A stretch of 61,741 bases of DNA, taken from assembly GCA_019429105.1 (NCBI GenBank), contig JAHYJE010000021.1:1-61741 (forward strand). Direction: 5' to 3'. Position numbers and translations under genes: made by a program. Below, piece after piece: positions 1 through 61,741 of the stretch (position 1 is the first letter of the stretch; each line of letters opens with the position of its first letter). The notes beneath the pieces are model-generated. The model did not search any database. It was not told the origin of the DNA and was given only the letters and a program-made list of their open reading frames with translations. This stretch comes from Syntrophobacterales bacterium. Its GTDB lineage: Bacteria > Desulfobacterota > Syntrophia > Syntrophales > UBA5619.

Positions 1-2
1 GG

Positions 3-752
3 GTTTTATCGAAATCAGCTCGGATCATCGTGTTGAGCTCCTACACGGCGGAGAAGCTTGTTCGCAACTATGCGGCGCCGCGAAAGAAAATCGCCATTGT
101 CCCCGGGGGAATTGATCTTGTCCGCTTCGCCCCTGCGCGGGACAAGAACGCTGCCCAAGAGCTTCTGGGCCTTCCTCCGGGAAAATTTGTGATGCTTACG
201 GTAAGAAATCTGGTCTCGCGTATGGGGCTGGAGAATCTGCTTTTGGCGATGGTCGAGGTTGTGAAAAAGTGTCCGGATTCTCTGCTTGTTATCGGCGGCA
301 CAGGGCCTCTGGAGGAAAAACTGAAAACGCAGGCGCAAGATCTGAAAATTAACGATCATCTATTATTTAAGGGGTTTATTCCGGAAGATGAACTGCCTGA
401 TTATTATCGCGCTGCGGATCTATTCGTCTTGCCAACCGTTGATCTGGAGGGGTTTGGACTGGTGACGCTTGAGGCATTAGCCTCCGGAACGCCTGTCCTG
501 GGAACCCCCGTCGGGGGAACCAACGAAATTTTGAAACGTTTTGACTCCGATTTTTTGTTCAAGTCGCCGGTGCCGGAAGACATGGCCGAATTGATGATAA
601 AAATCTGCAGCTTGTATAAAAAAAATCCCGAAAAACAAAAGATGGACTCTGTACGTTGTCGGATGTTTGCCCAGGAGTACTATTCCTGGGAAGCCAATGT
701 GACGTTGACTGAGGGAATACTTACGGGTTTAGGTGATTCAACCGATCAATGA
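3..752 (+). CDS. Glycosyltransferase family 4, C-terminal part (5' end cut by window)
   Basis: The frame is open from the window edge, so the N-terminal half lies outside. The visible 249 residues are the nucleotide-sugar-binding half of a GT-B glycosyltransferase: a loop near VPGGIDLVRF, a sheet around LVIGGTGPLEE, and the E-x7-E signature in EGFGLVTLEALASG that contacts the donor sugar nucleotide in family 4. The DNA is almost identical to 2769-3520 until the last ~20 codons, so this is a second copy of the gene at 2298-3545. Role inferred from context: sugar addition to a lipid-linked polysaccharide at the cytoplasmic membrane. Whether this copy is full length cannot be told. Confidence 0.9.
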   Translation, partial: VLSKSARIIVLSSYTAEKLVRNYAAPRKKIAIVPGGIDLVRFAPARDKNAAQELLGLPPGKFVMLTVRNLVSRMGLENLLLAMVEVVKKCPDSLLVIGGTGPLEEKLKTQAQDLKINDHLLFKGFIPEDELPDYYRAADLFVLPTVDLEGFGLVTLEALASGTPVLGTPVGGTNEILKRFDSDFLFKSPVPEDMAELMIKICSLYKKNPEKQKMDSVRCRMFAQEYYSWEANVTLTEGILTGLGDSTDQ

Positions 753-765
753 TGAGCCCCGCTGA

Positions 766-886
766 GAGACCTTTGAATAACTGCCAATATTGTCATTTCG
801 ACCGAAGGGAGAAATCTTTAACTATGCACGAGAATTAATATTTCTCGTCGCTAACGCTCCTCGAAATGACAAAATTCAAAGGTCTC
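766..886. repeat. Nested inverted-repeat element (MITE-like)
   Basis: The ends are perfect 13-bp inverted repeats, GAGACCTTTGAAT (766-778) and ATTCAAAGGTCTC (874-886). Inside sits a second perfect pair, GTCATTTCGA (792-801) and TCGAAATGAC (861-870). No coding potential is seen. A relative with CTGAGACCTT ends occurs at 19449-19602. Confidence 0.65.
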
Positions 887-896
887 ACACTCTAAA

Positions 897-916
897 GGTG
901 TCGGAGCTCCGACACC
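897..916. repeat. 20-bp perfect palindrome
   Basis: GGTGTCGGAGCTCCGACACC is its own reverse complement. It lies between the glycosyltransferase fragment and the ATPase gene. It is not followed by a T-run, so it is not a typical intrinsic terminator; a protein-binding site or a repeat relic is possible. Confidence 0.5.
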
Positions 917-950
917 CTTCCTCGAAACTATGGGTAACTAATTAATTTGA

Positions 951-1004
951 CTTTGTGCATATATTTTTTTATGATGCACAAAAAGTAAGAATTTTATGCA
1001 TCAT
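951..1004. promoter_or_regulatory. Palindromic candidate operator upstream of the ATPase gene
   Basis: TTTGTGCAT (952-960) and ATGCACAAA (974-982) form a perfect inverted repeat. ATGATGCA (971-978) is repeated inverted as TGCATCAT (997-1004). Both end just before the start codon at 1014. A similar palindrome with TGCAATGCAC arms precedes the other intact ATPase gene at 5903, which suggests a shared mode of control. Confidence 0.4.
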
Positions 1005-1013
1005 GGATAAGCT

Positions 1014-2258
1014 ATGTTAAGAGATATCGCCCTTCTTCAAAAACGCGAACTGGAAAGCCGTCTTCAGGAAACGTATGTTGACCGGAAGATATCGGTCCCG
1101 TGGGACCTCGGAGACGATCTGATCAAAGTCATCACCGGTCCGCGGCGTGCGGGGAAATCGTTTTATGGCGCCCATCTGATCCAACAGACCGGATCTTACG
1201 GCTACATCAACTTCGATGACGAACGGCTGGCCGCCATCGAAGATTACGATGAAATTATCAGCGCTGTAAACGCCGTGTACGACCAACCGCGCTATCTGTT
1301 TTTTGACGAGATCCAAAATCTTCCGCGCTGGGAAATGTTCGTCAATCGCCTGCAGCGACAGGGATTCAGGCTTCTGATCACCGGCAGCAACGCCAATCTG
1401 CTCTCTTCGGAACTGGCCACCCATCTCACGGGCCGCCATGCCTCCCTTGTCCTGTTTCCCTTTTCTTTCAGCGAGGTCTTGGCCGCGTCAGGGGGGGAGC
1501 GGACCGAGATCGAGAAAATGGCCGCACTGGACACGTACGCAGAGCAAGGCGGCTATCCCGAACCCCTTCTTAAAAAGATCGACCGCCGCGACTATCTTCG
1601 CAACCTTCTGCAAGCTACATTGTACAAGGACATCGTCAAACGGTTCAAGGTCAGGTCGGTTCAGGGGATCGAAGATCTGACCCTTTATCTAATGTCGAAC
1701 ATCGCACGCGAGTATTCGTTCAACGCACTTTCCGGGGTAACGAAGTGCCGCAGCGTCCATACGGTCGATAAATATATTCGCTATCTTCAGGAAGCCTCTC
1801 TGTTTTTCTCGCTACCGCGCTTCTCTTTCAAGGTGAAGGAGCAGGCGGTACACAACAAGAAAATATACTGCACCGACAACGGACTGGCGGTGTCGGCAGG
1901 CTTCCGTTTCAGTGAGGACAAGAGAGCGCTCTATGAAAATCTTGTAGCCGTTGCTCTGAAAAAAGAGGCAATCGCCGGCCGCATTTCCCTGTTCTATTGG
2001 AAAAGCCCGCAAAATGAGGAAGTGGATTTCATCATCAAAGAGGGCCCGAATGTCGTGCAACTGATTCAGGTCTGTGCGGACATCACGAATCCGAAGGCGC
2101 TGAAAAGGGAAATGCGGGCGCTGATCAAGGCTTCTCAGGAGCTGCATTGCGATGATCTCCTGCTGCTCAACAACCGCGTTGACCGGACTGAGACCTTCCG
2201 GTGGCAGGATGCCGAGCGCCCGATCCGGCTGATGCCGTTGTGGCAATGGCTGGGATAA
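1014..2258 (+). CDS. AAA-type ATPase with C-terminal DUF4143 domain
   Basis: 414 residues. The N-terminal ATPase domain carries Walker A GPRRAGKS (about residues 42-49) and Walker B YLFFDEIQ (about 94-101), followed by a TGSNA sensor-like motif. The C-terminal half matches the DUF4143 type, whose end resembles a PD-(D/E)xK fold: ENL near residue 310 and FYWKSPQNEEVDFIIK about 25 residues later. The start is the ATG close after the palindromic operator. Members of this family are widespread and often acquired; their function is mostly unknown. It lies between two copies of a glycosyltransferase gene, which suggests it entered with, or after, a local duplication. A second intact paralogue is at 5903 and a remnant at 3607. 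Confidence 0.85.
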   Translation: MLRDIALLQKRELESRLQETYVDRKISVPWDLGDDLIKVITGPRRAGKSFYGAHLIQQTGSYGYINFDDERLAAIEDYDEIISAVNAVYDQPRYLFFDEIQNLPRWEMFVNRLQRQGFRLLITGSNANLLSSELATHLTGRHASLVLFPFSFSEVLAASGGERTEIEKMAALDTYAEQGGYPEPLLKKIDRRDYLRNLLQATLYKDIVKRFKVRSVQGIEDLTLYLMSNIAREYSFNALSGVTKCRSVHTVDKYIRYLQEASLFFSLPRFSFKVKEQAVHNKKIYCTDNGLAVSAGFRFSEDKRALYENLVAVALKKEAIAGRISLFYWKSPQNEEVDFIIKEGPNVVQLIQVCADITNPKALKREMRALIKASQELHCDDLLLLNNRVDRTETFRWQDAERPIRLMPLWQWLG

Positions 2259-2297
2259 AGAGGTCATCGCCTTCAAAGAAGCAGAGGTCTGCAAGTA

Positions 2298-3545
2298 TTG
2301 AAAATATTGTTTGTTTCCGATGTTTCGATTCAGGAAGTCATCGGCGGCGCGGAGAGGGTTTTATTTGAACAGACAACCCGACTGGCCGAACGGGGGCATC
2401 TTGTTCACATCCTGACGCGCAGGCTTCCCCGCCACTCTTCCGACACTTCGGTCATCAGAGGGGTGACCGAATGGCACTATCATGTATCAACTCAAAATGC
2501 AGTCAGCTTTTGGATTTCAACACTGAAAAACGCCGGAGAACTGTTTGAGCGGTTGCAGATGGAAAATCACTATGACAGCATCAATTTTCACCAGCCCTTT
2601 TCCGCCTATGCGGTGATCCGCTCCCGTCTGTCCAAAGAAATAAGAAAAACATATACTTGTCACTCTCTTTCGTTTGAGGAATACCGCTCCCGGAATGCGC
2701 TTCCCCCTTTTGGGGCAAAGAGGATATTTTTCTTTTTGCAGATTGCCCTGCGCCGGTGGATCGAAAAAAGGGTTTTATCGAAATCAGCTCGGATCATCGT
2801 GTTGAGCTCCTACACGGCGGAGAAGCTTGTTCGCAACTATGCGGCGCCGCGAAAGAAAATCGCCATTGTCCCCGGGGGAATTGATCTTGTCCGCTTTGCA
2901 CCTCCGCGGGACAAGAACGCTGCCCAAGAGCTTCTGGGCCTTCCTCCGGGAAAATTTGTGATGCTTACGGTAAGAAACCTGGTGTCGCGTATGGGGCTGG
3001 AGAATCTGCTTTTGGCGATGGTCGAGGTTTTGAAAAAGTGCCCGGATTCTCTGCTTGTTATCGGTGGTACAGGGCCGCTGGAGGAAAGACTGAAAACGCT
3101 TGCGCAAGATCTAAAAATCAACGATCATCTTTTATTTAAAGGGTTTATTCCGGAAGATGAACTGCCTGATTATTATCGCGCAGCGGATATATTCGTTTTG
3201 CCAACCGTTGACCTGGAGGGGTTTGGATTGGTAACGCTTGAGGCATTAGCCTCCGGAACACCCGTCCTGGGCACTCCTGTCGGGGGAACCAACGAAATTT
3301 TGAAACGTTTTGACTCCGATTTTTTGTTCAAGTCGCCGGTGCCGGAAGACATGGCCGAATTGATGATAAAAATCTGCAGCTTGTATAAAAAAAATCCTGA
3401 AAAACAAAATATGGATTCTGTACATTGTCGAAGGTTTGCCCAGGAACACTATTCCTGGGAAGCCAATGTGACTGCGACCGAGGAAATACTCGCAGGTTCA
3501 TCAAGATCAATCTCCAAGACAAAGGCATTCATGTCCGGGGAGTAA
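2298..3545 (+). CDS. Glycosyltransferase family 4
   Basis: Complete GT-B glycosyltransferase, 415 residues, likely starting at TTG 2298 so that the protein begins KILFVSDVS. The N-terminal acceptor domain has the glycine-rich loop GGAERVLFEQT. The C-terminal donor domain carries GGIDLVRF, IGGTGPLEE and the E-x7-E motif EGFGLVTLEALASG (about residues 305-318). Such enzymes transfer a sugar from a nucleotide donor to a lipid-linked glycan on the inner face of the cytoplasmic membrane. From about residue 158 onward the DNA repeats the sequence at 3-752 nearly exactly. Sugar specificity cannot be read from the sequence. Confidence 0.92.
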   Translation: MKILFVSDVSIQEVIGGAERVLFEQTTRLAERGHLVHILTRRLPRHSSDTSVIRGVTEWHYHVSTQNAVSFWISTLKNAGELFERLQMENHYDSINFHQPFSAYAVIRSRLSKEIRKTYTCHSLSFEEYRSRNALPPFGAKRIFFFLQIALRRWIEKRVLSKSARIIVLSSYTAEKLVRNYAAPRKKIAIVPGGIDLVRFAPPRDKNAAQELLGLPPGKFVMLTVRNLVSRMGLENLLLAMVEVLKKCPDSLLVIGGTGPLEERLKTLAQDLKINDHLLFKGFIPEDELPDYYRAADIFVLPTVDLEGFGLVTLEALASGTPVLGTPVGGTNEILKRFDSDFLFKSPVPEDMAELMIKICSLYKKNPEKQNMDSVHCRRFAQEHYSWEANVTATEEILAGSSRSISKTKAFMSGE

Positions 3546-3572
3546 TCTCAGGCAGCGCACCATAAAAGTAAA

Positions 3573-3600
3573 TTGACATTGAAAATTCTCGTGCTAAAGT
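3573..3600 (+). promoter_or_regulatory. Sigma70-type promoter upstream of ATPase remnant
   Basis: TTGACA (3573-3578), a 16-bp spacer and TAAAGT (3595-3600), six bases before the ATG at 3607. The promoter looks intact although its gene is truncated. Confidence 0.45.
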
Positions 3601-3606
3601 GAAACC

Positions 3607-3816
3607 ATGAAAGCGAAGCTTCATGTTCATAATACGGATAACCGGTACATACAGCGCAGGCTCTTGAGCGCGTTGGCGGAGCATCTGGATCATTCCGAGA
3701 TAACCATGCTGATCGGACCTCGTCAAGCGGGCAAAACAACCATCCTCAGGCAACTCGATGCCCAACTGCGTGCGGGGGGAAAAAAGACCCTCTGGCTCAA
3801 CCTGGGAAATATTTGA
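3607..3816 (+). pseudogene. Truncated AAA ATPase (N-terminal remnant)
   Basis: Only 69 codons remain. They contain the start of an AAA/DUF4143-type ATPase with Walker A GPRQAGKTT (about residues 37-45), then the frame stops and the rest of the domain is missing. Residues 2-8 (KAKLHVH) are encoded by a copy of the 21-bp insert that recurs in intergenic repeats elsewhere in this window, placed immediately after the ATG and in frame. The following 180 bases hold no recognisable gene. Likely the relic of a third DUF4143 ATPase. Confidence 0.75.
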
Positions 3817-3993
3817 ATTTCTCACTTGATTACGAAGATCGTTTGCCTAAAAACTGCCATTTTTCAAACGTCTCGGGAGAGGGATTCCGCCGCGCGCCAT
3901 CTCCGCCAGTAAGCCTTACCGTTTTTCAACATAGATAAAAAGCATTGCTTATGGATTTCATAAAGTATATGTCATGGGAAAAAACGAAGCCGT

Positions 3994-4881
3994 GTGAAGA
4001 AAATGGAAATAAATTCAAAAATATATCATGGTGACAGCGAAGAGATTCTCAAGCAGATCCCGTCTCATTCTGTTGACCTCATCGTAACATCACCACCTTA
4101 CGCAGACCAACGAAAAAACATCTATGGTGGTATTAGCCCTGATCAATATGTGAAATGGTTTTTGCCTATTTCAGCGGAGCTTTTACGTGTGCTCAATCCT
4201 TCAGGTTCGTTTATTCTCAATATCAAGGAAAAAGTTGTAGATGGTGAGCGCAGCACGTACGTTATGGAGCTTATATTAGAAATGCGTAAGCAAGGATGGT
4301 TGTGGACGGAAGAGTTTATCTGGCATAAGAAAAATTGCTACCCTGGGAAATGGCCTAACCGCTTTCGCGATGCATGGGAAAGACTGCTTCAGTTTAACAA
4401 AAATAGAAAATTTAATATGTATCAAGAAGAAGTGATGGTTCCAATGGGTGAGTGGGCAAAGTCAAGATTAAAGAAGCTTTCTGAAACGGATAAAACGCGA
4501 GACAATTCAAAAGTAGGGAGTGGCTTTGGTAAAAATATTTCTAACTGGCTTAACAGAGATAAGGCGTATCCAACAAATGTTCTTCACTTGGCAACAGAAT
4601 GTAACAACAAGAATCACAGCGCGACTTTCCCTGAAGAACTTCCTGAATGGTTTATAAAACTTTTCACACGGGAATATGACACCGTTCTTGATCCGTTCAT
4701 GGGTTCTGGTACAACGCTAATTGTTGCAAACCGAATGAAACGCAATTCAATAGGCATTGATAACGTCCATGCATATTGTGAAATGGCGAGAGAAAAACTG
4801 AACCAGGTTGAATTATATCTTTTTGAATCAAAGGCGGAACATGAAAAAACTAAACCTGACAGACGTCCTGCTGTACGTTGA
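3994..4881 (+). CDS. Type II DNA methyltransferase, beta class (N4-cytosine or N6-adenine)
   Basis: 295 residues. Catalytic motif IV, TSPPY (about residues 31-35), comes before the AdoMet-binding motif I, DPFMGSGTT (about 235-243). This order marks a beta-class amino-methyltransferase. The TSPPY form is commonest in N4-cytosine enzymes but also occurs in N6-adenine enzymes. GTG 3994 is used here; ATG 4003 is an alternative. The 3' end overlaps the endonuclease gene by 41 bases, so the two are translationally coupled and form a restriction-modification pair that methylates the host site. The coding sequence is richer in A/T than its neighbours, consistent with recent acquisition. Confidence 0.88.
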   Translation: MKKMEINSKIYHGDSEEILKQIPSHSVDLIVTSPPYADQRKNIYGGISPDQYVKWFLPISAELLRVLNPSGSFILNIKEKVVDGERSTYVMELILEMRKQGWLWTEEFIWHKKNCYPGKWPNRFRDAWERLLQFNKNRKFNMYQEEVMVPMGEWAKSRLKKLSETDKTRDNSKVGSGFGKNISNWLNRDKAYPTNVLHLATECNNKNHSATFPEELPEWFIKLFTREYDTVLDPFMGSGTTLIVANRMKRNSIGIDNVHAYCEMAREKLNQVELYLFESKAEHEKTKPDRRPAVR

Positions 4882-5593
4882 ACAAAACATCGGCAATTTT
4901 CACCAGAAACGTATCCAAAGCCTTGACAAGCTAAAGTTATCGAACGTTCTGAAACGAAAGAATCCATATTTATTCAAAGCAAAATATGTATTGACTGCCG
5001 AGCAGATCATAAAAGGATTGGTGGATGCCCATATTTCATCAAACGAAGAGACGATTTTCGGCGATTGGCTCGAAGGTCTTGCCATATTCATTAATGATAA
5101 AGTTTATGGCGGACGTAAATCTGGTATTACCGGCATTGATCTTGAATTTGACAGAAACGGTACAAGAAACATTGTAACAATTAAATCAGGGCCGAATTGG
5201 GGTAATAGTTCACAAATAGCCAAAATGGTCGCAGACTTTAAAACTGCAAAAAAGACACTGAGAACGAGCAATTCCAAATTCAACATCATTGCGGTAAACG
5301 GCTGTTGTTACGGAAGGGACAGCAACTCGGATAAAGGTGATTATTTCAAATATTGCGGCCAGCGATTTTGGGAGTTTATTTCCGGAAAAAGTGAACTTTT
5401 TACGGAAATTATTGAACCACTTGGGCATAAGGCCAAGGACAAGAATGATGTATTCATAGAATCTTATTCGCAAATGATTAATAAATTCACCAAAGAGTTT
5501 GCCAACGTATTTTGCAAAGATAATGGTGAAATCGACTGGAACAAATTGGTACGTTTCAACTCTGCAAAAGAAGAACCCCAAAAAGGAAAATAA
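4841..5593 (+). CDS. Type II restriction endonuclease, EcoO109I-like
   Basis: 250 residues. The start is ATG 4841, preceded by AAGGCGG at a good distance; in-frame codons upstream of it are inside the methyltransferase gene. I recognise the EcoO109I family from KNPYLFKAK near the N-terminus, EETIFGDWLEGLA, and the catalytic segment GIDLEF...IVTIKSGPNWGNSSQ, where D and the I-K pair fit the PD-(D/E)xK metal-binding core. NGCCYG and FWEFISG are also family-like. EcoO109I itself cuts RGGNCCY, but the site here is not provable from sequence. Partnered with the methyltransferase upstream. Family recognition is from memory. Confidence 0.8.
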   Translation: MKKLNLTDVLLYVEQNIGNFHQKRIQSLDKLKLSNVLKRKNPYLFKAKYVLTAEQIIKGLVDAHISSNEETIFGDWLEGLAIFINDKVYGGRKSGITGIDLEFDRNGTRNIVTIKSGPNWGNSSQIAKMVADFKTAKKTLRTSNSKFNIIAVNGCCYGRDSNSDKGDYFKYCGQRFWEFISGKSELFTEIIEPLGHKAKDKNDVFIESYSQMINKFTKEFANVFCKDNGEIDWNKLVRFNSAKEEPQKGK

Positions 5594-5642
5594 CAATACA
5601 TAACCTTATAAGAAAGACATCCTTAATCAGACCGTTGACGAG

Positions 5643-5822
5643 ATGATCATGACCCCTTTTGGCGGTTCCTTTGGTTTGCCCGACGCAAATCCAGTTGGCG
5701 GTTTTGTGGCAGGTTTCCTGAAACCTTTCTTTTTCTACAAAAGTTTCGAGGAGATATACGGGTTGTTGAGGAACAATGGTGGATTAAAAATGCCTCGGAA
5801 ATCAAGGGCCAGGAGATGCTAA
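5643..5822 (+). other. Short unassigned open frame, possibly a gene remnant
   Basis: A 59-codon frame opens at ATG 5643 and encodes a glycine- and phenylalanine-rich peptide with PFGGSFGLPDANPVGGF and FLKPFFFYKSFEE. No good ribosome-binding site precedes it and I recognise no family. It fills part of the 309-base gap between the endonuclease and the next ATPase gene. It may be the end of a decayed gene. Confidence 0.25.
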
Positions 5823-5840
5823 ATTACCCCCATATATTTC

Positions 5841-5882
5841 ATTTGCAATGCACAATAATATGATATATCGTGTATTGCAAAT
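5841..5882. promoter_or_regulatory. Palindromic candidate operator upstream of second ATPase
   Basis: ATTTGCAATGCAC (5841-5853) and GTGTATTGCAAAT (5870-5882) are inverted repeats matching at 12 of 13 positions, separated by an A/T-rich spacer and ending 20 bases before the start at 5903. Position and symmetry suit an autoregulatory or repressor-binding site. Confidence 0.45.
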
Positions 5883-5902
5883 AAAATAAGAACGAGAGCA
5901 GT

Positions 5903-7240
5903 ATGGAAAAGGAGAAAATCAAGGAACTTATCATCGGGCACAAGGAACGCTTTCTGGGCCGTCGCGACCTCATCCGGAGAGAAGTGCAGGCTGAGATCAC
6001 CCGTTTTCTTCTCCAGCGGGAAATCATTTTTGTCACGGGGGTGCGCCGCAGCGGCAAATCCTCGCTTTTGCGCTTGATCTGCGGGGATCTCCTGGAACGG
6101 GGCGACGTCGCCCCCAATGACATCCTCTACCTGAATTTCGACGACGAGCGTTTTTCTTCATTTACCGTTCAGGACTTCGCGCCCCTATACGAAACCTTTC
6201 TCGAACTCGAAAATCCCCGGGGGCGGCGATACCTCTTCCTCGACGAGATCCAGCGAATCCCCGGCTGGGAGCGGTGGCTCAACCGCCTCTACGAATTCGA
6301 GGACGTTCGGATTTTCGTCACCGGCTCCAATGCCGCCATGCTCTCCCCGGAGGTTGCAACGTCACTAACGGGGCGGCATCGTCAGATCGCCGTCTGGCCG
6401 TTTTCTTTTCGCGAGTTTCTTGCTCTCAAGGGCCTGATCTTTGACGACAAGGATAGCGAACGCCTCCTTCACAGCCCCGAAACGAAAGCGGACATTCGGC
6501 GGCTCTTCACACAATATGTGGAAATCGGAGGGTTTCCGGAGGTGGCGCGGACAGGAGACGCAACGCTGCTGGAGCAGTATTGGCGCGACATCCTTTATCG
6601 CGACGTTATCGCCCGCCATGCCATAAAAAATATCAAGGAGATCAAGGAGATTTCCCTTTTTCTGGCTGCTAATCCGGGCTCCGTCCAGAGCTACCGGAAT
6701 CTGGGAAACCTCATCGGCATCCGGAGCGTCAACACGGTGAAAAACTATCTTGGCGCTCTGGCTGATGTCTATTTGTTCCAGTTCATTGATCTTTTCGCTT
6801 ACTCCCTTAAGCGGCAGATCTATAACCCGTCCAAGGTTTACTGTGTGGATGCGGCGCTCGGTGCGTCAGTGAGCTTCCGCTTCTCGCAAAACATTGGCCA
6901 TACGTACGAAAACATGGTTTTTCTGGCGCTTAAACGGTGCGGCAAAGAGGTGTTCTACTGGAAATCGTCGCGGGGCAGGGAGGTGGATTTCGTATTGAAG
7001 AAAGGGCTCCGGATCACCGAGGCGATCCAGGTTAGCGCTTCTCTTGCCGATCCGAAGACCCGCGAGCGTGAGTTATGCTCCCTGTACGAGGCGGCAGAGG
7101 AGCTCAAGGCGGGACGGTTGACGGTGATTGCCGGAGACGAGGAGGGGCTCGAAAAGACCGACCGCGGCGAGATTGCCATTGTCCCGCTTTGGAAATGGTT
7201 GCTGAAAAGGGAAGGATTGGAAGCTCAGCGCTTGAGTTAA
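5903..7240 (+). CDS. AAA-type ATPase with C-terminal DUF4143 domain
   Basis: 445 residues. Walker A is GVRRSGKS (residues 46-53), Walker B YLFLDEIQ (about 111-118), then TGSNAA. The middle shows a helical lid-like region with RDVIARHAIKN. The C-terminal DUF4143 part ends with TYENMVFLAL and FYWKSSRGREVDFVLKKG, the EVDF...K pattern being a nuclease-like signature of uncertain activity. It is a clear paralogue of the protein at 1014-2258 but too diverged to be a recent copy. No partner gene is obvious. Such ATPases occur near mobile DNA and defence genes, but no function is established. Confidence 0.85.
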   Translation: MEKEKIKELIIGHKERFLGRRDLIRREVQAEITRFLLQREIIFVTGVRRSGKSSLLRLICGDLLERGDVAPNDILYLNFDDERFSSFTVQDFAPLYETFLELENPRGRRYLFLDEIQRIPGWERWLNRLYEFEDVRIFVTGSNAAMLSPEVATSLTGRHRQIAVWPFSFREFLALKGLIFDDKDSERLLHSPETKADIRRLFTQYVEIGGFPEVARTGDATLLEQYWRDILYRDVIARHAIKNIKEIKEISLFLAANPGSVQSYRNLGNLIGIRSVNTVKNYLGALADVYLFQFIDLFAYSLKRQIYNPSKVYCVDAALGASVSFRFSQNIGHTYENMVFLALKRCGKEVFYWKSSRGREVDFVLKKGLRITEAIQVSASLADPKTRERELCSLYEAAEELKAGRLTVIAGDEEGLEKTDRGEIAIVPLWKWLLKREGLEAQRLS

Positions 7241-7301
7241 AAAGCGCCTGATACGAAACGAACGAGGACGCCGCCAATGATGGGGGTTTTGAAATCTGTA
7301 T

Positions 7302-9269
7302 ATGTGCGGAATCTGTGGAAAAATTGACTTTTCCGGCAGCCGGGTGGACGAAGGTTTGCTGCGACGGATGCATGAACGGCTGGCCCATCGCGGGCCGGAT
7401 GATGCAGGCATTCATTTGAGCCATCACGAGGGAGTCAGTTGCGGCCTTGGCCACAGGCGGCTCAGCATCATAGATCTCTCCGCGGCGGGAAGGCAGCCGA
7501 TGGCCAACGAGGACAAGAGCCTCTGGATGGTCTTCAACGGGGAGATTTACAATTTCGCGGAGTTGCGGGAGGAGTTAAAGGGGAAAGGGCACCACTTCTC
7601 GTCGCGCACTGACAGCGAGGTAATTCTGCACCTGTTTGAGGAGGAAGGCGCGGCAGGAATATCGCGTCTTTCCGGAATGTTCGCCTTTGCCCTCTGGTCG
7701 GAGACGACAAAAACGCTTGTTCTGGCCCGTGATGGCGTCGGGATAAAGCCGCTTGTCTATTACTGGGACGGGAAGCGGCTGCTCTTTGCCTCGGAACTAC
7801 GGGCATTGCTGGCCGATTACGATGTGCAGACGGAGATTGATCTGGAGTCGCTCGATATTTACTTGAGCCTGAACTACATCCCGGCCCCTTACACCATTTT
7901 TAAGCATATCCGTAAACTTAGGCCAGGTTACACGCTGAGCGTTTGCGACGGGAAGCTCAAAGAGAGGACATTTTGGGATGTTTCGGCAAGGGGCGATGAG
8001 ACTGCAAAAGACAAAAACAGCAACCAGTGCGGCAAATCCCCACGGGGGCTTGCTGATGAAAATAACCGGCTGCGCGATTTCCCCGGGATAGAACAGACGC
8101 TCTTCCGGACATTGGAGGAATCGGTCCGCTCACAGATGGTCGCCGACGTGCCGCTCGGGGCGTTTCTGAGCGGCGGGATAGATTCAAGCGTGATCGTCGG
8201 GCTGATGGCCCGCAACTCCGCCCGCCCGATCAAGACCTATTCGATCGGCTTTTCCGATATGCCGATGTTCGACGAAACCTCCTACGCCCGCGAGGTTGCC
8301 TCGTTTCATCACACCGATCACCATGAAATAAAACTGAGTTCCCGGGAGATGATCGGCGCCGTTCCGGAAATCCTGGCCGGCTTGGACGAGCCGTTCGGCG
8401 ACTCCTCAGCTGTGCCGACCTGGATCGTCGCTCGGGAAACGGTGCGGGACGTTAAGGTGGCGCTCTCCGGCGATGGCGGAGACGAGCTTTTTGCCGGCTA
8501 TCGGATGTACAAGGGGGAAAATTGGTTCAAGCGCTACAGATTTATTCCACGTCTGATCCGGGACGGCCTGCTGGAACCGCTGGCGATGAGGCTGCCCGAA
8601 TCCCGCGACACCCGTGTCGGAGAGCTGGCAAGAAGGGCAAAAAAGTTCCTGCGCGGCGCGAAAGGATCGCTCGCGGAGCGGTTTTTTGCCTGGAACGAGC
8701 TTTTTAATGAGGACAGCAAAAACGCGCTCTTGAAGGAGGGCTGGGGCGTAAAAAAGTCGCCAGCGTCGGGGATCTTCGCTGCTGCGCTTGCCCGCCCGCA
8801 AACCGACGCGCTCAATCGGATGCTCTACGCCGATTTCAAGGTCTCGCTTCCCGGCGATATGCTCTGGAAGGTGGACAAGATGAGCATGGCCCACGCCCTC
8901 GAAGTCCGCGTCCCGCTGCTCGACCAACGTTTCTGCGAGCTGGCCTTCCGGATCGGGGGCGACTGGAAAATCCGCCACGGGCAGGGCAAGTACATCTTTA
9001 TCAAGGTCTTCCGGGATATCCTGCCTAAGCGGCTGCACAACCGGCCCAAGTGGGGCTTCGAGATGCCGATTGCCCGTTGGCTGAAGACAGACCTCAAGTA
9101 TCTTATTTCAGAGCATCTTTCGCAGGATACGATCGAGCAGCAGGGCATCTTCAACTATCCGGAAATTGAAAAAATGGTTGCTGATTTGCTGGAAAGCAGG
9201 CGGGATGCCGCCTGGAAACTCTGGAATCTGATCGTCTTTCAGGCATGGTATGCATCCCTCCGGAGATAA
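7302..9269 (+). CDS. asnB: Asparagine synthase-like glutamine amidotransferase
   Basis: 655 residues starting MCGICG, so Cys2 becomes the N-terminal nucleophile of a class II glutaminase domain (roughly residues 2-200). The synthetase domain has the ATP pyrophosphatase loop SGGIDSS near residue 290 and SGDGGDELFAGY near 390. The enzyme uses glutamine ammonia to amidate a carboxylate through an acyl-adenylate. Being longer than housekeeping AsnB and sitting among polysaccharide genes, it may amidate a sugar acid or another cell-surface substrate rather than aspartate; that is inference. Its 3' end overlaps the next gene by 20 bases, so the two are probably co-translated. Confidence 0.88.
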   Translation: MCGICGKIDFSGSRVDEGLLRRMHERLAHRGPDDAGIHLSHHEGVSCGLGHRRLSIIDLSAAGRQPMANEDKSLWMVFNGEIYNFAELREELKGKGHHFSSRTDSEVILHLFEEEGAAGISRLSGMFAFALWSETTKTLVLARDGVGIKPLVYYWDGKRLLFASELRALLADYDVQTEIDLESLDIYLSLNYIPAPYTIFKHIRKLRPGYTLSVCDGKLKERTFWDVSARGDETAKDKNSNQCGKSPRGLADENNRLRDFPGIEQTLFRTLEESVRSQMVADVPLGAFLSGGIDSSVIVGLMARNSARPIKTYSIGFSDMPMFDETSYAREVASFHHTDHHEIKLSSREMIGAVPEILAGLDEPFGDSSAVPTWIVARETVRDVKVALSGDGGDELFAGYRMYKGENWFKRYRFIPRLIRDGLLEPLAMRLPESRDTRVGELARRAKKFLRGAKGSLAERFFAWNELFNEDSKNALLKEGWGVKKSPASGIFAAALARPQTDALNRMLYADFKVSLPGDMLWKVDKMSMAHALEVRVPLLDQRFCELAFRIGGDWKIRHGQGKYIFIKVFRDILPKRLHNRPKWGFEMPIARWLKTDLKYLISEHLSQDTIEQQGIFNYPEIEKMVADLLESRRDAAWKLWNLIVFQAWYASLRR

Positions 9270-10449
9270 GATTAAAGTAATCCATATCATAACCCGTTTT
9301 GACAAGGGCGGGTCAGCGGAAAACACCTTTTTGACGGTATGTGGCCTCGATAAGGAGCGCTATCAGGTTGCTCTTGTGACCGGCACGCTTTCCGGAACAA
9401 ACAGTAATGATCCCGAGAACATTGCTATAGCGGCGAATATCGCGGAGCTTAAGGCAAACGGGGTGCGCCTGATTTTCGTTCCTTCTCTGGTGCGGGAGTT
9501 GAACCCCGTTGCGGATTTGCGTGCATTTTTGTCTCTCTGCAAGATTATCCGGCGTGAAAAACCTGATATCGTCCACACCCACACCTCGAAGGCAGGGATG
9601 CTGGGACGGTGGGCTGCGCGGCTCTGCCGCGTTCCTGCGGTCATCCATACCCCCCACGGCCATGTCTTTTGGGGTTATTTCAACCCCGCGAAAACCCGGC
9701 TGTTTATCATGCTGGAGAGGTGGACTGCCCGAATAACCGACGCGCTTATCATGCTGACGCCGCAGGAGCTGCAGGATCATCTTGGTTGGGGAATAGCGCC
9801 AAGAGAAAAATTCACCGTCATCCACAGCGGCGTTAATCTGAAAAAATTCAGCTCCGCTCAATCACGTTCCGACAGGAAGAGAGCGATATCGGAAGTTCCT
9901 GAAAATATGGTAGTTATCGGCACAGTTGGCCGCCTGACCGCGATCAAGGGGCAGGATGTTTTGATCCGGGCGTTTGCCGAACTCAAGCAGGCAGGGGAAG
10001 ATGTATTTCTTGTCCTGCTTGGCGAAGGGGAGAGGCGAGGCGAGTTGGAAGAGATGGCGCGCCACTTGCAAATATCTGATAGTGTCATGTTTTTAGGATG
10101 GCGTCCCGAGGTTGCTGCCGTTATGGCCTCCTTTGACATTTTCTGTCTGCCTTCCCTGAATGAGGGAATGGGCAAGGTTATCGTCGAGGCGATGGCTATG
10201 GGGCTGCCGGTTGTGGCAAGCAACGTTGGCGGGATAAAAGACCTTGTGCGCAAGGGAGAAAACGGGCTGCTTGTGCCTCCCGGGGATGCGACCGCTCTGG
10301 CGAAGGCGCTTTCCCTGCTTTGCTCTGCCCCGCAAGAACGGCGCCGGATGGGCGATGCCGGGCGCCTGCTAGCCCCTTCCTACAGCTCGGAGGCGATGAT
10401 AAAAAAGGTTGACCGTTTATATGAGGGCGGTAATTGCAGTAGTTACTAA
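9250..10449 (+). CDS. Glycosyltransferase family 4
   Basis: 399 residues. N-terminal GT-B domain with IITRFDKGGSAENTFL, VHTHTSKAGMLGR and TPHGHVFWGYF; the C-terminal donor domain has GVNLKKF, GEGERRGELEEMA and the E-x7-E signature EGMGKVIVEAMAMG. It starts inside the end of the amidotransferase gene, which suggests translational coupling. It is unlike the duplicated glycosyltransferase at 2298 apart from the shared fold, so it probably adds a different residue to the same glycan. Confidence 0.9.
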   Translation: MHPSGDKIKVIHIITRFDKGGSAENTFLTVCGLDKERYQVALVTGTLSGTNSNDPENIAIAANIAELKANGVRLIFVPSLVRELNPVADLRAFLSLCKIIRREKPDIVHTHTSKAGMLGRWAARLCRVPAVIHTPHGHVFWGYFNPAKTRLFIMLERWTARITDALIMLTPQELQDHLGWGIAPREKFTVIHSGVNLKKFSSAQSRSDRKRAISEVPENMVVIGTVGRLTAIKGQDVLIRAFAELKQAGEDVFLVLLGEGERRGELEEMARHLQISDSVMFLGWRPEVAAVMASFDIFCLPSLNEGMGKVIVEAMAMGLPVVASNVGGIKDLVRKGENGLLVPPGDATALAKALSLLCSAPQERRRMGDAGRLLAPSYSSEAMIKKVDRLYEGGNCSSY

Positions 10450-10454
10450 ATTTT

Positions 10455-11996
10455 ATGATTAGGAAAACTGCCAATATGAAGGGTTTAGTTAGCAAGACAA
10501 GGCGCCGGGCTTTGTGCAAAAACTTCACTGCCAATCTTTTACTGATTTTACTGGCTGCTTGCGGGGTGAACTGGCTCGTACCCTATCCGGCATCCGGACA
10601 GACGCGTCCCGTTTTATACAAGCAGGCGCCGGCCTTGATCGATTTGCGGACAACCTTCAGCGACGGAGTTTTTGATCCCGAAGCCCTGGCGGCGCTGGCC
10701 GTGCAAAAGGGAATAAAAATAATAATCCTGAACGACCATGACCGCATGGTCATTGAATACGGTCTTCCCCCGTTCCGGAACATCCTCAACAAGACAGAGG
10801 AGCGCAACTCGATCAATCAAGCGGGGGCAAGTGCCTATCTTGCGGCGGTTGAGCGAGCCCGGAAAAAATACCCGCAGGCGGTGATTATCCCGGGCGCGGA
10901 GAGCGCCCCCTTTTACTACTGGACGGGAAGTTTTCTGGACGGGAGCCTTACCGCAAACGACCACGAACGACGCATCCTGACGATTGGCCTCGAAAAGCCC
11001 GAAGACTACCAAACCCTTGCGGTCATCCACAGGGAATCCGCTCTCTTTGGTTATAAAACAACCATCCTGGTAAAGGCAGTTTTTGCTATCCTGCTGCTGC
11101 TGGCTGTATATCTTTTTTTCAAGAAGAACGGGAGGCGATCAGCCGGTTTGCTCTTGCTGGTCGTAGATTTTATCCTTGTCGCCGTCTTCAGCGTAATTTT
11201 GGGCAGGTCTTCACCCTTTGACGCTTATCACGGCCCGCAGGGAGCGGCCCCGTACCAGCGGTTTCTCGACGACGCCGGCCGGAAAGGGGCGCTGACATTC
11301 TGGAATTACCCGGAAACACAGTCGGGAATCAGAAAGATGGGACCGATTCAGGTAAATACCCGGCCCTACCCGCAGATGCTCATGGAGACGAACAACTATA
11401 CCGGTTTTTCGGCGATATACGGGGATAACGTCACCATAACCGAGCCCGGCGAAATGTGGGACATGGTTTTGCGGGAATACTGCGGGGGATTTCGCCGCAC
11501 CCCACCCTGGGGGATAGCTACATCCGATTATCACCGGGAGGGCGAGTCAGGGCAGAAACTGGGTGATTTCCAGACGGTGCTGCTGCTGCCGGAATTATCA
11601 AGGAACGCGGTTATCGACGCGCTGCGAAAAGGCAGGATGTACGCGTGCCAGGGAAAGTTCCCGAAAATGCCGCGGCTGGACGTCTTCACCGTTTCCCCCT
11701 CCGCCCTTTCCGAGAGCTACGCCCCGCCTGCCGTTTCCGGGGAGACCCTGTGGCTGAAGCGCAATCCCCGCATCAGCATCCAGGTATCAGGGTCGCCGGA
11801 TGCAAAAGAGATGGTACAGGTGCGGCTTATCCGTTCGGGAGAGCTTGTTCAGGTTTTTTCGGGGACGCTTCCCCTGAAAGCGGAGTATGTTGACAACATT
11901 GAGAAGTCTGCAGGACAGGAGGTGTACTATCGCCTTGATGTGAAGGGATACGGAAAGATCGTCTCCAATCCGATTTTCGTGAGATTTGTAAAATGA
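10455..11996 (+). CDS. Membrane-anchored PHP-like protein
   Basis: 513 residues. An N-terminal hydrophobic segment (LLLILLAACGVNWLV) looks like a signal anchor, and two adjacent hydrophobic segments follow near residues 200-250. The flanking domain resembles a PHP metallo-phosphoesterase: DLRTTFSDGVFDPEALAALAVQKGIKIIILNDHD. In active PHP proteins the first motif is DLHxHxxxSDG; here the His residues are replaced, so metal binding is doubtful. Further His-containing pieces occur at AVIHRES and SDYHREGE. It overlaps the WbqC-like gene by four bases. Role unknown; probably periplasmic or membrane-associated in glycan assembly. ATG 10476 is an alternative start. Confidence 0.6.
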   Translation: MIRKTANMKGLVSKTRRRALCKNFTANLLLILLAACGVNWLVPYPASGQTRPVLYKQAPALIDLRTTFSDGVFDPEALAALAVQKGIKIIILNDHDRMVIEYGLPPFRNILNKTEERNSINQAGASAYLAAVERARKKYPQAVIIPGAESAPFYYWTGSFLDGSLTANDHERRILTIGLEKPEDYQTLAVIHRESALFGYKTTILVKAVFAILLLLAVYLFFKKNGRRSAGLLLLVVDFILVAVFSVILGRSSPFDAYHGPQGAAPYQRFLDDAGRKGALTFWNYPETQSGIRKMGPIQVNTRPYPQMLMETNNYTGFSAIYGDNVTITEPGEMWDMVLREYCGGFRRTPPWGIATSDYHREGESGQKLGDFQTVLLLPELSRNAVIDALRKGRMYACQGKFPKMPRLDVFTVSPSALSESYAPPAVSGETLWLKRNPRISIQVSGSPDAKEMVQVRLIRSGELVQVFSGTLPLKAEYVDNIEKSAGQEVYYRLDVKGYGKIVSNPIFVRFVK

Positions 11997-12670
11997 TGGT
12001 TGCCGTTCATCAGCCTCAATACCTTCCCTGGCTTGGCTATTTCGACAAGATTGCCGCTGCGGATGTTTTTGTCCTGCTGGACAACGTCCAGTTCAAGAAA
12101 AACGAATGGCAGAACCGCAACCGGATCAAGACCGCCGCGGGCCCGCAGTGGCTCACCGTGCCCGTCCGCTACAAATTCCCGGAGAGGATCAACGAGGTAT
12201 CGGTAAACAACCAGGAACACTGGGGGAATAAGCACCGTCAGGCCATTGTTACCAATTACCGCAAAGCCCCCTGCTGGAACGAGATTTCAACTATCTTGGA
12301 GCCAATCTTTGCGGGGAGCTGGGAGAGCATCTCCCAGTTGAATATATTTACCGTCAAACTTCTGGCCAAAACGCTGGGAATAGCAACCCCTCTTTATGTC
12401 GCATCGGAGCTTCCCCCCTTTCCGGAGGATCCGGACTTGCGTCTGATTGCCATTGCAAAACACTTCGCAGCGGATACATATCTTGCCGGAAAGGGGGGAA
12501 TAGACTATATGAACCTCGCCTGTTTCCGAGAAAATGGGGTCAGGGTAAAATTTCAGCAGTACAATCACCCTGTTTACCGACAGTTGTTTAATGGTTTTGA
12601 GCCGTTCATGTCTGTTGTCGATCTGCTTTTCAATTACGGTGAAGATAGTTTAAAAATACTGAGAGGATGA
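11993..12670 (+). CDS. WbqC-like family protein
   Basis: 225 residues beginning MMVAVHQPQYLPWLGYFDKI, the hallmark start of the WbqC family, followed by FKKNEWQNRNRIK and FLAGKGG-like segments (TYLAGKGGIDYM). Members are found in O-antigen and capsule clusters, where they are thought to help attach or form acylamino groups on sugars; the chemistry is not settled. The start codon overlaps the stop of the preceding gene (ATGA), a sign of coupled translation. The combination with PIG-L and DegT proteins just downstream points to amino-sugar modification. Confidence 0.88.
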   Translation: MMVAVHQPQYLPWLGYFDKIAAADVFVLLDNVQFKKNEWQNRNRIKTAAGPQWLTVPVRYKFPERINEVSVNNQEHWGNKHRQAIVTNYRKAPCWNEISTILEPIFAGSWESISQLNIFTVKLLAKTLGIATPLYVASELPPFPEDPDLRLIAIAKHFAADTYLAGKGGIDYMNLACFRENGVRVKFQQYNHPVYRQLFNGFEPFMSVVDLLFNYGEDSLKILRG

Positions 12671-12673
12671 GAG

Positions 12674-13285
12674 ATGAAAATACTGGCAATAGGTTCCCAT
12701 CCGGACGATATCGAGGCTGGATGTGCGGGAACACTGGCTAAATACGCAAAAAACGGCCACGATATCTACATGCTTGTCATGACTGAAGGAAGCATGGGGG
12801 GCGAAGGAGCGGTAAGAAGGGCAGAACAGAAAAACGCGGCGGGAATAATCTCAGCCAAAGAGCTGCTCTGGGGTGGTTACGAGGACACGCAATTGACCTC
12901 GCAGATGAACAATCTTGTCCAGGACATCGAGGATGTAATAAAGAGGATCGCGCCCGACTTTATCTTTGTTCATTACGGCGAAGACACGCACCAGGATCAC
13001 CGCACCCTTGCCAAGGCGACAATATCTGCCACCCGTTACATCCGGAATGTTCTTTTCTACGAGGGACCGACAACGCAAAATTTTTGCCCTTCCGTATTTG
13101 TCGATATTCAAGAGACAGTCGGAAAAAAACTGGAGGCGCTCCTTGCCCACAACTCCCAGGTAACAAGGACAAACATCGGGGGATTGTCGATAAAAAAAAT
13201 TGTTCATTCCACCGCCGTCTTTAGGGGCATCCAGGGGCGGGTTCTGTTTGCGGAGGCTTTTGTCCCCCTGCGTATGTTCATATAA
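12674..13285 (+). CDS. PIG-L/LmbE family N-deacetylase
   Basis: 203 residues. The zinc-binding motif SHPDDIEAGCAGTL (residues about 8-21) provides His, Asp and Asp, and HYGEDTHQDH (about 100-109) the third His. Members remove an acetyl group from N-acetylglucosamine-type residues linked to lipid, nucleotide or glycan. It is three bases after the WbqC-like stop and has a GAGAG ribosome-binding site. Together with the WbqC-like and aminotransferase genes it suggests that an amino sugar in the glycan is deacetylated and re-substituted; substrate not known. Confidence 0.88.
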   Translation: MKILAIGSHPDDIEAGCAGTLAKYAKNGHDIYMLVMTEGSMGGEGAVRRAEQKNAAGIISAKELLWGGYEDTQLTSQMNNLVQDIEDVIKRIAPDFIFVHYGEDTHQDHRTLAKATISATRYIRNVLFYEGPTTQNFCPSVFVDIQETVGKKLEALLAHNSQVTRTNIGGLSIKKIVHSTAVFRGIQGRVLFAEAFVPLRMFI

Positions 13286-13314
13286 GCGCCCATTGGTTCT
13301 CAAGGCAGGATAGG

Positions 13315-14361
13315 ATGATGAAAGAGATCCCTCACTCGCGGCCGACTATAGACGATGCGGAGATCGCCGCCGTTTCCGCTGTGCTCAGATCGCAAAATAT
13401 CGCGCAGGGAAAGCAGGTTGCCCTGTTTGAAGAGGCCCTCTCGCGGCTGATCGGCGTGCGGGAGGCAGTGGCGACCTCCTCCGGCACGGCCTCCCTCCAT
13501 CTTGCCCTTTTTGCTTTGGATGTTGGCGAGAATGATGAAGTCGTGATCCCCTCCTTTGTCTGCACGGCGCTTTTAAACGCCGTGCGGCTTGTCCGGGCTG
13601 TTCCTGTTATTGCCGATATAAACAGTAACTCTTTCAATATCGATGTCCACGATATCAGGCGCTGTTTGACGAAAAGAACCAAGGCTGTCATCGTCCCCCA
13701 TATGTTCGGTATGCCGGCGGATATACGCGAGATAGTCTCGCTTGGCGTTCCCGTCATCGAGGACTGCGCCCAGTCCCTGGGGAGCAGATCCGGCCAAAGC
13801 TACACCGGAAGCTTCGGGGTTCTGTCGGTCTTTTCGTTTTATGCCACGAAGGTCATCTGCACCGGCGAAGGGGGAATGGTCGTCGGCAGCGATTCCCGGT
13901 TGCTGGCGAAAATCAGGGATTTCCGCGATTACGACGAAAAGAGCGACTGGGCTTTGCGTTACAACTACAAGCTTACGGATATGCAGGCGGCGATGGGCAT
14001 GACGCAGCTTGCCAAACTGCCAGGGATGATCAGGCGCCGACGGGAGATCGCCGCCCTGTACGATGAAAACCTGCGAGAGTGTCCCGTCATACTGCCCACC
14101 TGTCCACCGGAAAAAGAGCATATTTACTTCCGTTACGTCCTGAGAACGGGAAAAAGCCGGGAAGTATTGGATGGCTGCCGGCAAAAGGGCGTCTCGTGTC
14201 GCCGACCGGTTTTTGAGCCTCTCCATCACTGCGGGATCAATGCAGCCTGCCCGGAGGCGGAGGCCGCCTTCAGGGAATCGGTATCCATCCCCATTTATCC
14301 ATCTCTTGGCGACACAGAGGCGGTAATGATAAGTGAAACGATCCGGGAAATTTTGAGTTGA
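13315..14361 (+). CDS. DegT/DnrJ/EryC1/StrS-type sugar aminotransferase
   Basis: 348 residues; PLP-dependent fold type I. Visible family motifs are SSGTASLHLALFAL (phosphate pocket), VIEDCAQSLGS (cofactor-binding Asp) and SFYATKVICTGEGGMVV, whose Lys is the expected Schiff-base residue. The C-terminal part CRRPVFEPLHHC is also typical. These enzymes transfer an amino group from glutamate to a keto sugar nucleotide, giving an amino sugar for surface glycans. It is 29 bases after the deacetylase gene and just before the initiating transferase. Confidence 0.9.
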   Translation: MMKEIPHSRPTIDDAEIAAVSAVLRSQNIAQGKQVALFEEALSRLIGVREAVATSSGTASLHLALFALDVGENDEVVIPSFVCTALLNAVRLVRAVPVIADINSNSFNIDVHDIRRCLTKRTKAVIVPHMFGMPADIREIVSLGVPVIEDCAQSLGSRSGQSYTGSFGVLSVFSFYATKVICTGEGGMVVGSDSRLLAKIRDFRDYDEKSDWALRYNYKLTDMQAAMGMTQLAKLPGMIRRRREIAALYDENLRECPVILPTCPPEKEHIYFRYVLRTGKSREVLDGCRQKGVSCRRPVFEPLHHCGINAACPEAEAAFRESVSIPIYPSLGDTEAVMISETIREILS

Positions 14362-14369
14362 GGGGCGTT

Positions 14370-15548
14370 ATGGTTCTGGGTAAATATTTCCAGAGGTTCT
14401 TATTCCTGCGGATATTTTGGGGTTGCTGCCTGCTCATTTTTACACTCCTTCTTCTTCCTGCCGTCCGCGAGCTGTTTTTCGGCAGCCTTGGCCGCTGGCT
14501 TTACATCTTCCTGATGGCCCTCTCTACGTCGGCCATTCTAACCCCGGTCATGATGAGCGTCGCCAAAAAACTTAATATCGTTGATACCCCCGGAGGACGA
14601 AAAATCCACGCCCGGGTGACGCCGCTGCTCGGGGGAGCGGCGATCATCATTGCCTTTATATCCTCCCTGGCGGCAAATATGATTCTCGACGGCCGGGATA
14701 TCGCGCTGATTGCCGGCGGAACTTTCGTGGCAATTGTCGGCCTGATCGACGACTGGAAGAATGTCCGCGCCTTCTACAAGCTCCTGATTCAGGTGGTAGT
14801 TGTCATGCTGCTTATCCGCAGCGGGATTATCCTCGATCTTTTCCCGATCAAGACAACGTGGGGCTATCTGCTGAACGCCCTTTTTTCCATAATCTGGATC
14901 GTGGGGATCACAAACGCGATGAATTTTATCGACGGGATGGATGGTCTGGCAACGGGTGTCAGCGCGATAATTTCGCTTTTTCTCGCCCTGGTGGCGTATC
15001 AGACCAATCAGCCCTTCATGGGCTGGATCGCCATTGCGATGCTGGGGAGTTGTCTCGGTTTTTTCCCGTTCAATTTCGGCTTTAAAAGGTCGGCGAGCAT
15101 TTTTCTGGGCGACGCCGGAAGCACCTTTTTCGGTTTTATCCTCTCCGCTTTGGCCATCAAGGCCGCCTGGGCCGACAACAACCCGATTGTTTCTTTCGCC
15201 ACGCCAGTGCTTATTTTCTGGGTTTTGATCTACGACATGGCCTATATCTCGATAGAAAGGATCTTGACCGGCAAGGTGAGAAACTTCCCGGAATGGATTG
15301 ACTATGCCGGAACTGACCACATCCATCACCGTATTTTCGCTATCTTTAATGACAAAAGAAAGGCCGTCTTTTTCATATTTTTTCTCTGCTTCACCCTCGG
15401 AATCAGCGCCATTACCCTGCGTGGGGCGAGCGCCTTCGAGGGTGTCCTGACGGTCATCCAGGCGTTTTTTATCACCGTCCTGGTCTCAATCCTCGAATAT
15501 TTCGGCAATCATTACAAAAGAGGCGATCAACGAAGGAAGATAAATTAG
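14370..15548 (+). CDS. Undecaprenyl-phosphate sugar-1-phosphate transferase, WecA/MraY family
   Basis: About 392 residues with ten or so hydrophobic segments. Motifs of the family are TPLLGGAAI, LIDDWKNV (catalytic Asp pair), MNFIDGMDGLATG and FLGDAGSTFFGF, with HIHHRIF near the C-terminus as in WecA/TagO-type enzymes. It would load the first sugar-1-phosphate onto undecaprenyl phosphate at the cytoplasmic membrane and so start glycan assembly. I chose ATG 14370, which has GAGGGG five bases upstream; a TTG at 14358 overlaps the aminotransferase stop. MraY for peptidoglycan is unlikely here because no cell-wall genes are nearby. Confidence 0.85.
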   Translation: MVLGKYFQRFLFLRIFWGCCLLIFTLLLLPAVRELFFGSLGRWLYIFLMALSTSAILTPVMMSVAKKLNIVDTPGGRKIHARVTPLLGGAAIIIAFISSLAANMILDGRDIALIAGGTFVAIVGLIDDWKNVRAFYKLLIQVVVVMLLIRSGIILDLFPIKTTWGYLLNALFSIIWIVGITNAMNFIDGMDGLATGVSAIISLFLALVAYQTNQPFMGWIAIAMLGSCLGFFPFNFGFKRSASIFLGDAGSTFFGFILSALAIKAAWADNNPIVSFATPVLIFWVLIYDMAYISIERILTGKVRNFPEWIDYAGTDHIHHRIFAIFNDKRKAVFFIFFLCFTLGISAITLRGASAFEGVLTVIQAFFITVLVSILEYFGNHYKRGDQRRKIN

Positions 15549-15619
15549 ACAAGCAGAAAGAGTGCGAAGAGGACCCTTTCCAAGAGGCTGAGGAGCAACA
15601 TGCCCTGATCCAACGCAGG

Positions 15620-15862
15620 ATGCGGCGACAGCGAATTTATCGCATCCTGACCGGCGGCTTTTTGGTCGTAGCGGCGATTGCTGCCCTCTTTTTTGCGGAT
15701 ATTGTCGAATATTTTTCCAGGGATCAAACAAAGCAGGCGGCTGTGCAGGCTGAAAAAACGGTCGTTTTTAATGATGCGCAGCGGCAGGCTTTTCTCGAAC
15801 CGGTGAAAAGGACAATCGAGCAGGGGAATCTGTCCGAAGCGCTAAGCCTGCTTTTGAAACGA
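15620..15862 (+). pseudogene. Truncated membrane-anchored protein, cut by IS element
   Basis: The frame encodes a basic start (MRRQRIYRIL), one transmembrane segment (GGFLVVAAIAALFFADIV) and a helical piece resembling the start of a periplasmic repeat domain (EQGNLSEALSLLLKR). It then runs into sequence that I take to be the left end of the IS5-like element. The same frame is open upstream to about 15545, but no start codon is seen there. The remainder of the gene is not found after the insertion. Function unknown; its place after wecA suggests a polysaccharide accessory protein. Confidence 0.45.
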
Positions 15863-17205
15863 GAGCTTTGCATAACTCCGATTTCCTCCTGGCCCATTTA
15901 TCGACAACCTCCTTCTCCTTCGGGTTGTTTCCGACGATGAAACCGACCACAATTTTTCGATTGAATGATCTCTAAAAACCACCTTAAAAAACTCACGAAA
16001 AATGACAATAAATATTCAATATAACTTGACATATTTCCTAATTTATGCCATATTTCCGCCATCAAATTTCTCACTGGAGGGGATATGGGATATAAACGTG
16101 CAGATAACAATATGACCTTCGCCGAAATGTCGCTTTTGAGTTCCATGGAACATAACCGCAGCCTCAAAAGGCTTGAAAAGATAAGCCAACTTATCGACTG
16201 GTCGCAGGTGCGGGAGATTCTGGATGCTCATTATACCGTCGGCACCAGCCGGGAAGGCGCCGATGCCTACTCCCCGGTGATGCTCCTTAAAGCTCTTTTG
16301 CTTCAGCAGTGGTATCATATAGATTCCGATCCGGAGTTGGAAAACCAGATCAACGACCGTGTCTCCTTCAAGAAATTCATTGGCTTGTCCTTTGACAAGC
16401 AGTCCCCTGACCATTCGACCTTCTCCCGTTTTCGGGGTCGTCTTTCCAAGGATGCGATGATCAACATCAACAGTGTTGTTCTCCAGCAGTTCGCTAAAAA
16501 GGGTTTTGTGATCAATGAAGGGGTAGCCGTTGACGCCCGCCTGGTACAGTCCGCCAGCCATCCGATCAGCAAAGAGGAGATCAAAAAGGAACTGGAAAAA
16601 AGAGAAACTCCGGAAGGGAAACTGGATAAAAATGGCAAACCGCTTAAATTCTCCAGAGATATGGAGTCGGACTGGGTAATCAAGAACGAAAAGCCTCATT
16701 ACGGATTTAAGGAGCATGCGAGCGTTGACACCAAACACGGTTTGGTCCTTGCCACGGAACTGACACCGGCCTCGGTGAGCGACAGCATCTACCTTCCCTT
16801 TATCGTTGCCTCCAGTTGTCATACCGAAGAGCCAATCGAGAAGGTGTATGCCGACAAGGGATATTATGGGAAGCCGAATCGAGACTTTCTGGCGATGAAT
16901 TACATAGAAGACGGCATTATGCGGAAAGACACAAAGTCAACAAAATTAACTACTACAGAGACAGAGCGGAATAAAAAGCTGTCCAAGAAGCGGTACATTG
17001 TGGAGCAATACTTCGGGATCAGCCACCTGCACTACGGGGCCTTCCGGGCGAGGTTTACCAGGATGGTCAAAAATGCATTGGACAACCTGTTCAGACAAAT
17101 GGCTTTTAATCTGTTCCGAGGGAACCAGATCATCGGGACGGTGAAAATATAGGCGGATGTATGCCCGCAAACGGGGCGAGGGGCATAACAATCACAAATA
17201 GGCTC
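15863..17205 (+). mobile_element. IS5-like insertion sequence (approximate limits)
   Basis: The element carries one transposase gene. Limits are estimates: the preceding gene loses its coding pattern near 15863, where GAGCTT begins, and an inverted AGGCTC ends at 17205. Only short end matches are visible and no target duplication was found. A further inverted pair, AAAATGACA (15999-16007) and TGTCATTTT (17213-17221), is an alternative limit. Confidence 0.4.
16085..17152 (+). CDS. IS5 family transposase
   Basis: 355 residues, full length for an IS5-type DDE transposase. The N-terminal DUF772-like region has SPVMLLKALLLQQWY and FIGLSFDKQSPDHSTFSRFRGR. The catalytic triad is probably D in VAVDARLV, D in VYADKGYYG and E in RYIVEQYFG. 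An in-frame start ATG 16085 follows a strong GGAGGGG site. The gene looks intact, so the element may still be mobile. Its insertion ended the polysaccharide locus after wecA. Confidence 0.9.
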   Translation: MGYKRADNNMTFAEMSLLSSMEHNRSLKRLEKISQLIDWSQVREILDAHYTVGTSREGADAYSPVMLLKALLLQQWYHIDSDPELENQINDRVSFKKFIGLSFDKQSPDHSTFSRFRGRLSKDAMININSVVLQQFAKKGFVINEGVAVDARLVQSASHPISKEEIKKELEKRETPEGKLDKNGKPLKFSRDMESDWVIKNEKPHYGFKEHASVDTKHGLVLATELTPASVSDSIYLPFIVASSCHTEEPIEKVYADKGYYGKPNRDFLAMNYIEDGIMRKDTKSTKLTTTETERNKKLSKKRYIVEQYFGISHLHYGAFRARFTRMVKNALDNLFRQMAFNLFRGNQIIGTVKI

Positions 17206-17390
17206 CCAAAACTGTCATTTTGAGGGAAGATCGTGTCGCCATAGGGCAAATTTTGATAGGGACTTTCAGGTAAGATTTTCAGTTCGGCTCCTCAGTTTTT
17301 GAAAAAGCCGGACGGAAAGGCACTAAAAAACGAATATCGGCAAAATTCAACCTCTCACCTTGAAAAAGCTTGGTGGCACAGGAACTTAGA
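17206..17390. other. Intergenic region between IS and terminator
   Basis: No gene is seen here. The sequence between the IS right end and the terminator is neither recognisably the missing part of the gene truncated upstream nor any RNA I know. Confidence 0.3.
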
Positions 17391-17426
17391 AAGAGGGGGC
17401 TCGCTGTTGGGGGCCCCTTCTTTTTT
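17391..17426 (+). terminator. Intrinsic terminator
   Basis: AAGAGGGGGC (17391-17400) pairs with GCCCCTTCTT (17413-17422), with one G-T wobble, followed directly by a T-run to 17426. It would end transcripts coming from the polysaccharide locus or IS, facing the minus-strand gene at 17504. Confidence 0.7.
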
Positions 17427-17503
17427 GTGACAAGTGAAACACTCATGACGGCACACCGTCACCAAGAAGCATGAATGCTGTTCATAAAGTTGGAGGGACG
17501 TGT

Positions 17504-17797
17504 TTATATCTTATCCTCCACTGATTTTATCTTCCCTTCAATCCTGTTTTCAGCCCCCGCCCGGTAGTCCATCTGGAGCGTCATATATATTCGCTCCGCA
17601 TCCTTCTGCAGTTCCTGAAAGCATCTCTCGACAACCTTCATCACCTCATCCCATTCCCCTTCAAGCGCCGTGCTCATCGGCCCCAGCTTGTAGGGTAGGC
17701 CGCTTTCCCTGATAATGCGGAGCGACCTGGCCACATAGGGGCTGACGCTTGTCCCCTTGTCGGTGGGGAATATCGAAAAATGGATCAGTACGCTCAT
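17504..17797 (-). CDS. MTH1187 family thiamine-binding protein
   Basis: 97 residues, the usual length of this small ferredoxin-like-fold family (formerly DUF77). Signature parts are IHFSIFPTDKGTSVSPYVARSL and YKLGPMSTALEGEWDEVM. Characterised relatives bind thiamine or related ligands as oligomers; the physiological role is unclear. A strong AAGGAGG site precedes ATG 17797. It is monocistronic, followed by the terminator region at 17391-17426 on the other side. Confidence 0.85.
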   Translation of the reverse strand: MSVLIHFSIFPTDKGTSVSPYVARSLRIIRESGLPYKLGPMSTALEGEWDEVMKVVERCFQELQKDAERIYMTLQMDYRAGAENRIEGKIKSVEDKI

Positions 17798-17825
17798 TTT
17801 GCCTCCTTACTTGAAAAGTTTTGAA

Positions 17826-18133
17826 TTGCGAGCCAATTGCAAAAGTCCCAACGCTGTCATTCCCGCGACGCTTCTGGGCGGAAAAACGAAGTTTAATGTT
17901 CATAATCCAGAGCCAATTGCAAAACCATTTGTCATTCCCGAAAGCGGAGCTTAATGTACACAATGCTTCTATCGGGAATACGGTTTTTCAAGCAGTTAGA
18001 ACCAGATTCCCGCTTAAAATCATTGCGGGAATGACAGAATGTGAGAGTTTTGCAATTGCCTCTCCAGTTTTGAACTATTTGAAATCATGGATGCCCGACA
18101 AAAGCATTCGGGCATGACACGGAGTCTTGCAAT
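17826..18133. repeat. Cluster of REP/MITE-like hairpin repeats with two 21-bp inserts
   Basis: The gap between the MTH1187-type and thioredoxin genes is filled by repeats bounded by CAATTGCAAAA-type ends. Hairpins of the GTCATTCCCG...CGGGAATGAC type recur. Two copies of the 21-bp insert sit at 17883-17903 and 17941-17961. The section at 18084-18117 is the insert-free counterpart of 24494-24549, matching it except for 21 bases. No coding potential. Confidence 0.75.
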
Positions 18134-18144
18134 TACCTCTTACG

Positions 18145-18654
18145 CTATTTATTTTTCAGGACTGCCTCAAGATAGGGCTCGATCTGTGTGCATTCGCGGC
18201 AGACAATACGACCCTTCTTGTCAACCAGCACCAGGGAAGGAACTCCCCTGATTCCGTAAAATCTGCTCACTATCCCCGATTCGTCCGTAAGCACGCGGTA
18301 GGGGAGATTATGACGAGTGGAAAATTTTGACGCTTTTGCCTTTGATTCCTGGACGTCCACATTCACGATTTCCAGCCCCTGCTTCCCGTATATCGCGTGC
18401 AGGGATTTGAAATAAGGGACCTCGCTTATGCAGGTGGGGCACCAGGTTGTGCTGAAGATAATCATAACCGGCTTCTTGCCCTTGTAATCGCCCAGACGAA
18501 ATGTTTTGCCGTTCGTATCCTGGAGGATGAAATCCGGGGCCTTGTCAGCGCTGGCGGGCGCCTGCAGGGAAAGTGCGTTGTTTGCGATCAGAAAAATCAC
18601 GGCAATCATTATTGCCGTGCAAGCCGACCGTTTCCAGGTCATCATTTTAACCAT
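18145..18654 (-). CDS. TlpA-like thiol-disulfide protein
   Basis: 169 residues. An N-terminal hydrophobic stretch (TAIMIAVIFLIANNALSLQA) is a signal peptide or anchor, so the protein acts outside the cytoplasm. The thioredoxin fold has the redox motif WCPTC, cis-proline segment RGVPSLVLVDKKG, and the DTNGKTFRLGDYKGKKPVMIIFSTTWC start typical of the TlpA/ResA group. It would reduce disulfides, for example in cytochrome c maturation. It lies 42 bases after the CcdA-like gene, its probable electron donor. ATG 18654 follows GAGGAG. Confidence 0.88.
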   Translation of the reverse strand: MVKMMTWKRSACTAIMIAVIFLIANNALSLQAPASADKAPDFILQDTNGKTFRLGDYKGKKPVMIIFSTTWCPTCISEVPYFKSLHAIYGKQGLEIVNVDVQESKAKASKFSTRHNLPYRVLTDESGIVSRFYGIRGVPSLVLVDKKGRIVCRECTQIEPYLEAVLKNK

Positions 18655-18696
18655 TGTTGTAACTCCTCATTTTAATTGGGGGAAGGGCCCTTGTTA

Positions 18697-19413
18697 TTAA
18701 AGCCAGAGCATTCCCGCGTTGACCAGAAAATATTCGCCCGCTGCCAGCATAATCCACCCGCAGGCCTTGCCGACCCGCTCCATCCATGCGCCCGATTTGG
18801 GGATGCCTGCCAGAAGTCCGGCGAAGGTGCCGACCAGAATCAACAAAGTTCCCATTCCCAAGGCAAAAACGAACATCAGCCCGGCGGCCAGCGGCACATT
18901 CTGTCTGGTCGCCGCATAGCCGAGGACGACGGCGAGGGCTGGGGCGGTGCAAGGGCCCATCACCAGCCCGGATGCCGCACCGACAAGAAAGCTGCTTGTT
19001 CTCCCTTTTGAATTTTTGTTATCCCGGGGCCTGCTTATAAAGTCAGGCATCCTGATAGAGAAAGAAAAGACGCCGAGCATAGATAATCCCATAAGCAGAC
19101 AGAGATTGCCGATCAAAAAATAGGTCCAGGGATTGGACTGTATCTGGCCGAACAGCTTGCCGGAAAGCGCGGCAAAGGCGCCGAGGATGGTGTAAGTGAC
19201 GGCCACACCCGCAACGTAGAAAAGCGAGAGGATGAATCCTCTTGTTTTTGACCCTGTCCCCCGGGCGCCGATATAGGCAACAGTGATCGGCACGACCGGA
19301 TACATGCAGGGGGTGAAGCTCACCAGCACCCCGGCGAGGTAAACGGCCAGAAATGACAACGCTAAAGAACCTTGCAGGTATCCGGAAAGACCGCTAATGA
19401 AATTAGCTACCAT
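18697..19413 (-). CDS. CcdA/DsbD-type transmembrane electron carrier
   Basis: 238 residues with about six transmembrane helices. Two conserved cysteines lie in FTPCMYPVVPITVAY and GPCTAPALAVVLGYA, the paired redox cysteines of the DsbD membrane domain and CcdA. Such proteins carry reducing power from cytoplasmic thioredoxin to periplasmic thiol proteins. The TlpA-like gene follows in the same direction, so the two probably form one operon and one redox pathway. Its upstream region contains a copy of the 21-bp insert (19425-19445) only about a dozen bases from the start codon. Confidence 0.88.
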   Translation of the reverse strand: MVANFISGLSGYLQGSLALSFLAVYLAGVLVSFTPCMYPVVPITVAYIGARGTGSKTRGFILSLFYVAGVAVTYTILGAFAALSGKLFGQIQSNPWTYFLIGNLCLLMGLSMLGVFSFSIRMPDFISRPRDNKNSKGRTSSFLVGAASGLVMGPCTAPALAVVLGYAATRQNVPLAAGLMFVFALGMGTLLILVGTFAGLLAGIPKSGAWMERVGKACGWIMLAAGEYFLVNAGMLWL

Positions 19414-19424
19414 TTCGTCACTGG

Positions 19425-19602
19425 AAAACGAAGCCTAATGTTCATAAACTGAGACCTTTAAAATCTACTTTTTTGTCATTCCGGGTTTGACCCGGAAATC
19501 GAAGCTTGATGTTCCTAATCCAGAAGATACCGAAAATACCGGATGCCGTCTTTCGACGGTATGACGATTTGCTGAGTTTCGCGAGAAATTCGAAGGTCTC
19601 AG
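19425..19602. repeat. Inverted-repeat element with two 21-bp inserts
   Basis: CTGAGACCTT (19449-19458) and AAGGTCTCAG (19593-19602) are perfect inverted ends, the same family as 766-886. The interior contains a hairpin CATTCCGGGTTTGACCCGG followed by a 21-bp insert at 19496-19516 and then AATCC. Another insert copy (19425-19445) lies immediately outside the left end. Confidence 0.65.
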
Positions 19603-19675
19603 ATTGCGTGCATAAATTACCGATTTATAATGGCTTGCCTTCCGGACAACCGCCCCAAAGCGCGTCCCGCCATTT

Positions 19676-19882
19676 TTATCCTTCCTTGTGGGGGGTTAGT
19701 TTGACGAGGCACTCCACCGATTCACGCAACTTCTGCGCTGCCTCTCGCAGAGCGGGCGCTATTTTTGCCCCTTCCTCAAGATCCTGAATTTTCCCTGCCC
19801 ATGCCTCAAAATCAGCGGCATGTTCCTGCTCATGCTCGATCCAATGGGCGATCAAATGCTTTACTTTTTCTAAATCATTCAT
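19676..19882 (-). CDS. Small helical hypothetical protein
   Basis: 68 residues from ATG 19882, chosen because AAAGGAT precedes it and the in-frame extension upstream is not family-like. The protein is all-helical and rich in His and Glu: HLIAHWIEHEQEHAADFEAWAGKIQDL, then two more amphipathic helices. I recall similar small proteins with HWIEHN..HA patterns in anaerobic bacteria, but know no function. The His/Glu spacing could bind metal; that is speculation. Confidence 0.6.
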   Translation of the reverse strand: MNDLEKVKHLIAHWIEHEQEHAADFEAWAGKIQDLEEGAKIAPALREAAQKLRESVECLVKLTPHKEG

Positions 19883-20206
19883 GATTGATCCTTTCTTGCC
19901 GTCGCTCAAAGCGAGTTTTCTTGTTCTGTTTCCCGGAGCATTGCCCCCTGTCGTTGCGACTTATATCACAAAGCATATTTTTTGGGGAGCTTCATTATCG
20001 GGGATGCGGGTTGAAAAACGATATCATATTCCCGATTACACCCTCGGGAATGACAAGGCGGGGACATTTTTTTACAGGTTTCCTTGCAGGGGCGGGTTTT
20101 AAACCCGCTCCTGCAAGGAAACGCCCACGATGGTGAAGATTTGTCAGGGGGGTGCAAGGGGGCAAAGGCCTGCAGGCGCGCCGTTGCCCTCCTTGCGAGG
20201 TTTTTT
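19883..20206. other. Intergenic region with a long hairpin
   Basis: No gene is seen in these 324 bases. A strong palindrome occupies 20079-20121. The rest shows short CCCG-type hairpin pieces similar to the REP repeats elsewhere. Confidence 0.4.
20079..20121. repeat. REP-type hairpin
   Basis: TTTCCTTGCAGGGGCGGGTT... (20079-20099) and ...AACCCGCTCCTGCAAGGAAA (20101-20121) pair over 21 positions with one mismatch and a one-base centre. There is no T-run, so it is more likely a REP-type element than a terminator, although it could stabilise the 3' end of the carrier transcript. Confidence 0.65.
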
Positions 20207-21559
20207 CTATAAGACGCCGGCGCCGATGAGCAGGGCAAAGATGCTGAAGATGACGCCTGCGTAAATCAGGACCATGGTTGTATAGCCCATGATATCGCGC
20301 GCCGAAAGCCCCGCCAGCCCCAAAAGCGGCAGCGCCCAGAAGGGCTGAATCATGTTTGTCCATTGATCGCCCCAGGCCACCATCATCGCCGAGCGGACAG
20401 GATCGATCCCCATCATTTTTACCGCTTCGATTGTAATTGGCCCCTGCGCGGCCCACTGCCCTCCGCCGGACGGGATGAAGACATTGATGACGCCGGCAGC
20501 CCACATCTGAAACATGTAGAAAGTGGAGGGGGAAGAGACGGCCACAAACCAGCCGGCGATCACCTTGGCCAGGCCGGTACCGATCATGAGCCCCTGGATG
20601 CCGCCGTACAGCGGAAACTGCAGCGCGATTCCGCCGGCGCCTTTGATCGCGGTGCTCACCGCCTTGATATAGTTTATCGGCTTCCCGTGCAGAATAACGC
20701 CGACGATGAAGAAGATGAAGATGACGATGTTCAGGTTGAGATCGAACCCCTTGGTTGAAAAATGGAAATAAAGGTAGATAAGCCCCATCAGCCCGAAGAT
20801 CATGTTGATCGTGTAGCTGTGGTCGATCCTTTCCGCGAGAGTCGGGTTCTGCGGCATCGGCACGTTCGGTAAATCCCCGCTCAGGTCCTTGAGCCGGTCT
20901 TCCGGGATCGTTTTTACGTCTTTTTCGGCAGGATAGATCAGGGCCATCAGAAACGGCAGCGTGACGATCAAAAGAATAGCCGGGATCAGGTTGAAGGGCA
21001 TCAGAATGCTCTGGGAAACAGGGGTGACCGTTCCCAGCAGCTTCTCAATGAAATTCTGGGCGCTGCCGGAAGTGGCGATAACCAGCGGGACTGACCCGGA
21101 AAATCCCTGATGCCAGAGGACAAAACCGGCGTAGGCGGAGGCGATCAAAAAAGGAAAGTCGGCTTTACGGTTGCGTTTCGCTACCTCCATCGCCAGCAGT
21201 CCGCCGACGATCAGTCCAAACCCCCAGTTCAAAAAGGAACAGATCGCCGCGACAAAGGCGACGATCATGCCGCCCTTGACGGGGGTGTTGCCGATGCCGG
21301 CAATCCAGACCAGGAGACGGTTGATCGGCGGGCTTAAGGCCAGGCAGTGCCCGGTTACCAGAATCAGGATCATCTGGAACGCAAAGGCGACTATTCCATA
21401 GATGCCGCCTCCCCAGGCCATCATCATTTTCGTAAATCCCGCGTCTGTAAAGATCAGCGCCAGGATCGCGGCCAGAAATGTCAGAAGAATGGAAAAAAGA
21501 TAGGCGTCGGGAAGGTAATGTTTCATCAGATAGGTGAAAAAAGAAGCTAAACGTTGCAT
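20207..21559 (-). CDS. atoE: AtoE-type short-chain fatty acid carrier
   Basis: About 450 residues with ten or more hydrophobic segments; start ATG 21559 after AGGAGGG. Family features are YLPDAYLFSILLTFLAAILALIF at the N-terminus, the conserved NWGFGLIVGGLLAMEVAK, GFSGSVPL and IPSGGGQWAAQGPI near the C-terminus. Members (TIGR00366-like) move short-chain fatty acids such as butyrate or acetoacetate across the cytoplasmic membrane. The neighbouring divergent hydroxyacyl-CoA dehydrogenase/hydratase gene fits a short-chain fatty acid pathway. Transport direction cannot be told. Confidence 0.85.
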   Translation of the reverse strand: MQRLASFFTYLMKHYLPDAYLFSILLTFLAAILALIFTDAGFTKMMMAWGGGIYGIVAFAFQMILILVTGHCLALSPPINRLLVWIAGIGNTPVKGGMIVAFVAAICSFLNWGFGLIVGGLLAMEVAKRNRKADFPFLIASAYAGFVLWHQGFSGSVPLVIATSGSAQNFIEKLLGTVTPVSQSILMPFNLIPAILLIVTLPFLMALIYPAEKDVKTIPEDRLKDLSGDLPNVPMPQNPTLAERIDHSYTINMIFGLMGLIYLYFHFSTKGFDLNLNIVIFIFFIVGVILHGKPINYIKAVSTAIKGAGGIALQFPLYGGIQGLMIGTGLAKVIAGWFVAVSSPSTFYMFQMWAAGVINVFIPSGGGQWAAQGPITIEAVKMMGIDPVRSAMMVAWGDQWTNMIQPFWALPLLGLAGLSARDIMGYTTMVLIYAGVIFSIFALLIGAGVL

Positions 21560-21862
21560 AATATTGAGTCCCTCCTTTTCTTGAAAAAAACCCTCTGTTT
21601 CTTTAAAAAGTGCGGGAATTGCCTGCATGCTACCCCGCAACCCCTTTGGAACCGCCGATAATACCGTTCAAAATGTTTTCGTTTGTCTAAAAAGCATCCA
21701 GCGAAACTGCTGACCAATACGTGCGAACCTGAGCCGTTTCTGAAACTGACCGGGGGAAGTGGAACAACATTAAAAGCCATTGTCTGCAAAGGATTGTGAA
21801 GCGGCGCTGACCATACGTCAGAAAAAGGCCTGGTGTCAAGAAAAAAGTATCGTACAAAAAAC

Positions 21863-21891
21863 TTGACAGCGGCAAGGCCATTCAATATACG
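21863..21891 (+). promoter_or_regulatory. Sigma70-type promoter for the HADH-ECH gene
   Basis: TTGACA (21863-21868), a 17-bp spacer and TATACG (21886-21891) give a near-consensus promoter about 130 bases before the start at 22021. The 460-base gap between this gene and the divergent carrier gene otherwise shows nothing recognisable. Confidence 0.65.
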
Positions 21892-22020
21892 AAACAGCGA
21901 ATATTTTCAAAATAATTTCCAAGCAACGCAGAGGTCCTGGAAGGGCGGATGTCGGGAAGTTTTCTTGACAAAACGTTTAGCGGGGCCTTGAGTCGCTATA
22001 AAATAATCAGGAGGGATTTC

Positions 22021-24000
22021 ATGGACGTTAAAAAGGTTGTAGTTCTCGGGGCGGGCGCTATGGGACACGGCATAGCGCAGGTAGCGGCGATGGCCGGTTA
22101 TAAAGTGGTATTGCGCGATATCAATGAAGAGTTTGTCCAGCGAGGTTATTCACGAATCAAGGAAGACCTGGAACGCCGGGTAAAAAAGGGCAGGATGGCG
22201 GAGGCTCAGAAGAACGATCTATTGGCTGCAATCACGCCGATTGTCGATCTGAAAAAGGCGGTGAAGGATGCAGACATCATCGTGGAAGCGGTGCCGGAGA
22301 TAATGAAACTGAAGCATGAGGTTTTGAGCGAGGCCGCGAAACTTTGCCCGAAGAAGACAGTTTTTGCCACCAATACCTCTTCCCTCAGCATCACGGAGAT
22401 CGCCAAGGTCCTGGACAATCCCGGCCGCGTGGTCGGCCTCCACTTTTTCAATCCGGTTCCGGTCATGAAGCTCGTGGAGATTATCTACGGGGAGAAAACT
22501 GATGAAAAGTCCGTGCAGATTATTGAATCTTTTACGAAAAAATTAGGGAAAACACCAATTTATGTGCGGAAGGACGTCCCCGGTTTTGTTGTAAACAGGA
22601 TTTTCGTGCCTTTTTCGAACGAGGCTGCCTGGGTATTGCACAACAAGGAGGTTGCCACGCCCTTTGAGGTGGATGCCGCAATCAAATACCGTCTAGGCTT
22701 GCCGATGGGCATGCTCGAGCTGCTCGACGTCCTGGGCAACGGCGCCATCGACGTTCAATACCATGTCAGCAATTACTTCAGGGAAACCATTGGCGAGTCG
22801 TGGGGTCCGCCGACCAATCTGACCGAGCTATTCAAGGCCGGCTTGCTGGGGAAAAAGAGCGGGAAAGGGTTTTATGACTGGTCCGATCCTGCCAATAAAA
22901 ATGAAATTCCGCTGAGCGCCGGGCGCACCTTTGACCCGCTCCGGGTAGTGGTCATCGCGATCAATGAGGCGGCAAACCTGCTGATTGACAAGGTCGCGAC
23001 CAAAAGCGATATTGACGTCGGCACATTGCTGGGACTCGGCTTCCCCCGCGGCATCTTGCGGATGGCTGACGATATCGGGATTGACGTAGTGGTGGATGAA
23101 CTAAACAGGCTGTATAAAAATTTTAAAGAGGCGCGCTACAAGGCATCGTCATTGCTCGTGAAGATGGTAAAAGAGGGGAAGACCGGCAGGAAGGCCGGCC
23201 AGGGATTCTATTCGGCGGCGGAACCGGAAAACATCAAATTTGCGGTTGACGACAAGATGGTGGCGACGCTCACCTTGAACAGGCCCCAGCGGGCCAACGC
23301 CCTCAACCTGGCTTTCTTGGACGAGATCAATGCAGTGCTCGATGTTGTGGAAAAAGACGTCAACATCAGGTGTCTAATCATTACCGGTGCGGGCAAGAAT
23401 TTCTGCGCCGGCGCTGACATGTCCGGCTTTGCGTCGGGAATCCCCGGGGATATGATGCGCTTTTCCGATCGCGGTCATGAGGTATTTACCAGATTGGAGA
23501 CCTTGTCCAAGCCCGTGATTGCAGCGATAAACGGCGCCGCAATGGGCGGAGGTCTGGAGCTGGCCTTGGCTTGCGATCTGCGGATCATGAGCAGCAAGGC
23601 CTTTGTCCAGTTGCCGGAGGTCAATCTTGGCCTTTTCCCCGGCTGGGGAGGAACCCAGCGCCTGCCCCGGCTCATCGGGATGGGCAAGGCGAAGCAGGCG
23701 ATCTTCATGGCGGAGAAAATCGATGCGCAAAAGGCGCTGGACTATGGCCTGGCCAATTTCATCGCGGAGCCGGAGGGGTTTGCCGAATTTGTCCAAAAGA
23801 CCGCGGAAACGTTAGCAAAAACGAGTCCGCTCGGTTTGAAAATGGCGAAGAAGATCATGTATTACGGCGCCCAGGCGGATCAGCGGACCGGGCTTTTCCT
23901 GGAAGGCGCTTCCTCCGGCGACGTCTGCACAACCGATGACATCAGCGAAGGCATCACGGCCTTTATGAATAGACGCCCGGCAGTTTACAAGGGCCGGTAA
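22021..24000 (+). CDS. Fused 3-hydroxyacyl-CoA dehydrogenase / enoyl-CoA hydratase
   Basis: 659 residues; start ATG 22021 with AGGAGGG just upstream. Residues 1-400 are 3-hydroxyacyl-CoA dehydrogenase: the Rossmann loop VVVLGAGAMGHGIAQ, then VVGLHFFNPVPVMKLVEI and two C-terminal 3HCDH repeats. From about 410 a crotonase domain follows with FCAGADMSGFASG (oxyanion hole), GAAMGGGLELALACDL and PEVNLGLFPGWGGTQRL (catalytic Glu). The dehydrogenase comes first, the reverse of the E. coli FadB order; this arrangement is known from archaea and some anaerobes. It would interconvert crotonyl-CoA, 3-hydroxybutyryl-CoA and acetoacetyl-CoA or longer homologues. Confidence 0.92.
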   Translation: MDVKKVVVLGAGAMGHGIAQVAAMAGYKVVLRDINEEFVQRGYSRIKEDLERRVKKGRMAEAQKNDLLAAITPIVDLKKAVKDADIIVEAVPEIMKLKHEVLSEAAKLCPKKTVFATNTSSLSITEIAKVLDNPGRVVGLHFFNPVPVMKLVEIIYGEKTDEKSVQIIESFTKKLGKTPIYVRKDVPGFVVNRIFVPFSNEAAWVLHNKEVATPFEVDAAIKYRLGLPMGMLELLDVLGNGAIDVQYHVSNYFRETIGESWGPPTNLTELFKAGLLGKKSGKGFYDWSDPANKNEIPLSAGRTFDPLRVVVIAINEAANLLIDKVATKSDIDVGTLLGLGFPRGILRMADDIGIDVVVDELNRLYKNFKEARYKASSLLVKMVKEGKTGRKAGQGFYSAAEPENIKFAVDDKMVATLTLNRPQRANALNLAFLDEINAVLDVVEKDVNIRCLIITGAGKNFCAGADMSGFASGIPGDMMRFSDRGHEVFTRLETLSKPVIAAINGAAMGGGLELALACDLRIMSSKAFVQLPEVNLGLFPGWGGTQRLPRLIGMGKAKQAIFMAEKIDAQKALDYGLANFIAEPEGFAEFVQKTAETLAKTSPLGLKMAKKIMYYGAQADQRTGLFLEGASSGDVCTTDDISEGITAFMNRRPAVYKGR

Positions 24001-24079
24001 TCCCCATCAGCCCGCCCGTCTCCGGGGTGATCAGGGCAGAAGGGGAATTGTTCTGTAAAGGGGCAGCAAAGGGAAGGTT

Positions 24080-24466
24080 ATGGAAGAACTGGGGGTGTTG
24101 ATCTACGGTTACAACGGTGAAGACGCGTCGCGCCTCAGCGTTTTTCTTGACGATGCGGTAGGCTGTCACGTTTTCCTGATGAGCGCCTCCGGAAAAAACG
24201 GGGAGAAGGTCATTGATATCCTGGAAAACAGGGCCAACGATTCCTTTGCTGACGAAGAGACGAAAATCCTGCTGCTCCTCGGCTTTACCGAGGAGCAGGT
24301 CAGGACGGTTCTGGGCAGCTTTCCGTCGGGCGAAGGGGCGCCCCAGCGCCCCATCTTCTGCATGCTGACAGAAGAAAACCGGAACTGGCCGCTGGATCGC
24401 CTGCTTGAACACCTCGAAGCGGAACGTCGCTACTGGGCCGAAAAAAAGCCTGACGTGCAGTCATGA
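24080..24466 (+). CDS. DUF3783-type small protein
   Basis: 128 residues. The pattern VLIYGYNGEDASRLSVFL, a central ADEETKILLLLGFTEEQVRTVL and RPIFCMLTEENRNWPLDRLLEHL matches the DUF3783 family of uncharacterised proteins. No signal peptide or membrane segment is visible. It follows the HADH-ECH gene by 79 bases on the same strand, so it may share its transcript. Function unknown. Confidence 0.7.
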   Translation: MEELGVLIYGYNGEDASRLSVFLDDAVGCHVFLMSASGKNGEKVIDILENRANDSFADEETKILLLLGFTEEQVRTVLGSFPSGEGAPQRPIFCMLTEENRNWPLDRLLEHLEAERRYWAEKKPDVQS

Positions 24467-24493
24467 CGGAAGCCGACATCCGGGGCGTTGAAA

Positions 24494-24720
24494 ATCATGG
24501 ATGCCCGACAAAAGCATTGTGTACATTAAGCTCCGCTTTCGGGCATGACAAAATGTTTTGCAATTGAGCCAATTGCAAAACCATTTGTCATTCCCGAATG
24601 TCTCTATCGGGAATATGGTTTTTTCAAGCAGTTAGAACCAGATTATGAACATTAAACTTCGTTTTCCCGCTCAGAATCGTTGCGGGAATGACAAGAATGG
24701 GGAGTTTTGCAATTGCCTCA
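24494..24720. repeat. REP/MITE-like repeats with two 21-bp inserts
   Basis: A first piece (24494-24566) matches 18084-18117 base for base except for 21 extra bases at 24519-24539. The second piece (about 24567-24720) is the reverse-oriented relative of the repeat at 61612-61741. It carries its own insert at 24645-24665, where the other copy has none, and lacks one where the other copy has it (61717-61737). CAATTGCAAAA and TTTTGCAATTG mark the ends. Confidence 0.8.
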
Positions 24721-24757
24721 ATTGGCTCAGTTAAAAAAATTTATAGGGGGAAAAGAA

Positions 24758-25519
24758 GTGACCGGTGCAGCCGAAAAGATGGACGAGCTTAAGCAGGAGG
24801 AATTGGTCGGACTCGTTGTCGATTTTTTTCACCGGACGATGGTTCACCACACCCTCTGGTTTAAGGAAGTGGAGCATCAGATGGGGATGGCCAAGGCTCT
24901 CGATATTATGGGAGCGGTTTGGGACAAAAGCAGCGCGCTGCAGATGAAGCGTCTCTCCGAGGCCTTCGGCTTCGAGCTGGAAAACGGCGTGCCGAAGGCG
25001 CTGGCAGCGATGCCGAAGGAGAAACTCCTGGAGGTAATCGGCGATCTGGGGAAAAACTGGCTCGCCAACGACGGCATCTGGTTCCAGGAGGTCGAGAACC
25101 GTGACAGCCTCTTTGACGCCAAACGCTGCAACGATTCCTGCTGGGCCCGTTTTTCCCCGTTTGAGGCCTGGTCGATCAAGCGTTTTCTGAATCTGCCGGA
25201 AAATCCGGGGCTTCCCGGCCTGAAGCGGGCCCTGGGCTTTCGCCTGTACGCCGGGATAAACGTGCAGACGACCATCGAAGAGGGGCCAAACAGTCTGCTT
25301 TTCCAGATGAACGACTGCCGCGTCCAGACGGCGCGCAAAAGGCGGGGGCTTGCCGATTATCCGTGCAAATCGGGTGGCAGCGTTGAATACAGCACCTTCG
25401 CTGCGCAGATCGACCCGCGAATTGAAACGACCTGCGTCGCCTGTCCGCCGGACGCCCATCCCCCGGAGTGGTTCTGTGCGTGGCGCTTCACGCTTGACCA
25501 ACCCATAGCAACTCTGTAG
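24758..25519 (+). CDS. DUF6125-like protein
   Basis: About 253 residues. I chose GTG 24758, preceded by GGGGG at seven bases; ATG 24779 is an alternative, and in-frame codons further upstream lie in the repeat. The protein has an acidic helical start (MDELKQEELVGLVVDFFHRTMVHHTLWFKEVE) and a cysteine-containing C-terminal part (DYPCKSGGSVEY, ETTCVACPPDAHPPEWFCAW) that could bind metal or resemble the ATC-hydrolase-like fold. The family assignment is from memory. No function known; probably cytoplasmic. Confidence 0.65.
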   Translation: MTGAAEKMDELKQEELVGLVVDFFHRTMVHHTLWFKEVEHQMGMAKALDIMGAVWDKSSALQMKRLSEAFGFELENGVPKALAAMPKEKLLEVIGDLGKNWLANDGIWFQEVENRDSLFDAKRCNDSCWARFSPFEAWSIKRFLNLPENPGLPGLKRALGFRLYAGINVQTTIEEGPNSLLFQMNDCRVQTARKRRGLADYPCKSGGSVEYSTFAAQIDPRIETTCVACPPDAHPPEWFCAWRFTLDQPIATL

Positions 25520-25553
25520 TCAATAATGCTGGTTTCGGCAAAATCCAACGCTG

Positions 25554-25952
25554 TCATGCCGCCGGTAAGATCTCCCTTATGTACTGAATGATATCCTCCG
25601 TCGAGGCGCCGGGGAGAAAAATTTCTTTTATTCCCGCCGCTTTCAGCCCGGGGATATCATCAACGGGGATGATTCCGCCGCCGAAAACGAGGATGTCGCC
25701 CGCCCCCTTTTCCCGGAGGAGGTTGACCACCTTCGGGAAAAGCCGGTTGTGCGCGCCGGATAGGATGGAAAGTCCTATAAGATCAACCCCTTCCTGAATT
25801 GCCGCGCTCACGATCTGTTCCGGCGTCTGCCGGATGCCGGTGTAAATTACCTCCATTCCCGCATCCCTAAGCGCCCGGGCAATGACCTTGGCGCCCCGGT
25901 CATGGCCGTCCAGTCCGGGCTTGGCGATGAGCACTCTGATCGTCCGTGCCAT
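25554..25952 (-). CDS. Methylmalonyl-CoA mutase, cobalamin-binding subunit
   Basis: 132 residues from ATG 25952, preceded by GGAAAGGGG. It is a stand-alone B12-binding domain: [11 protein letters not shown] gives the DxHxxG loop whose His coordinates cobalt, with SILSGAH and FGGGIIP completing the cobalamin tail pocket. It partners with the large subunit encoded just upstream, so the mutase is split as in archaea and some anaerobes. The pair would interconvert succinyl-CoA and methylmalonyl-CoA in propionate metabolism. Confidence 0.92.
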
Positions 25953-26068
25953 ATATTTTCCCCTTTCCAAAAACAGTTTTATGATGGGTGCTTAACTTCC
26001 CGGATGCGAATTGAGCGCGTCCCGTCAGTTTTATGAACATTAAGCTTCTCCCGCATTCTCAGAAGATG

Positions 26069-27724
26069 TTACTGCTGAGTATATTCCCCGAAGACCTCCC
26101 GGAGCGTGTCCGAGATTTCGCCGAGGGTGGCATAGGCCTTGACGGCATTCAGAATCAGCGGGATTACATTATCCTCGCCCTGCGCGGCTTTTTTCAGGGC
26201 GGCCAGGGTTTCTGCAACTTTTGCGTTGTCGCGCTCCGCCTTTACCCGGGCCAGTTTCTGCTTCTGGTATTCCTCCACTTCCGGTTTGATGCGCAGGACG
26301 TCCCGCAGGGGAACCTCTTCGGTCTGATACTGGTTGATGCCGACGATGATCTGGTTTTTGGCTTCAATATCCTTCTGGTACTGATAGGCGGCATCCGCGA
26401 TTTCCTTCTGAATGTAGCCGGCGGCGATCGCCTTGATCGCCCCGCCCATCTCGTCGATTTTCCTTATATATTCCAATGATTTTCGTTCGATTTCATTGGT
26501 GAGAGCCTCAACGGCGTACGAGCCGCCCAAGGGGTCGGTCATGTCGGCAACGCCGCTTTCATGGGCGATGATCTGCTGGGTTCTCAAGGCGATTTTGACG
26601 GAGCCCTCGGTCGGCAGCGCGTACGCCTCGTCGCGGGAATTGGTATGCAGCGACTGGGTGCCGCCGAGAACCGCGGCCATCGCCTGCAGGGCGACGCGGA
26701 CGACGTTGTTTTCAAACTGTTGCGCGGTGAGCGTGCAGCCTGCCGTCTGGGTGTGAAACCGCAGCATGCAGGAGGAGTCCTTTTGCGCGTGGAAGCGCTC
26801 CTTCATGATCTTTGCCCAGAGGCGGCGGGCGGCCCGGAACTTCGCCACCTCTTCGAGGAAATTGTTGTGACAGCAGAAGAAAAAGGCGATCCGGGAGGCG
26901 ATCGAATCGACATCGAGCCCCACCTTCATGGCCGCCTCCAGATAGGCGATGCCGTCGGCGAGCGTGAAGGCCACCTCCTGAACGGCGGTGCATCCCGCCT
27001 CCCGCATGTGGTAGCCGCTGACGCTGATCGAGTTCCATTTGGGGATATTGCTCTTGCAGAAGGCAAAGATGTCGGTCACGACCCGCATCGATTCCTGGGG
27101 AGGAAAGATGTAGGTGCCCCGCGCCGAATATTCCTTCAGAACGTCGTTTTGAATGGTCCCCTGGAGCAGTTCGCTTTTCACTCCCTGTTTTTCGGCAACC
27201 GCGATATACATGGCAAGCAGGATCGCGGCTGTGGAGTTGATGGTCATCGAGGTGGAAACCTTGTCCATCGGGATGCCGTCGAAGAGTATTTCCATGTCCT
27301 TCAGCGTGTCGATCGCCACCCCGACCTTGCCGACCTCGCCATCGGCAAGGGGATGATCGGAATCGTAACCGATCTGCGTCGGCAAATCGAAGGCGACGCT
27401 CAGCCCCGTCTGTCCCTGGGCGAGCAGGTATTTGTAACGCTGGTTGGTCTCTTCGGCGGTGGCAAAACCTGCGTACTGCCTCATCGTCCAGAAACGCCCT
27501 CGGTACATAGTCGGCTGCACCCCGCGGGTAAAAGGAAACTCCCCCGGAAAGCCAATATCCGGCAGGTAATCAGCGTCGCCGGTATCCAGCGGGGTGAAGA
27601 TATTTTTCAGTTCGATATGGGATGTGGTGGCAAACGACGGGCGCCGTTCGGGCGATTTGGAGACGGCCTTTTGCAGGGTCGTTTTCTGCCAGCGTTCCAG
27701 TTCCTCGGGGGTAAGATTCGGCAT
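26069..27724 (-). CDS. Methylmalonyl-CoA mutase, large (catalytic) subunit
   Basis: 551 residues, the length of the TIM-barrel part without the B12 domain. [17 protein letters not shown] contains the Tyr and RGTYIFPP the Arg that in methylmalonyl-CoA mutase contact the substrate carboxylate; isobutyryl-CoA mutases have Phe and Gln instead. This favours methylmalonyl-CoA, though other acyl-CoA mutases remain possible. [15 protein letters not shown] and [13 protein letters not shown] are also conserved. The B12 subunit gene follows 116 bases downstream; a degenerate 17-bp form of the repeat insert lies between them at 26033-26049. Confidence 0.92.
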
Positions 27725-27741
27725 AGATTACTCCTTTGTTT

Positions 27742-27770
27742 GTATTATTAGCCAGGTTCATTATTAGCAA
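27742..27770 (-). promoter_or_regulatory. Possible promoter for the mutase genes
   Basis: Read on the minus strand: TTGCTA, a 17-bp spacer and TAATAC, ending 18 bases before the start codon, with AAAGGAGT between. The short leader makes this tentative. Confidence 0.35.
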
Positions 27771-27985
27771 GGCATCGTTGGCAATGAGAAAAATTCTCGG
27801 ATCAGCAGCGGTGGCGAAAAGCAAACGATGCCGGAAGGCTTCGGCTTCTTAACACATTTCAGGATAATTACAATCGGAAAATAGTGGTGAAACATTCATT
27901 ACGCCACGCCTTGAATTAATTGGAGGGACGCTTTATCGCGTTCGGGGCATCCGGCGTGCAGCCTGATTTTTTCCGGAGAAATTGA

Positions 27986-28014
27986 TTGACACGCAGGCGG
28001 CCTTTACCTATAAC
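27986..28014 (+). promoter_or_regulatory. Sigma70-type promoter for carB
   Basis: TTGACA (27986-27991), exactly 17 bases, then TATAAC (28009-28014), about 50 bases before the carB start. It is the best-matching promoter in the window. The rest of the 340-base gap between the mutase genes and carB shows no gene. Confidence 0.75.
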
Positions 28015-28064
28015 CCCACGTAAAATATGAACGAAAAATAAGCCGCCATCCAAGGAGAGTGACC

Positions 28065-31000
28065 ATGCCGAAAAGAAGCGACATCAATAAAGTTTTGATC
28101 ATTGGGTCAGGTCCGATTGTCATCGGTCAGGCCTGTGAATTCGATTACTCGGGAACCCAGGCCTGCAAGGCGCTGCGCAAGCTGGGGTACAAGATTGTGC
28201 TGGTCAATTCCAATCCGGCGACCATCATGACCGATCCCGGCATGGCCGACGTCACCTACATCGAGCCGCTCAACCTGCAGTCGCTTACGGAAATTATTGA
28301 AAATGAACGCCCCGATGCGGTGCTTCCCAATCTGGGCGGGCAAACCGGCCTCAATTTGACTTCTGAGCTCTATAAGGCCGGGGTGCTGGAAAAATACGGC
28401 GTCCAGGTGATCGGCGTGCAGGTGGAAGCGATCGAACGCGGCGAGGACCGGATCGCCTTTAAAGAGACAATGAACCGTCTCGGGATAGACATGCCGAAAA
28501 GCGAGCCGGCGTACAATGTCGAGGAGGCGGAAAAGATTGCCCTCGCCCTCGGCTACCCGGTTGTAATACGCCCCGCCTATACGATGGGCGGCACCGGCGG
28601 CGGCCTTGTCTATAATGTGGAAGAGCTCCGCCTTATTGCGAGCCGGGGCATCTCTGCAAGTCTTGTCGGCCAGATCCTTGTGGAAGAGTCCGTCCTCGGT
28701 TGGGAGGAACTGGAACTTGAGGTGGTGCGGGACTCAAAAAATCAGAAAATCACCGTCTGCTTCATCGAAAATGTTGACGCGATGGGGGTGCATACGGGAG
28801 ATTCCTACTGCACCGCGCCGATGCTGACGATAAGCCCCGAGCTCCAGGCCCGGCTTCAAAAATATTCTTACGACATCGTCGATGCGATCGAGGTGATCGG
28901 CGGGACGAATGTCCAGTTTGCCCATGATCCGCAAACGGACCGGGTCGTTGTCATTGAGATCAACCCCCGCACCTCCCGCTCCTCCGCCCTGGCCTCGAAA
29001 GCTACCGGCTTCCCGATCGCGCTTATCTCTTCTCTGCTGGCCGGCGGGCTGACGCTCGATGAAATTCCCTACTGGCGGGAGGGAACGCTCGACAAATATA
29101 CCCCCTGGGGCGATTATGTCGTCGTCAAGTTTTCCCGCTGGGATTTCGAGAAATTCCCCGGCGCGATCGACCGGCTCGGAACGCAGATGCGCGCCGTTGG
29201 CGAGGTGATGAGCATCGGTAAAAACTACAAAGAGGCCTTCCAGAAGGCGATTCGCTCCCTCGAAAAGGGGCGGGCTGGCCTCGGGTTTGTGAAGGATTTC
29301 CACAAAAGATCTCTGGACGATCTGCTGGAAATGCTTTCGGAGCCCTCCAGCGAACGGCAGTTCATTCTCTACGAGGCCATCCGCAAGGGGGCCGCGCTCG
29401 AGGAGTTGAGTAGAAGGACCCACATCAAGGAGTGGTTTTTACAGCAGATGAAGGAACTGGTCGAGACGGAGGAGGAGATTCTCGCTTATAAAGGGAAGGC
29501 AATGCCGGACGAGCTTCTCAAAAGGGCCAAGCAGGAAGGATTTTCCGATCGCTACCTCGCCCAGATTTTGGGAAGGGGCGAAGAAGAAATCCGGCAACAA
29601 AGAACCGCGCTGGGCGCAGTCGAATGCTGGGATGCCGTGCCGGTAAGCGGGGTGGAAAATGCCGCCTACTACTATTCGACCTACAACGCCCCCGACAAGA
29701 CCCGGGCCAGTGAAAACAGGAAGAAAATCATGGTGCTCGGCGGCGGTCCCAACCGGATCGGGCAGGGGATAGAGTTTGACTATTGCTGCGTCCATGCGGC
29801 CTTCACGCTCAGGGACGAGGGCTATGAATCGATCATGGTCAACTGCAACCCGGAAACTGTTTCGACCGATTACGACACCTCGGACAAGCTCTATTTCGAG
29901 CCGCTGACGGTCGAGGATGTGCTGGCGATCTACGAAAAGGAAAAGCCGGAGGGGGTTATCGTCCAGTTCGGCGGTCAGACGCCGCTGAATCTGGCCAGGC
30001 AGCTCTCCCAGGCGGGGGTTCGCGTCATCGGCACCTCGCCCGATACGATCGACTTGGCCGAAGACCGCGATCTCTTCAAAAAAATGATGGAGAAGCTCGG
30101 CATTCCCATGCCGGCGTCGGGCATGGCGAGCAATTTCACCGAAGCGATAGGCATTGCCGAAAGGGTCGGCTATCCGCTGATGGTGAGACCGTCGTATGTC
30201 CTCGGCGGTCGCGGGATGGAGGTTGTGCATGACGAGGAGATGCTCAAGCGCTATGTCGAAGCGGCGGTCGGGGTGACCCCGGAGCGGCCGATCCTGATCG
30301 ACAAATTTCTCGAAAATGCGATCGAGTGCGAGGCGGACGCGATCTGTGACGGGACGGACGCCTTTGTCCCGGCGATCATGGAGCATATAGAGCTTGCCGG
30401 CATCCATTCGGGCGATTCCGCCTGCGTGATCCCGCCGATCAGCATTTCCGCGCGTCATCAGGAGACGATCAGGGACTACACCAAACGCATTGCGATCGAG
30501 CTGGGGGTGGTCGGGCTGATGAACATCCAGTACGCCATTGCCGGGGAGATGGTCTATATCCTCGAGGCGAACCCCCGGGCCTCGCGCACAGTTCCTCTTG
30601 TTTCGAAGGTTTGCAATATCTCGATGGCCAGAGTCGCCACACAGGTCATGCTGGGAAGAAAATTGGGGGATTTGCAGATCAAGCAGGGCTCCTTTACCCA
30701 CTTTGGGGTGAAGGAGTCTGTTTTCCCGTTTAACATGTTCCAGGAGGTCGATCCGGTGCTTGGTCCGGAGATGCGTTCCACCGGCGAGGTGCTTGGGCTC
30801 GCGGCTTCCTTCGGCCTGGCCTTTTACAAGGCTGAGGAGGCCGCCCAGCAGGTTCTTCCCCGGGAAGGAACGGTTCTCATTACGGTAAATGATCAAGACA
30901 AGGGCGGCGCTCTGGAGGTTGCCCGGGCCTTTGGGCAGATGGGTTTTGCGATTTTGGCGACCAGAGGGACGCAGGAATTTCTCGCTGCCAACAACGTGAC

Positions 31001-31268
31001 GGCGCAGTCAATCCTGAAAGCGCACGAGGGCCGTCCGAATATCGTCGATGCGATCAAAAACGGGGAGATCAATCTGGTGATCAATACCCCGGCGGGAAGA
31101 CTGAGCCAGACGGACGACTCCTACATCCGCAAGGCGGCAATCAAGTATAAGGTTCCATATATTACAACGATTGCGGCCGCAGTCGCCGCCGCAAAAGGGA
31201 TCGCCGCCTTCCGTCAGGGACACGGCCGGGCGAAGTCCCTGCAGGATTACCATCGCGATATCCGCTGA
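28065..31268 (+). CDS. carB: Carbamoyl-phosphate synthase, large subunit
   Basis: 1067 residues, full length. Two homologous ATP-grasp halves are visible: VLIIGSGPIVIGQACEFDYSG at the start and MVLGGGPNRIGQGIEFDYCC near residue 556, each followed by a biotin carboxylase-like pre-ATP domain and ATP-binding loop. The last ~130 residues form the allosteric MGS-like domain. It makes carbamoyl phosphate from bicarbonate, ammonia and two ATP for pyrimidines and arginine, with CarA supplying ammonia. No carA lies next to it. ATG 28065 follows AAGGAG; a GTG six bases earlier is less likely. Confidence 0.97.
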   Translation: MPKRSDINKVLIIGSGPIVIGQACEFDYSGTQACKALRKLGYKIVLVNSNPATIMTDPGMADVTYIEPLNLQSLTEIIENERPDAVLPNLGGQTGLNLTSELYKAGVLEKYGVQVIGVQVEAIERGEDRIAFKETMNRLGIDMPKSEPAYNVEEAEKIALALGYPVVIRPAYTMGGTGGGLVYNVEELRLIASRGISASLVGQILVEESVLGWEELELEVVRDSKNQKITVCFIENVDAMGVHTGDSYCTAPMLTISPELQARLQKYSYDIVDAIEVIGGTNVQFAHDPQTDRVVVIEINPRTSRSSALASKATGFPIALISSLLAGGLTLDEIPYWREGTLDKYTPWGDYVVVKFSRWDFEKFPGAIDRLGTQMRAVGEVMSIGKNYKEAFQKAIRSLEKGRAGLGFVKDFHKRSLDDLLEMLSEPSSERQFILYEAIRKGAALEELSRRTHIKEWFLQQMKELVETEEEILAYKGKAMPDELLKRAKQEGFSDRYLAQILGRGEEEIRQQRTALGAVECWDAVPVSGVENAAYYYSTYNAPDKTRASENRKKIMVLGGGPNRIGQGIEFDYCCVHAAFTLRDEGYESIMVNCNPETVSTDYDTSDKLYFEPLTVEDVLAIYEKEKPEGVIVQFGGQTPLNLARQLSQAGVRVIGTSPDTIDLAEDRDLFKKMMEKLGIPMPASGMASNFTEAIGIAERVGYPLMVRPSYVLGGRGMEVVHDEEMLKRYVEAAVGVTPERPILIDKFLENAIECEADAICDGTDAFVPAIMEHIELAGIHSGDSACVIPPISISARHQETIRDYTKRIAIELGVVGLMNIQYAIAGEMVYILEANPRASRTVPLVSKVCNISMARVATQVMLGRKLGDLQIKQGSFTHFGVKESVFPFNMFQEVDPVLGPEMRSTGEVLGLAASFGLAFYKAEEAAQQVLPREGTVLITVNDQDKGGALEVARAFGQMGFAILATRGTQEFLAANNVTAQSILKAHEGRPNIVDAIKNGEINLVINTPAGRLSQTDDSYIRKAAIKYKVPYITTIAAAVAAAKGIAAFRQGHGRAKSLQDYHRDIR

Positions 31269-31349
31269 GCTGCTGTTGTTACGACGGCCTGCGTCACGGT
31301 CGAGGACGCTGCCGATTATTCTTCCGGAAGCAGGCTCAGCAAAAATCTG

Positions 31350-31534
31350 TTGACAGAATGCGCCATTACGTGTTAGGAGGCACCGGAAAGTAAGCGAAAG
31401 CCGGGCGTGCAGGGTTGCAGTATCGGCGGAAAGAGTGGGTAAGAGGCAGCATGGATGTGCCGCCGCACTTTCTGTTCTTGCCGACTTCAGCAGACCATTT
31501 ATGAGGGGTTAAGCGGGAGCTTGACCCTTTTTTG
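31350..31534 (+). ncRNA. Candidate structured leader or small RNA ending in a terminator
   Basis: In the 571 bases between carB and the helicase gene no gene is seen. A TTGACA at 31350 is followed by a G/A-rich stretch with several complementary blocks (for example CACCGG/CCGGGC around 31384-31408) and ends at the intrinsic terminator 31506-31534. This could be a leader controlling the helicase gene or an independent small RNA. It matches no RNA class I can recall, including RNase P, SRP and common riboswitches. Confidence 0.3.
31506..31534 (+). terminator. Intrinsic terminator
   Basis: GGGTTAAGC (31506-31514) pairs with GCTTGACCC (31519-31527), with one G-T wobble and a four-base loop, followed by TTTTTTGTTT. 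Confidence 0.75.
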
Positions 31535-31734
31535 TTTAAGAATGCCGGTTGCTCGTTATTTGAAATGATTGTTATAGCGGTTGTCAGGGGATGTCGTTTC
31601 CGCCAGGCGAAACACGCGCACTGATCTCCGGCGTCAGGGGCTTTTGCCCATCAAACGCCACGGAACAGGACGTCTCCTTTCCAACCGTCATACGGCAGGC
31701 AACTGCCGCCGTTCACCCCCGCGAGGGAAATTTG

Positions 31735-31755
31735 GGAGTCATTAAACTCCGTTTT
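31735..31755 (-). repeat. Degenerate copy of the 21-bp insert
   Basis: The last 16 bases differ from the copy at 24645-24665 at one position and, as elsewhere, are followed by a C/G-rich CGCGGG hairpin arm. The left five bases are diverged. Confidence 0.5.
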
Positions 31756-31839
31756 CGCGGGCATCACCGCAAAGTTATTTGCAGAGCTTCATCACGCTGA
31801 GAGTGCGACTTGGCAAGAAGGAGTCAAGGAGTATTATCA

Positions 31840-33255
31840 GTGAATTTTGAACAGTTTTCTTTAGATCCGCATCTATTGTCCGCAATCCGTGCGGAAGGCT
31901 ACACGTCGCCTACCCCGATCCAGGAGCAGGCGATGCCCCCCGTTCTGGCCGGCAGGGACGTTCTGGGACTGGCGCAGACCGGTACCGGCAAAACCGCCGC
32001 CTTCGTGCTGCCAATCCTCCAGCGCCTGATTGCAGAACAGTGCTTGGTCGAAAGGGCCCGTCCCACTCATGAAAGGGACAAAGCCCCGGGGACGAAGCGT
32101 CATATCCGTGCCCTTATCGTCGCGCCGACCCGGGAGCTGGCCGAGCAGATCCATCAGGCGACGGTTTCCCTGGGGCGCAATACCAGCGTCAAGAGCGCCA
32201 CTATTTATGGTGGGGTGAGCAAGGGGCCGCAGCTTATTACCCTGCGCCGCGGCGTGGAGATCGTCATCGCCTGCCCGGGAAGGCTCCTCGACCATCTCGG
32301 CGAAGGCAACATTGATTTGAGCCATGTCGAAGTGTTGGTTTTAGACGAGGCGGATCGCATGTGCGACATGGGTTTTTTACCCGATATCAAGCGCATAATC
32401 CGCTCCCTGCCGGCAAAGCGCCAGACGCTCTTTTTTTCCGCGACCATGCCCGATGACATCCGCTCCCTGGCGGATGGGATTTTGAGCAATCCGATCAGCG
32501 TGCAGATCGGCATGATCGCCCCGGCCAAAACCGTCACCCATGCCCTCTATCCGGCGCCGGACGGACGCAAAACGGATCTGCTTTTAGCGATGCTGCAGCA
32601 GACGCCGACCGGGCGCGTTCTGATCTTTACCCGCACCAAACACCGTGCCCGCAACCTGGCCAGCAGTCTGGAAAAGAGCAATTACCGCGTTTCGGCCCTC
32701 CAGGGAAATATGACTCAGAATCGCCGTCAGGATGCGATCAACGGGTTCAAGGGGAGCAAGTACGACATCCTCGTTGCCACCGACATCGCCGCGCGCGGCA
32801 TTGACGTTTCGGAGATCTCGCATGTAATCAACTTTGACATGCCCGATACGGTGGACGCCTACACCCACCGGATAGGCCGGACGGGGCGGGCCCTGCAGAC
32901 CGGCGAGGCCTTCACCTTTTCCTCCCCCGCGGACGAGATTATTATCCGGCAGATCGAACAGGTTCTGGGCGCCCGGATTGAACGCCGCCGCCTTCCCGAT
33001 TTTGACTACGGCAGTCAGGTGCAGGAAAGCGCCTTTATTTCCACGCGCCCCCAGCAGCCCAGGCCGCAGGTAAGACGTTTGAATATGGGTGCGGCACGCC
33101 CTGCCCAGGGACAGGCCGCTTCCCGAACCAGGCCGGCTTATGCGGCCCAGAGGCGGGGCGGCGATCCAGCGGGCGCTCGGACTTCCCGCAGTCAAACTGC
33201 CCCCCAGCGTCGCAAAGCGCTGCCCTCGTCTGCGGCGGTGCGACGCGCCTGGTAA
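31840..33255 (+). CDS. rhlE: DEAD-box RNA helicase, RhlE type
   Basis: About 471 residues. Start GTG 31840, eight bases after AAGGAG, so the protein begins NFEQFSLDPHLLSAI. DEAD-box motifs appear in order: the Q motif GYTSPTPIQEQA, AQTGTGKT, PTRELAEQ, VLDEADRM, FSAT, the helicase C motifs DIAARGIDVSE and HRIGRTGR. A basic, proline- and glutamine-rich tail of about 90 residues follows, as in RhlE. It would unwind structured RNA in ribosome assembly or mRNA decay. A long leader with a terminator hairpin precedes it. Confidence 0.9.
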   Translation: MNFEQFSLDPHLLSAIRAEGYTSPTPIQEQAMPPVLAGRDVLGLAQTGTGKTAAFVLPILQRLIAEQCLVERARPTHERDKAPGTKRHIRALIVAPTRELAEQIHQATVSLGRNTSVKSATIYGGVSKGPQLITLRRGVEIVIACPGRLLDHLGEGNIDLSHVEVLVLDEADRMCDMGFLPDIKRIIRSLPAKRQTLFFSATMPDDIRSLADGILSNPISVQIGMIAPAKTVTHALYPAPDGRKTDLLLAMLQQTPTGRVLIFTRTKHRARNLASSLEKSNYRVSALQGNMTQNRRQDAINGFKGSKYDILVATDIAARGIDVSEISHVINFDMPDTVDAYTHRIGRTGRALQTGEAFTFSSPADEIIIRQIEQVLGARIERRRLPDFDYGSQVQESAFISTRPQQPRPQVRRLNMGAARPAQGQAASRTRPAYAAQRRGGDPAGARTSRSQTAPQRRKALPSSAAVRRAW

Positions 33256-33431
33256 CGGCAACGCGAAAAAGCGTCAAAAGCGGTGAGTGCGCCTCTTTCC
33301 CGGAATAAAAGGGTGTAATTTATTGAAGATTGTGCGATAATTAACCCGCAAGGGCCACCCCATACATATATGAGTTAAGCCTGATCATTTAACCCCTAAC
33401 CTTTTGGGGAAATGGGCGGATACAATTTAGA

Positions 33432-33470
33432 CCCCGTTTCTCGCAATGGCAGAAACGGGGTTTTTATTTT
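33432..33470 (+). terminator. Intrinsic terminator just upstream of the glucan synthase gene
   Basis: CCCCGTTTCT (33432-33441) and AGAAACGGGG (33451-33460) form a perfect 10-bp stem with a nine-base loop, followed by TTTTTATTTT. It may end the helicase transcript or act as an attenuator, because the next gene starts only 14 bases later. Confidence 0.85.
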
Positions 33471-33483
33471 GGAGATATCGGGC

Positions 33484-36400
33484 GTGAACGTGAGCAATTA
33501 CAAGATAGGGGAGCTTTTGCTCCGTCTGAAGTCGCACCTGCGCAGGGACCTTGGGAAAACACATGACGTGGATGAGCCGCCGCTGCGCGCAGAGTTGTTC
33601 AGCGCCGACCAGATGGAGCAGCACGGCAAGAAACTGGCGAGTTTACACCAATTGAATCCTGTTCATACCCCGGAGCTGCTTTTGGCGCGGCTGGCGGAAA
33701 ACGAGGTCATTCTGCTGGGCGTCCGCAACCTGTTGACCGAAGCGGCTAAGGACAACCGCCGGATTACGCCTGCCGGAGAATGGCTGCTCGATAACTTCTA
33801 CCTGATCGAAGAGCAGATTCGCATTGCCAGGCGGCATCTGCCAAAGGGTTATAGCCGGGAGCTGCCCCGTTTGCTGAATGGCCCCTCGGCCGACCTTCCG
33901 CGTGTTTATGACATTGCGCTTTCGACTATTTCCCACGGCGATGGGCGGGCCGATCCGGAGAGTCTTCGCCGGTTTGTTGCCGCCTATCAGGGCATAACTG
34001 TCCTCAAGTTGGGCGAGTTGTGGGCCATCCCCATCATGTTGCGCCTGGCGCTGATCGAGAATCTCCGTCGCATTGCCGCCCGGATCGCGACGGACAGAAT
34101 AGACCGTAATCTGGCCGATTACTGGGCGGATCGGATGACCGAGAGCGCCGCCAAGGATCCGAAGAACCTGATTCTGGTGATTGCGGACATGGCCAGATCG
34201 AATCCGCCCTTAGTCAGTTCGTTTGTCGCAGAAATGACCCGCCGCCTGCAGGGGCAGGGCCCCGCTCTGGCGCTGCCCCTGACCTGGATCGAGCAGCGCC
34301 TCTCCGAGGACGGTCAGGCCATCAAACAACTCGTGGATGCGGAGACCCAGCAGCAGGCCGCCGACCAGATCTCCATGAGCAACAGCATCGGCAGCCTCCG
34401 TTTCCTTGGTGCGATGGACTGGCGGGAGTTCGTCGAGATGATGAGCGCAGTCAATCAGATTCTGCAGGAAGATCCCGCCGCTCTTTATGGCTTGATGGAT
34501 TTTTCGACCCGGGACCGGTACCGCCATGTTATAGAGAAGATCGCGAAGTTCAGCCGATTATCCGAGGGAGAAATCGCGCGTCTGGCGATCGGGCTCGCCC
34601 GGAAGGGAGAAGCCGAAAAAGGCGTCGCTAACCGCACGGCGCATGTCGGCTTCTACCTGATCGATCAGGGAGCTGCCGAGCTGGACAGTCTGGCCGAGGT
34701 GCGCTGGCCGCCCTCCGAAGCGCTCCGGAAATGGAGCCGGCGACGTCCTTTCCTGCTCTATGGCGGCGCGATCCTCCTTTTGACACTGTCCTTTTTATGG
34801 ATATTGCTGAATAACCCATATACCGGAGGATTGCGTGAGTGGCCGCTGTTGCTCACGGGCGTGCTGCTGCTTTTGGGCACCAGTCATCTGGCAATCGCCC
34901 TGGTGAACTGGTTGGCGACGCTGCTGGTTATGCCGCAGCCGTTGCCGCGCCTGGACTTCTCCGAGGGAATCCCGGCGCAATTTCGCACCCTGGCCGTGGT
35001 TCCGACGATGCTTGCCAGCGCCCGGAACATTGCGGAACTGATTGAGGCCATGGAGGTCCGTTTCCTTGCCAATCGGGACGATAACCTGCATTTCGCGCTG
35101 CTGACCGATTTTCGCGATGCCCCCGCTGAAACTTTGCCGGAGGATGAAGGTCTGCTGCGGCTGGTCCAAACGGGGATCGAAGGCCTCAATAAAAAGTACA
35201 GGAACCTGAATGGCGACAGCTTCTTCCTTTTCCATCGTCCGCGCCGCTGGAATCCGCAGGACCGGATCTGGATGGGTTACGAACGTAAGCGGGGGAAACT
35301 TGCTGATTTGAATGCCCTGCTGCGGGGCGACCCCGCGGATGGTTCCGGGGCCCGCTTTTCGCTTGTTGTCGGTGATACGGCCGCTTTGACAAATGTGAAA
35401 TACGTGATCACCTTAGACACCGATACCCAGTTGCCGCGCGATGCCGCCCGTCAGTTTGCGGGGGCCATGGCGCATCCGCTCAACCGGGCCCGCTACGACG
35501 ATGCCCTGGGGCGCATCAGCGAGGGATATGGAATCCTCCAGCCCCGGGTGGCGGTAAGCCTGACCGGCCTGAACCGGTCGCGGTACGCGGTTATGTGCGG
35601 GAGCGATCCCGGCATTGATCCCTATACGCGGGTCGTATCCGATGTTTACCAGGACCTGTTCGGCGAGGGATCATTCATCGGCAAGGGCATCTATGATGTG
35701 GATGCCTTCGAAGCGGCGCTCAAGGAGCGTTTTCCCGAGAACCGGATTCTCAGCCACGATCTTATCGAAGGGTGTTACGCCCGGGCGGGTCTCTTGAGCG
35801 ATGTGCAGCTCTATGAGGAGCATCCCTCCCGCTACAGCGCGGATGTGAGCCGCCGTTATCGGTGGATCCGCGGGGACTGGCAGCTTTTGAGATGGCTGTT
35901 GCCAGGCGTTCCCGGCCCCACCGGGCAACCGCAAAAAAATCCGCTCTCCAATTTGTCCCGCTGGAAGATCCTCGATAATCTGCGGCGCTCTCTGACGCCG
36001 GCGGCCCTGACCTGTTTATTGCTTTTGGCCTGGACTTCCCTGTCGCCGGCCTGGTACTGGACCTGCGTGGTGCTCGGGATTATCCTGATTCCCGCGGTGC
36101 TGACTTCCCTCCTTGATGGGCTTCAGAAACCGGCGGAGGTCCTTTTCAGCCAGCATCTGAGCGTCGTCCTGCGTTCCGCCGGCAGGCGCTTCGCCCAGGC
36201 CGCCTTTACATTCGCCTGTCTGCCGTACGAGGCTTTTTTCAGCATGGAGGCAATCCTGCGCACGGCCTGGCGGATGCTGATCTCGCACCGGCGGTTTCTC
36301 GAATGGAATCCGTCGGGGGGGCCGGAGCGCAACCGCGGCGATCTGGTCGGCGCCTTTCGGACCATGTTTTTCGCCCCGGCGCTGGCCGCTGCCACTCTTA

Positions 36401-39400
36401 TCGCCCTTACTATGTTTCGGCCGAATTCCTTGGGCGTGGCCGTGCCCATCCTGCTTTTCTGGTTTCTATCCCCCGCGCTTGCCTGGTGGATAAGCAGGCC
36501 GCTGGTGCGCCGCGAAGCGAGTCTGACGAAGGAGCAAACCCTCTTTATCAGAGTGCTGTCGCGGAAAACATGGGCATTCTTCGAGACCTTCGTTGGGCCG
36601 GAAGATCATTGGCTGCCGCCGGACAACTTTCAGGAGAAACCCTCCCCCGTGGTCGCTCACCGCACGTCGCCGACCAACATTGGCCTGGCGCTCCTTGCCA
36701 ACCTGTCTGCCTATGACTTCGGCTACCTCTTGGCGGGACAACTCATCGAGCGCACGCAGAATGCCTTTCAAACCATGGAAGCCCTGGAACGTTATCAGGG
36801 ACATTTCTATAACTGGTACGATACCCGCTCCCTGAAACCGCTGACGCCCCTCTACATCTCTTCAGTGGACAGCGGCAACCTGGCGGGTCACTTGCTGACG
36901 CTGCGGCCGGGGCTGCTGGCGCTTCCCGATCAAAAAATCACGGGGCCGCGACTATGGGAGGGGCTTGGCGACACACTGAAGGTCCTTGCGGACGAGGCAG
37001 CCGTCACCCCGGGAATGATTCCCCCGGTCCGACTCGCAAAGTTTACGCAGCTTCTGGAGGCCGCGCTCGCCTCCCCGCCGGCAACGCTAGCCGCAGTGAT
37101 TCTTTGCCTGGAACAGCTTGCAGCTTCCGCCGCGGAATTGATCGCCGCAGGCGAAGGTCTCGACACCGATCCCGAGAGCTCCCTGCGGGTATGGACGCGG
37201 GCCCTTGCCGGACAATGCCAAGCGGCGCTCGCTGAGCTTTCCCTTTTGGCGCCGGGGGCGGCCGGGCCTGTCCCTCCCGCTGATTCCGGGGAGTGGGATG
37301 GGATTCCGACGCTGCGCCAATTAGCCAAACTGGGGGGAGGCGCGGCAAGTCAGCGCGCCGCAGAACGGATAGAGACAATCGAACAACTGGCACGGCAATG
37401 CGGCGGGCTCGCCCGGAGCGAATACGGATTCCTGTTCAATAAGGCCCGCAAGCTGCTGTCCATCGGGTACAACGTCACGGAACACAAGCAGGATCAGAGC
37501 TTTTATGACCTGCTGGCTTCTGAGGCACGGTTCAGCACCTTCGTGGCGATTGCCCAGGGGCTTCTGCCTCAGGAGAGCTGGTTCGCCCTGGGACGTCTGC
37601 TCACCACTGCCGGCGGGGAGCAGATCCTCCTTTCGTGGAGCGGCTCGATGTTCGAATACCTGATGCCGCTTCTGGTGATGCCGACTTACGAAAACACCCT
37701 GCTCGATCAGACCATGAAGGCGGCGGTGGCCAGGCAGATCGAATATGGGCGGCAGCGCGGGATGCCCTGGGGCAGTTCCGAATCGGGTTACAACGCAATC
37801 GATGTGCACCAGAACTACCAGTACCGGGCCTTTGGCGTGCCGGGCCTCGGCCTCAAACGCGGGCTTGCCGAAGATCTGGTCATTGCGCCCTATGCCTCGG
37901 CGATGGCGTTGATGGTTGCCCCGGAAGAGGCGTGCCGGAATCTCGAACGCCTCGCGGCGGAGGGGTTTGGCGGGCGCTACGGCTTCTATGAGGCGATCGA
38001 CTACACGCCTTCGCGTCTGCCGCGCGGGCAGGGAAGCGCCGTGGTCCGCTCCTTCATGACCCATCACCAGGGCATGAGCCTCCTGTCTCTGGCATTTTTG
38101 CTCCTCGACCGGCCAATGCAGAAACGATTTGAGTCGGAACCCCGGTTTCAGGCGACCCTGCTGCTGCTCCAGGAACGAATTCCCCAGTCAACAGCTTTTT
38201 ATGCGCACATTGCCGATTCCTCCGACAACCATCGGGACTTAAGCCCTCAGGCGCCGCCGATTCGTGTTTTCAGCAGTCCCGATTCACCGGTTCCGGAGGT
38301 GCAGTTGCTGTCGAACGGCCGCTACCATGTGATGGTGACGAGCGCGGGCGGCGGCTACAGCCGCTGGAAGGATCTCGCCGTCACGCGCTGGCGCGAAGAC
38401 AGCACCTGCGACTCCTGGGGGAGCTTCTATTACATCCGTGATGTCCAGAGCGGTGAGTTCTGGGCCGCTTCCTCTCAGCCGACTCCCCAACGAGCGGACC
38501 GTTACGAGGCGATCTTTTCAGAGGGGCGGGCGGAGTTCCGTCGCCTCGACCACGGCATCGATACCCATACGGAGATCGCCGTTTCCCCCGAAGACGATAT
38601 CGAGCTGCGCCGCATCACCATCACCAACGCATCTGAAAGGAAAAGAACCATTGACGTCACGAGTTACGCGGAGGTCGTGCTCGCCTCGCCGGCTGCCGAT
38701 GCATTACATCCGGCGTTCAGCAATCTCTTTGTCCAGACAGAGATTCTCCACCGGGAGCGGGCGATTTTCTGCACCCGGCGCCCCCGGTCCCAGGGGGAGC
38801 CAATCCCTTGTATGTTTCATCTGATGGCCGTTCAGTGTGCGGATCTCGGGGAAATATCCTATGAAACCGATCGCCTGCAGTTTATCGGCCGCGGCAATAC
38901 CGTTGCCAACCCCCGGGCGATGACGGATTTATCGGACCTGACGGGCAGGGAGGGTTCCGTACTGGATCCGATCGTCTCGATCCGTTGTCTAATCATGCTG
39001 GAGCCGGACGAAAAGGCCACTCTCAGCATTGTCACCGGGGTGGGGGAGACGCGCGCCGCCGCCCTGGGCCTGGTGGAAAAATACCAGGATCGGCGTCTGG
39101 CGGACCGGGTCTTCGATCTGGCGTGGACGTACAGTCATGTGCTTCTGCGGCAGATCAACGCCACCGAGGCCGACGCCCAGCTTTACGGGCATCTCGCCGG
39201 TTCGGTGATCTATGCCAATGCCTCGATGCGGGCCGATGCGGGCATTATCCTGAAGAACCGCCGCGGTCAATCGGGGCTGTGGGGATACTCCATCTCCGGC
39301 GATCTGCCGATCGTCCTGCTTTCGATCGAAGATCCGGCAAATATCGAGCTGGTACGCCAGCTTGTGCAGGCCCACGCGTACTGGTTGCTCAAGGGACTGG

Positions 39401-42129
39401 CGGTGGATCTGGTAATCTGGAACGAAGATCATGCGGGTTACCGGCAACTGCTCCACGACCAGATCATGGGGCTGATTGCCGCCGGCGTCGAAACCAACGT
39501 GACGGACAAACGCGGCAGTATCTTCGTGAGACCCGCAGACCAGATCGCGAACGAGGACCGTATCCTGATCCAGACAGTCGCCCGCGCCATCATCAGCGAC
39601 TCCCGAGGATCTCTTGCCGACCAGCTCAGCCGTCAAAAGACTGTCGAGATGGCCGTGCCGCGCCTGACGCTGTCCCGGACTCACCGCGCCGCCGGCCCGG
39701 TTCTGGCCGCGCTTCCCCGCCCCGACCTGATTTTTTTCAATGGACTCGGCGGATTCACCCCCGATGGGCGTGAGTACGTCATTTCTACCGCGCCGGGCCA
39801 GACTACCCCGGCGCCGTGGGTGAATGTCCTGGCGAATCCAAATTTCGGCACGGTTCTGTCCGAAAGCGGCTCCGCCTACACCTGGGCCGAAAATGCCCAC
39901 GAGTTTCGTCTGACCCCCTGGCACAACGACCCCGTAAGCGACACGAGCGGGGAGGCCTTTTACATCCGCGATGAAGAGCGCGGCGACTTCTGGTCCCCAA
40001 TGTCGCTGCCTGCCCGCGGGATGACGCCGTACGTCGCCCGGCACGGATTCGGCTACAGCGTCTTCGAACACACGGAGCGCAGCATCCGCTCCGAGGTGTG
40101 GGTTTATGTGGCCCCGGACGCGCCCGTCAAGTTCACAGTGCTGAAGATCAAAAACGAGTCGGGCCGTTTTCGGCAGCTCTCCGTCACGGGCTATGCAGAG
40201 TGGGTGCTGGGGGATTTGCGACCGAAATCGGCCATGCACGTGGCGACTGAAATTGACCCCGCAAGCGGGGGGCTCTTCGCGCGGAACCCATACAATACTG
40301 AATTTCCCGGCCGGACCGCTTTTTTCAACACGGACGGCGCGAAGCGGACAGTGAGCGGCGACCGGACGGAGTTTTTGGGACGTAACGGCACGCATGCAAG
40401 TCCGGCGGCGATGAGCCGGTCGCGGCTTTCCGGCCGCGTTGGGGCTTCTTTGGATCCCTGCGCCGCGATTCAGGTTTATGTTGGGCTTGCCGACGGCGAG
40501 GAGCGGGAGATCGTCTTCACGCTCGGTGCGGAGAAGGATGTTGCCGCCGCTCGGCGCCTGGCGAATCGTTTTCGGGGAGCGGCGGCGGCGCGGGAGGCGC
40601 TGGAAGCGGTGTGGCAGTACTGGAAAAATACGCTCGGCGCCGTCCAGGTGGAAACGCCCGATGCTTCCCTCAACGTGCTGGCCAACGGCTGGCTTTTGTA
40701 TCAGACCCTGGCGTGTCGCCTCTGGGCGCGCAGCGGTTATTACCAGTCCGGAGGGGCCTTCGGTTTCCGCGACCAGTTGCAGGATGTGATGGCCCTCATC
40801 CACACCGAACCGCGGCTTACCCGCGAGCATCTGCTCCTCTGCGCGTCCCGTCAGTTTTCCGAAGGGGACGTCCAGCACTGGTGGCACCCCCCCTCAGGCC
40901 GGGGCGTGCGGACCCACTGCTCGGATGATTACCTCTGGCTGCCACTGGCGACGTGCCGCTACGTCACGGCTACCGGAGACACCGGCGTCCTCGACGCGTC
41001 CATTCCTTTCGTCCTGGGGCGTCCGGTCAATGCGGAGGAAGATTCGTATTACGATCTGCCCTCCCGTTCCGGGGAAACGGCCGGGCTCTATGAACACTGT
41101 GTGCGGGCGATTCAGCGGGGGCTCCGGTTCGGAGAACATGGATTGCCGCTCATCGGCTCCGGAGACTGGGACGACGGCATGAACCTGGTGGGCGCCGAGG
41201 GAAAAGGCGAAAGCGTCTGGCTGGGGTTCTTTCTCTATGATGTTCTGACGTGGTTCGCCGGGTTGGCGCGCACACGCGGCGACATCTCCTTTGCCGACCG
41301 CTGTGAACTGGAAGCGGCGCAGTTGCGTCAGAATATAGAGAAAAATGGCTGGGATGGCAAGTGGTATCGCCGCGCCTACTTTGACGACGGCACGCCGCTG
41401 GGTTCTGCCGAAAACGCCGAATGCCAAATCTCTTCCATTTCACAGAGCTGGTCGGTTCTGTCCGGGGCAGGGGAGCCCGGCCGCTCCCGACTGGCCATGG
41501 AAGCGGTGGAGCGGCGGCTCGTGCGCAGGGAATACGGTCTGATCCAGCTCATCGATCCGCCCTTCGACAAGTCAATGCTGAATCCCGGCTACGTAAAAGG
41601 GTATGTGCCCGGTGTCAGGGAAAACGGCGGACAGTACACGCATGCGGCGATCTGGGCGGCTATGGCTTTTGCCGCCCTGGGCGACGCCCCGCACGCCTGG
41701 GAACTGCTGACGATGATCAATCCTGTGAACCATGCCAAATCTCCCGAGGCTATTGCAACCTACAAAGTCGAGCCGTACGTCGTTGCGGCTGACGTTTATT
41801 CCGTGCAGCCGCACACCGGCAGGGGCGGCTGGACATGGTACACGGGTTCGGCTGGCTGGCTCTACCGGCTCGTTATGGAGTCGCTCCTCGGCTTGACCAT
41901 CGAGGGGGACAGACTGAGTTTCGCACCGCTTCTTCCTGTGGATTGGGAGGGCTTCACGGTGCATTACCGTTATCGGGAAACCGTTTACCACATCGCCGTC
42001 CTGTCCACGCCTGCCGTCGCTGGTCGGGCGGGGGTGACGGTTGACGGCGACTTGCGGACCGGGCAGTCAATTACCCTTGTGGACGATCGCCGGGAACACT
42101 CGGTCGAGGTCCGAATATTTGAAAAATAG
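33484..42129 (+). CDS. ndvB: Cyclic beta-1,2-glucan synthase, NdvB/ChvB type
   Basis: About 2881 residues, the usual size of this giant inner-membrane enzyme. Start GTG 33484 after GGAG; an open frame further upstream runs through the terminator and is not coding. Order: N-terminal domain; transmembrane helices around residues 420-480; GT84 glycosyltransferase with LDTDTQLPRDA near 645 and RYRWIRGDWQLLRW near 790; more helices at 840-1005; a glycoamylase-like domain near 1300-1560; and C-terminal GH94 phosphorylase-type domains to the end, with the acid residue in GSGDWDDGMN near 2560. It polymerises beta-1,2-glucan from UDP-glucose, sets chain length and cyclises it; the product is an osmoregulated periplasmic glucan. 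Confidence 0.93.
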   Translation: MNVSNYKIGELLLRLKSHLRRDLGKTHDVDEPPLRAELFSADQMEQHGKKLASLHQLNPVHTPELLLARLAENEVILLGVRNLLTEAAKDNRRITPAGEWLLDNFYLIEEQIRIARRHLPKGYSRELPRLLNGPSADLPRVYDIALSTISHGDGRADPESLRRFVAAYQGITVLKLGELWAIPIMLRLALIENLRRIAARIATDRIDRNLADYWADRMTESAAKDPKNLILVIADMARSNPPLVSSFVAEMTRRLQGQGPALALPLTWIEQRLSEDGQAIKQLVDAETQQQAADQISMSNSIGSLRFLGAMDWREFVEMMSAVNQILQEDPAALYGLMDFSTRDRYRHVIEKIAKFSRLSEGEIARLAIGLARKGEAEKGVANRTAHVGFYLIDQGAAELDSLAEVRWPPSEALRKWSRRRPFLLYGGAILLLTLSFLWILLNNPYTGGLREWPLLLTGVLLLLGTSHLAIALVNWLATLLVMPQPLPRLDFSEGIPAQFRTLAVVPTMLASARNIAELIEAMEVRFLANRDDNLHFALLTDFRDAPAETLPEDEGLLRLVQTGIEGLNKKYRNLNGDSFFLFHRPRRWNPQDRIWMGYERKRGKLADLNALLRGDPADGSGARFSLVVGDTAALTNVKYVITLDTDTQLPRDAARQFAGAMAHPLNRARYDDALGRISEGYGILQPRVAVSLTGLNRSRYAVMCGSDPGIDPYTRVVSDVYQDLFGEGSFIGKGIYDVDAFEAALKERFPENRILSHDLIEGCYARAGLLSDVQLYEEHPSRYSADVSRRYRWIRGDWQLLRWLLPGVPGPTGQPQKNPLSNLSRWKILDNLRRSLTPAALTCLLLLAWTSLSPAWYWTCVVLGIILIPAVLTSLLDGLQKPAEVLFSQHLSVVLRSAGRRFAQAAFTFACLPYEAFFSMEAILRTAWRMLISHRRFLEWNPSGGPERNRGDLVGAFRTMFFAPALAAATLIALTMFRPNSLGVAVPILLFWFLSPALAWWISRPLVRREASLTKEQTLFIRVLSRKTWAFFETFVGPEDHWLPPDNFQEKPSPVVAHRTSPTNIGLALLANLSAYDFGYLLAGQLIERTQNAFQTMEALERYQGHFYNWYDTRSLKPLTPLYISSVDSGNLAGHLLTLRPGLLALPDQKITGPRLWEGLGDTLKVLADEAAVTPGMIPPVRLAKFTQLLEAALASPPATLAAVILCLEQLAASAAELIAAGEGLDTDPESSLRVWTRALAGQCQAALAELSLLAPGAAGPVPPADSGEWDGIPTLRQLAKLGGGAASQRAAERIETIEQLARQCGGLARSEYGFLFNKARKLLSIGYNVTEHKQDQSFYDLLASEARFSTFVAIAQGLLPQESWFALGRLLTTAGGEQILLSWSGSMFEYLMPLLVMPTYENTLLDQTMKAAVARQIEYGRQRGMPWGSSESGYNAIDVHQNYQYRAFGVPGLGLKRGLAEDLVIAPYASAMALMVAPEEACRNLERLAAEGFGGRYGFYEAIDYTPSRLPRGQGSAVVRSFMTHHQGMSLLSLAFLLLDRPMQKRFESEPRFQATLLLLQERIPQSTAFYAHIADSSDNHRDLSPQAPPIRVFSSPDSPVPEVQLLSNGRYHVMVTSAGGGYSRWKDLAVTRWREDSTCDSWGSFYYIRDVQSGEFWAASSQPTPQRADRYEAIFSEGRAEFRRLDHGIDTHTEIAVSPEDDIELRRITITNASERKRTIDVTSYAEVVLASPAADALHPAFSNLFVQTEILHRERAIFCTRRPRSQGEPIPCMFHLMAVQCADLGEISYETDRLQFIGRGNTVANPRAMTDLSDLTGREGSVLDPIVSIRCLIMLEPDEKATLSIVTGVGETRAAALGLVEKYQDRRLADRVFDLAWTYSHVLLRQINATEADAQLYGHLAGSVIYANASMRADAGIILKNRRGQSGLWGYSISGDLPIVLLSIEDPANIELVRQLVQAHAYWLLKGLAVDLVIWNEDHAGYRQLLHDQIMGLIAAGVETNVTDKRGSIFVRPADQIANEDRILIQTVARAIISDSRGSLADQLSRQKTVEMAVPRLTLSRTHRAAGPVLAALPRPDLIFFNGLGGFTPDGREYVISTAPGQTTPAPWVNVLANPNFGTVLSESGSAYTWAENAHEFRLTPWHNDPVSDTSGEAFYIRDEERGDFWSPMSLPARGMTPYVARHGFGYSVFEHTERSIRSEVWVYVAPDAPVKFTVLKIKNESGRFRQLSVTGYAEWVLGDLRPKSAMHVATEIDPASGGLFARNPYNTEFPGRTAFFNTDGAKRTVSGDRTEFLGRNGTHASPAAMSRSRLSGRVGASLDPCAAIQVYVGLADGEEREIVFTLGAEKDVAAARRLANRFRGAAAAREALEAVWQYWKNTLGAVQVETPDASLNVLANGWLLYQTLACRLWARSGYYQSGGAFGFRDQLQDVMALIHTEPRLTREHLLLCASRQFSEGDVQHWWHPPSGRGVRTHCSDDYLWLPLATCRYVTATGDTGVLDASIPFVLGRPVNAEEDSYYDLPSRSGETAGLYEHCVRAIQRGLRFGEHGLPLIGSGDWDDGMNLVGAEGKGESVWLGFFLYDVLTWFAGLARTRGDISFADRCELEAAQLRQNIEKNGWDGKWYRRAYFDDGTPLGSAENAECQISSISQSWSVLSGAGEPGRSRLAMEAVERRLVRREYGLIQLIDPPFDKSMLNPGYVKGYVPGVRENGGQYTHAAIWAAMAFAALGDAPHAWELLTMINPVNHAKSPEAIATYKVEPYVVAADVYSVQPHTGRGGWTWYTGSAGWLYRLVMESLLGLTIEGDRLSFAPLLPVDWEGFTVHYRYRETVYHIAVLSTPAVAGRAGVTVDGDLRTGQSITLVDDRREHSVEVRIFEK

Positions 42130-42157
42130 AGCGTGACGGAGAGTGCCCATTTATATG

Positions 42158-42243
42158 AAACCCCCCCCTTACCCCCCTTTACCAAAGGGGGGTAAGGGGG
42201 GGGTTTTCATGCTTCGTTGTGCCCGACACGGGCATGGGGGTTC
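42158..42243. repeat. G/C-rich hairpin repeat with conserved tail
   Basis: Perfect 23-bp arms at 42158-42180 and 42184-42206 with a three-base centre. The tail CATGCTTCGTTGTGCCCG...CGGGCATGGGGGTT also forms a small hairpin. The same layout and tail occur at 46977-47061. No gene is seen between the glucan synthase stop and 42404. Confidence 0.8.
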
Positions 42244-42404
42244 TTTACAAAAGGAAAGCATGCACTTGAAAAATATTTTTTCTTGTTATAGTCAATCACC
42301 TGCTTGTTTACTATGTGGGAATTTACCATTTCGGAAAGATTCTCTAAACGCGGTTTCGGGGGGTTATCAGAATGATTGCAAACCGGGAAAGGGACGGTAA
42401 TGCT

Positions 42405-43534
42405 ATGAATGAGGCGCTGCATCGATGGACGTTCAGCCGCATTGGCGGTGTTGACCAGGTAGTTCTAAAGAATGGAGACGATATTGCCTGTCTGCACTAG
42501 CTCGATCAGAAGCTTTGGGCGGTGCTTACCATGCCGGCCCGGCAGCATCTGATGCGCGATACCCTCGAACACCTCGATGCCGACCAGGATGGCAGAATCC
42601 GGGTGCCGGATATCATCAAAACCATTGGGGAACTGAAGGCGGCGCTATCGTCTCTCGATATTCTCTTTGAGCAGACGGATAAAATCTCCACCGGTCAGGC
42701 AGCCGATGCAGAGCTGCGTCTGGCTATTGTCAATGTTAATGAAATCATTAGTGAAAAATCGCAAAACCTTCCCACTGATTCCGGAAATACCCCGGTTCCC
42801 AGTCAGACTAACGACAGCAGCGCTGATCTCGTCGGCATCGGCAAGGCAATATCCTTGTTTTCCAAGCTGCCGCTCAACGGCGACGGGGTGGTAGTTCCCG
42901 AATCGACCGAGGACGTCGGATTGCAGACCCTGATCAAGACGCTCATTGACGCAGGTTATTCCGTCGCCGATGCCAGCGGCGCGCAAGGTCTGGATGCGGC
43001 CTGCTGCGAAAAATTTGTCTCGGATGCCAAGGCATATCTGGCGTGGGCCGAGGAGCCGGGGAAAAATCCGGAACTGCTGCCTGCCGGGGAAAAAAGCGGC
43101 GAGGCAGTTTCCCTTTTTAAGGAAATCCATCTTCAGCTTGATGAATATTTCCAACGCTGCAAGCTTCTGGCGATGGCGGAAACCAGGACTGCGACAGGCG
43201 AGTTGGAGGCGGCTTTTTCGGCTGTTCTCTCGCAAACGGTTTCCCCTGATTCAGAGGCACTGAAGGCCCTTCCGGTTGCGTTTCCCAACAGTGACGGGAT
43301 ATTGCATCTCGACGGACCGCTGCATCCGGAATATGAAAAAACTCTGCGCGCCTTCTTCGCCCTTGTCGAACTGGATAACGAACTGACATCGGCAAAGTGG
43401 GAGGCGGTAAAAGCCCGGTTTGCATCATATCGGGCGTGGTTGAGCGCAAAGCCGCTGATCCAGGCGGAGGCGCTGGGCGTTGAAACTCTGGGGACCATTG
43501 TTGATGAACTCGTCAAAAGTCACGCTGCGGTTTT
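42405..43534 (+). pseudogene. EF-hand-containing conserved protein, N-terminal part; amber codon and IS disruption
   Basis: The reading frame begins at ATG 42405 (MNEALHRWTFSRIGGVDQV) and is interrupted by TAG at 42498-42500, where the same frame continues with LDQKLWAVL. It then runs to 43534, where an IS begins. Related proteins that I recall have Gln at the TAG position (CAG to TAG is one change). A classic 12-residue EF-hand loop, DADQDGRIRVPD, lies about 55 codons in, with a degenerate one later (NGDGVVVPE). A downstream restart at GTG 42522 is possible but has no clear ribosome-binding site. The C-terminal half is at 45401-46464. Confidence 0.6.
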
Positions 43535-45295
43535 CAACTCATAGGGGGGGTCATTTCTTGGCGGCGTGAAAACGGTTGCAAGTAACCCCAAAGTTTTCAG
43601 AAACTGCTCTTTGAAAACAAAAATAGTGTCCTGAAGGTAAAATTTAGCGTTGAGAAGGCCGGAGTTTACCGATACCGGAGTCTTAGAGGGTGTGGTGAGC
43701 ACGTTGCGCACACTCGTTGCCCGGAATATATTGACGGCAATGGCCTTCAACCTGGCAAAATAGGAGACGGCAGACAGACCTCGAACCCTGAGTCGTTTGA
43801 CTCCTGTTGTTTTGTCCATTGCCGAGAAGGTTGCCTCTATACCGGAACGCCACCGGTATTTGTCTTTGAATTGGGGAGAGTATTCCATTGCCCGACGCTT
43901 GGCAATTCGTATGGCCTTGATATCATAGTATAAATAATGATCGTTCTTTCCCTCTTTAACAGGGCATTGAGCCCTGAGGGGACAAACGTTACATTGCTCA
44001 GAGGCAAAGGCGACACCATGTTTCTGCTTCTTTCCTGTTGATATTCTGACAGGGGCGTGTCCTTGGGGACAGGCCGTGATGATTCCCTTCTCTGATTGAT
44101 GAAAGTCGGCAAGACTCAAGGTTTTTTCTTTCGGTGTTCCCATCGTGGGGGAGATGATATCAATACCCATCTCCCGCGCTTTTTCACAGTTGTCATCACT
44201 GCCGTAGAGCGAATCCGCAAGCACTTCCGCAGGGGCCAGATCGCGCGCGCTGGTTGATTCCAGCGCGGGAATCAGCGCATGTACATCGCCGATGCAAGCG
44301 GATTCCACATCCACATGGGTGATCAGATTCAGGGTCTTGCCCCTAATATCTTCATCTTTGGAATCACAATATGTTTCCATTACTTGCGCCTGATAGCCTT
44401 GCCCCTTGTGACCACTGTACCCGGCATCGGGATCGGAAGGATTCTGCAATGAATCGGAGGGAACCTCTTTCGGGGGGATTACTTCCACCGCCTCAGGCTG
44501 ATCGTCTTTCGCTTCCGTTACGCGGCATTGATTCTTCAGAACACGAAGCAGCGTGTTATAACTGTGGAGAGATTTAACATCATCGTTCTCCTCGAAAAGC
44601 CGAACCAGAGCAAAAAGATCACGAGCAACGCCCTCCAGTGTCTTTCCTGACTCTGTGGGTTTTACCAACGAAAAACAGCTAAGCGCCTTCTCGCTCAGGT
44701 AACGATTTACAAGCTCTTTATCAATTGTTTCAAAGATATCAGGATGACGTCGTTTCAGATTGACAAGAAACGTATGGATACTCTGGGAAAAAATGCCGAT
44801 TCTTCCCAGGCGGCGCATGTTGGAGCGGATATGTACCGAATCTATACGCTGTTTGGTTGTGTCCACCTGAAAAGCCTTTGCCAGAGCCTCCGTTGTCTGG
44901 TTGAATAACTCGACGTCGAGCTTCTCCCTCATGACCAGATTACGCAGTTTCCAGAGGGTTTTCAGGGACAGGTACTTGGATTCATCTGATTCGCCAGGAA
45001 TATCAAGGGCATAGTGCCATTGAATGTTGAAAGAAAACTGGGATACTGTTTCTTCGTCGGTCAGGTCATGCATCTGCTGGATGAGTAGAGATCCCAGGGC
45101 GGCATACAGCTCTTTGGTCGGCCTCCCGAAGTCTTCCGTAAAGAAGCCGGCAAACTTGTTTACGGGCATGGACAACAGAATTTGTTCACGGAACAGACCT
45201 GCCCAGGATTCGGATAAAAGTTTCTTCCTTTTTGGTCCAAGATAGTCCCAAGGATCAAAAAGGTAACCAGTTTGGTGATCGCGGATATGAATCAT
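43520..45295 (-). CDS. IS1182-like DDE transposase
   Basis: 591 residues. N-terminal DUF772-like region: EDFGRPTKELYAALGSLLIQQMHDLTDEETVSQFSFNIQWHYALD is characteristic. The central part has RIDSVHIRSNMRRLGR; the DDE core includes VLADSLYGSDDN and GIEATFSAMDKTTG, with a cysteine cluster CNVCPLRAQCPVKEG between. The gene looks intact. Its last five codons lie in the target gene (the stop is supplied by host sequence), so the IS end may be short or truncated. Family level is from memory. Confidence 0.85.
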   Translation of the reverse strand: MIHIRDHQTGYLFDPWDYLGPKRKKLLSESWAGLFREQILLSMPVNKFAGFFTEDFGRPTKELYAALGSLLIQQMHDLTDEETVSQFSFNIQWHYALDIPGESDESKYLSLKTLWKLRNLVMREKLDVELFNQTTEALAKAFQVDTTKQRIDSVHIRSNMRRLGRIGIFSQSIHTFLVNLKRRHPDIFETIDKELVNRYLSEKALSCFSLVKPTESGKTLEGVARDLFALVRLFEENDDVKSLHSYNTLLRVLKNQCRVTEAKDDQPEAVEVIPPKEVPSDSLQNPSDPDAGYSGHKGQGYQAQVMETYCDSKDEDIRGKTLNLITHVDVESACIGDVHALIPALESTSARDLAPAEVLADSLYGSDDNCEKAREMGIDIISPTMGTPKEKTLSLADFHQSEKGIITACPQGHAPVRISTGKKQKHGVAFASEQCNVCPLRAQCPVKEGKNDHYLYYDIKAIRIAKRRAMEYSPQFKDKYRWRSGIEATFSAMDKTTGVKRLRVRGLSAVSYFARLKAIAVNIFRATSVRNVLTTPSKTPVSVNSGLLNAKFYLQDTIFVFKEQFLKTLGLLATVFTPPRNDPPYELKTAA

Positions 45296-45400
45296 GTATG
45301 CACCTTTAAATAATTAATATTTAACATGATTTATACCATTTTACGCAAACTGTGTTAAGGAAAATATGCATGTTTATTTGATTATTTTAGTCGTTTATAT
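43535..45400 (-). mobile_element. Insertion sequence splitting the EF-hand gene
   Basis: The direct repeat CGGTTTT occurs at 43528-43534 and again at 45401-45407. Joining the flanks through one copy restores one continuous frame (HAAV, then LTFDEGII). I did not find terminal inverted repeats by eye, so the limits rest on the duplication and on frame continuity. Confidence 0.6.
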
Positions 45401-46464
45401 CGGTTTTGACTTTTGACGAGGGCATCATTGTTGACAGCCAGGATATTGTGAAAATTGAGGCATTGATAGAAGCGGACAAGAAGATGGCGGATGTTGCCTT
45501 GCAATTGCAGAGATTGCGCCAGGTTGCCCTTTTAAAACGCGATTTCCTGCAGATTCTGAAGAACTTTGTAAATCTGGATGAGTTCTATCTGAACAGACGG
45601 GGCATTTTTCAATCGGGGCGGCTTTTTCTCGATAGCCGGGAACTGGAGCTTTGCATGGATGTTACCAACGCTGCCGCCCATGCCGCAACCGCCGGTCTTT
45701 CCTCGATGTATCTTATCTATTGCGATCTGACCAAAAAGGATGGCACGAAGAAATCAATCATGGCAGCATTTACCGCCGGGGATGCCGACGACATTTTTGT
45801 CGGCCGTAACGGAATTTTTTACGACGTCGAAAACAATGACTGGGATGCTGTCATAACGAAGGTTGTCGTGCAGCCGATCAACATCAGGGAGGCCTTTTTC
45901 AGCCCCTACAAGTGGTTTGTGCGCACAGTTGAAGAGCTTGCCATGAAACGGGCCGCGGCCGCCGAGAAGGAGTCGCTGAATAAAACGAAGGATTCCGCCG
46001 GCGCCGTGGTCGCACCGAAAGGCGGCGCTTCGGGGGGCGCTGTTCAGCCTTTGGCCGCCAAAAAGATCGATGTCGGCACAGTCGCGGCAATTGGCGTCGC
46101 GTTGGGCAGCATCGGCGTGATGGTGACCGGCTCTCTCGGCATCTTCTTCGGAACGGGCATCTGGATGCCGGTGGGCCTGCTCGGAGGGATCCTGCTCATT
46201 TCCGGCCCGTCAATGATTCTTGCCTGCATGAAACTCCGGCGGCGCAACATCGGCCCGCTCCTGAACGCGGAGGGGTGGGCGGTAAACGGCAAGTTGAAGA
46301 TCAACGTTCCCTTCGGGACAACGCTCAGCCACCTTGCGGTTTTGCCGCCCGGGTCGTCAAGGCAGTTTATGGACCCCTTTGCCGAGAAAAAAAGCCATTG
46401 GCGATTGTACGTTTTTGCAGTTTTTCTGATCGCCCTGGTCTTGATTTTATATTTTACCCGGTAA
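45401..46464 (+). pseudogene. EF-hand-containing conserved protein, C-terminal part
   Basis: The frame is in phase with the fragment ending at 43534. It encodes a helical stretch with KRDFLQILKNFVNLDEFY, a conserved domain with FQSGRLFLDSRELELCMDV and GRNGIFYDVENNDWDAVITKV, an Ala/Gly/Lys-rich linker, two adjacent hydrophobic segments near VAAIGVALGSIGVMVTGSLGIFF, and a final transmembrane helix (YVFAVFLIALVLILYFT). The intact protein would be a roughly 740-residue membrane-attached protein of unknown function. No ribosome-binding site serves this part, so it is probably silent. Confidence 0.65.
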
Positions 46465-46569
46465 TTTGCATAGTGAAGCCGCTTTCATAAGTTCAACGAG
46501 TACCTATACTTTCGGGGAGCCTGCATCTGCATTCGCGCAGGGCCGGAACATCCCTCCCCTTGGCATGCT

Positions 46570-46956
46570 TTACGCATCGATCTCGGCTTCGACTTTCTGG
46601 AGCACTTCCGACCCGTTCTGGTTTACGACCCGGATGGCAAGCTTGGCGCGGCCCGCCTGAACGTCTGTAACGGCGCCCTCGACGGAAATCGTATCTTCCA
46701 TCATGACCGGGGCGCTGAAACGACACTTTATTTTCTTAAGTCGGCCCGGGTCGCCGGTCCAATCGGTAACGACTTTCGCCGCAAAGGCCAGCGTGCACAG
46801 ACCTTGGAGAATCGACCCGCCCAGCCCCACCATCTTTCCAAACTCGGGATCGATATGGATCGGGTTGAAATCGCCCGAGGCGCCGGCGTAGTATAGCGAC
46901 CGGTATCTATCGACCTGCTCGCTGCCGGTGAATGTTTGCCCTTTTTCAACTGTCAT
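46570..46956 (-). CDS. MaoC-like (R)-hydratase subunit
   Basis: 128 residues; start ATG 46956 after CAGGAG. Single hotdog domain with the hydratase signature DFNPIHIDPEFGKMVGLGG, supplying the Asp and His that activate water for addition to a 2-enoyl-CoA. It ends the minus-strand operon; a G/C-rich hairpin repeat separates it from the other hotdog gene upstream. Single-domain MaoC proteins usually work as dimers, here probably a heterodimer with that protein, as in ChsH1/ChsH2 of steroid degradation (inference). Confidence 0.85.
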   Translation of the reverse strand: MTVEKGQTFTGSEQVDRYRSLYYAGASGDFNPIHIDPEFGKMVGLGGSILQGLCTLAFAAKVVTDWTGDPGRLKKIKCRFSAPVMMEDTISVEGAVTDVQAGRAKLAIRVVNQNGSEVLQKVEAEIDA

Positions 46957-46976
46957 CGTGAGTCTCCTGTTTGTAT

Positions 46977-47061
46977 GAAAATCCCCCCATCCCCCCTTTG
47001 CCAAAGGGGGGCAAGGGGGGATTTTCATGCTTCGTTGTGCCCGCTTCGGGCATGGGGGTTT
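46977..47061. repeat. G/C-rich hairpin repeat, second copy
   Basis: GAAAATCCCCCC... and ...GGGGGGATTTTC form a nearly perfect hairpin with the arms interrupted by CAT/CAA differences. It is followed by the same tail as at 42208-42243. It lies between two genes of one operon. Confidence 0.75.
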
Positions 47062-47140
47062 TTATGGGTGTCAAACCTGCACTCTTTACGGTTTTGACGC
47101 GTAGTTATCCCGTCGTTGTTAATTGCTTAATTTCTATGCC

Positions 47141-47578
47141 TTATTTCCTTGCGACAAAGGTATATATCCCCCGGCATACCTCATGGCCGCGCTGGTTTGT
47201 TGACTTGACCTCGATCGCAATGACGTCCAGCTTCTCCTTGTTTTGGATGGCGATGATCCGCGCGCTGCTGGTGATGGAATCGCCCGCCTTGATAACCTCC
47301 AGAAATTCCAGCTCCTGCTCGCCGTGGACGATCATCGGCATGTTCAGGTTCAGATCCTTGTCCAGGAAAACGGGTTCGATCAGATACGCGCCAATGACGA
47401 CCGCGAAGGTGGGAGGCGCGATAATCGCGCCGTATTTGGATTTTTTGGCGAAATCGTCATCGAGATAATGGGGATCGAGATTCTTGATCGCCTTGGCGTA
47501 CTCCTTGATTTTTTCCTTTCCCACCTCGTATGTGTAAGCCGGATATGTTTTGCCGATGAATTTGGTATCTATGGACAT
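47141..47578 (-). CDS. MaoC-like hotdog protein, FAS1-type dehydratase N-terminal domain
   Basis: 145 residues; start ATG 47578 after GGGAGAG. The hotdog fold is recognisable from FIGKTYPAYTYEVGKEKIKEYAKAI and IIAPPTFAVVIG, with the final VEVKSTNQRGHEVCRGIYTFV strand. The full hydratase motif of the partner is not present; only LDPHYLDDDF remains, so this is probably the non-catalytic or substrate-binding subunit. It lies 59 bases after the acyl-CoA dehydrogenase gene. Confidence 0.8.
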   Translation of the reverse strand: MSIDTKFIGKTYPAYTYEVGKEKIKEYAKAIKNLDPHYLDDDFAKKSKYGAIIAPPTFAVVIGAYLIEPVFLDKDLNLNMPMIVHGEQELEFLEVIKAGDSITSSARIIAIQNKEKLDVIAIEVKSTNQRGHEVCRGIYTFVARK

Positions 47579-47637
47579 AGTTATCTCTCCCTGTTCCTGT
47601 CTCCCCCAAAATCCGGGCGACAGCATAATTTTACCTT

Positions 47638-48810
47638 TTAAGTTGAATACTTATGGATAAGATCCTTGGCGATCAGCACCCGCTGTATTTCCGAAGTTCC
47701 CTCGCCGATCTCGCCCAGTTTGGCATCGCGGTAGAGGCGCTCCACTGGAAACTCCCTGATATAGCCGTAACCGCCATGCACCTGCACCGCCATGCTGGAG
47801 ATCTGCGTGGCGGCTTCGGAAGCCCAAACCTTCGCCACCGACGCCAGCACCGCTGAATCCGGCTGATTCGTCTCCTTGGCCCAGGCAGCTTGGTAAATGA
47901 GGAGCCTGGCTGTATCGGACATGATCATCATGTCCGCAATCTTGAAGGCAATTTCCTGAAAGCGGTTGATCGGTTTGCCGAAGGCCTTGCGCTCCTTGGA
48001 ATACCTGTTCGCGTGTTCCAGGCACTTGGCCGCGATTCCCAGACAGACGGTCGCCATGCCGATCCTGCCGTATTCGAGGGTCTGCATCGCCTGGATAAAA
48101 CCATTGCCCGCCTTGCCGAGCACCGCGCTTTCCGGAACTTCGCAATCAACCATGATTAGCTCGGCCGTGGGGGAGCCGCGGAAGCCCATTTTATCGAACG
48201 GCTTGCCCGCTGAAAATCCCGGGGTGTCGCGCTCTACAAGAAAGCAGGTAACGCCGTCCGCCGGTCCCTTCTCTTTGTCGTTATAGGCGAAGATCAGCGC
48301 GACATCGGCGATCGTCGCGTTGGTGATGAAGGTCTTGGTTCCATTAAGTACCCATCGGTCGCCCTTTTTCACAGCGGTTGTCCTGATGGAAGCAGCATCC
48401 GAGCCGGCTTCCGGTTCGGTAAGGCCAAAGCAGCCGATGAGCTCGCCCTTGATGATGCCGGGAAGGTATTTTTCTTTCTGCGCGGCAGTGCCGAACAGCC
48501 TAAGCGGCATGCCGAAGAGGCCGCTGGAGGCGCCGCAGGATAAAAACGTGGAAGCGCAGGCGGCAGCCACAGCTTCTCCGGCGATCGCCTGACTGATCAA
48601 ATCGAGATTTGTACCGCCGTAAGCCTCTTCGTGGCCGATCCCCAGATAGCCGATGCCCGCCATCATTTTGATGTTTTCCTTCATCAGTCTGCCCGCTTCT
48701 TCAGGCGCAGCCCTGTCAAGAATTTCAGCGCGCGGTTCTATTTCCTTCGTGCAGAACTTCGTAAAATTGTCCTTTATGGATAACTGCTCCGGCGTCAAAT
48801 CATAGTTCAT
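47638..48810 (-). CDS. Acyl-CoA dehydrogenase (Glu-type)
   Basis: 390 residues. Typical order: N-terminal helical domain, FAD/substrate sheet with CFGLTEPEAGSDAASIRTTA and VLNGTKTFITNA, and a C-terminal helical domain with YSKERKAFGKPINRFQ. The catalytic base is expected as Glu in LGEIGEGTSEIQR, the position used by medium- and short-chain enzymes. It oxidises an acyl-CoA to the 2-enoyl-CoA with FAD. Its neighbour at 48851 is a second dehydrogenase without this Glu, so the two may form a heterotetramer with unequal subunits. Confidence 0.93.
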   Translation of the reverse strand: MNYDLTPEQLSIKDNFTKFCTKEIEPRAEILDRAAPEEAGRLMKENIKMMAGIGYLGIGHEEAYGGTNLDLISQAIAGEAVAAACASTFLSCGASSGLFGMPLRLFGTAAQKEKYLPGIIKGELIGCFGLTEPEAGSDAASIRTTAVKKGDRWVLNGTKTFITNATIADVALIFAYNDKEKGPADGVTCFLVERDTPGFSAGKPFDKMGFRGSPTAELIMVDCEVPESAVLGKAGNGFIQAMQTLEYGRIGMATVCLGIAAKCLEHANRYSKERKAFGKPINRFQEIAFKIADMMIMSDTARLLIYQAAWAKETNQPDSAVLASVAKVWASEAATQISSMAVQVHGGYGYIREFPVERLYRDAKLGEIGEGTSEIQRVLIAKDLIHKYST

Positions 48811-48850
48811 GATATTATTCTCCTGTCTAATTATTCCGTTTCCGGGCGTG

Positions 48851-50005
48851 TCATGAGAAGTAGCTCAGGATACGGGAGATGATGAGCCGCTGAATTTCGG
48901 AGGTTCCGCCGCCGATCTGCCCGAGCTTCGCATCCCGGAGGAACCGCTCGATCGGGTATTCATGGATGTACCCGTAACCGCCGAAGACCTGGACTGCATC
49001 ATTGGCGGCTTTCACGCCCCAGTCGCCCACAATCGCCTTCGCGATGGAGGTATGCATGTGATCGAGCGGTTTGCCGGAGTCCTTGTCATGGGCAACCCGG
49101 TAAACGACCATGCGCGCTGCCTCTTTGATAATCCGGAGATCCGCCAGCTTGTGCTGGATCGCCTGGAAGGCGTTCAGCGGTTTTCCAAACTGCACCCGCT
49201 CCTGCGAGTACTTGGTGCACGCCTCGATGGCGAACTGCATGCCGCCGATGAAGGGTGAAAGCAGTGAGCTTCTGTCCCAGGAGAGGGTCTCGTGGGTGTA
49301 TTCAAAGCCCTTGCCGATCTCGCCCAGCAGGTTTTCCTCCGGGACATCGCAGTTGTCGAGAATCACCTCGGCGGTGGCGGAGGCCCGCACCCCCGTCTTG
49401 TGGAAGGGCTTGCCGGTTGCAAAGCCGGGGAAGCCCCGCTCGACAATGAAGGCGGTAATCCCGTTGTGCTTCAGCGCCCGATCGACCGTGGCATAAACGA
49501 CGCAGACGTTGCAGACCGGGGCGTTGGTAATGAAGGTCTTTGTGCCGTTGAGGATCCATTTGTCGCCCCGTTTGACCGCCGTAGTAGTGAGCGACGCGGC
49601 GTCGGAACCGGCGCCCGGTTCGGTGAGCCCCATGCAGCCGATCCACTCGCCGCCGGCAAGCCTCGGGATGTACTTTTTGAGCTGGTCAGGCGTTCCATGC
49701 TTGAAGATGGTATCCGTGCACAAATACGTATGCGCCCCCATTGCCAGCAGATGTCCCTGATCGACGCCGGCATGTCCCAGGGCTTCGCCTGCCAGGCAAC
49801 AGGTCACGACGCTGGCGCCGCCCCCGCCCAGTTCCTCCGGAAACGGCAGGCCCAGAAGCCCCATCTCTCCGAGCTTCTGCCATACCTCCAGCGAAAACTC
49901 GCCCTTGAGGTCAGCCTCCTCGACCAGCGGCACGATTTCTTTTTTCGCGTACTTATAGACCGATTCTTTAAACATTAACTGCTCGTCCGTATAACCGAAT
50001 TCCAT
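48851..50005 (-). CDS. Acyl-CoA dehydrogenase lacking Glu at the canonical base position
   Basis: 384 residues. CMGLTEPGAGSDAASLTTTA and ILNGTKTFITNAPV bind FAD, and YSQERVQFGKPLNAFQ is in the C-terminal domain. At the usual base position the motif reads LGQIGGGTSEIQR, so Glu is Gly. In isovaleryl- and long-chain-type enzymes the base sits in another helix; there this protein has Asp (LSWDRSSLL) where Glu is usual. It may use Asp as base or serve as the partner subunit of the protein at 47638. Start ATG 50005 after AGGGGG; first gene after the TetR gene. Confidence 0.9.
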   Translation of the reverse strand: MEFGYTDEQLMFKESVYKYAKKEIVPLVEEADLKGEFSLEVWQKLGEMGLLGLPFPEELGGGGASVVTCCLAGEALGHAGVDQGHLLAMGAHTYLCTDTIFKHGTPDQLKKYIPRLAGGEWIGCMGLTEPGAGSDAASLTTTAVKRGDKWILNGTKTFITNAPVCNVCVVYATVDRALKHNGITAFIVERGFPGFATGKPFHKTGVRASATAEVILDNCDVPEENLLGEIGKGFEYTHETLSWDRSSLLSPFIGGMQFAIEACTKYSQERVQFGKPLNAFQAIQHKLADLRIIKEAARMVVYRVAHDKDSGKPLDHMHTSIAKAIVGDWGVKAANDAVQVFGGYGYIHEYPIERFLRDAKLGQIGGGTSEIQRLIISRILSYFS

Positions 50006-50025
50006 GAATGCCCCCTAATGGATTA

Positions 50026-50634
50026 TTATTGTTTGACGACCAAAGAGAGAATCTGCGCCTTGATTTTCTCCCGGAGCTCGGGATAGAAAAAGGCCTCGTT
50101 ATCAATCACGTACTGGATGATGGTCCCCTGAATCAGGGCAACGATGATGACGGAAGTAGTTTTGACATCCACGGCCATGAACACGCCTTTTGCCGCCCCC
50201 TCCTCGATAATGGCGGCGATCTCGTCGCGGTAGCTCTGGTAAAGCTTGATATTGGCCTGGCGAATCCGGCTGTCGTGATTCATCTGTCCCCAAAAATCGA
50301 TCAACACGTAAAAATAAGCCTTTTCCTTATCCACCAGAGCGAACGCCTCGTCGCAGAAGGCCAGCAGTTTGTCCTGCGGTTCGGTCAGCGCTGCCAGCGC
50401 CCTTTGGAGATTATTACCGAGTTTCGCGTTCATCTCCTTCAACAGCTTGAACAGAAGTTCCGCCTTGTTCTTGAAATAATAGTGGACCAGCCCCGTTGAC
50501 AGGCCGGCCTCCTCGGCGATGTCCCTGATCGTGAAATCGGAATAACCCTTCTCGCCTACGACCTTGTACGCCGCTTTGGTCAACTGGGCGCGTCGCAGAT
50601 TCAATAAATCATTTTTATTTTGCTCATCCATCAT
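50026..50634 (-). CDS. TetR/AcrR family transcriptional regulator
   Basis: About 202 residues. The N-terminal helix-turn-helix is clear: FTIRDIAEEAGLSTGLVHYYFKNKAELLFKLL. The C-terminal ligand domain is all-helical and unassigned. It lies inside the degradation operon, 20 bases before the acyl-CoA dehydrogenase genes, so it probably represses these genes until an acyl-CoA inducer binds. The start is uncertain: ATG 50634 follows GGAGAG, but other in-frame starts lie up to 50661, overlapping the preceding gene's stop. Confidence 0.88.
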   Translation of the reverse strand: MMDEQNKNDLLNLRRAQLTKAAYKVVGEKGYSDFTIRDIAEEAGLSTGLVHYYFKNKAELLFKLLKEMNAKLGNNLQRALAALTEPQDKLLAFCDEAFALVDKEKAYFYVLIDFWGQMNHDSRIRQANIKLYQSYRDEIAAIIEEGAAKGVFMAVDVKTTSVIIVALIQGTIIQYVIDNEAFFYPELREKIKAQILSLVVKQ

Positions 50635-50657
50635 TATCGGCGCTCTCTCCATCAAGA

Positions 50658-51122
50658 TCAATCTGTTACCTTAAAATACTCAATATCCCGGATGCTGCCT
50701 TTTCGCTCCCTGGAAAATACCGGTGCGACCCGGGCGCCGATTCGGAGCCTTTTTTCCTCCTCGACGCTGATGTAGTGCTGAAAAAGGGTATCGGCGCCGT
50801 CCAGTTTGATGAAGCCGTAACCATAGGGGACCGGCTTCTGCCTGCCTGTTTCCGGATCGAGGAAGGCAAAGCGAATAATGGTAAAGGTGCCGATGACCCC
50901 TTGCGGCCCTACTTCGACCCACTCCTTCATCTCCACAAAACAGTCCCCGCAGACCGCGCGCGGCGGGATATAAACCTTTTTGCACCGGGGACACCGAACC
51001 GCCATAAAACGACAGTTGTCCCGTATCTCTGTAAAAAACCTGCTCCCGTGCATCCCCACGCTATACGCAAAGGGTTGAACCGCGTCGCCTGAGGCGATGA
51101 TGAGCTGTTCTGGCCTGACCAT
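50658..51122 (-). CDS. Zn-ribbon OB-fold protein (DUF35), thiolase partner
   Basis: 154 residues. Rubredoxin-like zinc ribbon CPRCKKVYIPPRAVCGDC, then an OB-fold (VGPQGVIGTFTIIRFAF, YGFIKLDGADTLFQHYI) ending RDIEYFKVTD. DUF35 proteins bind thiolase-fold enzymes and are required for their activity, for example BbsA with BbsB or the DUF35 part of ChsH2 with Ltp2. Located 19 bases after the thiolase gene at 51142, its probable partner. Confidence 0.88.
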   Translation of the reverse strand: MVRPEQLIIASGDAVQPFAYSVGMHGSRFFTEIRDNCRFMAVRCPRCKKVYIPPRAVCGDCFVEMKEWVEVGPQGVIGTFTIIRFAFLDPETGRQKPVPYGYGFIKLDGADTLFQHYISVEEEKRLRIGARVAPVFSRERKGSIRDIEYFKVTD

Positions 51123-51141
51123 AATTTTTACTCCCCTGAAA

Positions 51142-52299
51142 TCAATGCGGTTTTTTCCTGCCGTGCAGGATCATATCGGTCCACCAGCAGCCGCCGAACC
51201 CACTGCTGAAGGCAAGCTTGACGTCCGGAACCTGCCTGTACTCGGCCTTCCCCATCACCTGCAGCGCCGCCTCGGCGCACCGGATAAGCCCGGTTGCCCC
51301 GATGGGATTGCAGGAGATAACGCCGCCGGACGGGTTGATGGGAAGCTCGCCGCCCATGTCGGTATTGCCGTCCCAGATATACCGCGGCGCCTCGCCGGGG
51401 CCGACAAGGCCCATGTCCTCAATCCAGATCAGACCGCCGAACGAATAGGGCTGGTAGAGCTCGATTACGTCCAGTTCCTTGCGCGGCTCCCGGATGCCCG
51501 CCTTCTTCCAGAGTTCCTGCGAGCCCTCGCGCATGCTGGTGAGCCGTCCGTAATCGGCGTCGCCGAGATAACTGTATGAATGGCGCGCCGCCGTGCCCAA
51601 AATCCAGTCGGGCTGCGGGCAGATCTTCTCCGCGACGTCTTCGCTGGCCATAATGACGGCGCATGCGCCGTCGGAACGGGGGCAGACGTCCAGCAGATGG
51701 ATCGGATCGGCCAGGATCGGGGAGGCAAGCACTTGTTCGAGGGTTACCTCCCGGCGGAGATGCGCGTGGGGGTTGTTGAGTGCGTGTTTTCGGTCGCGAA
51801 CGCTCACCCGGGCGGCGTCGCGGTCGGTAGCGCCGTAGCGGGCCATGTAGGCCTGCGCCTCCGCGGCCAGTCCCGAAATCGCGCCGGCGAATACCAGGCG
51901 ATCCCAGATGGGATCAAAGGCGGTGGTGATGGCGCCGGTGGTGTCCGACTCGGAGTTCTTCTCCCAGCCGATGATCAAAACCCTGTCGAACATCCCCGAC
52001 CCGACCAGATGATATCCGCCAATAGCTACAGTGCAGCCGGTGGTCCCGCCGGTGGTCAGCTTGATAATGGGCTTCATCGTGCCGCCGGAGCCGTCCACGC
52101 TCCAGCAATCGACGTAATTGATTCCCTCAAAGTGGTCCATATTGCCGATGACGATGGCATCGATGTCTTTCATCTGCAGATCGGCGTCGTTGAGCGCCCG
52201 GATAACCGCCTCGTTAATGAGCTCCTGTCCGTTTACATCCGGACGGTGGCTCGTATGGAATGTCTGGCCGGTTCCGACAATTGCCACTCTTTTTGCCAT
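51142..52299 (-). CDS. Thiolase-fold (SCP2/lipid-transfer type) protein without nucleophilic Cys
   Basis: 385 residues. Starts VAIVGTGQTFHTSHRPDVNGQEL and has the thiolase fold. Where archaeal and SCP2-type thiolases have CASG, it reads GTTG (Gly85 in my alignment), and the usual GHP loop near the C-terminus is CNPIGATG, so both thiolase residues are altered. It therefore probably does not do ordinary thiolysis; an aldolase-like role with a DUF35 partner is more likely. It is closer in sequence to the protein at 58481 than to its neighbour at 52311. Confidence 0.85.
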   Translation of the reverse strand: MAKRVAIVGTGQTFHTSHRPDVNGQELINEAVIRALNDADLQMKDIDAIVIGNMDHFEGINYVDCWSVDGSGGTMKPIIKLTTGGTTGCTVAIGGYHLVGSGMFDRVLIIGWEKNSESDTTGAITTAFDPIWDRLVFAGAISGLAAEAQAYMARYGATDRDAARVSVRDRKHALNNPHAHLRREVTLEQVLASPILADPIHLLDVCPRSDGACAVIMASEDVAEKICPQPDWILGTAARHSYSYLGDADYGRLTSMREGSQELWKKAGIREPRKELDVIELYQPYSFGGLIWIEDMGLVGPGEAPRYIWDGNTDMGGELPINPSGGVISCNPIGATGLIRCAEAALQVMGKAEYRQVPDVKLAFSSGFGGCWWTDMILHGRKKPH

Positions 52300-52310
52300 G
52301 TTTCTTCCTC

Positions 52311-53456
52311 CTACTTGTCCCGGTCCAGGATAAACACGCAGTGGGACTGGCCGGCAAGCCCGTTTACCCCGTGCGCCAGACCGGTTTTTGCCTTTTTTAC
52401 CTGAAATCCTCCCGCGTCGCCCCGAATCTGCCTGACCACTGCGGCCAGGCTGTAGAGGCCGGCGGCGATAACCGGGTGGCCGGAAAGCAGTCCGCCGGAG
52501 GCATTTACCGGCAGCCGGCCGTTTCTGTCAAAATCGCCCTTTTCGAGGAGTTTCCCGGCCGTCGCCGCCTCGGCAAGCCCCATTTCCTCGAGCCACAGGA
52601 GTTCCTGATAGGTAAAGGCGTCGTGCAGTTCGACAACATCGATCTCTTTTTTCGGGTCATTGATGTCGGCCATAGCGTAGGCCTTCTTCGCCGCTGCGGC
52701 CAGCGCCCGGGCGCGGGAGAGGTTCCGGTCGCCCAAAAAGAAGCTGTCCGCGCAAAACGAAACGCCCCTGATCCAGACGGGCCTCTGCCTGAACCTGGTC
52801 GCCACCGATTCGTGGGCGATAATGACCGCCGCGCACCCATCGGACACCGGTGAGCAGTCCAGCTTGTGGAGCGGGTCGGCGATTGGCTCGGAGGCGAGTA
52901 CATCCTGAACGGTGATTTTCAGCGGGAGCTGCGTAAGCGGGTTTTTGAGCGCATTGCCGTGGTTCTTCACCGATACCAGCGCCAACTGCTCCTCAGTGGT
53001 CCCGGTGCGGTGCATGTATGCCCTGGCCTGCAACGCGCAGGCGGTAACCATGTCCAGGCCGAGGGCGCGTTCGTAGATGGGATCGAAGGCCGCATTGGTG
53101 ATGAGGCTCGATACGCCCTCGGAACCCTTGGAATGTCCGGTGACCAGCGTGGTTTTGTATGAGCCGGAAAGGCAGCGGGTCATCCCGTAAAGCGCCCCGT
53201 AGGCGCCGTCCCCCTCGACGCAGGAGACGTTTTTGTGGGCCGCGCCGCTGGCGTCTCCTACGGCCATGCAGGAAATCGTCCGTCCGTCCCAGAAGTCGCT
53301 GGAGGTGGTCACCACGTTGTCGATATCGGCAATCGTCATGCCCGCATCGTTCAGGGCCTTGTTTACGGCCTCCCACGCCATGTCGGCGAAGGTCTCCCGC
53401 ACCTTGTTTTTTTCTATTTTGGTCATGCCGACGCCGATTATCGCCGCTCTGTCCAT
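52311..53456 (-). CDS. Thiolase-fold (lipid-transfer type) protein
   Basis: 381 residues with start MDRAAIIGVGMTKIEKNKVRETF. In the nucleophile region it reads VEGDGAYG, against VEAACASG in archaeal thiolases, so Cys appears to be Gly84; a Cys79 just before could mislead an alignment. The C-terminal GHP motif is kept (LLSGHPVIAAGL), unlike in the other three. It sits between a DUF35 gene (53469) and the other thiolase-fold gene (51142), so a complex of two unlike thiolase subunits with DUF35 proteins is plausible. Confidence 0.83.
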   Translation of the reverse strand: MDRAAIIGVGMTKIEKNKVRETFADMAWEAVNKALNDAGMTIADIDNVVTTSSDFWDGRTISCMAVGDASGAAHKNVSCVEGDGAYGALYGMTRCLSGSYKTTLVTGHSKGSEGVSSLITNAAFDPIYERALGLDMVTACALQARAYMHRTGTTEEQLALVSVKNHGNALKNPLTQLPLKITVQDVLASEPIADPLHKLDCSPVSDGCAAVIIAHESVATRFRQRPVWIRGVSFCADSFFLGDRNLSRARALAAAAKKAYAMADINDPKKEIDVVELHDAFTYQELLWLEEMGLAEAATAGKLLEKGDFDRNGRLPVNASGGLLSGHPVIAAGLYSLAAVVRQIRGDAGGFQVKKAKTGLAHGVNGLAGQSHCVFILDRDK

Positions 53457-53468
53457 GTCGCTGGCTCC

Positions 53469-53933
53469 TTATTTTGTTGGCCGGAAATGCGAAATATCCA
53501 GGATGCCGCCCGTGCGCGCCTCGGAGAACACCGCCTTTACGCGCATGCCGATGGCCACGCCTTCCGGCTCTATTTCGTCTATATAATGCAGCAGGGCGGT
53601 GTCGGCGCCGTCGAGTTTGATCAGCCCCCAGATGACCGGTGCCTTTCGATTCTTGGGGATGGCGGCAAACTGGCGCCTTGCCACGGTAAAGGAAAGGACG
53701 CGCCCCTCGCATGCCAGCTCCACCCACTGCGTATTTTCAGTAAAGCAGATCGGGCAAACCTTGCGGGGGGGACAAAATACCCTGCCGCAGGCCGGGCATT
53801 TTGTCCCCATTATGCTTTTTTCATCCCGCAGGGCTGTAAAAAATCTGCTCGCCGTGTTGCCGGCCCACCAGGAATAGGGGATATTGATCTTGCTATGGCA
53901 GACCATCGGTTCAATGCCTGGAAATTGCGACAT
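53469..53933 (-). CDS. Zn-ribbon OB-fold protein (DUF35), thiolase partner
   Basis: 154 residues. N-terminal helices ending RFFTALRDEKSIMGTKC, zinc ribbon CPACGRVFCPPRKVCPIC with all four cysteines, then an OB-fold (LACEGRVLSFTVARR, IWGLIKLDGADTALLHYI) ending ILDISHFRPTK. It precedes the thiolase-fold gene at 52311 by 12 bases, its likely partner. It is similar to but clearly distinct from the DUF35 protein at 50658. Confidence 0.88.
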   Translation of the reverse strand: MSQFPGIEPMVCHSKINIPYSWWAGNTASRFFTALRDEKSIMGTKCPACGRVFCPPRKVCPICFTENTQWVELACEGRVLSFTVARRQFAAIPKNRKAPVIWGLIKLDGADTALLHYIDEIEPEGVAIGMRVKAVFSEARTGGILDISHFRPTK

Positions 53934-53981
53934 GCTTGTTCTCCTCTTCTTGTGCGCCAGCGCAGTTACTGCTGCAGACCA

Positions 53982-55817
53982 TTATTTACGATACAGCTCA
54001 TCTACGGCCTCTTTTTCATACATCTCGGCGATCATGGCCTGATACTTCTCGATAACCACCCGCCGCTTCAGTTTGAGCGTTGCCGTCAGCTCGCCGCCCT
54101 GTTGTGAAAAATCATCCCCGATGATTCGGTAATCCTTGATTGTTTCATACCGGGCTAAATGTGTATTGCGCTCCTCGACATGTTGCCGGACGATGGCCAG
54201 AAAAAGGGCATTATCCAGCAAATCGGCCGGTTTTTGGCAGGGGATATTTTTTTCTGCCGCGATCATCGCTGCCAGGTCCAGATCGATGTTGCAAAGCCCG
54301 GTCAGGTACTTTTTCTTTTCCCCGATGACGATAAACTGGGTGAAGAGCGGATCCGACTTGAATAAACCCTCGATCTTCTGCGGGGCGACATTCTTGCCGC
54401 CCGAGGTAATGAGGATGTCCTTTTTGCGGTCGGTGATGAGCAGATTGCCCTCTTCATCGAACTTTCCGATATCGCCCGACAGAAAATATCCATCCGGCGT
54501 AAAGGATTCGCTGGTTTCCTTCGGCAATTTCCAGTATCCCTTTGTCACGTTGCCGCCCTTGATCAAAATCTCTCCGTCGGCGGCTATCTTGATGTCCTGG
54601 CCGGGGAGCGGCTTGCCGGTGGTACCTATCCGGTAATCAGCCAGCGACTGCATGGTGGCGGGCGCCGTCGTTTCCGTCATGCCGTATCCCTGAATGACCG
54701 TAATGCCGGCGGCGTTGAAAAAGCGAATGATCTCCGGGGCAGTGGGGGCGCCGGAGGCCGTCATCCAGGTGACCCGTCCGCCTAATTTGTCCTGGAGTTT
54801 TTTGAAGATGATCGCATAGGCGAGTTTGTACTGGAGCTTCAAAAAAAACGGGATGGGCGTGTGCCTTTCGCGGAGCTCGCTGATGCGGCTGCCGACCTGC
54901 TGCCCCCAGATAAAAACCTTCTGTTTGAAGGGGGATTGCTCTTTCACCTGCGCCATGATCTTCTGGTAAACCTTTTCGCAGACGCGCGGAACGGCGAGGA
55001 TCATCGTGGGCCGCTTCTCCGCAAAATCACTAAGCAGCGTGTCGATGCTCTGGGCGTAGGAAGCGGTGATGCCGCAGTACATGCCATAGAAGTGGCCGGC
55101 AATCCGTTCAAAAACATGGGAAAGGGGCAGGAACGGAACCGTGCAGTCCCGGTCGGAGGCGAAATGGGGCAGAATCCGGTCCAGGGACTGGACCACCCAG
55201 AAAACATTCCCATGGGTGATCATCGCGCCCTTGGGCAATCCGGTGGTCCCGGATGTATAAACAATCGTCGCCAAGTCGTCAGCGGTGACTTCCCGGGACA
55301 GCTTCTCAAAAAGCTTGGGGTCTGCGGCGTGTTCATTCCGGCCCAGCTCCAGCAGAGCCCGGAAACTGATAATCCGGGGGTGCCCCTTAGCCTCCGCTTC
55401 CTCCATGACAATGATCTTTTCGAGGCGGGGGCACTTATCCACAATCTCCAGCACCTTTTCGAGCTGGTTTTGGTTTTCCGGGATAATAACCTTCGCTTCG
55501 GAATTATTGACAATATATTCGATCTCCTCGGCCGCCAGCGTCGGGTAGATCGGGATGACGCAGGCGCCGATTCCGAGTGCGCCCATATCCGCATAAAGCC
55601 ACTCCAGCCGGTTTTCGGAAAGGATGGCAATCATCTCCCCCTTCCGGACTCCCAGCGACCAGAGCCCAAGGCCGACGGCGCGCGCCCGTTCGTAATACTC
55701 GTTCCAGGAGGCGCCTTGCCAGACGCCGTTCATCTTTTTTTCGACGGCAAGCCGCTCCCCGTATTTTTTGGCGCGGTTCCGAAAAACATCATTCATGGTT
55801 TTTTCTGATGATTCCAT
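53982..55817 (-). CDS. AMP-forming acyl-CoA synthetase (FadD15-like)
   Basis: 611 residues from ATG 55817, which follows GGGGGAT; an open frame continues upstream but its composition is not protein-like. Adenylation motifs: IVYTSGTTGLPKGAMITHGN near residue 185, GYGMTETTAP near 375, YFLSGDIGKFDEEG and DRKKDILITSGGKNVAPQKIE. It activates a fatty or other hydrophobic carboxylic acid to its CoA ester with ATP. It lies in the middle of the operon and is likely the entry step. No signal peptide; substrate not predictable. Confidence 0.9.
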   Translation of the reverse strand: MESSEKTMNDVFRNRAKKYGERLAVEKKMNGVWQGASWNEYYERARAVGLGLWSLGVRKGEMIAILSENRLEWLYADMGALGIGACVIPIYPTLAAEEIEYIVNNSEAKVIIPENQNQLEKVLEIVDKCPRLEKIIVMEEAEAKGHPRIISFRALLELGRNEHAADPKLFEKLSREVTADDLATIVYTSGTTGLPKGAMITHGNVFWVVQSLDRILPHFASDRDCTVPFLPLSHVFERIAGHFYGMYCGITASYAQSIDTLLSDFAEKRPTMILAVPRVCEKVYQKIMAQVKEQSPFKQKVFIWGQQVGSRISELRERHTPIPFFLKLQYKLAYAIIFKKLQDKLGGRVTWMTASGAPTAPEIIRFFNAAGITVIQGYGMTETTAPATMQSLADYRIGTTGKPLPGQDIKIAADGEILIKGGNVTKGYWKLPKETSESFTPDGYFLSGDIGKFDEEGNLLITDRKKDILITSGGKNVAPQKIEGLFKSDPLFTQFIVIGEKKKYLTGLCNIDLDLAAMIAAEKNIPCQKPADLLDNALFLAIVRQHVEERNTHLARYETIKDYRIIGDDFSQQGGELTATLKLKRRVVIEKYQAMIAEMYEKEAVDELYRK

Positions 55818-55840
55818 AGCGCATCCCCCAAAGTTAAAGG

Positions 55841-57268
55841 CTATCTTGGCTTCATACCCATAATCAGACGCGCCTCGGTCGCTGTCGCCACCGGTCGCCC
55901 CAGGGCGCTGGCAATACTCACTGCCACTTCCACCAGTTCGTAACTTCCCCGGGCCAGCCGGCCGTCCGGCATCCGGATGTTGTCCTCCAGCCCCACCCGC
56001 ATGTGTCCGCCGAGCAGGCACGACTGCATGATGCAGGGGAACTCGTCCGTGCCGACGCCGCAGGTGGTAAAGTTGGCCCGCGGCGGCAGCGCGTTCATCA
56101 TGGCGATGAACGATTCGGCGCGGAAAGCCTGCCCGCCCGCCACTCCCCAGACAAAGTTGAAATTCATCGGGTCGCTGAAGATGCCCTGCCGGGCGATCAG
56201 CAGGGTGTTGTCCAAACCGCCCATGTCGTAGCATTCGATCTCCGGCTTCACGCCGTTTTCTTCCATCGCCCGGCTGAAATCCTGCAGCATGGTGAAGGTG
56301 TTTTCAAACACATAATCAATGAATATCTTTCCTGTTTTTCTCTCGACAATGCCGAAATTCATCGTGTTGGTGTTAAGCGACGCCATCTCGGGCTTGATCG
56401 CGACGATCTGGGAGATCCGCTGCTCGGCTGTTTTGCCCATGCCGACGGCGGAGCTCAGGTTGACGATGAGTTCCGGACACCTGTCCTTGATGGCGTCGTG
56501 GGTTGCCTTGATCCGGCCGTGATCATGGGTGGCCATGCCGCCGTCTTCCCGCGCATGCACATGCACCATGGCCGCGCCGGCCTGCCAGCACTTCCAGGCT
56601 TCTTCGGCAAATTCCTCCGGCGTGTAGGGCACGGACGGGTTTTGGTTCTTCATGGTTGCCGCGCCGGTGAGCGCTGCGGCAATGATAACTGGCGTTGCCA
56701 TATCGGGTTTTCCTCCTTTTCGTTTTTCGTTAGTCGCTGGTTCGTCCGCAGGATTCCATTGCTTCCGGGCCGTGTTGAGCGCGTGAATAGAGATTTTTTC
56801 GGGCGCTGGTTTAAAATGATCGATGTCGAGGATGGTGTTCGTCGTCTCTTTGGCAAAGACCGCCTCTACCTTCATCCCGATCTTCACGTCCTCGATTTTG
56901 CACTCCTCTACGATGTGCATAAACGGCGTGCCGGCGCCGTCGAGTTGGATGAGGGCCAGGACATAGGGGGCAGGCCGCGGCAGGTGCCGGTCGTCGTAGC
57001 GCACTACCGTGAAGGTGGTCACCGTGCCGGTATTGTTCAGCTCTACCCAGTTGTCGCGGATGTCGGTAAAGTCCTTGTCGCATACCTGCCGGGGCGGGAG
57101 ATAGACGGTGTTGCAGGCGGGGCATTTTACGCCCATGATTTTCTGCTGATCGCGAATGGTTGTAATAAATTTGCTGCCCACCCGCCCGGCGAAGTAGGTG
57201 TAGGGGAGCGCCATTTTACCTTCGACTTCATAGCTGTCTTCAAATCCAGCGACCTGCTCTTTTGCCAT
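55841..57268 (-). CDS. DUF35 Zn-ribbon/OB domain fused to beta-keto acid cleavage enzyme (BKACE)
   Basis: 475 residues, two domains in one frame. Residues 1-165 are a DUF35 protein; its ribbon has Cys49, Cys52 and Cys63, but the fourth position is Asp66. A 25-residue linker follows. From Met190 it is a complete BKACE (DUF849, Kce-like): Zn ligands in VHVHARED (His236, His238), EIECYDMGG, and the RVGLEDN motif with Arg, Glu and Asp near the C-terminus. BKACE converts a beta-keto acid plus acetyl-CoA to acetoacetate plus an acyl-CoA. Met190 is preceded by AAGGAGG at ten bases, so BKACE may also be made separately. No stop lies between the domains. Confidence 0.85.
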   Translation of the reverse strand: MAKEQVAGFEDSYEVEGKMALPYTYFAGRVGSKFITTIRDQQKIMGVKCPACNTVYLPPRQVCDKDFTDIRDNWVELNNTGTVTTFTVVRYDDRHLPRPAPYVLALIQLDGAGTPFMHIVEECKIEDVKIGMKVEAVFAKETTNTILDIDHFKPAPEKISIHALNTARKQWNPADEPATNEKRKGGKPDMATPVIIAAALTGAATMKNQNPSVPYTPEEFAEEAWKCWQAGAAMVHVHAREDGGMATHDHGRIKATHDAIKDRCPELIVNLSSAVGMGKTAEQRISQIVAIKPEMASLNTNTMNFGIVERKTGKIFIDYVFENTFTMLQDFSRAMEENGVKPEIECYDMGGLDNTLLIARQGIFSDPMNFNFVWGVAGGQAFRAESFIAMMNALPPRANFTTCGVGTDEFPCIMQSCLLGGHMRVGLEDNIRMPDGRLARGSYELVEVAVSIASALGRPVATATEARLIMGMKPR

Positions 57269-57279
57269 ATCCCCTCTCC

Positions 57280-58470
57280 TTACTCATCTATCTCGAAGTA
57301 TTTAATGTCCCAGATATCCCCGCTCCGGTTTTCCTCCCAGACGGGGCGGACGCGGGTTCCCTTGTTTTCGTTCCAGCCCGCCTGAATCTTTTCTATCTGA
57401 TCCTTCCGGATAAAGTGCGGCAGGGTTTCATTGCCCTTGCAGCCGTCCAAAAGGATGTTGATTGATCCGTAGGGAGTTTCCCGGGCCACGCCGGTCAGTG
57501 GATCGGGCAGGGCGTAGTAAACGACGTCCATGTAGCGGACTTCACCCTTGGGTCCGACCTCCACGAATTCAGCGGCGCGCACCCGGCATTCCGCGCAAAC
57601 CTCCCGCGGCGGGAGTTGCAGGCGGCCGCACCGGGGGCATTTATTGGCGTATATCTTTTTATCCTTCAACCCCCGGAGAAACTTCCCCATCACGGGGCCG
57701 GTTGCAAACCTCTGATTGATCGAGATGGTCTTTTTCAGCGTCAGCAATTCCTGCTCCTGGACGTTCCCGGCCAGGGGGTCCTTGTATTTCTCGAACAGGA
57801 GAGGCCATTTCGACGCCATCATGTTGATGTCGCCTTTGGCGGCCGCCTTTCCGGCCGCCAGGATGCTCTGGGCGTCGATCTTCCCGAGGATGAAGTCAAC
57901 GTAATCCCGGGCGTCGTTAAATTCCAGCGTTACAGTCGGTTTGCCCTCGATGGTCGTCGTGACCGTGCAGGCCTTGTCCTTGATGAAGACGCTCCACTGG
58001 CCGCCCTCCGCCCCGCCGAGATCGAAAGCAAAGGAGGCCTCGAGCCCCTCGGCTTCTTGGGCCTTGAACCGCGGCACGATGGTCGCGAACATGTCGGCGA
58101 GATACTCCCTTGTCGTCATCTCCTTTTTGGCAAGGACGAATTTGCGGAAAAGCCGGCCGGTCTTCCCGAAGGCGGCCATGTCGCCTTCAATCCGGAACTT
58201 GCCGCTTATGAAGGCGTTTGTTGCATCAACCTTGCCGACGTTGACCCCGACAAAGGTCTCCCCGTCGGCTGCCATCGTCGCGACGCAGTGGGAGAGGTCG
58301 TCGGTCTTTGCGAGCGTCATCGCGTTATTCTTTACCGTCAGTTGCCATTTCCCTTCGTCCTTGATGTCGTAGCCGAAAACCGCTTCGACATCCTTCGCCC
58401 CTTCGGGCCGGAAACGCTCCGGCATCGAGTTGAAGATATCTGCTACTGTGACGCCCCAGTATTCTGCCAT
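57280..58470 (-). CDS. Double SCP2 lipid-carrier domain fused to DUF35 Zn-ribbon/OB domain
   Basis: 396 residues. Two tandem SCP2-like domains, about residues 10-110 (VFGYDIKDEGKWQLTVKNN) and 125-230 (SFAFDLGGAEGGQWSVFIKD, FILGKIDAQSILAAGKAAAKG), are followed by a zinc ribbon near 282 (CPRCGRLQLPPREVCAEC) and an OB-fold to the end (DIWDIKYFEIDE). SCP2 domains bind sterols and acyl-CoAs; DUF35 binds thiolases. In animals SCP2 is fused to the thiolase itself (SCPx); here it is fused to the thiolase partner. It follows the thiolase-fold gene at 58481 by 10 bases. Confidence 0.85.
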   Translation of the reverse strand: MAEYWGVTVADIFNSMPERFRPEGAKDVEAVFGYDIKDEGKWQLTVKNNAMTLAKTDDLSHCVATMAADGETFVGVNVGKVDATNAFISGKFRIEGDMAAFGKTGRLFRKFVLAKKEMTTREYLADMFATIVPRFKAQEAEGLEASFAFDLGGAEGGQWSVFIKDKACTVTTTIEGKPTVTLEFNDARDYVDFILGKIDAQSILAAGKAAAKGDINMMASKWPLLFEKYKDPLAGNVQEQELLTLKKTISINQRFATGPVMGKFLRGLKDKKIYANKCPRCGRLQLPPREVCAECRVRAAEFVEVGPKGEVRYMDVVYYALPDPLTGVARETPYGSINILLDGCKGNETLPHFIRKDQIEKIQAGWNENKGTRVRPVWEENRSGDIWDIKYFEIDE

Positions 58471-58480
58471 CGCTATCCTC

Positions 58481-59680
58481 CTACCAGTTCAGTTCCTTTT
58501 CCAGCATTGTCATTACGGTCCACATGGTGCCGCCGAACCCGGAGGCAAGCGCGTGCTTCACCGGAGTGGGAATCTGGTGCGGGCCGGCATTGCCGCGCAC
58601 CTGCAGCGCCGCCTCGGCCACCCGGATCAGCGCGGTGGCCCCGATGGGGTTCGACCCGATAACGCCGCCCGAGGGATTGATGGGCATTCTGCCACCGATC
58701 ATGATTTCCTTGTTCTCGACGAGCTTGAGGTGCTCATCGCCGTGCAGGGCAAAAAAGTCCCGGAGCCAGTCGATAGCCCACCAGGTGGCCGGATCGTACA
58801 TTTCGAACACGTCAAAGTAGTTTAGCGGGTCTTTGATCCCGTTGCGCCCAAAGAGCTGCTCGGCCGCGAATTTATGCGTCTTGATGACGGGGACTTTCCG
58901 GTCGTAGCCGAAGATGTTGAAGGTTTCCTCCCGATGGACGGTGATATGATCCCGTATCCAGACCGGCGTCCGGGCAAGCTCCTTCGCCTTCTGCTCGCAG
59001 GCGAAGATGACGCAGCAAGCCCCGTCGGACTGGGAGCACATTTCTATGAGTTTCAGCTCGCCCACGAGTTTAGGCGAGGTGCGGATCAAATCGTCGATCT
59101 GGCTGAATTCAAGGCCGAAGGCGCGGTGTGCGTTGGGGTTGAGGCACGCGTGCTTGTCCATGATGATGCGGTAGGTAAGGGACGCCCGGTTGGCCCGCTC
59201 CAAACCGAATTCCCGTTCGACGTCGTAGGCCGAGGAGCCGGTAAGCGCCCCCGCCTGAATTTTACGAAACCAGAGGGGATCCGCCATGTTGGTGATGCCG
59301 CCCGTTGTGTGTCCCTCCTGCAGTTTCTCAAAGCCGATCGCCATGACGATATCGTACATGCCAGACGCCGCGAGATTGTCCGAAGCGCAGGAAAGCGTCG
59401 CTCCCACCGTGCCGCCGGTGGTGATCCGGATGCAGTCCTTGCCGTACGCGCCGGTTCCCAAAACATGCCAGAGATCCGGCTGGTGGACCATCTCAAAGAG
59501 CTCCATGTTGCCGTGTACGACGCAGTCGATGTCCTTCATGGTCAGGTTCGCGTCTTGCAGCGCCAATCTGACGGCTTCATGGATCAATTCCGGCTGGTTG
59601 ACGTCCTCGCGATGGCTGGAATGCTTCGTCTGGCCGATGCCGATAATGCCGACATTTCTGTTTTTCTTGTGATGCGCCAT
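58481..59680 (-). CDS. Thiolase-fold (SCP2/lipid-transfer type) protein without nucleophilic Cys
   Basis: 399 residues beginning MAHHKKNRNVGIIGIGQTKHSSHRE. In the nucleophile loop it reads ITTGGTVG, with Gly90 where Cys is expected, and the C-terminal loop is GSNPIGAT instead of GHPxGAT. Closely related in layout to the protein at 51142. The gene stops 10 bases before the SCP2-DUF35 gene, its probable partner, and starts three bases after the gene at 59684. Confidence 0.85.
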   Translation of the reverse strand: MAHHKKNRNVGIIGIGQTKHSSHREDVNQPELIHEAVRLALQDANLTMKDIDCVVHGNMELFEMVHQPDLWHVLGTGAYGKDCIRITTGGTVGATLSCASDNLAASGMYDIVMAIGFEKLQEGHTTGGITNMADPLWFRKIQAGALTGSSAYDVEREFGLERANRASLTYRIIMDKHACLNPNAHRAFGLEFSQIDDLIRTSPKLVGELKLIEMCSQSDGACCVIFACEQKAKELARTPVWIRDHITVHREETFNIFGYDRKVPVIKTHKFAAEQLFGRNGIKDPLNYFDVFEMYDPATWWAIDWLRDFFALHGDEHLKLVENKEIMIGGRMPINPSGGVIGSNPIGATALIRVAEAALQVRGNAGPHQIPTPVKHALASGFGGTMWTVMTMLEKELNW

Positions 59681-59683
59681 TCC

Positions 59684-60838
59684 TCAACCCCCCTGCGTTT
59701 CCATGACGATTACCGCCTGATGCTGCCCGGCCCCGCCGGTTGCCGCCTGGGCGACGGCCCGCTTCGCGTTTTCGACTTGTCGCTCACCGGCCTGCCGGGA
59801 GAGCTGATAGTAGCATTCAATAACCCTGGCCGCCCCCCCGAGGAGCAGCGGGTTGCCATTCAGTTGTCCCCCGGACAGGTTCACGTTGAATGTCTCCATG
59901 CCGCCCTCGTCAATCCATTGGCCGCCCTGCCCTTCATCGGCAATGCCGACCCCCTCGGCCCACATGGGGAGCTGATACGCTGCCTGGTCGGCAAGCTCGA
60001 AAAGCTGAATCTCCTTCCGGGGGTCTTTGATCCCGGCCATCGCGTACGCCCGCTGGGCGGCATTTTTCAGCGAAAAGTTGGACGCAAGGTCCCGGTCGCC
60101 CATGAAATACCGGTCCATGCAGCTTCCATAGCCGGTGATCCAGACGGGATTTTTCGTAAACTCCGCTGCCCGCTCTTCGCTGCACAGCAGCATTCCGTAA
60201 GCCCAATCGGTGACCGGATAGAGGTGCAGCTCCCTTAGCGGGTCCGAGTACAAAGGAGAATTCAGCACTTCCTCCTCGTCAACGAGTTTATTTTCGCGGC
60301 CATAGGGGTTTTTTGCCCCGTTCTTGCGGGAGCGCACCACTATTTTTGCCAGCTGCGCGTCGGTAATCTGCGATTTTTCCATATAAGCCCGGGCCTGCAG
60401 GGCGGCCACGTTGTGGTAGTCCATGCCGAGGGGCCGGCAGTAGAAGGGGTCATAGGCGAGGTTGGAAACCATCCGGCGGCTTTCCCCCTGCGACTCCTTG
60501 CAGTGGCCCATAAACAGGATGACGTCGTCGTGACCGGAAAGGATGCAGGCCATCGCGTAGCCGAGGCCATTGATGCTCTCCTGTGCGATCTTTTCCTCCC
60601 CGCGGAAGTGTGCTCCCACGACATCCGTGATGCCGTTGTCGGAGATTGTGCGCGCATCGAACACGTCATCCGAGCAGGTGATGATGGTGCGGATGCCCGT
60701 TTCCATGTCGAAGGTCGCCTGCGTCTGTTCCATGATCGGCTCGAAGCAGTCGAGCAGCATGTTTTGAAAGCGCAAATAGTGATAATTGGGATGATTTTTA
60801 ATCTGCGCCACGGCACAGACAGCTAATCTTCTACCCAT
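59684..60838 (-). CDS. Divergent thiolase-fold protein, first gene of the operon
   Basis: 384 residues from ATG 60838, eight bases after AGGAAGGAG; a TTG six bases earlier is too close. Thiolase fold recognised from CSDDVFDARTISDNG, LYSDPLRELHLYPVTDWAYGMLL and SGGQLNGNPLLLGGAARVIE. At the nucleophile position it has Ser89 (ESINGLG) and at the GHP position GNP, so it is the most diverged of the four. Resembles the protein at 52311. Probably pairs with the protein at 58481. Confidence 0.78.
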   Translation of the reverse strand: MGRRLAVCAVAQIKNHPNYHYLRFQNMLLDCFEPIMEQTQATFDMETGIRTIITCSDDVFDARTISDNGITDVVGAHFRGEEKIAQESINGLGYAMACILSGHDDVILFMGHCKESQGESRRMVSNLAYDPFYCRPLGMDYHNVAALQARAYMEKSQITDAQLAKIVVRSRKNGAKNPYGRENKLVDEEEVLNSPLYSDPLRELHLYPVTDWAYGMLLCSEERAAEFTKNPVWITGYGSCMDRYFMGDRDLASNFSLKNAAQRAYAMAGIKDPRKEIQLFELADQAAYQLPMWAEGVGIADEGQGGQWIDEGGMETFNVNLSGGQLNGNPLLLGGAARVIECYYQLSRQAGERQVENAKRAVAQAATGGAGQHQAVIVMETQGG

Positions 60839-60984
60839 TGCCAACGCTCCTTCCTGTTTGAGGGGGAATATAGTTTATGCCAATCATATCGTTATATTGC
60901 TAATGAAATTATTTTCCGCTATCCCGCCGTCTGGACGGGCGACCGTCATTTGCAGAGGCGGTTTTGCAGCCCGCCCAATGCGTC

Positions 60985-61536
60985 TCAGTGCAGATAGCAA
61001 TTCCAGAATTCTCCCTTTTTTACTGACTTGATGATCGCATCCTTTTCCCGCTTCGCATCCAGCTCCACCCAGGCCCTGCCGATGCCGGCGGCCGTGTGCG
61101 AGTCATCGGAGGCGATTTTGGGATAGGCTATCGCCAGCGCTTCGAAAACACGATCGCGAAAGCCCTTCTTCGTTATTTCCACCGCATCCAGGGGATACAG
61201 CTTCTCCAGTTCGGCAAGCCGCGCCAGCAACTGCTCCGGGGTAAAGTCATATTCGCCGATGTGGTTGAAAATATGCAGTTCTTCCTGGTCGCCGGCGATT
61301 TTTCCCACGTGTACATAGCCATTGACAAAGACCGTAAGCTCGATGCCGTAAAAAATAATCATGTCCGTTTTTACCTGCCGGTAAAGGTCGAGATAGTTTT
61401 TCTTCAGCAGGTGATCGTGATCCGTAAAGGCTATAAAATCATATCCTTTTGCTTCGTAGGCCGCGGCGGCTTCCTGGGGGGAAAGCTCGCCGTCCGAGCA
61501 AGTGGTGTGCGTATGTAAACAGCCTTTGAGGAGCAT
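60985..61536 (-). CDS. PHP-domain metallo-phosphoesterase
   Basis: About 183 residues; ATG 61536 chosen, with AGG upstream and the motif directly behind it. PHP metal motifs are intact: CLHTHTTCSDGELS, FTDHDHLL, a central YGIELT and IASDDSHTAAGIGRAW. Members of this family hydrolyse phosphoesters, from histidinol phosphate to nucleotides; the substrate here is unknown. It is on the same strand as the degradation operon but 146 bases upstream, so it is probably a separate transcript. No signal peptide. Confidence 0.85.
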   Translation of the reverse strand: MLLKGCLHTHTTCSDGELSPQEAAAAYEAKGYDFIAFTDHDHLLKKNYLDLYRQVKTDMIIFYGIELTVFVNGYVHVGKIAGDQEELHIFNHIGEYDFTPEQLLARLAELEKLYPLDAVEITKKGFRDRVFEALAIAYPKIASDDSHTAAGIGRAWVELDAKREKDAIIKSVKKGEFWNCYLH

Positions 61537-61611
61537 AGATGTCAACCTGTCGTTCACCAAAAAAATAACAGTTCACCAGATTTGTTGATTCGCGGATATT
61601 TCTCTTGGACG

Positions 61612-61741
61612 ATTGAGGCAATTGCAAAACTCCCCATTCTTGTCATTCCCGCAACGATTCTGAGCGGGAATCTGGTTCTAACTGCTTGAAAAAACCATAT
61701 TCCCGATAGAGACATTATGGACATTAAGCTGCGCTTTCGGG
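61612..61741. repeat. REP/MITE-like repeat with 21-bp insert, cut by window end
   Basis: Starts GAGGCAATTGCAAAACTCC and runs through the hairpin CATTCCCGCAACG...CGGGAATC to the window edge. It is the reverse-oriented relative of the repeat at 24567-24720. It contains an insert at 61717-61737 that the other copy lacks, and lacks the one at 24645-24665. Confidence 0.75.

Follow-up and report, generated by a model that had tools for sequence, protein, structure and literature searches.

A DUF35-BKACE fusion gene with a conserved internal ribosome-binding site that probably encodes two proteins

In a 61,741-nt contig of a Syntrophobacterales bacterium (JAHYJE010000021.1, positions 1 to 61,741; from here on, the window), a single gene joins a DUF35 module to a beta-keto acid cleavage enzyme (BKACE), and a ribosome-binding site lies between the two modules. 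This locus raises the question of whether the gene gives rise to one protein or two, and what the attachment of a BKACE to a DUF35 module could bring about. An earlier note, made from the sequence alone, had placed both modules in one frame at 55841-57268, with a linker and no stop in between. We found that these coordinates are correct and that the gene lies on the minus strand, as do its subfeatures described here. The frame encodes 475 aa from an ATG start to a TAG stop with no stop inside, and the ribosome-binding site of the full-length product, GGAGAGGGG (57271..57279), directly follows the stop codon of the gene upstream. The DUF35 module (residues 1-157; 56798..57268) is complete, with a zinc ribbon, C49-x2-C52...C63-x2-D66 (57071..57124), and an OB fold (OB_ChsH2_C; 56855..57049). 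Both parts scored above the Pfam thresholds (zf-ChsH2 at residues 39-65, 27.9 bits against a cut-off of 23.2; OB_ChsH2_C at residues 74-138, 61.3 bits against a cut-off of 27.1). The module is followed by a 32-aa linker (56702..56797) and the BKACE module (55841..56701), which corresponds to a predicted free product of 286 aa and matches the Pfam BKACE profile (PF05853) over its full length (residues 193-472; 307.5 bits against a cut-off of 24.8; profile positions 1-274 of 274). An AlphaFold model of the fusion based on 18 sequences had a mean pLDDT of 66.7, which confirmed the two folds and is too weak for the placement of the domains relative to each other. Using this model in Foldseek, the C-terminal part matched Kce structures, while the N-terminal part matched 6esq, 6ok1, and 3irb.

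We scanned genome contigs as well as whole genomes for relatives. In at least 26 distinct DNA sequences, both modules are present in one open frame. The carriers belong to the Syntrophales, other Thermodesulfobacteriota, and the Spirochaetota (with records assigned to Syntrophaceae, Smithellaceae, other Thermodesulfobacteriota or deltaproteobacteria, and Spirochaetes); they are uncultured and, for the most part, anaerobic, and span several lineages. Within the order, 14 of the 155 genomes searched contain an intact fusion. The linker sequence varies between fusions, and the linker length (31-34 aa) differs by whole codons. An assembly or sequencing error that removed a stop, which the earlier note had considered, is practically impossible because the 26 distinct open fusions come from independent assemblies. 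The window itself has nothing that points to such an artefact; among the relatives, L060 (6426-7986) has a frameshift inside DUF35, which splits this part of a Spirochaetia fusion over two frames and may be an error or mark a decaying copy. We conclude that the fusion is real and forms one continuous frame.

The earlier note had also considered that all relatives might have two separate genes; fused and two-gene arrangements both exist. In the two-gene relatives, the DUF35 stop is followed by a spacer of 29-203 nt and then by a Shine-Dalgarno (SD) sequence and the BKACE ATG. In a quick tree of the BKACE domain, calculated with SH-aLRT support and without bootstrap, all fusions group in a single clade (SH-aLRT 93) that branches from within the separate genes. 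Therefore, one fusion event suffices, the fusion is of single origin, and several independent events are unnecessary. Genome G121 contains, in addition to an intact fusion, a second match elsewhere with 61% identity that is interrupted by one TAG and looks like the two-gene version.

The linker harbors an internal SD sequence, AAGGAGG (56712..56718), within the coding sequence and 10 nt upstream of an internal ATG start codon, that of Met190 (56699..56701). An SD-like core precedes the invariant internal Met in all 26 distinct fusions and does so in three codon registers. The join reads AAA GGA GGN AAA CCC GAT ATG in the main group (KGGKPDM; KGG[KR]PDM) and GAA AGG AGG AAA GCG ATG (ERRKAM) in the second group, while L060 represents a third register, AAG GAG GAA, with a spacing of ~14 nt. 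Because the peptide differs between the registers while the SD persists, it is the nucleotide site that has been kept and not the peptide. Between the two main groups, the linkers are no longer recognizably similar, yet both groups have the SD and the ATG. From position 155 to 197, an alignment of 18 fusions has no invariant residue other than Met190. Among 111 invariant four-fold-degenerate sites in the 20-sequence main clade, Gly185 is the only one with purines exclusively (A in 16 and G in 4 sequences). The third base of Gly185 falls inside the SD, while that of Gly186 falls just outside and all four bases are used; overall, 63% of the Gly codons in the main-clade genes end in a pyrimidine. 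The KGGKPD peptide might also be constrained at the protein level, but both the pattern at third bases and the existence of a second register speak against this. SD duplex energies were computed for internal in-frame starts and also at the start of the full-length 475-aa product. Each sequence has 29-44 such internal starts, and in 23 of 25 sequences the energy at Met190 was the best of them. The RNA around Met190 is weakly structured (in 18 of 25 sequences, it falls under the 10th percentile for all codon positions), with the caveat that a purine-rich linker by itself lowers structure. The SD spacing of 10 nt in the main clade is at the long end of the range.

Based on these sequence comparisons, we conclude that the internal ribosome-binding site and Met190 are conserved beyond what the protein would need and that the internal start is under selection. 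The conserved SD and Met190, the constraint at Gly185, and the rank of the SD support that free BKACE is also made, and that the gene very probably gives rise to two proteins, a tethered DUF35-BKACE and a free 286-aa BKACE. The remark in the earlier note that the second part may be made on its own from the AAGGAGG site is, thus, its strongest part and gains support from the occurrence of an SD-like site in every fusion and from the synonymous constraint. The conserved internal start within the join is the unusual part of the fusion.

The BKACE module was compared with Kce by alignment with 2Y7D. H236/H238, E428, R424, D429, E345, and S272 align with Kce H46/H48, E230, R226, D231, E143, and S82, respectively. 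Of these Kce residues, we take the counterparts of H236, H238, and E428 to be the zinc ligands, and the counterparts of R424, D429, E345, and S272 presumably are active-site residues. H236, H238, E428, R424, and D429 are invariant in the alignment of 18 fusions, while Kce E14 is replaced by Ala204. Together with the full-length profile match, this agrees with the earlier reading of a complete BKACE with the expected catalytic motifs. The score of the NCBIfam equivalog for Kce (NF052387; 3-keto-5-aminohexanoate cleavage enzyme) was 267.8 bits and under its cut-off of 382, and we therefore do not call the domain a lysine-fermentation Kce. The match to NF052389 (182 bits against a cut-off of 725) covered the BKACE part alone. 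A characterized BKACE is a homotetramer in which each active site holds one zinc, and it converts a free beta-keto acid, which enters through a single channel of the enzyme's own, and acetyl-CoA to acetoacetate and an acyl-CoA (PMC11961710). By analogy, this is most likely also the reaction of the module analyzed here. The other complete BKACE genes in the window's genome are 37-38% identical to the BKACE of the fusion, so there is no close separate copy to supply free BKACE. A candidate second BKACE fusion in this genome, on contig C8, was rejected because it is only a short remnant: ~54 aa of a BKACE C terminus (G000:C8:89278-89439; L004, about 1500-1662) read on behind the gene for a PiT-type phosphate transporter and look like a pseudogene relic.

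The earlier note had remarked on the C-C-C-D zinc ribbon. This ribbon is real, i.e., a four-Cys ribbon is absent from the DUF35 part in the window, but it is not specific to the fusion. At the fourth position, the main fused clade and L060 have Asp, and fusions L053-L056 have Cys; Asp is also found in the unfused relatives L066 and L068, while several fusions and most two-gene relatives have four Cys. On these grounds, we ruled out the C-C-C-D ribbon as a hallmark of the fusion.

The gene is part of an operon with the order PHP-domain protein, ThlA, ThlB, SCP2-DUF35, DUF35-BKACE, acyl-CoA ligase, and DUF35b, followed by ThlC, ThlD, DUF35c, TetR, and two acyl-CoA dehydrogenases, and much of this order is common to relatives, whether fused or two-gene. 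On the minus strand, ThlA is located at 59684..60844, ThlB at 58481..59680, the SCP2-DUF35 gene at 57280..58470, the acyl-CoA ligase (AMP-binding; 609 aa from an ATG at 55811) at 53982..55811, ThlC at 52311..53456, and ThlD at 51142..52299; DUF35b (53469..53933) and DUF35c (50658..51122) are separate four-Cys DUF35 proteins. The neighbors had been described as a thiolase complex. However, all four thiolase-fold proteins lack the nucleophilic Cys of thiolases (Gly in ThlB, ThlC, and ThlD and an Ile/Leu region in ThlA), and this is conserved in relatives. Moreover, ThlA, ThlB, and ThlD lack the GHP His, with Asn in its place in three of the four proteins. ThlB has TTGG at the Cys place, SNP instead of GHP, and a YDPA motif (YDP[AS] in 39 of 39 sequences). 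ThlC has CVEGDG, has kept GHP, and contains HDAF in the window and YDAF in most fused loci, while ThlD has a YQPY motif. TcLtp2 and CtSal are thiolase-fold aldolases with the motifs YDHF and YDCY, respectively, and Gly at the Cys place (PMC12329534). The Tyr motif of ThlB and most ThlC proteins resembles that of these retro-aldolases, with a third motif position and a second acid residue that differ or are unmapped. Judged from these motifs, at least some of ThlA-ThlD are more likely to perform retro-aldol chemistry than thiolysis, although the agreement with the Ltp2/Sal type is incomplete. Because the Cys is missing and the Tyr motif is Ltp2/Sal-like, we replace the label thiolase by thiolase-fold, aldolase-like.

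Several other features of this cluster were observed. The SCP2-DUF35 gene, which adjoins the fusion in relatives too, is itself a fusion of an SCP2 sterol-carrier domain and a DUF35 zinc ribbon, with an OB fold below Pfam detection. The PHP-domain protein (~191 aa; 60985-61560) heads the cluster in nearly all relatives whose locus extends to this point, and it has no obvious role in CoA-ester chemistry. In L041 (9850-11626), a two-subunit CoA transferase that resembles glutaconate CoA-transferase (1POI) is encoded between the acyl-CoA ligase and DUF35b. An unannotated gap of 1.8 kb at this place in L036, L040, L042, L043, L044, L045, L053, L054, L057, L060, and L076 may hold a CoA transferase. 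In the window, a CoA transferase is absent between these two genes, and the alpha subunit had no match in the window's genome. The operon in L060 (8067-10856) includes another fusion, in which an enoyl-CoA hydratase and an acyl-CoA ligase share a 929-aa frame. Elsewhere in the window, a single 2905-aa frame (33412-42129) resembles, as an impression from its translation, a cyclic beta-glucan synthase/GH94-type protein.

We propose that two adjacent genes of this operon, for a DUF35 scaffold and a BKACE, became one frame once. The DUF35 stop would have been lost, the spacer would have turned into the linker, and selection would have retained the old BKACE ribosome-binding site and start codon within the fused gene. 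A single mRNA would then give rise to both the 475-aa DUF35-BKACE and the 286-aa free BKACE. DUF35 proteins dock on thiolase-fold dimers, two per dimer, as in CtShy-CtSal and ChsH2-Ltp2 (PMC11321319, PMC12329534). This knowledge of the family supports that the DUF35 module may serve as a dock for the thiolase-fold, aldolase-like proteins of its own operon in a similar way. Because BKACE is a homotetramer, free and tethered subunits would assemble together. With four fused chains, a tetramer would bear four DUF35 arms, by which partner dimers could be cross-linked; with free subunits included, it would bear fewer arms, and part of the BKACE would stay soluble. We consider this explanation probable as a whole, from the one-time fusion and the retained internal start to two products, DUF35 docking, mixed tetramers, and the BKACE reaction, and within it we infer the presence of both products in the cell, the docking, the mixed tetramers, and the reaction. 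An extended version is more speculative and, in our view, possible rather than probable: the gene would set the ratio of tethered to free BKACE, mixed tetramers with limited DUF35 arms would dock on aldolase-like dimers, and retro-aldol and beta-keto acid cleavage would be linked in an undescribed anaerobic pathway.

It is also conceivable that only one protein is made and that the internal SD and Met190 are relics of the separate gene that are unused or barely used. The site is clearly derived from what was once the BKACE start, and the 20-sequence main clade is fairly close (71-87% identity); because this fusion is fairly recent in the main clade, its sequences are not independent. In addition, 5 of the 26 fusions have GGGGG, AGGAGA, or a distant site instead of a well-placed AGGAGG, and GGGGG is the weaker core in L110, L044, L046, and L049. 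Nevertheless, we regard this reading as unlikely, as the SD and ATG are kept in different registers despite unrecognizable divergence of the linkers, Gly185 is the sole site of 111 with a purine-only third base, and Met190 is invariant within an otherwise variable linker.

Two other alternatives concern the DUF35 part. If it were a passive relic of a neutral fusion, then BKACE would act alone and docking would have been lost. The loss of the fourth ribbon Cys in most fusions and the fact that the two-gene arrangement functions in many relatives fit this idea. Yet, DUF35 is conserved as well as BKACE across the fusions (69-87% versus 75-87% identity) with many invariant residues, Asp is also present in L066 and L068 with their two genes, and CtShy, a docking DUF35 protein, carries a C3H1 ribbon and still docks (PMC12329534). 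We therefore assign a very low probability to a passive DUF35 part. The earlier note had suggested that intermediates pass directly between thiolase and BKACE. The fusion of DUF35 and BKACE within a thiolase-fold operon is compatible with such channelling, and the archaeal thiolase/HMG-CoA synthase-DUF35 complex (6ESQ), as cited in PMC12329534, relies on a shared CoA site for channelling. However, the thiolase-fold neighbors lack the thiolase Cys, and since BKACE takes a free beta-keto acid via its own single entry channel (PMC11961710), there is no obvious shared CoA arm. Also, the linker varies in sequence and length, the authors of the CtShy-CtSal study hold flexible linkers to be inconsistent with direct channelling (PMC12329534), and free BKACE is probably made as well. 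Thus, direct transfer appears improbable, and we favor two products with DUF35 as a dock.

Roles in two known pathways were rejected. Participation in propionate dismutation as in Smithella was considered because of the carriers and because the window encodes a methylmalonyl-CoA mutase N-terminal-domain protein (26069-27724; 818 bits to TIGR00641). It was ruled out, as any such gene is missing from several genomes of this family (f14, which matches records of Smithellaceae) and Spirochaetota have it. A steroid C/D-ring route, suggested by the CoA-transferase pair of relatives, was rejected as this pair is nearer to glutaconate CoA-transferase (1POI) than to IpdAB and its alpha subunit has no match in the window's genome.

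If our explanation is true, BKACE would be a new enzyme class among those carried by DUF35 scaffolds, and the gene would provide a clean natural case of a fusion that keeps its old start site and makes two forms in a set ratio. The operon, with four Cys-less thiolase-fold proteins, points to a C-C bond-cleaving route in uncultured anaerobes, several of them from syntrophic lineages. Current annotation mislabels proteins of the ThlA-ThlD type as thiolases.

Fusions of DUF35 to enzymes are already known, while BKACE as the partner is not described in the literature searched; this search had limited journal coverage and returned no paper joining BKACE/DUF849 and DUF35, and we give this little weight. 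As for two products with a common C terminus from one frame, similar cases are Cas11b (PMC11899642) and VirF21 (PMC5101355); their internal starts are reported to have been shown experimentally, whereas the internal start proposed here is based on sequence conservation after gene fusion. The Kce/BKACE family (PDB 2Y7D, 8RIO, 9HNF; PF05853) shares the full-length TIM barrel and the zinc, Arg, Asp, and Glu residues with the fusion, but the members considered have no N-terminal DUF35. The bifunctional 3-aminobutyryl-CoA ammonia lyase/Kce (NF052389) is also a two-domain protein with a C-terminal BKACE, and its partner domain is an ammonia lyase instead of DUF35. Like CtShy and ChsH2, the fusion is a single chain in which DUF35 is joined to an enzyme domain, and it is encoded beside thiolase-fold genes. 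ChsH2 (ChsH1-ChsH2-Ltp2 of steroid side-chain degradation; PDB 6OK1) recruits the Ltp2 aldolase and differs from the fusion in that DUF35 is C-terminal, the enzyme domain is MaoC, and the zinc ribbon has four Cys. CtShy, the side-chain hydratase of Comamonas testosteroni, has the same order as the fusion, i.e., an N-terminal DUF35, a flexible linker, and a C-terminal enzyme (PMC11321319, PMC12329534). It likewise adjoins a thiolase-fold protein without the nucleophilic Cys, the CtSal aldolase, and both proteins have an odd zinc ribbon (C3H1 in CtShy and C3D1 in the fusion). The two differ in the enzyme, which is a MaoC hydratase in CtShy and BKACE in the fusion, and in the internal start, which is conserved in the fusion and is not reported for CtShy in the literature consulted. 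Finally, the operon of the fusion, unlike that of CtShy, encodes three more proteins of the DUF35 type as well as four with a thiolase fold.
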